A stretch of DNA of 37,208 nt from a virus (IMGVR_UViG_3300021185_000481:1-37208); one strand, 5' to 3'; counted from the stretch's first letter, positions 1 through 37,208 are shown. The notes: generated from the letters alone by a model not told the origin. A program made the numbers and translations.

Positions 1-50
1 TAAATCAAACTATTGCCGAGTACGAAAATTCAACTCAAATTCTAGCATAA
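1..50 (+). CDS. C-terminal end of an unidentified protein (partial)
   Basis: An open frame enters from the left edge and ends at a TAA at 48-50. Only about 15 residues are visible, ending in STQILA, so no family can be assigned. The 64 bases that follow hold a stem-loop and the ribosome binding site of the next gene, which fits a real gene end. The protein could equally be a chance frame, but the same-strand context and clean stop make a true C-terminus more likely. Confidence 0.5.
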   Translation, partial: NQTIAEYENSTQILA

Positions 51-71
51 GGTAGGTGGTAAGTATCTCGT

Positions 72-92
72 ATGGGGTGCTAGTCACCCCAT
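72..92 (+). other. 8-bp perfect stem-loop between two genes
   Basis: ATGGGGTG at 72-79 pairs perfectly with CACCCCAT at 85-92 around the loop CTAGT. The outer bases C69-G70 and C94-G95 could extend the stem past a T-T mismatch. No T-run follows, so this is not a standard intrinsic terminator. It may act as an RNA processing or stability element, or as a weak attenuator, just upstream of the AGGAG binding site at 102-106. Confidence 0.45.
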
Positions 93-114
93 TCGTCATA
101 TAGGAGTTATATAA

Positions 115-351
115 ATGCCAATGTATACAATTGTAAATAAGAAAACGCAAGACACTCAAACGATGTTTTGTTCGTATGAAAAACTTCAAGAGAAGTTGGA
201 AGAGTTGGGCGAAAACTGGTCACAGGAAATTGGTGCTCCCGCACTGATTAGTGCCACTGGTAATATTGTCAACAAGACAAGTAGTGACTGGAAACAGCAC
301 TTGAAAAATATCGAGAAAGGATCGGGCGAAGGAACTACCATAAAAACATGA
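115..351 (+). CDS. FmdB-like small protein without zinc cysteines
   Basis: This 78-residue protein begins MPMYTI, then a turn with NKKTQDT, and contains GAPALISATG and a C-terminal GSGEGTTIKT. That layout matches the short FmdB-like proteins common in marine T4-like phages, where MPxY opens a small beta hairpin. Classical FmdB proteins carry CxxC zinc-ribbon cysteines. Here only one Cys (in FCSYEK) remains, so zinc binding is unlikely. The start is supported by AGGAG eight bases upstream. The stop overlaps the PhoH start (ATGA), so the two are probably translationally coupled. The function is unknown; regulator is only the generic family guess. Confidence 0.7.
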   Translation: MPMYTIVNKKTQDTQTMFCSYEKLQEKLEELGENWSQEIGAPALISATGNIVNKTSSDWKQHLKNIEKGSGEGTTIKT

Positions 352-1034
352 CAATGAAACGATTGAGAGTAGACGATCTACTCACCTATCCACCCATCAC
401 ATCAAATCAACAAATCGCACACGATGCATGGAATGACGGAGACCATTTGGTTCTCTGTGGTTCTGCGGGTACTGGTAAAACCTTTGTGGGTATGTACCTA
501 GCATTGTGGGATGTCATGGACAAGTCCTATGATCAGAACAGACTTGTTATCGTAAGAAGTGTAGTTCCTACCAGAGAGATGGGTTACCTGCCCGGCAGTG
601 TTGAAGAGAAGGTTGATGCCTATACCGCTCCCTATCGTTCAATCTGTACCGAACTCTTCAACGAGAAGATGGCATACGATAACCTAGAACAACAGGGTCT
701 CATAGAGTTTGTGTCCACATCGTTTATTCGTGGTACAACTCTGGATGACTGTGTTATACTCGTGGATGAAATGCAGAACCTCACATTCCATGAACTAGAC
801 AGTATTATCACAAGGGTGGGGCGCAATAGTCGAATCATCTTTAGTGGTGATTATTATCAGTCTGACTTGGGTAAAGAGTCAGACAAGAAAGGTATCCTTG
901 ACTTCATGAACATCATGGAAGTCATGAATAATTTTACAACCGTAGAATACGGATGGGCTGATATCGTTCGTTCCGACTTTGTTAGAGACTATATAATGAC
1001 AAAGGAAATGGTTGAAAGAGGAAACATAAAATGA
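348..1034 (+). CDS. phoH: PhoH-like ATPase
   Basis: The 228-residue protein is a P-loop ATPase of the PhoH family. Walker A is GSAGTGKT at residues 38-45 and Walker B is VILVDEMQN at 136-144. The PhoH signature GYLPGS lies at 79-84, followed by a GD..Q motif near 167-171 and arginines near the end. Homologues are frequent in marine phages and often called phosphate-starvation genes, although the phage protein is not proven to respond to phosphate and may act as an RNA helicase-type enzyme. The start at 348 overlaps the previous stop; a second ATG lies two codons later. Its end overlaps the peptidase gene by four bases. Confidence 0.92.
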   Translation: MTMKRLRVDDLLTYPPITSNQQIAHDAWNDGDHLVLCGSAGTGKTFVGMYLALWDVMDKSYDQNRLVIVRSVVPTREMGYLPGSVEEKVDAYTAPYRSICTELFNEKMAYDNLEQQGLIEFVSTSFIRGTTLDDCVILVDEMQNLTFHELDSIITRVGRNSRIIFSGDYYQSDLGKESDKKGILDFMNIMEVMNNFTTVEYGWADIVRSDFVRDYIMTKEMVERGNIK

Positions 1035-1495
1035 AACTAAGTCAAAATTTTTCACTCAAAGAGTTTACTAAGTCTATGACTGCGACTCGTTTGGGTATCG
1101 ATAACACACCACAAGGTGAACACCTACATGCGGCACAAGAGTTATTCTCTCAAGTGGTTCAGCATGTTCGGGATAAGTTTGGTATAACTCGTATCAATTC
1201 GGGTTACCGTTCACCCGCACTCAACGAAGCAGTGGGTGGTTCTTCACGATCACAACATTGTAAGGGTCAAGCAGTTGACATTGAATGCGATAAAGCAGAC
1301 AACCTTGTTGTGGCACAATGGATCAGAGACAACCTAGAGTTTGATCAGATCATCTCAGAGTTCTACGAAGAGGGTGACCCATCGTCTGGTTGGGTTCATG
1401 TGTCCTATGTGAGTCCCGAAGACAATCGCAAGAAGTGTCTGACCGCACAACGAGTAGATGGTAAGACACAGTATTCGGTTGGTCTACCTGAGTGA
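1031..1495 (+). CDS. M15-family peptidase, probable endolysin
   Basis: This 154-residue protein has the metal site of M15 D-Ala-D-Ala carboxypeptidase-like enzymes: SQHCKGQAVD supplies H76 and D83, and WVHVS supplies H123. The arginine in SGYRSP (residue 60) is also conserved in the family. Such proteins cut the peptide stems of peptidoglycan in the periplasm. No signal peptide is seen, so export would need a holin, or the protein could be virion-borne. It covers only the catalytic domain. Its start overlaps the PhoH stop (ATGA), and its stop overlaps the GTG of the next gene. A candidate holin lies about 3 kb downstream. Confidence 0.88.
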   Translation: MKLSQNFSLKEFTKSMTATRLGIDNTPQGEHLHAAQELFSQVVQHVRDKFGITRINSGYRSPALNEAVGGSSRSQHCKGQAVDIECDKADNLVVAQWIRDNLEFDQIISEFYEEGDPSSGWVHVSYVSPEDNRKKCLTAQRVDGKTQYSVGLPE

Positions 1496-2331
1496 ACTGC
1501 ATATTCCAGTACATGGTCGCCAACGAGGAGACCGATAAACGAGGTAAAGTAAAAGAGTATCCTCAAGGCCCTCGGAGCGAACTGTATCGGAGAAGTGCTG
1601 ATCTATCTGCCAAGTCATTCCGAATCTATTCAGATAAGATTGGATGCGATCACCATTATTCTACTAAGCAAGTATACACCGAAAACTTCAATGGATCAAC
1701 AGTTCTCTTATTTGAATGTCTGAGAATGATCTATGATACGATGTATGACAAGTATGATAAAGTGGCGTTCATCGACTCAGACATCATCTGTAATACCGAA
1801 GAGAATGTCTTTGATGTGTGCGGTGACTATGATGTTTCGGGTGTCTTGGAGTCAGAGATACGAACTGGAATGGATGGTGGATATAATGCTTGGGACTTCA
1901 ATGAAGAAAAGAAAAATCAATTACTCACAAAGTATAGACGAAACAATCTCCCCGCTGTACCAACAGAACCTCCCCTGAGACCCTCATGCGTAACTACGTT
2001 CAATACTGGTGTAATGATTTGGTCAAAGGAAGGGAGATTAAAAGCACGTGAGATGTTCGATCCTTGGTATAGTTACATGATGGATGGAGACGAACACGGT
2101 GACCCTAACTGGTTAAATAATGACCAACCTTGGTTGTCTGCCCAGATAATGAAATATGGATTGTCGTGGCAGTGTATTGACCAAAAATGGAATGACACCC
2201 CCACACACTGGGGTGATGGTAGAGGGTATAATCCAGAACACGCATACTTCCTACATTATACTGGTGGAGGTAATAAAGTTGTCATGTTAAATGATTTCAA
2301 AGAAGGTAAGTTTTCTTATTTAAAACCTTGA
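1492..2331 (+). CDS. Glycosyltransferase, GT8-like
   Basis: The 279-residue protein has a GT-A-like layout: a hydrophobic strand ending in the metal-binding DSD (residues 95-97, in AFIDSDII), then a later FNTGVMIW block and LHYTGG near the C-terminus. These are typical of GT8-type sugar transferases that use nucleotide sugars and Mn2+. The likely start is a GTG at 1492 inside the previous stop; an in-frame ATG at 1513 is possible and would drop seven residues. The final codons overlap the -35 of the promoter at 2328. Donor and acceptor are unknown. It is one of a set of similar genes in this window. Confidence 0.75.
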   Translation: MNCIFQYMVANEETDKRGKVKEYPQGPRSELYRRSADLSAKSFRIYSDKIGCDHHYSTKQVYTENFNGSTVLLFECLRMIYDTMYDKYDKVAFIDSDIICNTEENVFDVCGDYDVSGVLESEIRTGMDGGYNAWDFNEEKKNQLLTKYRRNNLPAVPTEPPLRPSCVTTFNTGVMIWSKEGRLKAREMFDPWYSYMMDGDEHGDPNWLNNDQPWLSAQIMKYGLSWQCIDQKWNDTPTHWGDGRGYNPEHAYFLHYTGGGNKVVMLNDFKEGKFSYLKP

Positions 2332-2356
2332 CAAAAGGTGTACCACCTGTTATAAT
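2328..2356 (+). promoter_or_regulatory. Consensus sigma70-type promoter with inverted repeat in spacer
   Basis: TTGACA (2328-2333) and TATAAT (2351-2356) are both exact consensus and are separated by exactly 17 bases. The spacer carries AGGTG-TAC-CACCT (2336-2348), a 5-bp inverted repeat that could bind a repressor or activator. The promoter sits at the end of a glycosyltransferase gene and fires into the modification cassette from 2403 onward. It most likely works early with host RNA polymerase. Confidence 0.85.
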
Positions 2357-2358
2357 AC

Positions 2359-2376
2359 TTGTATTGAGAATGAGAA
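2359..2376 (+). repeat. Shared early-leader element, copy 1
   Basis: This 18-base stretch directly after the -10 box at 2351 matches 22091-22108 at 17 of 18 positions. Both copies sit at the predicted transcript start. That suggests a common signal in the 5' end of two early transcripts, such as a binding site for a phage regulator of transcription or translation. Confidence 0.55.
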
Positions 2377-2402
2377 CTAACTAGGAAACTAAGGAATATG
2401 AA

Positions 2403-2987
2403 TTGAGAAATAATGATCACCAAAAAGTAATATTAACAGATGCAGACGGAGTCCTATTAAACTGGGGTTATGCTTTTAACGTCTGGATGCAAGAGAAGGG
2501 TTATGTGGCAAAGAAACCCTTGGAATACGACATCTGTGAGATATATGATATACCGAGAGCAGAGTCTAAGAAATTAGTAAGGTTCTTCAACGAATCGGCA
2601 CACATGGGGTTTCTACCCCCACATAGAGATGCCATGCAGTATGTTAAGAAACTGCACGAAGAACATGGTTATGTCTTTCACCTGATTACCTCTATGAGTA
2701 AAGACGAGAACGCACAGAAACTCAGAACAATGAACATTGAGAAGTTGTTTGGTGAGACTGCGTTTGTCAAATATATCTACCTCGACACTGGCGCAGACAA
2801 AGATGAAGTCCTTGCAGAATACGAAGGAACAGAATACATCTGGGTTGAAGACAAAGTTGAGAATGCCGAAGTCGGTAAGAGATTCGGTTTGGAAAGTCTT
2901 GTGATGGAACACGGTTACAACATGGACAACCAAGAGTTCCCATTAATGAGAGGTTGGAGAGACATCTACGAATATCTGGAAGGTTAA
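2403..2987 (+). CDS. HAD-superfamily phosphatase (nucleotidase-like)
   Basis: The 194-residue protein shows HAD motif I as DADGVLLN (D13 nucleophile, D15 acid/base), motif II around ITS at 95-97, K133 as the likely motif III lysine, and an acidic motif IV in WVEDKVENA near 148-154. It probably dephosphorylates a small phosphate such as a nucleotide or sugar phosphate. No ATG fits: the ATG at 2398 runs straight into a stop. TTG at 2403 has AAGGA seven bases upstream and is the best start. It is the first gene after the strong promoter at 2328. The substrate cannot be told from sequence. Confidence 0.78.
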   Translation: MRNNDHQKVILTDADGVLLNWGYAFNVWMQEKGYVAKKPLEYDICEIYDIPRAESKKLVRFFNESAHMGFLPPHRDAMQYVKKLHEEHGYVFHLITSMSKDENAQKLRTMNIEKLFGETAFVKYIYLDTGADKDEVLAEYEGTEYIWVEDKVENAEVGKRFGLESLVMEHGYNMDNQEFPLMRGWRDIYEYLEG

Positions 2988-3005
2988 ACTTGTATACATA
3001 AATGC

Positions 3006-4529
3006 ATGAAAAGATATGTAGGTTACTCCGAGTATTTCCACGATGCAGGCATGGGTATCATCAATCCTGATGGTACAGTGGCATTTGCATCTCAATCAGA
3101 ACGATACAGCGGAAGAAAGTGCGACCCTTTAATTGATCCGCATATGTGGTCTTTTGTTAATAAAGAAGACCACATCACTTACTACGAAGATACACAACTC
3201 CGTGTGGACAAGATGGGTGGTTACCGAACCCATGGCCCGTGGTCTCTGGATGGGTTTAGAAGCGAAAAAGTAGAACAAGAAACATTGATGCGTAATTCAT
3301 TGATGTATGATGATTTCAACTCACACCACGAAAGTCACAATGCCCTCGCATTCCTTACCCGACCTTGGGAATCCAAAGAAGATACTGTACTGGTATCTGT
3401 AGATGGTTCGGGTGAAACTGAATCTGTCTCAATCATGGATCATAAATTCAATGTCTTAGAAACGATTCTTTGGCCTCAATCCTTGGGTTGTATGTATGGA
3501 TTAGTGGTCAAAGGACTGGGAATGGAAGTGTTAAGAGACGAGTATATTATCATGGGTCTTGCTGCCTATGGTGAAGTGGATGATTATCTCTACAACTTAC
3601 TTCATAATTCTTACTATTGGTTCGAAACTGAAACTGCTAAAAACATACGTCAGATTCAAGAGTTTGAAGGTGTGTCGGTTGCGGAAAGTGAATTGTCTAC
3701 AAAGTATGCACATTATCAGAATCGAATTTTTTCAACCATAAGAGATCATGGTATCAGTCAAGAAGACTCAGCGGCAACTGTACAGAAGTTCTTTGAAGTT
3801 GAGATTATGAAGATTATGAAAAGGGCACGTAAGTGGGGTACTAAACTAGTCTACTCTGGTGGTTGTGCTCAGAATGTTGTTGCAAATTCAATGATACGAG
3901 AACTGTTTGACGAAATGCATATCTCAGTCAATCCAACAGATGCGGGTAGTGCATTGGGTTGTGCCGCACTAACATGGCACAAGGAGACAGGAGGAACGCA
4001 TCTAAAGGACTTTAATCCCTACCTTGGTCACAACATAGAACGTGACATAGACCCCAAGGAGGTAGCAGAATACCTTGTAGAAAACAGGGTTTGTGGTGTT
4101 GCGAATGGTCGTGCGGAGTATGGGCCTCGTGCATTGGGTAATCGATCTCTACTCGCAGACGTTAGGTATGACGTAAAGGATACTGTCAATGATATCAAAC
4201 GTAGACATCGGTACAGACCCTTTGCACCCGCAATCCTGTCTGAGTATGCAGACGAATACTTTGAAGGCCCAATGAATGAATATATGCAGTACACCGCAGT
4301 CGCAAAACATCCCTATAAGTCTGTTACCCATGTAGATGGCACTGCAAGGGTTCAGTTGGTCAAACCTGATTGTAAGTCTGTTCTACGACAGATACTAGAA
4401 GAATACCACAAAATAACGGGTGTTCCAATGTTACTAAATACATCGTTGAACATACGTAATAAACCAATGGTCAACACCATTGAAGACGCTATAGAATGGG
4501 AAAACAAATATAACGTAAAGGTATTCTAA
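3006..4529 (+). CDS. NodU/TobZ-family carbamoyltransferase
   Basis: This 507-residue protein belongs to the NodU/CmcH/TobZ family, which makes carbamoyl-AMP from carbamoyl phosphate and ATP and passes the carbamoyl group to a hydroxyl. Family blocks are visible: HDA at 12-14, VSVDGSGE at 130-137, YSGGCAQN at 283-290 and GRAEYGPRALGNRS at 368-381, with FAPAIL after it. It is slightly shorter than many bacterial members but has both the Kae1-like and the C-terminal parts. Known acceptors are antibiotics, nodulation factors and, for one phage-derived enzyme, 5-hydroxymethylcytosine. The acceptor here is unknown. Its stop overlaps the next start (TAATG). Confidence 0.9.
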   Translation: MKRYVGYSEYFHDAGMGIINPDGTVAFASQSERYSGRKCDPLIDPHMWSFVNKEDHITYYEDTQLRVDKMGGYRTHGPWSLDGFRSEKVEQETLMRNSLMYDDFNSHHESHNALAFLTRPWESKEDTVLVSVDGSGETESVSIMDHKFNVLETILWPQSLGCMYGLVVKGLGMEVLRDEYIIMGLAAYGEVDDYLYNLLHNSYYWFETETAKNIRQIQEFEGVSVAESELSTKYAHYQNRIFSTIRDHGISQEDSAATVQKFFEVEIMKIMKRARKWGTKLVYSGGCAQNVVANSMIRELFDEMHISVNPTDAGSALGCAALTWHKETGGTHLKDFNPYLGHNIERDIDPKEVAEYLVENRVCGVANGRAEYGPRALGNRSLLADVRYDVKDTVNDIKRRHRYRPFAPAILSEYADEYFEGPMNEYMQYTAVAKHPYKSVTHVDGTARVQLVKPDCKSVLRQILEEYHKITGVPMLLNTSLNIRNKPMVNTIEDAIEWENKYNVKVF

Positions 4530-4855
4530 TGGAAGAAGAACTAAAAGCAGCGGGTCATCATCCCGCAGATTCAAATGGAGACGGAAAGGTCTCTGACAAA
4601 GAACAACAAATGTACCTAGAGTTCAAACGCAAAGAACTCGAAGATGCAGATGCAATGAGAGACGCACAACGTAAGATGGCGTGGTTCTCTCTGATCGGTA
4701 TGTTGTTCTATCCTAGTGGTGTATTCCTCACTGTCCTGTTCGGACTAGACAAGGCTGCAGAAATTATCGGAGATATCGCATCAATCTATTTTGTGTCAGT
4801 TGCTGCTATCGTCTCTGCATTCTTTGGATTCCAGAACATGGGTAACAAAAAGTAG
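4529..4855 (+). CDS. EF-hand protein with two membrane segments (holin candidate)
   Basis: The 108-residue protein carries a perfect 12-residue EF-hand loop at 14-25 (D-x-N-x-D-G-x-x-S-x-x-E), then a charged helix, then two hydrophobic segments around residues 50-71 and 78-99, and ends NMGNKK. A calcium-binding loop before a two-helix hairpin suggests a membrane protein with an ion-sensing cytoplasmic or periplasmic end. Two-helix topology and small size fit a class II holin, and an M15 endolysin candidate lies at 1031. Holin function is inferred only from topology. The start overlaps the carbamoyltransferase stop. Confidence 0.72.
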   Translation: MEEELKAAGHHPADSNGDGKVSDKEQQMYLEFKRKELEDADAMRDAQRKMAWFSLIGMLFYPSGVFLTVLFGLDKAAEIIGDIASIYFVSVAAIVSAFFGFQNMGNKK

Positions 4856-4861
4856 TAACCA

Positions 4862-5710
4862 ATGGAAAAGGTTAGGTGGCGAGGGACATGGGGTGTAGGT
4901 GACTTCATGAATGCTCTCAATGTTTGTCATAACTATTGTTGGGCAAACAACATAAAGGTTAATCTGGAAATGCATTGGGAACATGGAGAAGACTATCTCC
5001 ATTCACCTGATGATCCCGAAACAATCATAGAACGCATGGAATGGATTCATTCACAGTATCATCGACAAGATGATGTTGTGGTTACTCACGTCTATAATTC
5101 TAATCTATTCGAACATGGAAACAAGAACAGCAATAAATCAAAACACCGATTCTATTTCGATTCAAATTCTTTTGAACCCACCACCGCTCCACAAAACGAT
5201 TGGATATTCAAACCAAAAGTATTTGTACCCAAGAAACAGAAGGTAGTTATCTGGACACCGACCTACAATACGGAACAACCAAGAACTTGGAAAAGGTTCT
5301 TGACAAAAGATGATTGGTCGAGTATAATAAGCTCTGTGTCTTGGGAGGGTTGGATACTGGTTGAGTTGACCTATCGAACACCCATTAGAGATGCATTTAA
5401 ACAGATACAAGAAGCTGACTTCATTGTTTGTTATGATGGTATGTGGCATTTTATTGCAAGAAACTTTGGTAAACCAATGTTCATTCCATCATGGGAAGGT
5501 ATCACAGGATATAATACACCTCAAGCAATAAGAAGACCACTGATTGATATAAGGAAGTATACAGACAATCCATCTAAAGCAATAAGTATAGGTCGCAAAG
5601 AGGTTTTGGACTTCTTTAAAGAAGAGAACTTTGAAAGTAATATGGGACATATGAAAGATGAAGGAAAGAGATATATACACAGGATGAAGAAGATATTTTA
5701 TGAAGATTGA
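4862..5710 (+). CDS. Conserved marine-phage protein, possible GT-B glycosyltransferase
   Basis: The 282-residue protein opens with VRWRGTWGVGDFMNALN, which resembles the N-terminal glycine-rich loop of heptosyltransferase-like (GT9) folds. Later it has VIWTPTYN, reminiscent of the second Rossmann half, and DFIVCYDGMWHFIARNFGKPM, like the nucleotide-sugar site of that fold. I recognise the pattern from uncharacterised marine phage proteins but not an established function. A perfect sigma70-type promoter lies inside the gene at 5300-5328. Its last 11 bases overlap the radical SAM gene. Confidence is high that it is a gene and moderate for the fold. Confidence 0.7.
   Translation: MEKVRWRGTWGVGDFMNALNVCHNYCWANNIKVNLEMHWEHGEDYLHSPDDPETIIERMEWIHSQYHRQDDVVVTHVYNSNLFEHGNKNSNKSKHRFYFDSNSFEPTTAPQNDWIFKPKVFVPKKQKVVIWTPTYNTEQPRTWKRFLTKDDWSSIISSVSWEGWILVELTYRTPIRDAFKQIQEADFIVCYDGMWHFIARNFGKPMFIPSWEGITGYNTPQAIRRPLIDIRKYTDNPSKAISIGRKEVLDFFKEENFESNMGHMKDEGKRYIHRMKKIFYED
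5300..5328 (+). promoter_or_regulatory. Perfect sigma70-type promoter inside a coding region
   Basis: TTGACA (5300-5305) and TATAAT (5323-5328) are exact and 17 bases apart. They lie within the gene at 4862-5710, about 370 bases before the radical SAM gene. Under uniform base composition a 12/12 match at one spacing is expected by chance roughly 0.004 times in this window on both strands, so it may boost the downstream genes. The protein-coding constraint (FLTKDDW, SII) means coincidence is not excluded. Confidence 0.6.
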
Positions 5711-6662
5711 TAGAGCAGTAATAGAGATTAACGGTGGTTGTAACTACTCGTGTACTATGTGTCCACAGGACATGCGTACTGGTGGACGAGACAAAAAGTT
5801 TCTGAAGAAGATGGGACTAGAGGACTTTGAGAGGAATGTTGCAGACTGTGCCAAGCATGGACTACGAGTTGTCAACCTAGAGGGTAGTGGTGAACCCACA
5901 CTGAATAGAAACCTACCCGAATACATTAAGATCGTAAAGAAGTATGGAGCAAAGTGTTTCATGTTCTCTAATGGATTCCGTATGTCTGGTCAGTTTATGA
6001 GAGACTGTGTTGACGCAGGATTGGACTTCTATCGATTCTCTTTCATCGGATACAGTCCAGAGAAGTATGACGAGTGGATGCATAATATTATTGGAGGAAA
6101 CTTCAACACCATCGTCAATAATATTCGTGAGATGAAAGCATATGTGGATGAGACTGGAAGTGACTGTGTGGTCGCAACCTATCACTTGATTACTGACAAC
6201 GATAACCTAAATAGTGAACTCCAACAGTATAAAAAGTTGGTCAACGACCTTGGGGTCAAAACAGAAATTTGGAAGATGCACAACTGGTCTGGTGTATATG
6301 AGATCGGTGTCAACGAAAGAAAAGGTGAGGTAAAAACCTGTGGCAGACCCTTTAGTCCTGATGTTGTTATTCGTGCTGGCGGTCTTGACGGTAATACTGG
6401 TGCTGTTGCGCCGTGTTGCCAAGTCCTCGGAAGAGATGAAGAAGCAGTTCTTGGACATACTAGCAAAAACACCATTGAAGAAATCTGGGAAGGAGAAGAG
6501 TACACCAAACTCCGTGAGGATCATACCACTGGCGATTACCCTGATTACTGTCGTAGTTGTGACTTCCTTCTTGATGACCCCGAAGTTCTAGTCTACACTA
6601 ACCATGAACGTGATCTAATGAAGATGCACGGAACTGAGTTTGACCTAAATGATTACCGATAA
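5700..6662 (+). CDS. Radical SAM/SPASM-type enzyme
   Basis: The 320-residue protein has the radical SAM cluster motif CxxxCxxC (C14, C18, C21) and the SAM-binding block LEGSGEPTLN at 60-69. The C-terminal part has the cysteines of a SPASM-like auxiliary cluster domain: C214, C239, C240, C284 and C287 (CRSC). Such enzymes use S-adenosylmethionine to make a 5'-deoxyadenosyl radical and modify peptides, sugars or alcohols. No small precursor peptide is obvious beside it, and its neighbours are glycosyltransferases, so a sugar or cofactor substrate is plausible. Its start overlaps the previous gene by 11 bases and its end overlaps the next by 14. Confidence 0.88.
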   Translation: MKIDRAVIEINGGCNYSCTMCPQDMRTGGRDKKFLKKMGLEDFERNVADCAKHGLRVVNLEGSGEPTLNRNLPEYIKIVKKYGAKCFMFSNGFRMSGQFMRDCVDAGLDFYRFSFIGYSPEKYDEWMHNIIGGNFNTIVNNIREMKAYVDETGSDCVVATYHLITDNDNLNSELQQYKKLVNDLGVKTEIWKMHNWSGVYEIGVNERKGEVKTCGRPFSPDVVIRAGGLDGNTGAVAPCCQVLGRDEEAVLGHTSKNTIEEIWEGEEYTKLREDHTTGDYPDYCRSCDFLLDDPEVLVYTNHERDLMKMHGTEFDLNDYR

Positions 6663-7245
6663 CCTATGGATGATACAAATACCTGCTAACAAGGTATCAC
6701 AACATTATGTAAGACAGACGATTCCCACATGGGACTGTCATGTCAATCTGTTTGATGCATACACCCCCGATCATATGCCCAACTATCTGAACTTTGGTAA
6801 GTTCTGGGGTCAACGTGATTTCAGTGAGAGTGAGAAGGCGGGATTCTATAGTCACTTAGAGTTGTGGCAACTGTGTTATACCGAAGAAAGACCTATCGCA
6901 ATCATTGAGCATGATGTGGTGCAACGTAAGAAGGATATGCCTATTGTGGGTAACTTCTTTGCGTTTGCAGACTTTGAGGATGAGGACAACTGGAGAAACT
7001 ACTCTACCAGATTCAAGGGTCATCCATACTGGGGAACAGACGAACCTCTGTGTCCTGTTACACACGCATACTACATCACTCCCGATGTTGCAGAGGCGTT
7101 ATTCTACGCAGTCACTCTAGACCCCATCACCAAGTTTGTGGATGATTATATGTGGGAGTTCATGGGTCAAGACAAGGGAATGATCGTACCTTATTCTAGT
7201 CCTATATATTATGATGATATTGGAAATACGATGAGACATGAGTAA
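6649..7245 (+). CDS. Glycosyltransferase, GT25-like
   Basis: The 198-residue protein shows the GT25-type pattern: GFYSHLELW (residues 65-73), the acidic IIEHDV (EHD at 87-89) and a later HAYYITPDVAEAL block. GT25 enzymes transfer galactose or related sugars in LPS and collagen-like glycans. It is at the short end for the family. The start overlaps the radical SAM gene by 14 bases and the end overlaps the next by eight, so it is cotranslated within the cassette. It is related in pattern to the two GT25-like genes at 15445 and 16155. Confidence 0.75.
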   Translation: MITDNLWMIQIPANKVSQHYVRQTIPTWDCHVNLFDAYTPDHMPNYLNFGKFWGQRDFSESEKAGFYSHLELWQLCYTEERPIAIIEHDVVQRKKDMPIVGNFFAFADFEDEDNWRNYSTRFKGHPYWGTDEPLCPVTHAYYITPDVAEALFYAVTLDPITKFVDDYMWEFMGQDKGMIVPYSSPIYYDDIGNTMRHE

Positions 7246-7465
7246 AAAATATATACACGTGAACCAACACAAGATTCGTGCAAACCTGAAACACGGTACG
7301 AATGAACCAGTAATCACAGTGAAAGAGGGTAAGAAAAATACCTATGGTCATAATGTAACGATACATGGGCCTAGTGTAGTACGGTATGGTGAAGAGGGTA
7401 AACCTATTCTCTCTTGTGGTGCAAGAGTCGTGATTGAAACTGAATCGGAAGTTGATATAACATGA
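7238..7465 (+). CDS. Conserved hypothetical protein of T4-like marine phages
   Basis: This 75-residue protein begins near YIHVNQHKIRAN and holds TIHGPSVV and LSCGARVVIETES. I recognise this pattern from short conserved proteins in cyanophages and related marine phages, but no function is known to me. Alternating hydrophobic residues suggest an all-beta fold. It overlaps the genes on both sides by 8 and 4 bases, which argues that it is truly expressed as part of the operon. Confidence 0.75.
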   Translation: MSKKYIHVNQHKIRANLKHGTNEPVITVKEGKKNTYGHNVTIHGPSVVRYGEEGKPILSCGARVVIETESEVDIT

Positions 7466-8250
7466 AAAGAATGATATTCCAAGTGTCGGTGGGCAAACCA
7501 TCCAAACTATACAATCACTGTATACGCAGTGTACATTTCTATTGTGAACGAAATGGAATTGACCACATTGTTCTGACACAACCTAAACTACGAATCAAAC
7601 CTGACATATTCTCTAGTGGCAGAAGTGAAGAGTCATACATGAAGTATGGTGGTTATCTCCCCATCTTTGAGAAAGAGAATGCGTTTGAGTATCTGGATGA
7701 GTATGACCAGATCGCAATCATTGATGCTGATATCTATATTAGACCAGATGCACCAAATATCTTTGATGAGTTTGATTGTAAATGTGCATTCGGGGCAGTT
7801 GCAGAACGAGAGATGGATATCCAACCTTGGTACAGTGGTAAGATTCAAAACTACTCCGCCATGCAGTATCGTCATTTACACGGTAGTGAACAAGGAGACT
7901 TCAAACCCAATCATAATGGTTATGAGTTCTTCAACATGGGAATGATTCTCTTGAATTCAAAACAATTCAAACCCTACCTCAAGGGACAAGACCCCCACAG
8001 TTTTCTAAATCGAATGGAGTTCAAAGACTTTGTTGATGGTGTGGGTGCGTACAAGTGGAGCACTGACCAGACACTCCTGAACTATTTCCTGAAGAAGTAT
8101 AAGATTCCTACCCGCCACATGGGTGGTGAGTGGAACGGACTATTCGGTGCAGTAAACAATATAAAGGATTGTCACTTTGTTCACTTCTTTCTTAAAGACA
8201 AACTTCCCAATAGTGGGGAGAACGTTGAAGAGTTGATGAATGAAATATAG
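7462..8250 (+). CDS. Glycosyltransferase, GT8-like
   Basis: The 262-residue protein has a GT-A-type strand ending in the metal-binding DAD (88-90, in AIIDADIY), then NGYEFFNMGMILLN, TDQTLLNYF and FVHFF near the end. These match the GT8-like pattern also seen at 1492 and 16795: acidic triad, F-N-x-G block, then an aspartate followed by Q. It probably transfers a hexose from a nucleotide sugar. It starts within the stop of the preceding small gene (ATGA) and overlaps the next small gene by 11 bases. Confidence 0.75.
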   Translation: MKRMIFQVSVGKPSKLYNHCIRSVHFYCERNGIDHIVLTQPKLRIKPDIFSSGRSEESYMKYGGYLPIFEKENAFEYLDEYDQIAIIDADIYIRPDAPNIFDEFDCKCAFGAVAEREMDIQPWYSGKIQNYSAMQYRHLHGSEQGDFKPNHNGYEFFNMGMILLNSKQFKPYLKGQDPHSFLNRMEFKDFVDGVGAYKWSTDQTLLNYFLKKYKIPTRHMGGEWNGLFGAVNNIKDCHFVHFFLKDKLPNSGENVEELMNEI

Positions 8251-8395
8251 AGACGCTAAGTTTATAATTCGTACTTATGAGAAAGATGTTAATAGTGGTA
8301 AGTTGAAAGATTCTGATGGTTCTATAAGGGAGTCTGTGGAAGAAGCGAGAAAGATTACCCACGAATTTTGGATGCGGCAATTCAAAAAGTTATAA
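8240..8395 (+). CDS. Small hypothetical protein, 51 residues
   Basis: A complete 51-codon frame begins with ATG at 8240, seven bases after GAAGAG, and ends TAA at 8393-8395. The product starts MKYRDAKFII and contains SVEEARKITHEFW, a regular helix-like, charged sequence with codon use like the neighbours. It fills the otherwise unexplained gap between the glycosyltransferase and the di-iron gene, and its stop overlaps the late promoter. No known family is recognised. Confidence 0.62.
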   Translation: MKYRDAKFIIRTYEKDVNSGKLKDSDGSIRESVEEARKITHEFWMRQFKKL

Positions 8396-8398
8396 ATA
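8391..8398 (+). promoter_or_regulatory. T4-type late promoter (TATAAATA)
   Basis: An exact TATAAATA lies 36 bases before the di-iron gene at 8434, which has TAGGAG as a good ribosome binding site. T4 late promoters use this octamer through the gp55 sigma factor with gp33 and the gp45 clamp, and a gp33 gene is present at 24515. The position between two genes and facing a well-spaced start makes it convincing. Confidence 0.82.
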
Positions 8399-8433
8399 CA
8401 TCTATACATTAATAGAGTGATAGGAGAACCAGT

Positions 8434-9129
8434 ATGTTAAACCCCAACGAATTTGTGAAGAAGATTCGCAACGAGAACCAAGCACTATTTGAAGCGTCAA
8501 AGATGAACGTCAAGGCGTACTTTGAAGGTGACTTACCCCAAGAAGAGATGGTCGATCATTTCATTGGTCGCATGGTCAATGAACGTATGAACATGACCGA
8601 AATCTCTGCACAGATCGCAAATGTATCTGATGATGCAGACCCCAAAGAGTTAGAACTACTCACCAAACAAGCGCATGACGAAGCGAAACATTACCGTATG
8701 GTTCGAGAAGTAATCGAACATATCAAGGGTGAAGAGATCGATGTCGTACAGGCACTTGAAGATGAACGAAAGGCAGACACCGCAAAAGGTGCTACACTTC
8801 TAGAGAAGTATGGTGCAGATGATGAGGCAGTTCTTGCCGCATATCAATTGGTTGCGGAAGGTCGTGCAGAAGCAGTCTGGAATCAGATGGCAGATACTAT
8901 TCAAGACGAGTTCATCTCTACCCGCTATCGTGAGATCGCAAAAGACGAAGGTTTCCACAGTGCAATCGGTGGATGGAAGTTACGTCAAGTCGCAACTGAC
9001 ACTGAGACACAGGATCGTGTACAAAGTGTGGTTGAAGGAATGCGTAAAGACCTTTTTGAAATCTCATGTCAAAATACAGTCGAGGCCGAAGGTTCACGAA
9101 AACTCGTGAGTGCCGCCTACGGTTGGTAG
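8434..9129 (+). CDS. Ferritin-like di-iron protein
   Basis: The 231-residue, mainly helical protein carries two ExxH motifs, E83-x-x-H86 (in HDEAKHY) and E172-x-x-H175 (in KDEGFHS). Candidate partner glutamates are at 50 or 56 and 142 or 146, which is the four-helix di-iron site of the ferritin-like superfamily. Members bind two irons and act as oxygenases, desaturases or iron stores. The subfamily is not clear; it is not an obvious ribonucleotide reductase small chain, since the length is far too short. It has its own late promoter at 8391 and a strong TAGGAG site, so it may be made late and at high level, unlike the rest of the cassette. Confidence 0.78.
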   Translation: MLNPNEFVKKIRNENQALFEASKMNVKAYFEGDLPQEEMVDHFIGRMVNERMNMTEISAQIANVSDDADPKELELLTKQAHDEAKHYRMVREVIEHIKGEEIDVVQALEDERKADTAKGATLLEKYGADDEAVLAAYQLVAEGRAEAVWNQMADTIQDEFISTRYREIAKDEGFHSAIGGWKLRQVATDTETQDRVQSVVEGMRKDLFEISCQNTVEAEGSRKLVSAAYGW

Positions 9130-9684
9130 ATGAGAATCGGACTCACTCAACGAGTCCTCACGCACAACAGAGAAGTTTATGACTCCCTTGACCAGAACTG
9201 GTATCAGTTGTTAAGGGGTCATGAACTTGTCCCTGTACCAAACCGTGATGACTTAGATTATAAACCCCTTGCAAAATCTCTTGACCTTCTGATCATTACA
9301 GGAGGAGGAAATGAGCGAGTTCGTATCACCACTGAAATATCTCTTGCGACAGAGATGATTAAATTAGATAAACCCATCCTTGGTATTTGTCACGGAGCAT
9401 TCTTACTTACAGATATCCTTGGTGGTAAAACAAGAACAGGTAAAGAGAATCATCATGGTGAGGAGCACACGGTATTTGATCAGAATAATTCGTCACATAT
9501 AGTGAATAGTTTTCATAATATTTCTATTGACAAATGCCCCCCAAATAGTGTACAATTATGTACAGATACAGACGGTGACGTTGAGTCATGGATTAAAGAT
9601 AAAGTCTGTGCAATTGTTTGGCATCCTGAGAGGATGTTGCTTCCATACATACCAGAGGAGATAATGAAGGTGACTGGATTATGA
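9130..9684 (+). CDS. Class I glutamine amidotransferase (peptidase C26-like)
   Basis: The 184-residue protein has the nucleophile elbow GICHGA (C87) and the catalytic pair WHPER (H165, E167), with TGGGN at 57-61 forming the oxyanion region. The N-terminus, with LTQR and SLDQNWYQLL, and VNSFHN at 125-130 recall the C26 hydrolases of capsule loci, including the gamma-glutamyl-CDP-amidate hydrolase of Campylobacter phosphoramidate synthesis. It may therefore hydrolyse a gamma-glutamyl intermediate or supply ammonia. The gene starts at the base after the di-iron stop, and its end overlaps the cupin gene (ATGA). A candidate promoter lies inside it. Confidence 0.82.
   Translation: MRIGLTQRVLTHNREVYDSLDQNWYQLLRGHELVPVPNRDDLDYKPLAKSLDLLIITGGGNERVRITTEISLATEMIKLDKPILGICHGAFLLTDILGGKTRTGKENHHGEEHTVFDQNNSSHIVNSFHNISIDKCPPNSVQLCTDTDGDVESWIKDKVCAIVWHPERMLLPYIPEEIMKVTGL
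9527..9556 (+). promoter_or_regulatory. Candidate sigma70-type promoter inside a gene
   Basis: TTGACA (9527-9532) is followed after 18 bases by TACAAT (9551-9556), one mismatch from consensus. Its spacer begins with a C-rich block much like that of the promoter at 22057. It lies near the end of the amidotransferase gene and could drive the cupin and the sulfotransferase-like genes. Coding overlap makes this tentative. Confidence 0.42.
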
Positions 9685-10349
9685 TTAATATAAAAGAAGG
9701 TCAGACCTATCAAGTTCGTGATATATGGAGTTATGATATCACGTTTATAAAAGGTAGGTACACAAGTGACGAATTCGTAGGAATGACTTACGGAACAAGT
9801 TACTTGATGGGTAAGAACTCTAGTATCAGTATAGAGGATGGATTGTCAGTCTTTGGTAAGGATTTTGCGGGACAGACAGGTAATAAGTTTACCGTATATG
9901 ATGACTCTACATTCGCCCATATAAAATTCTATGGACTGTCCATGAATGATGAACGTCTGTTTATACCTCATGGGAATCCAAAGGGTAATCTATCGTACAT
10001 GGATGGTGGTACAAATACTACCGCAGTAAATCCTGGCAGACTAGGATTACCCGTTATCAACTATGTCCATTTCCCCGCAGGGATGAAACAAACCCTACAC
10101 ACCCATCCAAGTCAACGTATTGGTCTTATTCTTTCTGGTAAAGGTGAGATTGAACTTGATGACGGAGTAATGTTTCCTATCAAAGAAGGTGACTGTTGGG
10201 TGATGGAAAGAAATGTACTACACAACTTTATGTGTAATCAAGGTGAAGATGTCACCCTATTCGTGTTCAGTCCTGACTCTGGTACAGGGCCGACAGATGA
10301 AATTAATCCATTGAAGGTGAGAACTTATGTCGGACAAACAAGGGTCTAA
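9681..10349 (+). CDS. Cupin-domain protein
   Basis: The 222-residue protein has a clear C-terminal cupin barrel from about residue 120. The first motif is HTHPSQRIGLILSGKGE (H140, H142) and the second ends VLHNF (H181), giving a histidine metal site. The N-terminal half, with strands around 1-90, may be a second degenerate barrel without the histidines. Cupins in glycan clusters act as sugar isomerases, epimerases or dioxygenases. The role here is open. It is translationally coupled to the amidotransferase by ATGA overlap and overlaps the next gene by 23 bases. Confidence 0.8.
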   Translation: MINIKEGQTYQVRDIWSYDITFIKGRYTSDEFVGMTYGTSYLMGKNSSISIEDGLSVFGKDFAGQTGNKFTVYDDSTFAHIKFYGLSMNDERLFIPHGNPKGNLSYMDGGTNTTAVNPGRLGLPVINYVHFPAGMKQTLHTHPSQRIGLILSGKGEIELDDGVMFPIKEGDCWVMERNVLHNFMCNQGEDVTLFVFSPDSGTGPTDEINPLKVRTYVGQTRV

Positions 10350-10965
10350 GAAACTAATCATAATCACGGGCCCACAGGGTTCGGGCAATCATCTATTCAG
10401 TAAGATATTCAGTTACCATCCCGATGTAAATGGATGGGACTTTGCAGACAAGTACTGGATACCATCTGACGAAGAACCCTTTGCAGAGTGTTGGGTTGAT
10501 CCATCCAAGACAAAGAGTATGCTGACCCAAGACTATATGGTTGCGAATGTCAGTGTACCATTCGTGTTTGATGGTACAAAACGAATCCCTTATATACAGG
10601 AAGTCATCTACGAAGCACAAGAGGCGGGATATGATGTAAAGGTCTGTGTCGTAGTAAGGGACAAAAATATCAACGTAGAACAACAACTCAGAGTTCGTAA
10701 GGAAGTGACTCTCCCTGTTGCATTACAGTATTACTACAACCTAGATGCAGATTTAGAGTTTCTGTCACACGAGACACTCTATCTCTATGGGAGTGTTTAC
10801 TTGAAGTGGTTGTCCAAGGTACTGGACTTTCCTATTGCTTGTTGGGATAAAAGAGTCGCACAGACTCTAGAGGATGACCAGAACGCCAAGTATGTGAAAC
10901 ACGTAGAAGAACACTGGTTAGATGAACAAGTATGGAATGGAATAAGACCAAAGAATGAAAGGTAG
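10327..10965 (+). CDS. P-loop sulfotransferase-like protein
   Basis: The 212-residue protein starts with a strand and P-loop, IIITGPQGSGNH (G15 to H22), followed by LFSKIFSYHPDVNGW. That resembles the 5'-phosphosulfate binding loop of sulfotransferases. A second strand, VKVCVVVRD, fits the position of the 3'-phosphate site. It could instead be a kinase-like P-loop protein, as the loop is GxxGSG rather than a textbook PKxGTT. It overlaps the cupin gene by 23 bases and the next P-loop gene by 11. Confidence 0.6.
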   Translation: MSDKQGSKKLIIITGPQGSGNHLFSKIFSYHPDVNGWDFADKYWIPSDEEPFAECWVDPSKTKSMLTQDYMVANVSVPFVFDGTKRIPYIQEVIYEAQEAGYDVKVCVVVRDKNINVEQQLRVRKEVTLPVALQYYYNLDADLEFLSHETLYLYGSVYLKWLSKVLDFPIACWDKRVAQTLEDDQNAKYVKHVEEHWLDEQVWNGIRPKNER

Positions 10966-11524
10966 ATATTTATTAATGACGGGTGCGCCAGGCAGTCGAT
11001 GGTCTGGAGTTGCAAACAACATTCACGCATCAAAGGATTTCGATCAGACCGATAATAACGAGAGGAGATCATTCACTCATCACAATGGACTGGTGCATGG
11101 TGGTGCATACTTTGATCCCATGATGGAGTTTAGGTTTGAGAAGAAAGAATGGGACTTGCCTTTTTGTGGTGAAGGTGTTAGACTAATCAAGTCACATACA
11201 TTAGCAGTACAACTGAGTAACTATCACAAGTACCCTGTTGTTATGGTAATAAGAAATGACTATGAGTGTTGGAAGTGGTGGAATGAGTGTGGTGGTTTTG
11301 AAATTCCATATCCCACTTACAAGTGGTACAAGGATCAAGATTCTATGTTCAAGATGATACAGTCTCAGAATAAGGCGATAACAACATTCATATATAACTA
11401 TAAACATAAAGTGTTGAAGTGTGAGAGTAACCATGAGGTGCTTGAGATTCTGGGACTAGACTCTAGCGTTAAGATTGACGAATATGATAAGAAGGATGTG
11501 AGTGTATATGTCTACCAACCCTAA
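10955..11524 (+). CDS. P-loop protein, sulfotransferase-like, marine-phage type
   Basis: The 189-residue protein begins YLLMTGAPGSRWSGVANNI, with a P-loop-like turn at residues 10-17. It goes on with VHGGAYFDPMMEF, IKSHTLA and VVMVIRNDYECWKWW. The last block looks like the 3'-phosphate site of sulfotransferases (VIRN). I recognise the MTGAPGS-x-WS opening from uncharacterised cyanophage and pelagic phage proteins. The activity is unproven. It overlaps genes on both sides, 11 bases upstream and 23 downstream. Confidence 0.65.
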   Translation: MKGRYLLMTGAPGSRWSGVANNIHASKDFDQTDNNERRSFTHHNGLVHGGAYFDPMMEFRFEKKEWDLPFCGEGVRLIKSHTLAVQLSNYHKYPVVMVIRNDYECWKWWNECGGFEIPYPTYKWYKDQDSMFKMIQSQNKAITTFIYNYKHKVLKCESNHEVLEILGLDSSVKIDEYDKKDVSVYVYQP

Positions 11525-12065
11525 AATGATTGATGCAGCAATGAGAGAATGGTTAAAGGATTACTTCACACACGACTGGCCAAGTTCACGCACTGCGGGA
11601 CTTGATAACTACTATTGGACAGGGTTTAGGTTAATAGATGAAATCAGAGAAGGGGAACGAGTTCTGGATGTTGGTTGTGGTCTCAATCCTTTTAAGCGTC
11701 ATATTTCCGGTCTGCATGGAATTGATATTACCGACATAGGTTCTGATGAACAAGTACCGATTGAATACTACAAGACCGATGAGAAGTTTGATGTTGCGTT
11801 TGCATTGGGTAGTATCAACTTTGGCGCCTATCAAACAATCGTAGATCAGACCGAGGGAATGGTCAATGCATTAAAACAGAAGTCACGTATATACTGGAGA
11901 TGCAATCCAGCGCACCGTGATCATGGTAATGCCAGAGTGGATGATGTACCATTCTTTCATTGGAGATTAGAACACCATCTCTTATTATCAAAACGATTCG
12001 GATATGAAATCACAGAATTTATGCCTGACCGGAATAGATATTATGTGAAGTGGGAAAGAGAATGA
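11502..12065 (+). CDS. Class I SAM-dependent methyltransferase
   Basis: The 187-residue protein carries motif I VLDVGCG at 54-60, with GIDITD as the acidic end of strand two and FDVAFALGSINF as motif IV. Start choice is ambiguous: GTG at 11502 is five bases after AAGGA, while ATG at 11508 is 11 bases after it and would remove two residues. The substrate could be a sugar, a carboxylate or a small metabolite in the cassette. No DNA methyltransferase catalytic motif such as DPPY is seen. Its stop overlaps the sulfotransferase start. Confidence 0.8.
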   Translation: MYMSTNPKMIDAAMREWLKDYFTHDWPSSRTAGLDNYYWTGFRLIDEIREGERVLDVGCGLNPFKRHISGLHGIDITDIGSDEQVPIEYYKTDEKFDVAFALGSINFGAYQTIVDQTEGMVNALKQKSRIYWRCNPAHRDHGNARVDDVPFFHWRLEHHLLLSKRFGYEITEFMPDRNRYYVKWERE

Positions 12066-12760
12066 AAATGTTTATACACATCCCCAAGAACGGTGGGATG
12101 ACAATAAGAAAACATGACCAGATTAGAAGTAAGGTTTTACTAGGACAACCAAACAACTTAAAGAATTCATCATATGTGCAGGGTGTTACACAGAAGATGC
12201 ATGACACCAAAGACCATGCAGGGTACGAACACGCAAGGTGGAGAGACTGGAAACAAGACTTAAAAGAAACACACCAAGCAGTCGCAATCGTTCGTAATCC
12301 TTGGGATAGAGTATGTTCTCGTTATATGTTCGCAAAGAAGGTAATGGAATACGAAGGGACTCAACCACAAGACTATGCAGACACTTCATCCTTTGAGGCA
12401 TTCCTAGAGGAACGTCACAAGTGGGGTGGTGTTGAATATATGTGGCATCGTGCAATACGTGGATGGTACAATGCATACGAACACGTGTGTGACGAGGAAG
12501 GAAACAACCGATGTCACATCCTACGGTTTGAGAACTACAACGAAGATGTGAAACTTTACTTCGGTCTACTGACTGACCCAAACCCTCGTAACATTACTCG
12601 TGTGCCTAATGATAAAGGTAAGACTGGATACGGTACTTCTTATAAAGATATATACAACGAAGAGACCATACAAATAGTCGCAGACTGGTATCAGAAAGAC
12701 ATAGACTATTGGGGGTTTGACTTTGATACTGGCGCAACGAGGAATTATTGGAATGCTTAA
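12062..12760 (+). CDS. Sulfotransferase
   Basis: The 232-residue protein has both signature sites of PAPS-dependent sulfotransferases. The 5'-phosphosulfate loop is IHIPKNGGMT (residues 5-14) and the 3'-phosphate loop is AIVRNPWDRVCSRY, with R78 and S87. This matches the carbohydrate sulfotransferase group (Sulfotransfer_2 type), so a sugar acceptor is likely. The start at ATG 12062 overlaps the methyltransferase stop and has GGAAAGAG just upstream. A GTG at 12050 would add four residues and is less likely. The C-terminus overlaps the next gene by eight bases. Confidence 0.85.
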   Translation: MKMFIHIPKNGGMTIRKHDQIRSKVLLGQPNNLKNSSYVQGVTQKMHDTKDHAGYEHARWRDWKQDLKETHQAVAIVRNPWDRVCSRYMFAKKVMEYEGTQPQDYADTSSFEAFLEERHKWGGVEYMWHRAIRGWYNAYEHVCDEEGNNRCHILRFENYNEDVKLYFGLLTDPNPRNITRVPNDKGKTGYGTSYKDIYNEETIQIVADWYQKDIDYWGFDFDTGATRNYWNA

Positions 12761-13376
12761 AGAACTGTTTGACAATTATGATTGTGATAAGGGTACAAGT
12801 AAACACCACTATTACAAGGACTATGAACCATATTTTAAGGAATTGAGAAACGAACCTCTAAACTTCCTTGAGATAGGAACATTCAATGGTGCATCGACCC
12901 GTGCCTTTCATGATTACTTTCCCAATGCGAACATCTACACCATAGATATCTTTGAAAGAACTAATCCAAATGATTTGGAAATCTTAAATAAAGATCGAGT
13001 ACACTGGATAAAGGCAGATTCTATGAGTGCGACTCTTCCCCAAAAGATTAAAAGTGAATGGGGTGATGTTGAGTTTGATTTCATTATCGATGACGGAGCG
13101 CATTGGCCTGAAGCAAACAGATTGACATTCGAGAATCTTGTACCTTTTCTAAAGGATGACGGTACATACTTTATTGAAGATGTATGGCCGATGGACATAA
13201 TGAGTAGTGAAGAATTGAATAATAAATGGTTGAAGGGTAGACCTGATAAGTATGATATACTGAAATACAACCGTTTCATGTCGGCACTAGACCCATATGA
13301 AGTTACACAACACGACCGCAGAAGTGAAACCAAACAAGGTGACACATACATTATAGCGATAAAAAATAATGATTAA
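12753..13376 (+). CDS. Class I methyltransferase, macrocin O-methyltransferase-like
   Basis: The 207-residue protein has motif I FLEIGTFNGAS at 38-48, an acidic strand-two end (TIDIFE) and the block FIIDDGAHWPEA. The latter is typical of the macrocin/TylF and Methyltransf_24 group that methylates sugar hydroxyls. Starting at ATG 12753 is preferred over an upstream in-frame ATG at 12717, because the latter lies deep in the sulfotransferase gene and adds a non-conserved leader. It fits with sulfotransferases and glycosyltransferases as a tailoring enzyme. It ends inside the next gene's first codons. Confidence 0.82.
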   Translation: MLKELFDNYDCDKGTSKHHYYKDYEPYFKELRNEPLNFLEIGTFNGASTRAFHDYFPNANIYTIDIFERTNPNDLEILNKDRVHWIKADSMSATLPQKIKSEWGDVEFDFIIDDGAHWPEANRLTFENLVPFLKDDGTYFIEDVWPMDIMSSEELNNKWLKGRPDKYDILKYNRFMSALDPYEVTQHDRRSETKQGDTYIIAIKNND

Positions 13377-14715
13377 ACTAGTACTATTTGATTTAGACGG
13401 TGTCCTTGTTGACACCAAGAAGATGCACTTTTATGCACTGAACGAAGCATTAGAAGATAATGGATATCCCAAAATTACCCTAGAAGACCATCTGTCAAAA
13501 TATGACGGACTTCCGACAATAGATAAGTTGGAAATGATGGGTATTGTGGGAGAGATGCAAAGGAGGATTAGCATACACAAACAATCTCGCACGTATATAA
13601 AACTGAATAGCATTATGCCTAACCCCGACATTACAGAGGTGTTTGCTAATCTAAAACAGGATGGGTACAAGATAGCGATCTGTTCTAATGCAATGGATAA
13701 AACTGTGACGAAATGTGTGAATGGGTTAGAAATACAATCCTATGTAGATATGATACAGTCTAGCACTGATGTGGACAATCCTAAACCACATCCTCAAATG
13801 TGGTGGAACGTAATGTCAGAGTACGGAGTATATCCCGAAGAGTGTGTCATCATTGAGGATTCGCCAAAAGGTCTTGCATCGGCATACCATTCTGGTGTTC
13901 CTCATACACAGATTATACGAGTAGATTCTCCAGATGATATCAATATGGATATCGTAAAACAAGTAAGGGGTTCCAGAGATACGAGGGCAAAGTGGGTGGA
14001 TAAGAAGATGAATATATTAATACCGATGGCGGGTGCGGGTAGTCGTTTCGCTAAAGCAGGATACACCTTCCCCAAACCACTGATTGATGTCAACGGCAAA
14101 CCAATGATTCAGACTGTGGTAGAGAACATCAATATCGATGCGAACTACATTTTTATTGTACAGAAGGAACACCGTGAGAAGTATAACCTAGACAATATGT
14201 TGGGTCTAATTGCACCCGACTGTAAGATTGTAGAGGTGGATGGTGTGACCGAAGGTGCCGCATGTACGACACTACTTGCCGAGGAGTATATTGACAATGA
14301 CCAACCATTGTTTATTGCAAACTCTGACCAGTGGGTGAACTGGAATTCACTTGACTTCATCTACAAGATGAATGAACTGAAGGCGGATGGTGGTATTGTT
14401 ACTTTCAAAGCAACACATCCAAAATGGAGTTACGCTGCGGTTGATAATGATGGCATGGTTACCGAGGTTGCAGAGAAGAACCCAATCAGTGACAATGCGA
14501 CTGTGGGGTTCTACTACTGGAAAGAGGGACAAGACTACGTAGAGTCTGCAAAAGATATGATCGCAATGGACAAGAGAGTGAATGGTGAGTTCTATGTGTG
14601 TCCTGTATTCAATCAAGCAATCTTGATGGGTAAGAAGATATTCACACATAACGTAGAAGAGATGTGGGGTCTTGGTACACCAGAAGACCTTGAGACATAT
14701 CTGCGTGAGTGGTAG
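13369..14715 (+). CDS. Fusion of HAD phosphatase and sugar nucleotidyltransferase
   Basis: This 448-residue protein joins two enzymes. Residues 1 to about 205 are a HAD phosphatase of the beta-phosphoglucomutase group: LFDLDGVLVDT, then CSNAMDKT, KPHPQM and IEDSPKG. From residue 214 a nucleotidyltransferase starts, MNILIPMAGAGSRF, with FPKPLIDVNGKPMI and an acidic pair in ANSDQWV. The second half makes NDP-sugars or similar activated groups from NTP. Met214 (14008) follows TAAGAAG and could be an internal start giving the transferase alone. Fusion implies that one pathway uses both a phosphatase and an activation step. It is the best evidence that the cassette makes its own donor. Confidence 0.87.
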   Translation: MIKLVLFDLDGVLVDTKKMHFYALNEALEDNGYPKITLEDHLSKYDGLPTIDKLEMMGIVGEMQRRISIHKQSRTYIKLNSIMPNPDITEVFANLKQDGYKIAICSNAMDKTVTKCVNGLEIQSYVDMIQSSTDVDNPKPHPQMWWNVMSEYGVYPEECVIIEDSPKGLASAYHSGVPHTQIIRVDSPDDINMDIVKQVRGSRDTRAKWVDKKMNILIPMAGAGSRFAKAGYTFPKPLIDVNGKPMIQTVVENINIDANYIFIVQKEHREKYNLDNMLGLIAPDCKIVEVDGVTEGAACTTLLAEEYIDNDQPLFIANSDQWVNWNSLDFIYKMNELKADGGIVTFKATHPKWSYAAVDNDGMVTEVAEKNPISDNATVGFYYWKEGQDYVESAKDMIAMDKRVNGEFYVCPVFNQAILMGKKIFTHNVEEMWGLGTPEDLETYLREW

Positions 14716-15464
14716 TGAAGACAGCATTATGTTTATCTGGAAGGTGGAATGAACACTGTCACCAGAAATGGATTGATAGAACCCAAGAGATAATTTCGCA
14801 CGACAAGATGTTCACGGGTACATGGAAGGGTCAAGACTATGATGCTGACTACTACTTTGATGACCCTGAGAATCTGTACCATCCAGTATTCGACACCGAA
14901 CCCTATCCTGATGACGCAAGTGAACTGAGGAGAGATATATTTCCTCGTATCATAGCACAGTGGGACGAAGCTGGTATAGATCATTCTCAAAGGAAACACG
15001 CATACGCAAGTGCGAACTGGCATAAACAGATTCTCATGCACAATGAGATGATGAAGTCTATCCCCGAAGAGTACGACATGATCATACGAACTAGATTCGA
15101 TGTGATTGTGTCTGATGTTATTCCTTGGGATGAATTACTGAATCGGTCGTATGATAATGTTCTTCCTATTGGGTTCAACTGTATGAACTACTATGGACAC
15201 CACGGACACAATGATCTCCAAGGTATGAGTAAAGAAACTACTTACTATATCAATGATGCCTTAATCATGCACCCAAGAGAATGTTGGGATACCGACTTAG
15301 TGGATCGACTATATAAGGATAAGAAGTTAAAGAGTGCGGAAGAGGGGTGGTATCAAATACTATCCGAACCATTTGGAATGTACCACAAGAGTTATCATGG
15401 TGGTTGTTACCTATCAGAGAGATGGGAGTATGTAAGAGATGTTGATGAAAACCTTCATAATTAG
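14715..15464 (+). CDS. Glycosyltransferase-like protein
   Basis: The 249-residue protein begins KTALCLSGRWN and contains YDMIIRTRFDVIV at about 118-130. The RTRFD block marks a family of uncharacterised glycosyltransferase-like proteins found in capsule and phage loci. The DALIMHPRE and FGMYHKS segments match their C-terminal half. The best start is GTG at 14715, overlapping the previous TAG by one base; an upstream GTG at 14709 lies inside the previous gene. It overlaps the following GT25-like gene by 20 bases. Donor and acceptor are unknown. Confidence 0.7.
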   Translation: MKTALCLSGRWNEHCHQKWIDRTQEIISHDKMFTGTWKGQDYDADYYFDDPENLYHPVFDTEPYPDDASELRRDIFPRIIAQWDEAGIDHSQRKHAYASANWHKQILMHNEMMKSIPEEYDMIIRTRFDVIVSDVIPWDELLNRSYDNVLPIGFNCMNYYGHHGHNDLQGMSKETTYYINDALIMHPRECWDTDLVDRLYKDKKLKSAEEGWYQILSEPFGMYHKSYHGGCYLSERWEYVRDVDENLHN

Positions 15465-16158
15465 TATGGTAAACAATCACGAGTCCACTTGTGCGACTCG
15501 TATGGTTATTCAGTCTATCAGAGAAACTGGTTCTAAACTAGAACCCATTATCCTACCCGCCACAGTACCCGACACTATTGGAACTGATCTTCAAGAACTA
15601 GGGTTCGCAGGGGTGGCGTGGACATATCCTATTGAACCAAAACAAGATGGTCTTGATATGAAAACAGGACTACGACTCACCCACTATCCGACTGCAAACC
15701 ACAACAATAGAATTGCGTGTATGGTGAGTCACATGAGAGCATGGCAGAAAGCAATTGACCTTGATGAGACTATTGTTGTTCTAGAACACGATGCAATGTT
15801 TACTAGACAATTATGGCCAGAGGTATTGACTTCTGACTGGAAGGGTGGTATAATAGGTCTTAATGATCCAAGGGGTGCAACCAGAAGGTCTGGTGTGTTC
15901 CATGAGAAGGTATCGTCCTATGTTGGGGTACAACCAGTACCTACGATAGATGACATGGATGTACCGCAGGGACTTGCAGGAAACTCTGCATATATGATCT
16001 CCCCGAAGGGTGCTAAGAAACTACTAGATAAGGTAAGAGAAGTTGGAATGTGGCCCAATGACGCATTGATGAACAAACAGTTCTTCCCTTGGTTAGAAGT
16101 CGTATATCCCTACTACACAAAAATACAGAGAGGGTTGAAGTCAACCACAACATTATGA
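15445..16158 (+). CDS. Glycosyltransferase, GT25-like (first of tandem pair)
   Basis: The 237-residue protein has CMVSHMRAWQKA, then IVVLEHDAMF (EHD acidic motif) and NSAYMISPKGAKKLL. It ends with a FFPWLEVVYPYY block. All match GT25 LPS-type transferases. The preferred start is ATG 15445, six bases after AAGAG; an ATG two codons earlier is possible. Its neighbour at 16155 is a clear paralogue, so the pair arose by duplication and may add two related sugars. A strong promoter-like sequence lies within the gene at 15826. Confidence 0.78.
   Translation: MKTFIISMVNNHESTCATRMVIQSIRETGSKLEPIILPATVPDTIGTDLQELGFAGVAWTYPIEPKQDGLDMKTGLRLTHYPTANHNNRIACMVSHMRAWQKAIDLDETIVVLEHDAMFTRQLWPEVLTSDWKGGIIGLNDPRGATRRSGVFHEKVSSYVGVQPVPTIDDMDVPQGLAGNSAYMISPKGAKKLLDKVREVGMWPNDALMNKQFFPWLEVVYPYYTKIQRGLKSTTTL
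15826..15854 (+). promoter_or_regulatory. Sigma70-type promoter candidate inside a GT25-like gene
   Basis: TTGACT (15826-15831) and TATAAT (15849-15854) are 17 bases apart, with one mismatch from consensus. It would transcribe the second GT25-like gene, the nuclease-like gene and the co-chaperonin. It codes for LTSDW and GGIIG in a variable part of the protein, so the match is not explained by an obvious conserved motif. Confidence 0.52.
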
Positions 16159-16802
16159 AAGCATTTGTAATTACTATATTAGAAAACAAACAATCCGTTG
16201 AGTCTGCGAACCGATGTATTGAGTCTGGTAAACGTCACGGACTAGAGATTGAGAAGTTTGATGCAATCACCCCCGCAGATAATCCTGTAGAACTTTTACA
16301 GACCAGAGGTATTGACCCGATACAGTTTGATGAGAAATATTCTCGTAATGAAAATTGTATTGCAGCATTCCTATCACACTATGCATTGTGGGAAAAGTGT
16401 TCGAAGGGTAAGGAGAACTTTGTTATCTTTGAACATGATGCCGTAATGATCGACCGTATCCCTCCCGCATTTCCTAACTATGTGATGAACCTTGGACACC
16501 CATCATACGGTAAGTGGAATACTCCGAAGATGTTGGGTATCAATCCACTGACCACCAAAAGGTATTTTCCGGGCGCACATGCGTACATGGTTACCCCCGC
16601 AGGCGGAAGACTGTTGGTGGAGAATGCACCGATGTATGCAAAACCTACAGATGTATATTTAAACAAAACAGTATTCCCTTGGTTACAAGAATGGTATCCT
16701 TTCATTGCAGAGGCGAGAGATGAGTTCACTACTATTCAAGTAGAGGCAGGATGTCTTGCAAAACATAATTGGAAAGAAGGTTATGAAATCATCGATGCAT
16801 GA
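16155..16802 (+). CDS. Glycosyltransferase, GT25-like (second of tandem pair)
   Basis: The 215-residue protein repeats the pattern of its upstream neighbour: AAFLSHYALWEKC, FVIFEHDAVM, GAHAYMVTPAGGRLL and VFPWLQEWYPF. The start ATG at 16155 overlaps the previous stop (ATGA). A longer in-frame leader from 16089 is rejected, because it would overlap the paralogue and has no counterpart in it. GT25 activity on an LPS-like or protein-linked glycan is the likely role. Its end overlaps the next gene. Confidence 0.78.
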   Translation: MKAFVITILENKQSVESANRCIESGKRHGLEIEKFDAITPADNPVELLQTRGIDPIQFDEKYSRNENCIAAFLSHYALWEKCSKGKENFVIFEHDAVMIDRIPPAFPNYVMNLGHPSYGKWNTPKMLGINPLTTKRYFPGAHAYMVTPAGGRLLVENAPMYAKPTDVYLNKTVFPWLQEWYPFIAEARDEFTTIQVEAGCLAKHNWKEGYEIIDA

Positions 16803-17460
16803 AGTATTCCTAACAGGTTGTGATAAACACACCGAGTGGCAATTGCCGTGGTTTATTGAGAATTATCGTAAACACAATACTAAACCCATTGTCCTTGCAG
16901 ACTTTGGTATGGAACCTGATACACGGACTAAGATGGAATCTGAGTTTGACTTGGTCATTGATATCAAGAGTGAAGCAAAGGGATGGTTCAAGAAACCTCG
17001 TGCGATACTGGATGCTACCAGATTAGATGGTGTTGAGAAGGTATGTTGGATTGATACTGACTGTGAGATCACCGACAACATTGAAGACATCTTCACGAAG
17101 ACTGTCATGGGTAAACTAGGGATGGTAGAGGACAGACCTTGGACAAGACGAAGACCCGACATGGGCAGATGGTATAACTCTGGTGTTGTTGCGGTGGAAG
17201 GGACACCAAATATTCTAAAGGCGTGGGCGGATGAGTGTATTCGTAATCCTGTACAGGGAGATCAAGAGGTTCTGTACTTGATGATGAATGGTGATGAACT
17301 ATATAAGATGACTTGTATAGAACCGATGCCACACACATACAACACTTTAAGGTTGGACTACATAGATGGTATAAATGTAGGAAACCCTAAGATTATTCAC
17401 CACACTGGTAAAAAAGGGAAAGAGATAATTAAAGAACAAATAGGAAAAAATAATGTATGA
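16795..17460 (+). CDS. Glycosyltransferase, GT8-like
   Basis: The 221-residue protein starts HEVFLTGCDKHTEWQLPWF, has the acidic triad DTD in CWIDTDCEI and the YNSGVVAVEG block that matches the F-N-x-G block of GT8 relatives. QGDQEVLY and IIHHTG complete the pattern. An ATG at 16783 (12 bases earlier) is possible, but AAGAAGG ends only two bases before it; ATG 16795 sits 14 bases after the same site. Neither is ideal, and the shorter form matches the fold start. It overlaps the nuclease-like gene by eight bases. Confidence 0.74.
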   Translation: MHEVFLTGCDKHTEWQLPWFIENYRKHNTKPIVLADFGMEPDTRTKMESEFDLVIDIKSEAKGWFKKPRAILDATRLDGVEKVCWIDTDCEITDNIEDIFTKTVMGKLGMVEDRPWTRRRPDMGRWYNSGVVAVEGTPNILKAWADECIRNPVQGDQEVLYLMMNGDELYKMTCIEPMPHTYNTLRLDYIDGINVGNPKIIHHTGKKGKEIIKEQIGKNNV

Positions 17461-17860
17461 ATACAGAACAAAGGTTGTACGTGTCGTTGATGGTGATACC
17501 GTTGACGTTGACATCGATTTGGGGTTTGGTGTTTGGCTTCGAAAGTCAAGAATCAGATTACTTGGTGTGGACACCCCCGAATCACGAACACGTGACAAAG
17601 TCGAAAAGAAATATGGACTTGCCGCAAAAGACTTCCTCATATCTTGTCTAGGTGAAGAACCTACTCTGAGAACAACAAAGGATGGCAAGGGTAAGTTTGG
17701 AAGAATCCTTGGTGAGTTCCTTGTTGATGATGGGGAGGGCAGAGTCCGAAGTGTTAATGACTGGTTAATTAGTGAACATCACGCAGTGCGTTACATGGGT
17801 CAATCCAAAGATGATATCGCAGAACAACATTTGAAGAATAGAGAGTTAGTTGAGTTATGA
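17453..17860 (+). CDS. Staphylococcal nuclease-like (SNase) protein
   Basis: The 135-residue protein has the SNase fold signature: VVDGDTVDVDID (calcium-binding acids near 13-21), RIRLLGVDTPE, supplying R35 and E43, and GRILGEF with R84. These match the catalytic Arg-Glu-Arg set of thermonuclease. It covers one complete domain with no signal peptide, so it would act in the cell, perhaps in host DNA degradation or recombination. Its stop overlaps the co-chaperonin start (ATGA), which is a curious pairing. Confidence 0.85.
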   Translation: MYEYRTKVVRVVDGDTVDVDIDLGFGVWLRKSRIRLLGVDTPESRTRDKVEKKYGLAAKDFLISCLGEEPTLRTTKDGKGKFGRILGEFLVDDGEGRVRSVNDWLISEHHAVRYMGQSKDDIAEQHLKNRELVEL

Positions 17861-18123
17861 GAGTACTTGGTAATAATGTGTTAGTGACACAGGCAGAAGC
17901 AGAGACAACCACAGCAGGAGGTATCATTCTACAGAACGATATCTCGTCTGGTAACAAACCCGCAGTCGTTATCTCGTATGGTAATGGTGAAGAAGTTACC
18001 AAGATGCAACTGGTAGCAAAGAATAAGGTTTTCCTTGACTGGAGTAAGTCTATGCCTGTTGAGTTAGATGGATTGAAATGTGCGGTCATTGACTGCGAAC
18101 ACATCAAGTTGATTATAGAGTAA
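17857..18123 (+). CDS. GroES-like co-chaperonin (gp31/CocO analogue)
   Basis: The 88-residue protein resembles GroES. It begins RVLGNNVLVTQ, then a mobile-loop-like AETTTAGGIIL at 16-26, then VVISYGNGEE and a C-terminal VIDCEHIKLIIE. Bacterial GroES has the same SAGGIVL loop that docks onto GroEL. T4 gp31 and RB49 CocO replace host GroES to help fold the major capsid protein. This protein is shorter than gp31 and closer to bacterial GroES in its loop. Its position behind the nuclease and glycosyltransferases means that it may be made early. Confidence 0.82.
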   Translation: MRVLGNNVLVTQAEAETTTAGGIILQNDISSGNKPAVVISYGNGEEVTKMQLVAKNKVFLDWSKSMPVELDGLKCAVIDCEHIKLIIE

Positions 18124-18127
18124 CATC

Positions 18128-18748
18128 ATGCGAGTAAATGTTCTGGGCAACGGAGACAATGCAGGTATCTTTAAGAGAGGTACGCCTGGCAAGTTGCTGA
18201 TTTGTAATATGCCTCCCTTTGAGATTCCACGGAAGGAAGTCTTTGCAACCTGTATGGTTGACTTCAAGATGATGAAGGCGCTACAGGAAGGTCATATCAA
18301 ACTAGATATGTACGACTGGATTCTGGGTACAAGACCACGAATGTGGATGGAACAGTCTGGAACATTTTATCTTAAATACTCGCACCTAATTAAAGGGTTC
18401 TATCAACATGTCCCTGAGTACGCCAACACAGGTGATCCTCGTATGGCGGCAACCAACTTCAACTGTGGACACATGGCAGTCCACTATGCGTGTGCCAAGA
18501 TGAAAGCAACCGAAGTACACATCTATGGGTTTGATAGTATCTTTGATATGAATCTGGAGAGTTTTACTGACTTGCTGTTAGAAAGTGATCGCAGTACTGG
18601 TAATACGGTGAGACTTGCGAGTAACTGGAGACCTATCTGGACTAATATGTTCAAGGAATTCCCTCACACTACCTTTAATCTATATCATTCTCATTCTGAT
18701 ATTAAGATTCCGATTGGAGATAATGTGAGGGTGAACCCGAAGAGTTAA
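18128..18748 (+). CDS. Conserved marine-phage protein, glycosyltransferase-like
   Basis: The 206-residue protein begins VNVLGNGDNAGIFK, an N-terminal Rossmann strand and turn, and later has NCGHMAVHYACAKM and VHIYGFDSIFD. The combination recalls sialyltransferase-like or DUF115-like folds, in which a conserved histidine and a G-F-D block line the nucleotide-sugar site. I recognise the pattern from uncharacterised marine phage proteins. It closes the + strand cassette. Its stop overlaps by four bases the stop of the convergent kinase gene, and no strong terminator separates them. Confidence 0.66.
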   Translation: MRVNVLGNGDNAGIFKRGTPGKLLICNMPPFEIPRKEVFATCMVDFKMMKALQEGHIKLDMYDWILGTRPRMWMEQSGTFYLKYSHLIKGFYQHVPEYANTGDPRMAATNFNCGHMAVHYACAKMKATEVHIYGFDSIFDMNLESFTDLLLESDRSTGNTVRLASNWRPIWTNMFKEFPHTTFNLYHSHSDIKIPIGDNVRVNPKS

Positions 18749-19425
18749 GTTCTCTTCTTTGCTTCTCGTTCCTTTTTAATCCATTTCTTTGCTTTGGCAT
18801 TCTCTGGTGGTTTGTCTAAGAACTTACGAACATCTTTGTATGCCCGAAGAGTCTCTTTCTGGTAGTCCTTACCGTTAGAGTTATCTACGATCAACATATC
18901 CTTCTTACCGAAGAATGTCTGGAATGCACCAATGTTTCGTTGAACTTCGTTCCAGTAATTGGTGACTTCTTTCTCACCAATAGTTCTTGCACGTTGAGCA
19001 TCACGATCAATAGCAGTTTGTAGATCAGTGTTTACGAAGATCATTGCGACATCGTAACCTAGTGCCTTCATTGCAACTGCTTGTTTCTTGACCTTGTCAA
19101 ACTCTTTACCAGTACCGTCAACCACAACACCAAGTCTACCCATGAGGTATCGTGCTTGTTTCTTACCAGTAAGTGCCTTTGCCTTACCACGAATGTCTTG
19201 ACCTTGAACGGAGAAGATGTTATCGGGAGACATTTCCATCCCCGCCTTCTTCATTGCAGCTTCATATGCGTCATCTGAGTTTATTACTTTCAGACCAAGG
19301 GCGGGAAGACCAGTCTTACCTACGATAAAAGACTTACCACTGCCGGGGCCACCCGCAAGGAAAACTGCTTTAAAGATTGCGGGGTCATCGACACCCTCTG
19401 TCATAAACTTCTTAAACTTAATCAT
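18745..19425 (-). CDS. P-loop kinase (zeta toxin/AAA_33-like)
   Basis: The 226-residue protein has Walker A GGPGSGKS at 25-32, then VINSDDAYE and VVVDGTGKE, and arginines in AIDRDAQRARTIG that look like a lid. This fits nucleoside, polynucleotide or zeta-toxin-type kinases. The C-terminus is very basic (KKWIKKEREAKKRT). The start at 19425 overlaps the stop of the 49-residue membrane protein (TAATG), so translation is probably coupled. An upstream in-frame ATG at 19437 is less likely. No antitoxin is evident, so a toxin role is not supported. Confidence 0.8.
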   Translation of the reverse strand: MIKFKKFMTEGVDDPAIFKAVFLAGGPGSGKSFIVGKTGLPALGLKVINSDDAYEAAMKKAGMEMSPDNIFSVQGQDIRGKAKALTGKKQARYLMGRLGVVVDGTGKEFDKVKKQAVAMKALGYDVAMIFVNTDLQTAIDRDAQRARTIGEKEVTNYWNEVQRNIGAFQTFFGKKDMLIVDNSNGKDYQKETLRAYKDVRKFLDKPPENAKAKKWIKKEREAKKRT

Positions 19426-19574
19426 TAGAAAATCCACACCAGTAATAGTGCTACTATCACACCTTCAATGAATGCTACTGATCGTGTACCAAGACCCAAA
19501 TCTCGCAATGCGACATCGTAAAGGTCTTCATGTTTTTCAACGATCAATTCTTTTAGTTCGTTTAACTTTTCCAT
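19425..19574 (-). CDS. Small membrane protein, 49 residues
   Basis: This short frame has GGGAG seven bases before its ATG and ends in a TAA shared with the next ATG. The product begins MEKLNELKEL, a charged amphipathic helix, and ends in a hydrophobic segment, SVAFIEGVIVALLLVWIF, that should span the membrane with the tail at the very C-terminus. Such C-tail-anchored small proteins in phages include spanin-like, antiholin-like and superinfection proteins, but nothing specific identifies it. The late promoter at 19684-19691 lies about 110 bases upstream. Confidence 0.7.
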   Translation of the reverse strand: MEKLNELKELIVEKHEDLYDVALRDLGLGTRSVAFIEGVIVALLLVWIF

Positions 19575-19585
19575 TGTTTGTCTCC

Positions 19586-20434
19586 CTAGTAGACTTTTAT
19601 TTCTCTATGTAGTATTTTTGATATTCTCGGCACAAGATTCGATACTTGAGGAACATCTGGGTCTGTATCATACTTCATAGTACTATTTATATATTCAGAA
19701 ATTTCACGAGTATCTTTTTCTTGACCAGTAAATACGGTTGGTCGGGGTGGCATTTGGTGCGATAAAAGTGTATTATCTGCTACATGACGCCACATACTTA
19801 CAATATCATATCCTATTGGATTACACATCTCAATAAGATCAAAGTCTTCTGTACATATTGACGCAAGGTCTGACTTGATATCTGCCGCTGCAAATGTCGT
19901 TCCTTCTTCAACTGGTTGTCCCGCAAGGAACACCGCATCAAACTGTATGTCTCCATTCTCCACAGAGAAAGTATCATCCCCAACAACATATGGTTTATTA
20001 CAGACCACATTACTGACACCGAAGTCTCTAGAGAGATCACGACAGAATGATGAATGATCAATAGGAAACGCATAGTGTATTTTTGGGGATTGCTCAAAGT
20101 ATTCACTGATGGATGGCCACAGACTTGATATAGTATGGTTTCTGGGTTGTTGGGTTTCATTATCAAATAGTGTAGGGTATAGACTATTTTTGAATGATGG
20201 TAATACTAGTAAGTTCCGATATCCTGATGCTGCAATAAAGTTAGATATTAATACTCCTCTCATGATGAAAGTCTTAATGAATGACAATTCACTTTCAAGA
20301 TCATATTGAGAATTTCCAATAGATGTCATTAACATTTTATACAAATCACTGACCGAAGCTTCATTTATCATTTTACTTCTTACAGAGTTCTCCGTCCTAG
20401 AGGTCACCGCCACAAACATATCTTTTGTTGACAT
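19586..20434 (-). CDS. Hypothetical protein, paralogue of its upstream neighbour
   Basis: The 282-residue protein is of unknown function. It shares several blocks with the next gene upstream (20436-21239): ASGYRNLLVLPSF, a FDAVFLAGQP strand, an ICTEDFDLIEM segment, and a short C-terminal ending in KVY. The order and spacing of these blocks are the same, which shows gene duplication followed by strong divergence. The strands ending in glycine or aspartate suggest an alpha/beta Rossmann-like fold. A late promoter lies inside its 3' end. The two genes are one base apart, so they are cotranscribed. Confidence 0.7.
   Translation of the reverse strand: MSTKDMFVAVTSRTENSVRSKMINEASVSDLYKMLMTSIGNSQYDLESELSFIKTFIMRGVLISNFIAASGYRNLLVLPSFKNSLYPTLFDNETQQPRNHTISSLWPSISEYFEQSPKIHYAFPIDHSSFCRDLSRDFGVSNVVCNKPYVVGDDTFSVENGDIQFDAVFLAGQPVEEGTTFAAADIKSDLASICTEDFDLIEMCNPIGYDIVSMWRHVADNTLLSHQMPPRPTVFTGQEKDTREISEYINSTMKYDTDPDVPQVSNLVPRISKILHREIKVY
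19684..19691 (-). promoter_or_regulatory. T4-type late promoter, - strand, inside a gene
   Basis: TATTTATA on the + strand reads TATAAATA on the - strand. It lies near the 3' end of the gene at 19586-20434 and points to the 49-residue membrane protein and the kinase. T4 often places late promoters within upstream genes. The exact octamer and a leader of about 100 bases make it plausible, but chance cannot be excluded. Confidence 0.6.
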
Positions 20435-20435
20435 T

Positions 20436-21239
20436 TTAATACACCTTATACCATTCTTTAATCGTCTCTACAGTGAGTAGGAGTCTTCTATACAAAAATC
20501 TATCTTTATCTCTTTTTAACGCTTCCAAGAAATCCCAAGTGTACTTTCTATTCGGAGTACTTATTATTGTGGGAGTATTTATTGCGTTAGTTAAATTTGC
20601 GACATGTTGATCCAGAGGTTTACTACCACCAGTTAGTTGTCGTAGATTGCCACGATACACATCAATCATATCAAATTCGGGTGTGCAGTATCTTGCAAAC
20701 TTCTTCTTGACTGCTTGGGCGTTAAACTTACCCCTCTTGTATCCCTCGTTACCCAATAGAACAACACAATCAAACTTCATACGGTCATCAATGTTCATGT
20801 CAAATGAACTGTCAACTCTAAACCAACTATCTACGTGGATTAAATTGACATCATACTTCTCGTATAGTTCATTAAAGATATTGCCAATCTTGGGTTGTGC
20901 GACATAGAGATTACCCTGTGTCTCATTTAATGCGTGTACGATAGGTAACAAATGATCCCCCGCACTTCTTACTGGGCGATATTGACGATCTCTCAATTTG
21001 ACATAATCACCATCTTCAAATGATGGTACTACAAGAATATTCCGATATCCACCACTGGCGATCATACCATCAACTACTGATGCGTCTGTAGCCAGAGAGG
21101 TTACATCACTAAACTTTGTTGTCCTACCCTTGAAGTTCGGTATGCAGTCACGAACATCGTTTAGTATCTTTTCCTTGGTACTAAGGTTGATGACGGTGTA
21201 TTCTGTAGAACTCTTGGGTTGGGTCTTGTATAGAATCAT
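20436..21239 (-). CDS. Hypothetical protein, paralogue of its downstream neighbour
   Basis: The 267-residue protein is unrecognised. It contains ASGGYRNILVVPSFEDGDY, FDCVVLLGNEG, and YCTPEFDMIDVYRGN, each with a counterpart in the neighbour at 19586. The sequence between these blocks is poorly shared. The start at 21239 follows CAGGA with good spacing and comes four bases after the upstream stop. With the late promoter at 21526, both paralogues are probably made late, which could suit a structural or virion-associated role. Nothing in them shows enzymatic residues I can name. Confidence 0.7.
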   Translation of the reverse strand: MILYKTQPKSSTEYTVINLSTKEKILNDVRDCIPNFKGRTTKFSDVTSLATDASVVDGMIASGGYRNILVVPSFEDGDYVKLRDRQYRPVRSAGDHLLPIVHALNETQGNLYVAQPKIGNIFNELYEKYDVNLIHVDSWFRVDSSFDMNIDDRMKFDCVVLLGNEGYKRGKFNAQAVKKKFARYCTPEFDMIDVYRGNLRQLTGGSKPLDQHVANLTNAINTPTIISTPNRKYTWDFLEALKRDKDRFLYRRLLLTVETIKEWYKVY

Positions 21240-21242
21240 TAC

Positions 21243-21506
21243 TTATTTTCCTGAGTAAATCGTCTGAATGTGATCTTCAAACTGTTCTATCTTCTCGGTA
21301 CGATTGGGCCATAAGATGTATTCCTTCTCAGGGTTCATCTTGAGATTGTTCAACAGTGGTTGAATTGCATTGTATAGTTTGTCTAGTTTTTCTTGGGTTT
21401 CTGTTGTAGAAGATGAAGCAGACTCTGCTTTCGCAGTTGCAGTCTGTACCGCATCTAGTTCTGTCTCGTCTACAAGGGTAAACCCAAAGTCAAATAGTTC
21501 TGTCAT
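21243..21506 (-). CDS. Small conserved phage protein with coiled-coil-like segment
   Basis: The 87-residue protein begins MTELFDFGFTLVDE and has an Ala/Ser/Thr/Glu-rich helix (SASSSTTETQEKLDKLYNAI), then NPEKEYILWPNR. I recognise this layout from pelagic T4-like phages, but its role is unknown to me. ATG 21506 is chosen over an in-frame ATG at 21524, because CAGGAG sits a good distance before 21506 and the longer form would cover that site. It is the first gene behind the late promoter at 21526. Confidence 0.75.
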   Translation of the reverse strand: MTELFDFGFTLVDETELDAVQTATAKAESASSSTTETQEKLDKLYNAIQPLLNNLKMNPEKEYILWPNRTEKIEQFEDHIQTIYSGK

Positions 21507-21525
21507 AATTGTTCTCCTGTCCATC

Positions 21526-21533
21526 TATTTATA
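21526..21533 (-). promoter_or_regulatory. T4-type late promoter, - strand
   Basis: TATTTATA on the + strand is TATAAATA on the - strand, 19 bases before the start at 21506 and its CAGGAG site. It faces the - strand block 21506-18745. It lies back to back with the early-type promoter at 21554 on the + strand. Confidence 0.82.
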
Positions 21534-21553
21534 AGTTTTTTTACTTAAAGTAC

Positions 21554-21582
21554 TTGACAAAATATGCTGATTCGTGTATTAT
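21554..21582 (+). promoter_or_regulatory. Sigma70-type promoter for small early genes
   Basis: TTGACA (21554-21559) is followed after 17 bases by TATTAT (21577-21582). The next gene starts at 21614 after an AGAGGAAAG site. A second -10-like TATAAT lies at 21586, but its distance from the -35 is too long. The promoter opens the cluster of very small genes. Confidence 0.72.
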
Positions 21583-21613
21583 ATGTATAATAGTGAGAGA
21601 AAGAGGAAAGATT

Positions 21614-21907
21614 ATGCAGTCATTTACTGGTTCGATGAGATATGATATGCATGGACGCAAACGTAAGACCAAAGCATGGACTAAGACCAAACGGTACAAA
21701 CCTGAGTTTAAACCGCTAGAAACGGTCTCTGTACACCGTGACACCCATCGTGAGAAGTACCCATCGGTGAGTGATATGGGATATGTCCCAACCAAAGATA
21801 CCTCATATAAACTGGAGGAATCAAAGAAGTTCACTGTCGCACCTGCCTTCAATAAGGGTGCATATCAAGTAATACCCCAATCTGATGTAAAACATATAGG
21901 AAAATAA
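21614..21907 (+). CDS. Small basic hypothetical protein, 97 residues
   Basis: The protein begins MQSFTGSMRYDMHGRKRKTKAWTK and is rich in Lys, Arg and Tyr in its first half, with a C-terminal FNKGAYQVIPQ. The basic patch could bind nucleic acid or the host polymerase, but no family is recognised. ATG 21614 has an excellent AGAGGAAAG site. A longer in-frame leader from 21509 is rejected, because it would cover the promoter. It is the first gene of an early-type transcript. Confidence 0.75.
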   Translation: MQSFTGSMRYDMHGRKRKTKAWTKTKRYKPEFKPLETVSVHRDTHREKYPSVSDMGYVPTKDTSYKLEESKKFTVAPAFNKGAYQVIPQSDVKHIGK

Positions 21908-21908
21908 T

Positions 21909-22085
21909 ATGGAAAATCTACTAAATCCAGACACTCGTACCGCATTTGAGATATTCGCAAATGAGATGTACCAAGAGAACTGTGTAGAACGTGATGCATA
22001 TGGCGAACCTTTCTTGACCTTGGATGAATATATTGAAAAAAATATGAAGTTTTTACTTGACAATGCCCCCAAGAGTGTGTTATAA
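21909..22085 (+). CDS. Small hypothetical protein, 58 residues
   Basis: A complete frame starts with ATG one base after the previous stop and ends with a TAA that lies within the -10 box of the promoter at 22057. The product starts MENLLNPDTRTAFEIFANEM and is acidic and probably helical. Gapless placement and ordinary codon use support a real gene. No family is recognised. Confidence 0.65.
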   Translation: MENLLNPDTRTAFEIFANEMYQENCVERDAYGEPFLTLDEYIEKNMKFLLDNAPKSVL

Positions 22086-22086
22086 T
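22057..22086 (+). promoter_or_regulatory. Consensus sigma70-type promoter
   Basis: TTGACA (22057-22062) and TATAAT (22081-22086) are exact, with an 18-base spacer. It overlaps the 3' end of the 58-residue gene and drives the gene at 22122. Its downstream leader shares an 18-base element with the promoter at 2328. Confidence 0.8.
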
Positions 22087-22090
22087 ACCC

Positions 22091-22108
22091 TTGTATTGAT
22101 AATGAGAA
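22091..22108 (+). repeat. Shared early-leader element, copy 2
   Basis: This is the second copy of the element at 2359-2376, identical at 17 of 18 positions (G to T at the tenth base). It starts five bases after the -10 box here and three bases after it in copy 1. It is likely part of the transcript start region and a possible regulatory site. Confidence 0.55.
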
Positions 22109-22121
22109 GAGTGAGTATATT

Positions 22122-22340
22122 ATGTCTGAAGTAACTTATGTAGTTCGTTGTGCCGAAACCGAGAAACCCCTTGCAGGTTTCTTTACTCCCTGTTATGACC
22201 GTGAGACTGCGTTTACCTACCAGTCACAGTTAGAGAACTATGGGTATGAGAATACCTATGTTGTTGCTCGTAGGGAGAGTACCGAGGTCACTGGTATGTA
22301 TCAGGAACGTGAAGTCTTCAATACGGAGGTATATGTATGA
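22122..22340 (+). CDS. Small hypothetical protein, 72 residues
   Basis: The protein begins MSEVTYVVRCAETEKPLAG and has alternating charged and aromatic residues, consistent with a small alpha/beta fold (strand, helix, strand). It ends EVFNTEVYV. A purine-rich GAGAAGAGTGAG lies upstream of its ATG. Its stop overlaps the next start (ATGA). No family is recognised. It is the first gene after the promoter at 22057. Confidence 0.75.
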   Translation: MSEVTYVVRCAETEKPLAGFFTPCYDRETAFTYQSQLENYGYENTYVVARRESTEVTGMYQEREVFNTEVYV

Positions 22341-22579
22341 TTACCTTCGCAACCCAAGAACGCATTGACGTTCTGACCGAGAAGTTTGAGATACTCACCG
22401 AGGGTATGGAGAACTGGAAGATGCCGATTGATACTGTCATCCCTACATCTGAACTGAATGATATGCGTGATGCGTGTGCTTGGTTTACTGGTTCCGAACT
22501 CTATGTCAAAGAACAAGTTTCAAATGAATTAAAATATCGTGTGATGGCAGAAGGATACTATAATGCAATCGGAAGTTAA
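22337..22579 (+). CDS. Small hypothetical protein, 80 residues
   Basis: The protein starts MITFATQERIDVLTEKFEI and appears mainly helical, with RDACAWFTGSELYVKE in the middle and YRVMAEGYYNAIGS at the end. It begins inside the previous stop and overlaps the next gene by 17 bases, which supports coupled translation. No family is recognised. Confidence 0.72.
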   Translation: MITFATQERIDVLTEKFEILTEGMENWKMPIDTVIPTSELNDMRDACAWFTGSELYVKEQVSNELKYRVMAEGYYNAIGS

Positions 22580-22844
22580 ATCAATCCAAGGTGGTTGCAC
22601 AATTGAGAAGTTTGATATGCCAGAATTGAATGGGTATCAACTCGTCTATAAATTTGATAATGGTTATGGTGCCTCTGTGGTCAAGCATGATATGTCCTTT
22701 GGAGGCAGAAAAGGTCTCTATGAGATTGCGGTACTTGACAATGATGGTGACCTGTGTTATGATACACACATAACTAATGATGTTGTTGGTAATCTCACAA
22801 TGGGTGATGTTGAACAATATCTTGCTGAGATATCAATGATATGA
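22563..22844 (+). CDS. Small hypothetical protein, 93 residues
   Basis: The protein has YQLVYKFDNGYGASVVKHD, then GLYEIAVLDNDGDLCYDTHI and VEQYLAEISMI. This resembles the small beta-sandwich proteins of unknown role that occur in many phages. It overlaps the 80-residue gene by 17 bases and the 30-residue gene by four. A near-consensus promoter lies inside it at 22735. Confidence 0.74.
   Translation: MQSEVKSIQGGCTIEKFDMPELNGYQLVYKFDNGYGASVVKHDMSFGGRKGLYEIAVLDNDGDLCYDTHITNDVVGNLTMGDVEQYLAEISMI
22735..22763 (+). promoter_or_regulatory. Sigma70-type promoter candidate inside a small gene
   Basis: TTGACA (22735-22740) and TATGAT (22758-22763) are 17 bases apart, with a single mismatch. It would drive the 30-residue membrane protein at 22841 and the gene at 22930. 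It codes for LDNDGD and YDTHI, so chance remains possible. Confidence 0.48.
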
Positions 22845-22933
22845 AAATTGAACTGACCCGATTAGACCTTACGTATTGGTCAACACTGTATGTTGGTATG
22901 ATCGGATTTATTATTTACGAGGTTATGAGATGA
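22841..22933 (+). CDS. Very small membrane protein, 30 residues
   Basis: The frame starts inside the previous stop (ATGA) and ends inside the next start (ATGA). The product begins MKIELTRLDLTYWS and then has LYVGMIGFIIYEVMR, a single likely membrane segment. Exact coupling on both sides is the main evidence. No function can be given; phage micro-proteins of this type often modify host membrane enzymes. Confidence 0.55.
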   Translation: MKIELTRLDLTYWSTLYVGMIGFIIYEVMR

Positions 22934-23484
22934 ACATATTTCATTTGGACAATGATCCCAAAATTGCCGCACAGATGATGTGTGACAAACATGTGGTCAA
23001 GATGATTGTTGAGTACGCTCAACTCATGTCTACTGCACATCGTGTATTGGATGGTGAACTGTATCTTGATAAGACCAAGAATGGTCGCAACATCAAACGG
23101 TGGAGACTGAAACCAACTGCCCAAGAACAACTCTTGTACAAGGCATCCCATGTCAACCATCCATCCAACATCTGGGTTCGTGAGAACGACAAGAACTACC
23201 GATGGTTGTACAAACACTTCCAAGAGTTGTGTAAGGAGTACACCAGACGATATGGTAAGGTTCACATGACCGAAGAGAAACTGAAAGGTCAGTTGTGGTT
23301 TGCTCCAAGGAACATCAAGCAAGTTGTCAAGACGAGTAAGTTCGCACAGGCAATGCCAGACCATTGTAAGATGAATGATCCAGTAGATGCATATCGTAAG
23401 TATTACATTAACGAGAAATCATACATGGCAAAATGGACTAACCGTGAAGTGCCTAGTTGGTTTCAAGAGAAGAGGGTAGCGTAA
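22930..23484 (+). CDS. Conserved phage protein of unknown function
   Basis: The 184-residue protein begins MNIFHLDNDPKIAAQMMCDKH and goes on VVKMIVEYAQLMSTAHRVLDG, with HVNHPSNIWVRENDKNYRW in the middle. This is a well-conserved family in T4-like and other phages, with invariant histidines (CDKHVVKM, TAHR, NHPS) that look like a metal or catalytic site, but I know of no proven activity. The start at 22930 overlaps the previous stop. A longer in-frame leader from 22876 is rejected, because it covers the 30-residue gene. It overlaps the next gene by one base. Confidence 0.82.
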   Translation: MNIFHLDNDPKIAAQMMCDKHVVKMIVEYAQLMSTAHRVLDGELYLDKTKNGRNIKRWRLKPTAQEQLLYKASHVNHPSNIWVRENDKNYRWLYKHFQELCKEYTRRYGKVHMTEEKLKGQLWFAPRNIKQVVKTSKFAQAMPDHCKMNDPVDAYRKYYINEKSYMAKWTNREVPSWFQEKRVA

Positions 23485-23672
23485 TGAGATTTAAACTTTG
23501 GGGTCGCATATATTGCTTTAGTAATATGTGGACATATGAAAGAGAGATATGGTTGACCCCATCTATCAGTCTAAACTTTTCCGATGGATTCTGTTTAGAC
23601 GTTTCGTTCTTGATATGGAAGTTTTACACATACCAAGATTATTTTATAGAGGAAAACAATGGAGAAGATTGA
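23484..23672 (+). CDS. Small aromatic-rich hypothetical protein, 62 residues
   Basis: The start overlaps the previous stop (TAATG). The protein starts MRFKLWGRIYCFSN and is unusually rich in Phe, Trp and Tyr, with FCLDVSFLIWKFYTYQ. It may be membrane-associated, although no clean membrane helix is seen. It overlaps the next gene by 14 bases. No family is recognised. Confidence 0.66.
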   Translation: MRFKLWGRIYCFSNMWTYEREIWLTPSISLNFSDGFCLDVSFLIWKFYTYQDYFIEENNGED

Positions 23673-23928
23673 TATGACCTATAGTGAAATCGTTGACACC
23701 TTACGTGAAGGTGTAGTAAACTTGTCGTTCACAAAAGTGAAGGATGGTGGAGTACGTGAGATGAGAGCAACATTGGTATCCGATCAGATACCAGCGGACA
23801 AGATGCCCAAGACTGATGCGAATGCAAATACCGAGAAGAACCAACTGGCGGTTCGAGTATTTGATTTGGATTTGCAGGACTGGAGATCATTTCGTGTTGA
23901 TTCCCTCTTGACTTTTAATGCAGTATAA
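23659..23928 (+). CDS. WYL_2-like Sm/SH3 barrel protein
   Basis: The 89-residue protein has LSFTKVKDGGVREMRATL, then a linker with KNQLAVRVFDLDLQDWRSFRVDSLL. The pattern of a KxDG-x-RxMxATL strand pair and a VFDLxxxxWRSFR strand is that of the WYL_2 phage family, a small beta barrel that probably binds nucleic acid or protein. AGAGGA five bases upstream supports ATG 23659; ATG 23674 is an alternative. Related proteins are frequent in T4-like phages and have no settled role. Confidence 0.78.
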   Translation: MEKIDMTYSEIVDTLREGVVNLSFTKVKDGGVREMRATLVSDQIPADKMPKTDANANTEKNQLAVRVFDLDLQDWRSFRVDSLLTFNAV

Positions 23929-23936
23929 CATATACT
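23908..23936 (+). promoter_or_regulatory. Sigma70-type promoter at the start of the next gene
   Basis: TTGACT (23908-23913) and TATACT (23931-23936) are 17 bases apart, with one mismatch each. The predicted transcript would start only about four bases before ATG 23947, which has no Shine-Dalgarno sequence. This suggests leaderless or nearly leaderless expression. Confidence 0.55.
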
Positions 23937-23946
23937 ATATAATACT

Positions 23947-24525
23947 ATGCCAAAGAAACTAACACCCGCACAAAAAGCAAAACGCACCAGAGATGCCAAG
24001 AAGAAGGCAAATCTGGATGCGTTAGGTTTTGAACGTAAGAAAGTGAAACGCAGACGTAAACCAATGTCTGATGAACAGAAGAAGGCGGCAGTGGAAAGAC
24101 TTGCGAAGGCAAGGGAAGCACGTGGTGCGGATGGTAGTAAGTCGGTACACCACAGTATCAGAGACTTGGATGAAGATCACTTCTTACATTGGAAAAAAGT
24201 TAAAGGTTGGGTGAAGTCTTGTACTGATGAACTCAAAGGATTGAAGAGTTATAAAGACTCTAAGGTCTCGAAGGAACGAGCACAGTACCAAGACCTTGAA
24301 ACCTACATCTCCAATATGAAGAAGTATCTCAGTGGTGGTGTGTGGTCTGATTTTCGTTATGGTGAACAACGTGAGGGGAGAATCCAGAAGGTGTGTATTG
24401 CTATGGCATACTATCCTGACGGAACCCCCAAACGCTCTTATGGTACATGGTATCCAGACATTGCTCAAGTATGGACTCGTGAACTTGAACTGGAGTTTGA
24501 GAAGGATAAAGATTATGCAAGTTGA
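23947..24525 (+). CDS. Basic hypothetical protein upstream of gp33
   Basis: The 192-residue protein has a strongly basic N-terminus (PAQKAKRTRDAKKKAN, then RKKVKRRRKPM) likely to bind nucleic acid, and a folded C-terminal part with WSDFRYGEQREGRIQKVC and GTWYPDIAQVW. It is not recognised as a named T4 protein, although it lies where T4-like phages keep genes for replication and late transcription. No ribosome binding site precedes its ATG. It overlaps gp33 by 11 bases. Confidence 0.74.
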   Translation: MPKKLTPAQKAKRTRDAKKKANLDALGFERKKVKRRRKPMSDEQKKAAVERLAKAREARGADGSKSVHHSIRDLDEDHFLHWKKVKGWVKSCTDELKGLKSYKDSKVSKERAQYQDLETYISNMKKYLSGGVWSDFRYGEQREGRIQKVCIAMAYYPDGTPKRSYGTWYPDIAQVWTRELELEFEKDKDYAS

Positions 24526-24775
24526 TTTTCAGATAGGTGGAGTAGATTCCTCACAAGAAGAGTCTAACTTTATGAACAAGAAGAAATTCACCAAGATGGT
24601 GGAGGACTGTGTAAGAACAAAGTCTATGTCATACATGGACACGGTTGTTTATCTGTGTGAACAGAACAACCTAGAGATTGAAGATGTCAAGAAATATATT
24701 GCCATCTCAATAAAAGAGAAAATAGAAATGGAAGCAATGAAGTTGAATTTTCTCGAAAAAAGTGGAAGTCTGTAA
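24515..24775 (+). CDS. 33: gp33-like late promoter transcription accessory protein
   Basis: The 86-residue protein contains NKKKFTKMVEDCV, YMDTVVYLCEQNNLEIEDVKKYI and KEKIEMEAMKLNFL. This helical series matches cyanophage gp33 proteins, which join the beta-flap of host RNA polymerase to the sliding clamp and allow T4-type late transcription from TATAAATA. ATG 24515 has AAGGA eight bases upstream. A longer in-frame leader from 24332 is an overlap artefact. It lies directly before gp32, an order like that of the T4 family. It is shorter than T4 gp33 (112 residues). Confidence 0.82.
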   Translation: MQVDFQIGGVDSSQEESNFMNKKKFTKMVEDCVRTKSMSYMDTVVYLCEQNNLEIEDVKKYIAISIKEKIEMEAMKLNFLEKSGSL

Positions 24776-24792
24776 AATACTAAATAAAGGTA

Positions 24793-24821
24793 TTGACTTT
24801 TAAATTACGTTATGATACAAT
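24793..24821 (+). promoter_or_regulatory. Sigma70-type promoter for gp32
   Basis: TTGACT (24793-24798) and TACAAT (24816-24821) are 17 bases apart. It lies between gp33 and gp32 and is followed by a leader of about 40 bases with AATACGGAGAAT before ATG 24869. Its first 11 bases, TTGACTTTTAA, match the promoter at 23908. Confidence 0.72.
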
Positions 24822-24868
24822 GAATACTCATAATACAACTAATACGCAAAAATACGGAGAATACAAAT

Positions 24869-25792
24869 ATGTCTTTTGCAAATCTAAAATCTAATTCCCT
24901 AGATGTTTCTAAACTCGCACAAGCGGCACAAGAAGTCTCAGGGGTAACTCAATCTAAAAACAAATACGAAGACCTTCGATTCTGGAAACCTACTGTTGAT
25001 GACAATGGTAATGGTTTTGCACAGATTCGATTTCTTCCTGCCGCAGAAGGTCAAGAACTACCTTGGGTACGTTACTTTGATCACTTCTTCAAAGGCCCAA
25101 CTGGTCAGTGGTATGTCGAGAAGTCTCTGACTACTCTCGGTAACAACGATCCAGTGAGTGAACACAACTCTCGTTTGTGGAACTCTGGTATCGATGAAGA
25201 TAAAGAGATCGCACGTAAACAGAAACGTAGACTGCACTATGTGGCAAACATCATGGTAGTATCTGACCCATCCAATCCTGCTAATGAAGGTAAAGTATTC
25301 CTTTACGACTTTGGTAAGAAAATCTTTGATAAGATCATGGATGTAATGCAACCACAATTCCCAGGCGAAACACCTGTGAACCCATTCGACTTCTGGACTG
25401 GTGCTGACTTCCAGTTGAAGATTCGTAATGTTGCGGGTTACAGAAACTATGATAAATCGGAGTTCAAGTCCACTTCTGCATTATTTGATGCGGATGAGAC
25501 TAAACTAGAATCTACTTATAATCAGTTACATGATATGACAGAGTTTGTTGCAGAGTCCTCATACAAGTCTTATGATGAACTGAAGTCACGTCTGGAAGTG
25601 GTACTAGGTCAGTCTACTGGTACTGGTAGTACTGTAAAGAATGATCTGTTGACTCAGACTGCTGAGACTGCACCGATCCGATCTGCGGAACCTACTGTAG
25701 TCTCTCAGACTGCACCAGAACCAACGATCCAAGCATCGGGTGGTGAAGATGACACATTGTCATACTTTGCTAAACTCGCTGCTGAGGACTAA
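24869..25792 (+). CDS. 32: gp32-like single-strand DNA-binding protein
   Basis: The 307-residue protein shows the gp32 OB-fold core: YEDLRFWKPTVDDNGNGFAQIRFLP, WVRYFDHFFKG, GQWYVEKSLTTLG and PVSEHNSRLWNS, then RRLHYVANIMVVSDP and KIFDKIMDVMQP. A flexible middle leads to an acidic tail, GEDDTLSYFAKLAAED, used by gp32 to contact replication partners. The zinc ligands of T4 gp32 are absent; the protein has no cysteine at all. CGGAGAA lies before the start. It should coat single-stranded DNA in replication and repair, and it is read from its own promoter to a strong terminator. Confidence 0.93.
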   Translation: MSFANLKSNSLDVSKLAQAAQEVSGVTQSKNKYEDLRFWKPTVDDNGNGFAQIRFLPAAEGQELPWVRYFDHFFKGPTGQWYVEKSLTTLGNNDPVSEHNSRLWNSGIDEDKEIARKQKRRLHYVANIMVVSDPSNPANEGKVFLYDFGKKIFDKIMDVMQPQFPGETPVNPFDFWTGADFQLKIRNVAGYRNYDKSEFKSTSALFDADETKLESTYNQLHDMTEFVAESSYKSYDELKSRLEVVLGQSTGTGSTVKNDLLTQTAETAPIRSAEPTVVSQTAPEPTIQASGGEDDTLSYFAKLAAED

Positions 25793-25794
25793 TC

Positions 25795-25914
25795 ATGTAT
25801 CACTTGTATACTGAGAATGGTTCTTATTCGGAGACAAGTCTTGTGAGGTTGCTGTTCGCAGTAATCTCACACAGATTCCATCACTTTGTAAAGGGTGAAG
25901 GTTTCCGAGACTAA
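25795..25914 (+). CDS. Small hypothetical protein, 39 residues
   Basis: The frame follows gp32 after two bases, with TGAGGA overlapping the gp32 end as a binding site. The product starts MYHLYTENGSYSETSLVRLL and ends SHRFHHFVKGEGFRD, an aromatic and histidine-rich sequence. It is closely followed by the terminator. Size and position suggest a true gp32-operon micro-protein, but no family is certain. Confidence 0.58.
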   Translation: MYHLYTENGSYSETSLVRLLFAVISHRFHHFVKGEGFRD

Positions 25915-25951
25915 AGCATCCTTGCCTTAGGATAAACCGTTATGGTTATAG

Positions 25952-25977
25952 GGGTCTCTTCGGAGACCCTTTTTTTT
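25952..25977 (+). terminator. Strong intrinsic terminator after gp32
   Basis: GGGTCTC (25952-25958) pairs with GAGACCC (25963-25969) around the stable TTCG tetraloop and is followed by eight T residues (25970-25977). This is a textbook Rho-independent terminator. It ends the gp32 transcript just before the convergent tape measure gene, whose stop codon lies in the T-run. The reverse direction lacks a T-run, so it acts on the + strand only. Confidence 0.93.
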
Positions 25978-27625
25978 ATGCGAATCTTGTCAACCCATCA
26001 AAGTTATCTACTGCGCCAGTAGGAGCATCAACATTGACATTACTGGAACTGTTGTTTGTGGTTGTGGGTGCGTTAATGGTCTGAACTGCCATGGATGTTG
26101 CGGTTTGTTTTCCTTCATTTGCTATCTTTTCTTCCTGAGTCGCATCTTTGACCGCATCAGCACTGATCGGAGGGTTGGGTTTTATCTCAGTTTCTTTTTC
26201 TTTTGATGCTTCTAGTTCTGCACGTTTTTCTTTTCGTGCAGATACTGCGTCACCGACACCAGTGTCAAACATCATTGCACTTGACATTTTTCTGAGTGAA
26301 CTTGCTCCTGATTGTGCTATATCCAAAGGTATTTTTTCTAAAAGAGAGGCAATACCATTAATCATTGCACGTATAGGAGCGGTTATTGCATTTACCAAAC
26401 CACCGACTACGACCCCTACCATCTTACCGAAATCAAATTTACCAGTTTCGTCTTTCATTGCATCAAAGACACCCAATAATGAATCTGTGATTGTGTTGAA
26501 CAAACCACCAATCATATCGGAGAATGAGAACGAATCCAGAATTTCTGAGAAGTTCTCAAACCCAAGTTTACCTGCTATCCAACTCACGATGTTCTTGAGT
26601 AGGTCAAGTGGCATTCCAACAATTCCTATCAAGACTCCACTGATTGCACCAAGGACACCACCAAGTATTCCACCCGACTCAAATCCTGCTTTGAATCCTT
26701 TGAACGCATCAACCATTGTCATTATGATAGTAAGAGGGAATAAGACTACACGACCAAGAGTTCTGAATATTTTAAAGAATCCACCAAAGGATTGTTTCAG
26801 TGTGGTGAAAACCTTTTTAACTTTCTTTGCCGTATCTTTGATCTTTGAAGCAGTATCACCCGATGTCTTTGCCGCACCTGTAACAGAGTCTTTTAGTTGC
26901 TTGATGTCATCAACAAAACCACGGAATGGTTTTAATAATTTACCAATTAACTTTGCCGCATTTTCAACAAACGTTAACTTCCTAAACTTTCCGGCAATAC
27001 CACGTAATCCCACATTGATGTTTCGGAAACCATTGGTAAATGCTTGACGGATATTGGTAGCAAGTCTTGTCAGTCTTCCACCAAGACCTTTTGCCCAATC
27101 CTTCATTTGCTCAATTCTCTTTGCAATTCTTGCAATACCGTTAGTAAATACTTTTCTTATACGGTTAAATTGGTTCTGAAGTTTCTTACCTGTTTCGGGG
27201 AAGAATTTATTAACGAATAGTCTGAATGGTGCTAACACTAATTTTGTTATAGACCTGACCATTTTCACCATAGTCTTGGTAAACGGACTCAATATTAATT
27301 TTGCGGCACGAACAAAACCTTCAACGATACCCACTGCGAGACCCGCAATTGCGGCAGTGATACCTGCGATCATTCCAAGAATACCCATACCCTTGGTGTC
27401 CGACATAAGTTGACCGAGATCAGGTAAACCACCTGCCGCTGCTACTTTCTCCTCTCGTTTTTCTTCTAGTTTATCACCTGCTTGGTTCTTGAGGTCTTTG
27501 AAGTACTTACCAAACATTTTAGACAACGCACTGACTTCAGATGCGACCTCTTTGGTCACACTGCGTGATTCTTGGTTTTCTTGTTTGGTCACCTCAATCA
27601 GATGACCTATACTTTTCTCTGCCAT
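25976..27625 (-). CDS. Tail tape measure protein
   Basis: The 549-residue protein is long, helical and repetitive, with many AxxF/GxxF and K-rich helices and Gly-rich hydrophobic segments near residues 80-102 and about 320-345 that could insert in membrane. It follows gp26/gp51, as tape measures follow tail chaperones in many phages. The C-terminus NAPTTTNNSSSNVNVDAPTG is of a type seen in marine phages. At about 0.15 nm per residue it would set a tail near 80 nm, an inference from general tape-measure scaling. AGGA precedes its ATG and overlaps the gp51 stop. Sequence identity to T4 gp29 is not obvious. Confidence 0.8.
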   Translation of the reverse strand: MAEKSIGHLIEVTKQENQESRSVTKEVASEVSALSKMFGKYFKDLKNQAGDKLEEKREEKVAAAGGLPDLGQLMSDTKGMGILGMIAGITAAIAGLAVGIVEGFVRAAKLILSPFTKTMVKMVRSITKLVLAPFRLFVNKFFPETGKKLQNQFNRIRKVFTNGIARIAKRIEQMKDWAKGLGGRLTRLATNIRQAFTNGFRNINVGLRGIAGKFRKLTFVENAAKLIGKLLKPFRGFVDDIKQLKDSVTGAAKTSGDTASKIKDTAKKVKKVFTTLKQSFGGFFKIFRTLGRVVLFPLTIIMTMVDAFKGFKAGFESGGILGGVLGAISGVLIGIVGMPLDLLKNIVSWIAGKLGFENFSEILDSFSFSDMIGGLFNTITDSLLGVFDAMKDETGKFDFGKMVGVVVGGLVNAITAPIRAMINGIASLLEKIPLDIAQSGASSLRKMSSAMMFDTGVGDAVSARKEKRAELEASKEKETEIKPNPPISADAVKDATQEEKIANEGKQTATSMAVQTINAPTTTNNSSSNVNVDAPTGAVDNFDGLTRFA

Positions 27626-27630
27626 TATTC

Positions 27631-27828
27631 CTATCTCTGTCGTTGACGTTCTTCTTGTTCGTGACGTTCTTTTTCTTCTTTAAGATGCTCTACTAGTAAA
27701 GCAACATAAACTTCCCTCTCAAACGGCATCATATTTTCTAGTTCTGTTAACGAGTAATTATGATGTTGCATCATGCCAAAGTTAGTCTTGTAATGGTTTA
27801 CAAGGTTATCGTGTGAGAGGCATACTAA
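27631..27828 (-). CDS. 51: gp51-like tail chaperone extension in the -1 frame
   Basis: This 65-codon frame runs open from the T8 slip site at the end of gp26. It contains HHNYSLTELENMMPFEREVYVALL and a charged helix ending EERQRQR. It resembles the short gp51 relatives next to gp26 and, in general style, the T part of lambda GT. The only in-frame ATGs, at 27774 and 27771, have no Shine-Dalgarno sequence, so independent initiation is doubtful. A -1 frameshift would give a fusion of about 300 residues spanning 28532-27631. The symbol gp51 rests on position and short motifs. Confidence 0.68.
   Translation of the reverse strand, partial: LVCLSHDNLVNHYKTNFGMMQHHNYSLTELENMMPFEREVYVALLVEHLKEEKERHEQEERQRQR
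27787..27804 (-). other. Hairpin downstream of the slip site
   Basis: CTTGTAA and TTACAAG form a perfect 7-bp stem around a four-base loop (ACCA in the RNA). The stem begins 23 bases after the slip run, longer than the usual 5-9 base spacing for a frameshift stimulator. Its role is uncertain. Confidence 0.4.
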
Positions 27829-28532
27829 AAAAAATCTTGGATGCCCTTCAGTGTTCTGTTCTGTTCCGTACCGCACTCTGGACATTTAAAGTCAATGTCG
27901 TGTTGCATTGATGGTGCAGATTGCATAAACTCACCAATCTTTTCAAACTGTGAGTTGGTCATTGAATCAATAAACTCTTGCATCTCTCCAGAACTAACCT
28001 CACTCGCATCAACTCTCTCGTCCTCGGTCATAATTGTCTTAATACACTTACCGATCATCTTGAAACCAAACTCAGTTTCTGACATATCCTCAGAAAAGTT
28101 ATTGAGAAAATCGTGAAACGCTGGGTACTTTAATTCCAAGGTGACACTTGGTGTCAATTCAACTATAGGACTTACATCAGGAAGGTCAACTTTAATATCC
28201 TGTAGGTTGATCTTACATTCTGTTGAATGTCCACACTCTTCATTCTCACACTTGATATTAATATCAGCAGTCTCACCAACTGAACGTGAACGAATCTGCG
28301 TAAACATATACTCAACATCAAATACTGTGAGGTTTTTTGCTTTCACATCTTCACAACAAATTACAACAACATCAATCATTGCTCTCATTGCTTGTTTCTG
28401 ATCACCACCCTCAAATGCAAGTAGAAGAATCTTTTCTTCTTTTACAAGGTAAGGTCTGTATAGAACCTTCTTTCCCGTTGATGGTTGTACCATCTCGTGG
28501 GATGGGGTTGTGTTTAACTTAGGTAATGCCAT
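27825..28532 (-). CDS. 26: gp26-like baseplate hub/tail chaperone protein
   Basis: The 235-residue protein matches the T4 gp26 type (T4_baseplate family). It has VLYRPYLVKEEKILLLAFEGGD near the start, a two-part zinc site from C-x4-C (in KCENEECGH) and C-x2-C (in KCPECG), and MTNSQFEKIGEFM before the end. ATG 28532 has GGAG nine bases upstream; the in-frame TTG at 28547 is rejected. Its last codons are GAT TTT TTT TAG, forming a slippery T8. It lies between the tail tube initiator and the tape measure, the place of tail assembly chaperones in other phages. Confidence 0.85.
   Translation of the reverse strand: MALPKLNTTPSHEMVQPSTGKKVLYRPYLVKEEKILLLAFEGGDQKQAMRAMIDVVVICCEDVKAKNLTVFDVEYMFTQIRSRSVGETADINIKCENEECGHSTECKINLQDIKVDLPDVSPIVELTPSVTLELKYPAFHDFLNNFSEDMSETEFGFKMIGKCIKTIMTEDERVDASEVSSGEMQEFIDSMTNSQFEKIGEFMQSAPSMQHDIDFKCPECGTEQNRTLKGIQDFF
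27827..27834 (-). other. T8 slippery run, candidate -1 frameshift site
   Basis: Eight T residues end gp26. Read in its frame as GAT-TTT-TTT-TAG, they contain a T-TTT-TTT heptamer in the phase needed for -1 slippage by two tRNA-Phe. After a shift the next codons are TTA GTA TGC and the gp51-like frame stays open to 27631. The stop codon directly after the slip site would favour pausing. Confidence 0.7.
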
Positions 28533-28556
28533 TATATTATTCTCCAAATAATAATG

Positions 28557-29255
28557 TTATAAAAATTTTCTAATCAATTCGCCTGCGAGACCTTCGATAA
28601 ATCCACTATCGATTGCGTCTCCACCTTTGGACTTCCAGTTCTTGTACGATAATTGTACCGATACTTCAAGTAACTGTCCGTCATCACTCAACTCAATTGA
28701 ATTCATTGTTGTTGGGTATGCTTTATCTAGGACACATGTATAGGTGATATCATCACCGAATACTAAATTCAAGTCAAACTGACCCTGTGCAAGATCAAAT
28801 GGCCCTAGTCTTGGTAATCTATTACGAAGGTAAGATGGAATCTTTCCTGCGTCATAAAGTTCTTTCTTTGCGATAGGGAATGCGGTTCCCTTCTTAATGT
28901 GTTGGATAATGACTGGATGTGTGTAGTCGTTAAAGTATCCAACCTGTTGGGTCTCTTGGTTGACTGCCAGATTCTGCCATGCCTCAAAATATTGTCTTAT
29001 TTTCATATCATTGAGACAATGGAATGTCAACTGCATATCTTCTACCGCATGACCATATGCAATCTTGGTGGTATGTAGACCCATTTGTTTTTCGGTTGAC
29101 AGTATTTGTCTGCCGGGCAATGATGTTGCCTTACACAACAGGTTCATCTCCCGTGCGTGTGGTGTAAGAGGTGGTAGGAAAATCTTGAACAGATTCCCCA
29201 TTGCCATACCACCACCTTTACCAATCTCGGATTTGAATTCATCAATTGCGATCAT
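28557..29255 (-). CDS. 54: gp19-fold tail protein, probable gp54 tube initiator
   Basis: The 232-residue protein has the T4 gp19/gp54 tail tube pattern: NLFKIFLPP, LLCKATSLPGRQI, AYGHAVEDMQLTFHCLNDMKIRQYFEAW and a late VSVQLSYKNW. That is the fold shared by tail tube, tube cap and tube initiator. It sits with gp26, gp4, gp48 and gp53 genes, which favours gp54 rather than the major tube gp19, usually encoded near the sheath gene. It is shorter than T4 gp54 (320 residues). The start overlaps the previous stop (ATGA). Confidence 0.72.
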   Translation of the reverse strand: MIAIDEFKSEIGKGGGMAMGNLFKIFLPPLTPHAREMNLLCKATSLPGRQILSTEKQMGLHTTKIAYGHAVEDMQLTFHCLNDMKIRQYFEAWQNLAVNQETQQVGYFNDYTHPVIIQHIKKGTAFPIAKKELYDAGKIPSYLRNRLPRLGPFDLAQGQFDLNLVFGDDITYTCVLDKAYPTTMNSIELSDDGQLLEVSVQLSYKNWKSKGGDAIDSGFIEGLAGELIRKFL

Positions 29256-29848
29256 GCGTTTCTACCTATTCTTTTTCGTGAGTCTGCGTAAACTTTCTTA
29301 GAGTTCGCCTTTCTGAACTGTGCAGTCGGTAAGAAGGTTGCAATCTCCCACTCGGGCATGGGTACTTCTGCGAACTTACTCTGGACGTGTTTAGTCAGAT
29401 AATGTTTAAAACAGGGTTCGTAGAATTTCATCTTAGAGATTGCCTGTAACTTTTTGTATGTGATCTGAAACTTTGCATTGTCACCCGCCTTCATGTTGGC
29501 GGTTTCCATCAATGCATCTAACATCTTTGCACGAAGAATGGGTGGAAGGTAATGTAGGTTCAATCCGTAGAATCCACCTTCCGCAGGCCCAACCACCACA
29601 ATCAAAGGAAACAAATCGTAGTACGGAAGTTTATCTTTGTGCTTGGGATCATAGAAGAACATCTGCATACTACCAATCACACCATTTCTATTTCTCTGAA
29701 TGAGAGGGTCTTCTTTTATTAACTTCTCTCGGTTTATGTTTCGCATATTCTTTGCTTTGTTCATAAACCATGCACGAGACTCATCGGTTCGTGGTGTAAC
29801 ACCCGCACGGAACGCCTGTAGTTCTAGTCTGTTGAATATATTACTCAT
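29252..29848 (-). CDS. Conserved T4-type structural-region protein
   Basis: The 198-residue protein contains SRAWFMNKAKNMRNINREKL, MQMFFYDPKHKDKLPYYDLFP, GGFYGLNLHYLPPILRAKML and PEWEIATFLPTAQF. I recognise this as a family conserved in marine T4-like phages beside gp4. Its position invites comparison with the gp2 DNA end protector, but I cannot confirm that. A late promoter ends only five bases before its ATG, so that promoter would give a leaderless transcript; translation from the gp4 transcript is more likely. It overlaps the next gene by four bases. Confidence 0.7.
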   Translation of the reverse strand: MSNIFNRLELQAFRAGVTPRTDESRAWFMNKAKNMRNINREKLIKEDPLIQRNRNGVIGSMQMFFYDPKHKDKLPYYDLFPLIVVVGPAEGGFYGLNLHYLPPILRAKMLDALMETANMKAGDNAKFQITYKKLQAISKMKFYEPCFKHYLTKHVQSKFAEVPMPEWEIATFLPTAQFRKANSKKVYADSRKRIGRNA

Positions 29849-29853
29849 GTCTT

Positions 29854-29861
29854 TATTTATA
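29854..29861 (-). promoter_or_regulatory. T4-type late promoter motif at the gp4 stop, - strand
   Basis: TATAAATA (- strand) overlaps the stop codon of gp4 and ends five bases before the ATG at 29848. In T4 the start site lies about six bases beyond the octamer, which puts it at the start codon. It may be a functional leaderless promoter or a chance match. Confidence 0.5.
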
Positions 29862-30363
29862 CCTTTTTCACACGTTTCTTACGAAAAGGTTTCAAAGTTT
29901 TCTTCAGGGGTTTCAACGGTTTTGTTGATTTGGGAATAAGAGACTTCAATGGTTCATTCTTCTCAGTCCAGATGACAAAGTGCCATCCACGATCCTTTGC
30001 AAACTCTTCTGCGGCAGACCACTTGTTCTGGTTCTTAACAAAGGTCATTGCCTCGTTCAAATACCTCTTGGTGTTGTTTCTACCTGTAGGTGGTCTGCGT
30101 TCTTTGTCTGGTTTTATCTCAACCAACCAAGTTGCACCATGTTCCCAAACTATTTTCAAGTCCATAAAATATCTATGATAACGCTTGTCAACCTCATATA
30201 GATATGGTATAATGACTTCTTCAGAAGACCACTTCTTTATGTCAGGATTTTCGTCACACCACTTGAATGCGTGTTTCTCCCATAGAGATCGATAGACTAC
30301 AGCAGTGTAGTCACCTTGGTACTTCTTTGGATTTTTTACTCTGTACCTACCCGAATATGCCAT
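29857..30363 (-). CDS. 4: gp4-like head completion nuclease
   Basis: The 168-residue protein opens AYSGRYRVKNPKKYQGDYT, then VVYRSLWEKHAFKWCDENPDIKKWSSEEVIIPY, HRYFMDLKI and LVEIKPDKE. This is the T4 gp4 (gp50.65) head completion family, with a TnsA-like nuclease core whose residues include E in SLWEKH, D in YFMDL and E-x-K in VEIKP. A basic tail with KPLKPLKKTLKPFRKKRVKKV-like repeats follows. It probably prepares the packaged head for tail joining. The late promoter at 30400-30407 serves it; AAGG lies before the ATG. Confidence 0.88.
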   Translation of the reverse strand: MAYSGRYRVKNPKKYQGDYTAVVYRSLWEKHAFKWCDENPDIKKWSSEEVIIPYLYEVDKRYHRYFMDLKIVWEHGATWLVEIKPDKERRPPTGRNNTKRYLNEAMTFVKNQNKWSAAEEFAKDRGWHFVIWTEKNEPLKSLIPKSTKPLKPLKKTLKPFRKKRVKKV

Positions 30364-30371
30364 AAAAACCT

Positions 30372-30379
30372 TATAAATA
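30372..30379 (+). promoter_or_regulatory. T4-type late promoter, + strand
   Basis: An exact TATAAATA lies 40 bases before gp48 at 30419. It faces the + strand baseplate block 30419 to the end of the window. It lies 20 bases from an inverted copy for the - strand, and the two point at each other. Confidence 0.8.
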
Positions 30380-30399
30380 AAGATAATGAATTTCTAACT

Positions 30400-30407
30400 T
30401 ATTTATA
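30400..30407 (-). promoter_or_regulatory. T4-type late promoter, - strand
   Basis: TATTTATA on the + strand reads TATAAATA on the - strand, 36 bases before the gp4 start at 30363. It faces the tail block gp4 to tape measure. Its start site should fall near 30394, inside the area melted by the opposing promoter. Confidence 0.8.
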
Positions 30408-30418
30408 GAGAAACTAAC

Positions 30419-31435
30419 ATGGCAGATGAAGAAACCAAAGATGAGACTAAACCCCAAGGTGTGAAATCCGCACTAGAGGCGAAAAACCTTGAGTATCCTC
30501 TAAACAATGCGGATGACTACAAAGGTCGTATTGTCTTTAATGTGATGAAAGAGGCAGAAACTGATCTTGGTAATGTCTTAGGTCAAGTGGAAAAGATAGC
30601 GCAAAAAGGTCTCACCTCAACGAGTGAAACGGTTTCTGAAGTCACTGGTTCTAAGAACCAAGCAGATAATGTTCAGGCGGTCGATGCATTTCAAGGTGAC
30701 CAAGAACAATTTGCAACTAAGGTAAAACAAAGACCACTGAAAAAGACTGATCGACAAGTATCTCTTTATCTCCCTGTCGGTTTACAATATCGTGATGCTG
30801 TTGCGTATGACAATGTGGACTTGGGTGGACTGGGTGGTGCAGCAGAAGCCTCACTAGTTGGTGGAGGAAGTGCATTGGGAGGTATAGTTGAGGGTGGAAT
30901 GAAAACCTTGACCGCTGCACTGAAGGGTTCGGCAAACAAAGACGTTGCCAAAGTAGCGGGGGTGAAACTCGTATCCGCATTACCAGATGAGATTCAGGGT
31001 GCGTTTAAGTCTGCCGCAGGGGTGACATCAAACCCCAACACACGAGTACTGTTCAAACAAGTAAACCTCCGAGAGTTCTCGTTTGTATTCAAATTCATTC
31101 CTACCTCTGCAAAAGAAGCAGAAGAAGTAAAGGAAATTGTAAAACTATTCCGAACAGAACTATATCCAGAAAACATTATTCAACCTATGCCCGGAGAAAG
31201 TGCAATCTCTATCGGTTATCGTTTTCCAAACAAGTTTCAGATCAATATAGAATATGATGGTGAACAGATTGCCACAAAGATTAAACCGTGTTACCTCCGA
31301 GACGTGAGTGTGACATATAACAACACTGCGATGTCAATGCATTCTGACGGTAACTTCCAAGAAACTGAAATGTCATTGGCATTCCAAGAAAGTAGAACAC
31401 TCAACAGAAGAGATGTTGAAGAGGACGGATTCTAA
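30419..31435 (+). CDS. 48: gp48-like baseplate tail tube cap
   Basis: The 338-residue protein has a variable N-terminus and a low-complexity Gly/Ala middle (LGGLGGAAEASLVGGGSALGG). It then has a conserved gp48-type C-terminal half: LFKQVNLREFSFVFKFIP, AEEVKEIVKLFRTELYPE, IGYRFPNKFQI and SVTYNNTAMSMHSDGNFQETEMSLAF. This is a gp19-related fold that caps the baseplate and seeds the tail tube. It is close to T4 gp48 (364 residues). It is the first gene after the late promoter at 30372 and couples to gp53 by TAATG. Confidence 0.83.
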   Translation: MADEETKDETKPQGVKSALEAKNLEYPLNNADDYKGRIVFNVMKEAETDLGNVLGQVEKIAQKGLTSTSETVSEVTGSKNQADNVQAVDAFQGDQEQFATKVKQRPLKKTDRQVSLYLPVGLQYRDAVAYDNVDLGGLGGAAEASLVGGGSALGGIVEGGMKTLTAALKGSANKDVAKVAGVKLVSALPDEIQGAFKSAAGVTSNPNTRVLFKQVNLREFSFVFKFIPTSAKEAEEVKEIVKLFRTELYPENIIQPMPGESAISIGYRFPNKFQINIEYDGEQIATKIKPCYLRDVSVTYNNTAMSMHSDGNFQETEMSLAFQESRTLNRRDVEEDGF

Positions 31436-32184
31436 TGGGAACAAAATATTTCAGAAACTTTGGTTTAAAGTCATACCGATTTGGTAACAATGAATCGCCA
31501 GTCCTCTTTAATGATTTATCTCAATACGTTGATGTTATTGATGGTATCAAGGACAGTATTAGTTTCTCTACCAAACATACAATTATTGCGGGGGATCGTC
31601 CAGATACGCTGTCCTTTAAGTTATATGGGACTACGGACTATTACTGGACATTCTTCTTGATGAATGACCACATCCGTGAATCAGGATGGCCCATCGATCA
31701 ACCACATCTTTTTGATGAGATGAAATCAAGATATCCACATCGAACCGTCACAAGTAATTCTGTCCTCGCATCTGACTTTACTGTGGGAACGACTGTAACC
31801 GGAAGTGTGAGTGGTACTGTCGGCACTATCTTAAAACGAGACCTTGACATGGGTCAACTTGTTATCGAAACAGTAAACGATGAAACATTCACCTCGGATG
31901 AGTCTATTCAATACACCGCTACAGATGGTGCATTCTACACTGCACAATTGGTCGCAGAATCAGCACAGTACAATGCGGTTCATCACTACGAAGATGCCGA
32001 TGGTGTTCATATAGATTTGCCACTATACGACTTTTTAAACGCACCCTCTGATGCAATAGCAGTCACCTATCGGAATCGTGTCGAAGATAGAAATGATGAG
32101 TTGAAACAAATTGCTGTCTTGAAACAATCAGTAATTGAAAGAGTGGTCACTGAGTTTAATAACTTCCACAAACAGGTTACTTAA
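31435..32184 (+). CDS. 53: gp53-like baseplate wedge protein
   Basis: The 249-residue protein contains DRPDTLSFKLYGTTDYYWTFFLMNDHIRESGWPI, the typical LysM-like core of T4 gp53, in which the wedge is asked to place a stable W-rich fold near the plate. An N-terminal VDVIDGIKDS strand and a C-terminal VLKQSVIERVVTEFNNF helix follow the family. An insert around residues 108-180, with TVTGSVSGTVGTI, makes it longer than T4 gp53 (196). It starts in the gp48 stop and ends in the gp27 start (TAATG twice). Confidence 0.83.
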   Translation: MGTKYFRNFGLKSYRFGNNESPVLFNDLSQYVDVIDGIKDSISFSTKHTIIAGDRPDTLSFKLYGTTDYYWTFFLMNDHIRESGWPIDQPHLFDEMKSRYPHRTVTSNSVLASDFTVGTTVTGSVSGTVGTILKRDLDMGQLVIETVNDETFTSDESIQYTATDGAFYTAQLVAESAQYNAVHHYEDADGVHIDLPLYDFLNAPSDAIAVTYRNRVEDRNDELKQIAVLKQSVIERVVTEFNNFHKQVT

Positions 32185-33554
32185 TGAGTCAGTACAAAAC
32201 CACACAGTCTCAACAGTTCAAGATTACCAAGGCAACGATCACAGCAGATCGTCTTGGTGGTATTGACGGTAATAAATTAGATGTTCGTACATCTATTGCC
32301 GAACTGAGTATCTTTGAGAGTCTGGACAAACCTTATCTTACAGGTCAAGTGGTTATTCTGGATGACAAGGCACTCTTTGATAAGATTAACTTTCAAGGAA
32401 CCGAGAGATTTACGATAGACATGGCATCGGTAGACAATGACTTGAGTACAGTGATGTCTCGTACATTCATTATGACAGGTATCGAAGATTCCGTCAAGTC
32501 AAATGACAACGGAAAGTCTAGTATATATTCGTTCACATTAATGGACGAACACGCATTTTTATCATCACTCAAAAAGATTAGTAAGTCGTTCAATGGCAAT
32601 ATTGATGAGATAATGATCAAGTTGCTTGCAACCGAAATGAAACTAGACATCGATACTTCATACCTTGCATTACCCAATGGTGGTGGAACTTCACTTCCAG
32701 TACAGACGAATATGAGAGGAATAATTCCGAACCTATCTCCCATAGATGCTATCAAGTGGTTATGCAATCGTGCGACAACTGTAACTGGTTCACCTTTCTT
32801 TGTGTATGCATCAATGCATGATAACAATCTGCGTTTAGGTAATCTAGATTCCATGTTATCACAAAAAGCATGGAACTCAAGACTACCCTACACATATAAC
32901 CCCGCCAACATATCAAGTGCAGAGAGTCAAAGTGAATTTGAAAGAACTTTCACCATCAAGGCACTCAAGACTTCAGCAATGGCGAATACTCTGAACTTAG
33001 TACAACAAGGTGCGGTGGGTGCTTCTTTGGACAACACTAATCTAAATACTGGTATGGTGTCCAAGTCTCACCACAGTATAAGAAAGGTTCTAGATAGATT
33101 GAAGACTAGTAATGTTATTGGTGATCATCAGAATGTCTTTGATCCAATGTTTCAGATGGGAGATGTTTTAGTTGATGATTATGATTCAATGAAGTATCAT
33201 ACAGTGACATCAACAGGAACATATGGTCGAAAGAAAAGTTATCACGATGAGTATGAAACAAATCACTTTAAGAAGAAACTAGAGAGTCGTTCCATACTCA
33301 ACCATATGTACAAGAATATGTTAAATGTAGTTGTAGAGGGTGCTGGGTTTATTATCTCAAAGGCATCGGTTGGGGACATTGTTAATTTAAAGGTTGTGAA
33401 TGATAATGTGGAAAGTTCTTCTTCTGCGAATGAAGATGACCTGATCGATAAAGCAAAGTCTGGTGATTTTATTATCTATGATACGAGACATACATTCTCA
33501 GGGACACAACATACTGTTTCTATGAATCTTTGTAAACTGGAGAAACTTCCGTAA
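32184..33554 (+). CDS. 27: gp27-like baseplate hub protein
   Basis: The 456-residue protein contains SIAELSIFESLDKPYLTGQVVI, FTLMDEHAFLSSLKKISKS, LSPIDAIKWLCNRATTV and FFVYASMHDNNLRLGNL. These match the domain order of marine-type gp27 hub proteins, a ring on which the gp5 spike is seated. The length is close to T4 gp27 (391), with extra C-terminal residues. It lies directly before the gp5-type gene and is coupled to it (TAATG), as in the hub-spike complex that they would form. Confidence 0.8.
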   Translation: MSQYKTTQSQQFKITKATITADRLGGIDGNKLDVRTSIAELSIFESLDKPYLTGQVVILDDKALFDKINFQGTERFTIDMASVDNDLSTVMSRTFIMTGIEDSVKSNDNGKSSIYSFTLMDEHAFLSSLKKISKSFNGNIDEIMIKLLATEMKLDIDTSYLALPNGGGTSLPVQTNMRGIIPNLSPIDAIKWLCNRATTVTGSPFFVYASMHDNNLRLGNLDSMLSQKAWNSRLPYTYNPANISSAESQSEFERTFTIKALKTSAMANTLNLVQQGAVGASLDNTNLNTGMVSKSHHSIRKVLDRLKTSNVIGDHQNVFDPMFQMGDVLVDDYDSMKYHTVTSTGTYGRKKSYHDEYETNHFKKKLESRSILNHMYKNMLNVVVEGAGFIISKASVGDIVNLKVVNDNVESSSSANEDDLIDKAKSGDFIIYDTRHTFSGTQHTVSMNLCKLEKLP

Positions 33555-34411
33555 TGAAACCAATTCTATCTGAGTTCTATGGTGACAACACACGATGGTT
33601 CATTGCGACTGTTGTAGATGCTTCACCACCACATGGTTTCGAGGGTCGTGTGAAGATTCGTGTTCATGGATTACACACAGAATCTACTCGACTGATTCCT
33701 CAAGCAGACTTACCTTGGGCACAATGCGTAGTTCCTACTACCGAGGGTGGTGCATCTGGTATAGGAAGAATGCCTCAACTACAACCAAGTGCATTAGTAT
33801 TTGGTATGTTCATGGATGGGGTAAACTCACAGACACCCATCGTGTTAGGTTCACTTCCTCATGTGGAGTTTCCTACCTCCGTGCAACTGGGTCAGGCAGA
33901 TGAAGATATTGTGGAAGATAACAAACCAGAAGGACTTTGGGATAAAATCACCGACACATTCAAACCGAAGGTAACTGATATTCAGAACGATAACTCTGGT
34001 AATATTTCTTCTAGAGTAAAAATTGCACGAGAGAATACCGCAGTAAAGTTCTTCTTGAATGTAGGATATACCGAGAAACAAGCGATAGGTATTACTGCGG
34101 GACTTTCACAAGTATCTGGTATGCGTACTGGTATTACTCCACAATCAAATGGTGTCGGTGCATATGACGATAGACGATATAATGATCTTCTTAGGTTCTC
34201 CAACGATAATAATCAATTCCTCACACAATTGTCCTTTGTTGCTTATGAATTAAATGGTACTCAGTCTTCTGCCAACATACGATTGTTACAATCTGACAGA
34301 CTCGACAATAAAGGTATTTGTCACATAGTGGGTAAATATTACTTGAACAAACCCAACGATGTGAAACAAATAGAATTGCAAGCAAGACGATTGACGGATA
34401 GGATAGTATAA
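33554..34411 (+). CDS. 5: gp5-type OB protein with degenerate tail-lysozyme domain
   Basis: The 285-residue protein has an N-terminal gp5 OB fold at about 10-105 (FEGRVKIRVHGLHT, DLPWAQCVVPTTEGGASGIG, VFGMFMDGVNSQTPIVLGSLP). From about residue 160 a second domain matches phage tail lysozymes (Phage_lysozyme2 type): VKFFLNVGYTEKQAIGITAGL, GAYDDRRYNDLLRFS and QLSFVAYELNG. The usual Glu in the GNLxxES block is V187 here (GLSQVSG), and the G-I-A-Q-W block is missing, so it is probably inactive. The beta-helix of gp5 is absent and appears as a separate gene at 36410. Confidence 0.83.
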   Translation: MKPILSEFYGDNTRWFIATVVDASPPHGFEGRVKIRVHGLHTESTRLIPQADLPWAQCVVPTTEGGASGIGRMPQLQPSALVFGMFMDGVNSQTPIVLGSLPHVEFPTSVQLGQADEDIVEDNKPEGLWDKITDTFKPKVTDIQNDNSGNISSRVKIARENTAVKFFLNVGYTEKQAIGITAGLSQVSGMRTGITPQSNGVGAYDDRRYNDLLRFSNDNNQFLTQLSFVAYELNGTQSSANIRLLQSDRLDNKGICHIVGKYYLNKPNDVKQIELQARRLTDRIV

Positions 34412-36420
34412 TGTCGTTAGATAAAAATAAATTAAATAACACCCTAAAGAGTGAGTCAAAAAGAACTACTCTAAAGACAAGTAGATTCCAAGAGAAGGCA
34501 CAGTCTTCTATTGACGAGACCTATGCTAAGAGAACAACTCTTGTTGGACAAACAGATGGTGAGATTCTTGGTGGTATAAAAGCACTGGGAGCATCTACCA
34601 ACTCAAGTGAAGAAGTTATAACCAGTGCGGTTGGTGCGATTACTGATGCGTTTCCTTCAACGGGTGCTTTGGGTAACCTTATTGTTGCCACCAAAGATAC
34701 CGTAGTAGACTCTAATGGTGAGTTCCTACGATTCAAATCAGATTTAGATTCGGCAGGGGGTCTTGTTCTCAATACATTAGGTATAGACTCTGATGGTAGT
34801 GGTAATCTATCCGTATTACGAGGTGCGGGTCGTGATTCCGCAGACGAGGCACGAGGGTTTGGTACTTTAGAAACTACTGTAACCGCACTGACAGGACTTC
34901 CCGCAATCAAGGTAAGTAATCCCACTTCTGCCCTCGCAGTTATCACTGATGGTACTGCCGAAAGTATTGCCGAATGTGTTGCGATTGCGGATGACAAAAA
35001 AGCAGAAGCATATGCATCATTGATCGAATTCACCACTGCTGTAGATGCGGCAAAACCCAAATCAGCGGGGGGTGGAGGAATCATGGGATTCATAGCAACG
35101 GTCACGAGTGCTATCAGTGTGGCAGGTAATTTAGCAAACACTGTTAGTGCCATATCACCTGTTGCCGCAATAAATGACGCAATCCAAACGGCACAGGATG
35201 CCGTCAACAACACAACCTTTGTTAAAGAATTAAATGCTACAGTTCAAGGAATAAAAGACAGTCTTCCTACTCTAGCAGATGTTGAGGCGGTGATTGGAAC
35301 TGATCTGAAAGATATAAAAGCTGCTATCAATGAAGCAACTGATGCGATAGATACTTTCAATCGTGAGTTTGATTCTCGTATTGACAAGGGATTGTCTGGA
35401 GTTCTTCAAGATGTGGCGGAAGGTATTTCGGGTAATGCTGCAGAATTCATCTCCAGTCTTGTGGATGGTGGTATTGTTTCGTCCGAAAACGAAAGACGAG
35501 AAATACTCGAACAGTTTACCAGTGGTGATCCCAAACAAGAGAAGGAAGCGGTCAAGACACTAACACAAAAGTCTGAAAATGTATCAGACCGTATGAAAGG
35601 AATTCTTGCTACAGACGAAAACACATCTAGTTCACTAGAGATGCAAGTTCAGATGATCGAAAAGGCAAGGGCACAAGGTGTTCCCGAACAAGAGATTGCG
35701 AAAGCACAACAAGAGATTTCAACTATCGATGATAGGATGCGAGGTCTTGATACCACAGTTGGTGGTACTGTTGTTATTGACGCAAGTCTGTACGAAGAAG
35801 GTGAACCTATTATGACGGACAAGTGGGATGGTCGTAATAGTCCAGAAGATGCCTTTACCTATGTTTCATCGGTAGAAGAACTAGACGCAGAGTTTACTAA
35901 TGTGAGTCGAGACGTGACCGAGGTTGTTGTTCACGCCACAGAGACTCACACCAATAAAGACATCGGTTCTATAGAGATAAATAATGTACAGAATGATCTG
36001 GGACATGACGGTATCGGATATCATTATGTTATACGAAGGGATGGTAGATTGCAACGAGGCAGACCAGTGAACATACAGGGTGACCACGCACCAGTAAACG
36101 GTCACGACAGATTTTCTATTGGTATTGTGATGGTTGGTGGTATTAATGTTTCTACGGGTGAAGACAACCCAACGGACTACCTGTCTTCTCGGTCATTTAC
36201 AAGAGAACAGTTTACGACACTAGAGAAATTTTTGGCTGGGTATTATCGTAGATTCCCAGGCGGTCAAGTCTTTGGTCACAATGATCTTGACATTATCGAA
36301 TCTGACCCATATTTTGATGTGGTAGATTATGTAGAGTCTGTGTTCAGAAAACAGAACAGAACAGACGATCCATTGAATGCTTCACCATTGAGTCCATCGG
36401 AGATGAACAGTGACAACTAA
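34411..36420 (+). CDS. Hub protein with C-terminal zinc amidase domain
   Basis: The 669-residue protein has a long Ala/Ser/Asp-rich helical N-terminal part (to about 490), with a hydrophobic segment near 215-250. It ends in an N-acetylmuramoyl-L-alanine amidase (Amidase_2/T7 lysozyme fold) at about 500-660. Zinc ligands are H508 (VVVHATE), H623 (FGHNDLD) and D632 (SDPYF); Y537 in GYHY is also kept. The residue equal to T7 lysozyme K128 is E630, which is unusual. By position it belongs to the spike complex and would cut peptidoglycan during entry. It may replace the lost lysozyme of its neighbour. It overlaps the next gene by 11 bases. Confidence 0.83.
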   Translation: MSLDKNKLNNTLKSESKRTTLKTSRFQEKAQSSIDETYAKRTTLVGQTDGEILGGIKALGASTNSSEEVITSAVGAITDAFPSTGALGNLIVATKDTVVDSNGEFLRFKSDLDSAGGLVLNTLGIDSDGSGNLSVLRGAGRDSADEARGFGTLETTVTALTGLPAIKVSNPTSALAVITDGTAESIAECVAIADDKKAEAYASLIEFTTAVDAAKPKSAGGGGIMGFIATVTSAISVAGNLANTVSAISPVAAINDAIQTAQDAVNNTTFVKELNATVQGIKDSLPTLADVEAVIGTDLKDIKAAINEATDAIDTFNREFDSRIDKGLSGVLQDVAEGISGNAAEFISSLVDGGIVSSENERREILEQFTSGDPKQEKEAVKTLTQKSENVSDRMKGILATDENTSSSLEMQVQMIEKARAQGVPEQEIAKAQQEISTIDDRMRGLDTTVGGTVVIDASLYEEGEPIMTDKWDGRNSPEDAFTYVSSVEELDAEFTNVSRDVTEVVVHATETHTNKDIGSIEINNVQNDLGHDGIGYHYVIRRDGRLQRGRPVNIQGDHAPVNGHDRFSIGIVMVGGINVSTGEDNPTDYLSSRSFTREQFTTLEKFLAGYYRRFPGGQVFGHNDLDIIESDPYFDVVDYVESVFRKQNRTDDPLNASPLSPSEMNSDN

Positions 36421-37208
36421 AAAAGACAATTACAGATTAAGAGTCGATACCCTTGGGGAAGGACTTGAGAATACTTTGGGTGTTGCCCAAGATGGTATGC
36501 AAGACCCCACAGGTGAATACCCCAAACGAGATTATAACTATGGGTCATCTATCAATAAGGCATCTCGTGGTTCTAAGATAAACAACCTCTATGTTGGGGG
36601 TGGTGACATTGGTGTGTCCTTGGGTATTGAACCACAGAGACCATCCGAGTATCCATTCAACCAAGTACAAGAGACTATCTCTGGTCATGTTATTGAACAA
36701 GACGATACGCCAGGCGGTGAACGAGTATTAATTAAACACCGTACAGGTGCGGGTGTGGAAATGCGTGCCGATGGTTCTGTTATCATTTCCGCAGTAAACA
36801 ACAAGGTAGAAGTGACTGGTGGTGACCAGACCGTTATCATTGAGGGTAATGGTAATCTCGTGTATCAGGGTAACTTGAACATGAAGGTAACTGGTGACTA
36901 TAATGTTGATGTGGGTGGTAACTATAATCTCAATGTGGCAGGTAGTCTACGAGAGAACATCCTAGAGAATCACCGAACGATCACCACAGGCAATCGTGAA
37001 GAGACTGTCAAGAAGAGTAAGATCAACCGAACAATGAGCACACTTACTGATGTGTGTCTGGGTGAACATAACATTGATATTAAGTTGGATCAGAAGACTG
37101 CGGTTGAGGGTAACATAGAAATTGCGGGTGGAGCATCCGTCTTTGTGTCGGGTGAAGAATCCTTTGCGGTATCTGCCGATGTTGCCAATATGACTGGTGC
37201 CAAGTATG
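36410..37208 (+). CDS. gp5-like beta-helix spike protein (partial)
   Basis: The frame opens at a GTG (36410) with GGAG seven bases upstream and runs off the window after 266 codons. It begins MTTKKDNYRLRVDTLGEGLE. After ISGHVIEQDDTPGGERVLIKHRTG it holds a run of short glycine-marked strands (GNLVYQGNLNMKVTGDYN, VDVGGNYNLNVAG). This pattern is the triple beta-helix of the gp5 needle, also seen in VgrG tips. It has no OB fold or lysozyme, so it seems to be the separated needle of the gene at 33554. The C-terminus and tip are outside the window. Confidence 0.8.
   Translation, partial: MTTKKDNYRLRVDTLGEGLENTLGVAQDGMQDPTGEYPKRDYNYGSSINKASRGSKINNLYVGGGDIGVSLGIEPQRPSEYPFNQVQETISGHVIEQDDTPGGERVLIKHRTGAGVEMRADGSVIISAVNNKVEVTGGDQTVIIEGNGNLVYQGNLNMKVTGDYNVDVGGNYNLNVAGSLRENILENHRTITTGNREETVKKSKINRTMSTLTDVCLGEHNIDIKLDQKTAVEGNIEIAGGASVFVSGEESFAVSADVANMTGAKY

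Follow-up and report, generated by a model that had tools for sequence, protein, structure and literature searches.

The spike of the T4-like phage analysed here is encoded in three overlapping genes, and it is rather likely that these genes represent a divided T4 gp5 in which the muralytic activity has passed from a lysozyme domain lacking its catalytic Glu to an amidase on a separate virion protein, called X in the following. The window, which is the whole stretch of DNA analysed (37,208 bases), corresponds to one complete IMG/VR record and is a genome fragment. The spike locus and its upstream context comprise the following features:

30419..31435, plus strand: gp48-like baseplate tail-tube cap, upstream context (phrog_230, E=2.6e-33)
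31435..32184, plus strand: gp53-like baseplate wedge, context (Pfam Phage_gp53 over the cut-off; phrog_232, E=2.7e-18)
32184..33554, plus strand: hub protein in the gp27 position, 456 aa (phrog_350 'tail protein', E=8e-38, whole length)
33554..34411, plus strand: spike base (OB protein) with a gp5-type OB fold (residues ~11-105) and a predicted dead lysozyme domain of the phi29 gp13 type (142-285)
34112..34114, plus strand: codon of Val187, aligned with the catalytic Glu in live relatives (phi29 gp13 Glu45)
34411..36420, plus strand: protein X, 669 aa, with a helical N-terminal region and a C-terminal Amidase_2; overlaps both neighbours
34411..35850, plus strand: residues 1-480 of X, mostly helical and fast-evolving
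35902..36345, plus strand: T7-lysozyme-like zinc amidase domain, residues 498-645 of X
35932, 36019, 36277, 36298 and 36304: amidase residues H508, Y537, H623, E630 (T7 Lys128 position) and D632, respectively
36410..37208, plus strand: needle, a beta-helix protein with a match to the C-terminal half of phrog_430 gp5 (phrog_430, E=1.3e-30)

The initial annotation had described a spike divided among three overlapping genes, and all three ORFs lie at the coordinates that it gave. The OB and X genes overlap by 1 base (TAATG at 34409-34413) and the X and needle genes by 11 bases, the GTG start of the needle at 36410 being located within the end of the X gene. The unit begins at 33554, however, and not at 34411, where the range of the initial annotation starts. 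The needle ORF is open at the window end (its full length in the homologous locus L003 is 503 aa); the phrog_430 match supports a triple-stranded beta-helix as the predicted form of the needle, and the matches to Gp5_trimer_C and Gp5_C are weak. The initial annotation had proposed to look for the same arrangement in related genomes; OB-X-needle-gp25-gp6 is the gene order of about 80 marine viral contigs, which rules out a sequencing or assembly split of the spike genes, and at least 552 relatives of this lineage were confirmed. To call the amidase "inserted" was loose wording: the amidase fold occurs in all four marine clades and thus is old there, and OB fold and needle are also split in the cultured Rhizobium phage RHph_I1_18. 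Homologs of the hub protein adjoin gp5 in cultured phages. The locus resembles T4 gp5 (1K28) in its OB fold (31-33% identity), its place after the hub gene, its beta-helix needle and the muralytic role of the spike. In T4, however, gp5 is one chain with its own active GH24 lysozyme, whereas in the window there are three genes, the lysozyme is dead and of the phi29 gp13 type, and a protein of its own carries the amidase. Elsewhere in the window, positions 25976-27625 encode on the minus strand, opposite to the baseplate genes, a protein of 549 aa that weakly matches tape-measure families. A Nol-like carbamoyltransferase (3006-4529), a protein with a weak radical-SAM match (5700-6662) and a HAD-like protein (13369-14715) are also encoded, and the predicted products of the first half of the window suggest sugar or surface modification.

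With Pfam, both parts of the OB protein of the window score below threshold (Gp5_OB, 24.6 bits with a cut-off of 25; Phage_lysozyme2, 19.7 bits with a cut-off of 28.2). A profile of 59 sequences of the OB family (A2), in turn, matched the T4 gp5 OB domain (E=2e-16) and the lysozyme of phi29 gp13 (3csr, E=9.5e-5). In the AF2 model, the OB fold of T4 gp5 was recovered with a Z of 10.8, and residues 142-285 (pLDDT ~90) superimposed on 3csr with a Z of 16.1 and an rmsd of 2.4 over 139 residues. The phi29 gp13 type was assigned by the family profile and by the fold, because a phmmer search of the PDB with the lysozyme region of the window alone found no match. The domain is thus of the PF18013 family and not a T4-type GH24 enzyme, as the initial annotation implied. 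When a live homolog is aligned to 3csr, its Glu falls on residue 45 of gp13, which we take to be the catalytic residue. This Glu was absent from all 53 clade-I relatives compared at first and from all 72 scored later, among them the window with Val187, so that the earlier reading of the lysozyme as dead holds at the level of predicted active sites. The domain of the window thus shares the fold of the N-terminal lysozyme of phi29 gp13 (3CSR/3CSQ) and differs from it in lacking this Glu and in being fused to a gp5 OB fold.

The proposed transfer of activity was examined in the distribution of active sites among relatives. An OB protein was present at 247 loci, which yielded 116 distinct sequences, and 89 of these were scored at both active sites. 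The lysozyme Glu is absent and the amidase triad intact in 72, which form clade I with the window, and the reverse combination, Glu present and triad broken, characterizes seven distinct proteins of a sister clade. Both sites are intact in four proteins, which have Lys at the T7 Lys128 position. In the other six the lysozyme domain is absent and the first zinc His is lost; here a CHAP (3), M23 (1) or M15 (2) domain is encoded in the gene preceding the amidase-like one (CHAP by Pfam in L237 and by near-identical sequence in L290 and L291; M23 by Pfam in L234; M15 by Pfam in L241 and by motif in L289). No protein among the 89 has both sites broken, as judged by the zinc triad, without a replacement enzyme. 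After clustering at 80% identity (45 loci), the numbers in the same class order are 34, 5, 2 and 4. The broken amidases are recognizable as homologs: one such X matched the X profile A1 in hhalign (E=2.7e-23), and an HMM built without the sister-clade X proteins found the two most decayed ones at 3e-7 and 9e-5. For X of L235 the hhalign comparison with A1 was not significant, and an HMM built without this sequence found it at 3e-7. These reciprocal states in sister clades support, as far as active-site residues predict activity, the earlier suggestion that the muralytic step moved from a glycosidase to an amidase. That this happened to suit the host wall, as the initial annotation suggested, would be conjecture; a single wall-specific choice is argued against by close relatives with the same layout, which swap CHAP, M23 and M15. 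In the live-lysozyme clade, the gene after the needle (L251:10283-11377) ends in a C-terminal GDSL-like lipase/acylhydrolase domain (22.7 bits, sub-threshold), possibly a further envelope enzyme.

A tree was calculated from OB domain and hub protein columns with the trait columns left out; the method was a quick one, and the branches of the cultured phages are long. The dead-lysozyme proteins form one clade (SH-aLRT 99), and the both-live proteins form another (100) that is sister to it (84). The proteins with live lysozyme and dead amidase group together (98), including one row that was unscored for amidase. On this tree the lysozyme changed state about once within the marine clade and the amidase once or twice. 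Two losses of the amidase are suggested by the different residues broken in the two amidase-dead groups. The simplest reading would be an ancestor in which both enzymes were live, since reactivation of a lost zinc site is improbable. The reciprocal pattern thus reflects few independent events, and it might represent chance and unrelated decay on long branches rather than compensation. We regard this alternative as doubtful but serious: the small number of changes speaks for it, but the both-live clade adjoins the dead-lysozyme clade, the CHAP, M23 or M15 route occurs where the lysozyme is absent and the amidase broken, and the class without any intact enzyme stays empty after 80% clustering as well (0/45).

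In X of the window, Pfam places Amidase_2 at residues 500-625 (E=1.7e-11), and the family profile of the domain matches T7 lysozyme (1LBA) with E=4e-19. The zinc-binding His pair and the Tyr are shared with T7 lysozyme, whereas the third ligand is Asp instead of Cys and Glu takes the position of Lys128. According to the T7 lysozyme alignment the catalytic Tyr is Tyr537 (T7 Tyr46 position) rather than Tyr539. Alternatively, in the window's clade both folds might be structural or bind peptidoglycan; the amidase domain would then hold on to the wall in the manner of PGRPs that lack catalysis, and cutting would fall to another protein of the virion. PGRP folds, some of which bind without catalysis, are among the structural matches of X, and the amidase fold persists without a zinc site in sister clades. 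Moreover, within clade I the T7 Lys128 position is occupied by Glu in 61 of 72 proteins and by Lys in none, and the Tyr537 position, a Tyr in the others, is Phe in seven. However, all 72 clade-I proteins scored retain the triad H508/H623/D632, the domain evolves under a pN/pS of 0.10-0.34, and the large relatives contain neither a GH24 lysozyme nor a second Amidase_2, and we therefore consider a purely binding amidase unlikely. The seven proteins with Phe (L054, L153, L154, L155, L156, L157 and L159) also lack the lysozyme Glu, and no other hydrolase was seen by eye in their X. Judged by these residues, they may have lost both activities and are a possible exception to the pattern of one enzyme always being live. 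In five other relatives, members of one sub-clade, a peptidase M15 domain follows the amidase in X (Peptidase_M15_3 by Pfam in L077 and L081, by motif in L074, L076 and L079); these X proteins are possible two-enzyme lysins. In one large contig (that of L169, G010 C1:42850-43245) the open frame with the amidase has only 392 aa and tblastn matches full X, which may be split or frameshifted there.

That the lysozyme-like domain of clade I still acts, through another acid or a different chemistry, is highly improbable. The fold is retained, and the surrounding residues G200, R208, Q225 and Y263 are invariant across live and dead copies. In the Glu column, however, the dead copies have S, A, V, T, K, I, M, N or W, or are gapped, so that no acid takes the place of the Glu there, and an E occurs within three columns in only one of 53 sequences. 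The domain nevertheless remains under purifying selection (pN/pS 0.14-0.34) and thus probably has a structural role. For the dead amidases of the sister clades, the pN/pS was 0.02-0.32 in three pairs; in the most diverged pair, with sites close to saturation, it was 0.71. That both folds persist although catalysis was lost suggests a structural role.

The position of its gene suggests that X is a virion-associated lysin. The least probable alternative, that X is a lysis endolysin or an accessory lysin located in the tail operon by chance, could be based on the nearest amidase domains of cultured phages, which are mostly annotated as endolysins, but is at odds with the 480-residue N-terminal extension, the gene overlaps with the spike partners, an active-site decay that parallels the lysozyme state in the spike, and the stand-alone M15_3 ORFs of six large contigs. 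These ORFs have endolysin size (157-187 aa), lie away from the tail genes and were found in six of the nine large contigs searched (G001, G002, G003, G005, G010 and G011); the 149-kb relative has a separate M15 endolysin-like gene, and no M15_3 match was obtained in the two large both-live contigs. No GH24 lysozyme was detected in the large relatives, and Amidase_2 occurs at most once per contig, within X. Based on this gene content, X is probably not the endolysin, which also sets it apart from T7 lysozyme. A second intact gp5, which would have spoken against a divided spike, is likewise lacking in the relatives of 149, 144 and 160 kb, each with one gp5-type Gp5_OB domain; the window itself is a fragment.

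The N-terminal 480 residues are the fastest-evolving part of X (pN/pS 0.28-0.62). They contain a conserved helical bundle at residues ~355-445 (35473-35745), which AF2 models with a pLDDT of ~80, as compared to <50 for most of the region. PDB searches with X matched the amidase domain alone and found no known fold for the N-terminal 480 residues. A relationship to tape-measure proteins was rejected (hhalign to the tape-measure-like protein of the window, probability 1%), and a 451-aa neighbour in phage C48C1 showed no relation on comparison. The IMG/VR contig 3300021085_000471 (L002), compared with window positions 25553-36998, is identical up to ~35,000 and then shares 99-100% identity with L003; this switch in the N-terminal half of gene X marks either recombination or a chimeric assembly.

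Under the preferred reading of activity transferred to X, the OB protein would dock the spike on the hub, its lysozyme domain being kept as a structural collar without the catalytic Glu, and the needle would puncture the outer membrane. X itself, which is poorly modelled (pTM 0.34), would be part of the virion and attach through its helical N-terminal region to the complex of OB protein, needle and hub. It would then present a zinc N-acetylmuramoyl-L-alanine amidase that opens the peptidoglycan after tail contraction. Starting from the putative both-live ancestor, the window's clade would have lost its lysozyme and a sister clade its amidase. It is quite possible, although we propose it tentatively, that a wider rule holds for marine T4-like spikes: several wall-hydrolase folds would be lasting structural parts of a single needle complex, catalysis would move among lysozyme, amidase, CHAP, M23 and M15 domains, and inactive domains would be kept while at least one is live. 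The sister clades offer a natural comparison for a change of chemistry in a needle complex without loss of function, and their dead and live pairs make structural roles of spike enzyme folds, apart from catalysis, testable. The annotation of such genes as "tail lysozyme" calls for caution, as their products probably are not lysozymes.

Virion lysins of Gram-negative phages have been described as mostly glycosidases, and amidase lysins as well as two-enzyme lysins were listed solely for phages of Gram-positive hosts in a 2017 review (PMC5380687). The lineage analysed here is an abundant marine one whose T4-like spike carries a predicted amidase, in some members together with an M15 peptidase. 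No publication on the form with split spike, dead lysozyme and separate amidase was found in the literature searched, and this combination is what is new here. In pelagimyophages, divergent gp5 has been reported, its adaptation to the host wall being an assumption in that study (PMC7029224). The gp5 of pelagimyophages and cyanomyophages (HTVC008M, metaG-MbCM1, S-SRM01) resembles the window in its OB fold and marine T4-like origin, but the OB fold is fused with the rest of the spike and no lysozyme domain was seen in the gp5 proteins read. HTVC008M gp5 has 350 aa and little room for an enzyme, and large upstream proteins carry enzymes in these phages according to record annotation and motifs. 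The Anabaena myophage A-1(L) likewise has a spike without enzyme and wall hydrolases on a neighbouring baseplate protein, but there an endoglucanase and a peptidase are carried on the hub (PMC10966104), whereas the amidase of the window is on an additional spike gene. The cultured RHph_I1_18 (L191) is similar in that OB-lysozyme and needle are encoded separately after gp48, gp53 and hub genes; it differs in its live lysozyme (66 bits, Glu present), a 116-aa gene in between and the lack of an amidase. Caulobacter phage Cr30 and Ochrobactrum phage OC have the spike as one chain, and P10VF and OLIVR5 combine OB with CHAP. These differences among RHph_I1_18, Cr30, OC, P10VF, OLIVR5 and HTVC008M indicate that T4-like phages can exchange the enzyme modules of gp5. 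Pfam found no M15 domain in Cr30 gp5; by eye, M15-like motifs were seen in the needle or gp5 of Cr30 (L091:8938-11043), RHph_I1_18 (L191:6248-8155) and OC (L192:4983-7409).
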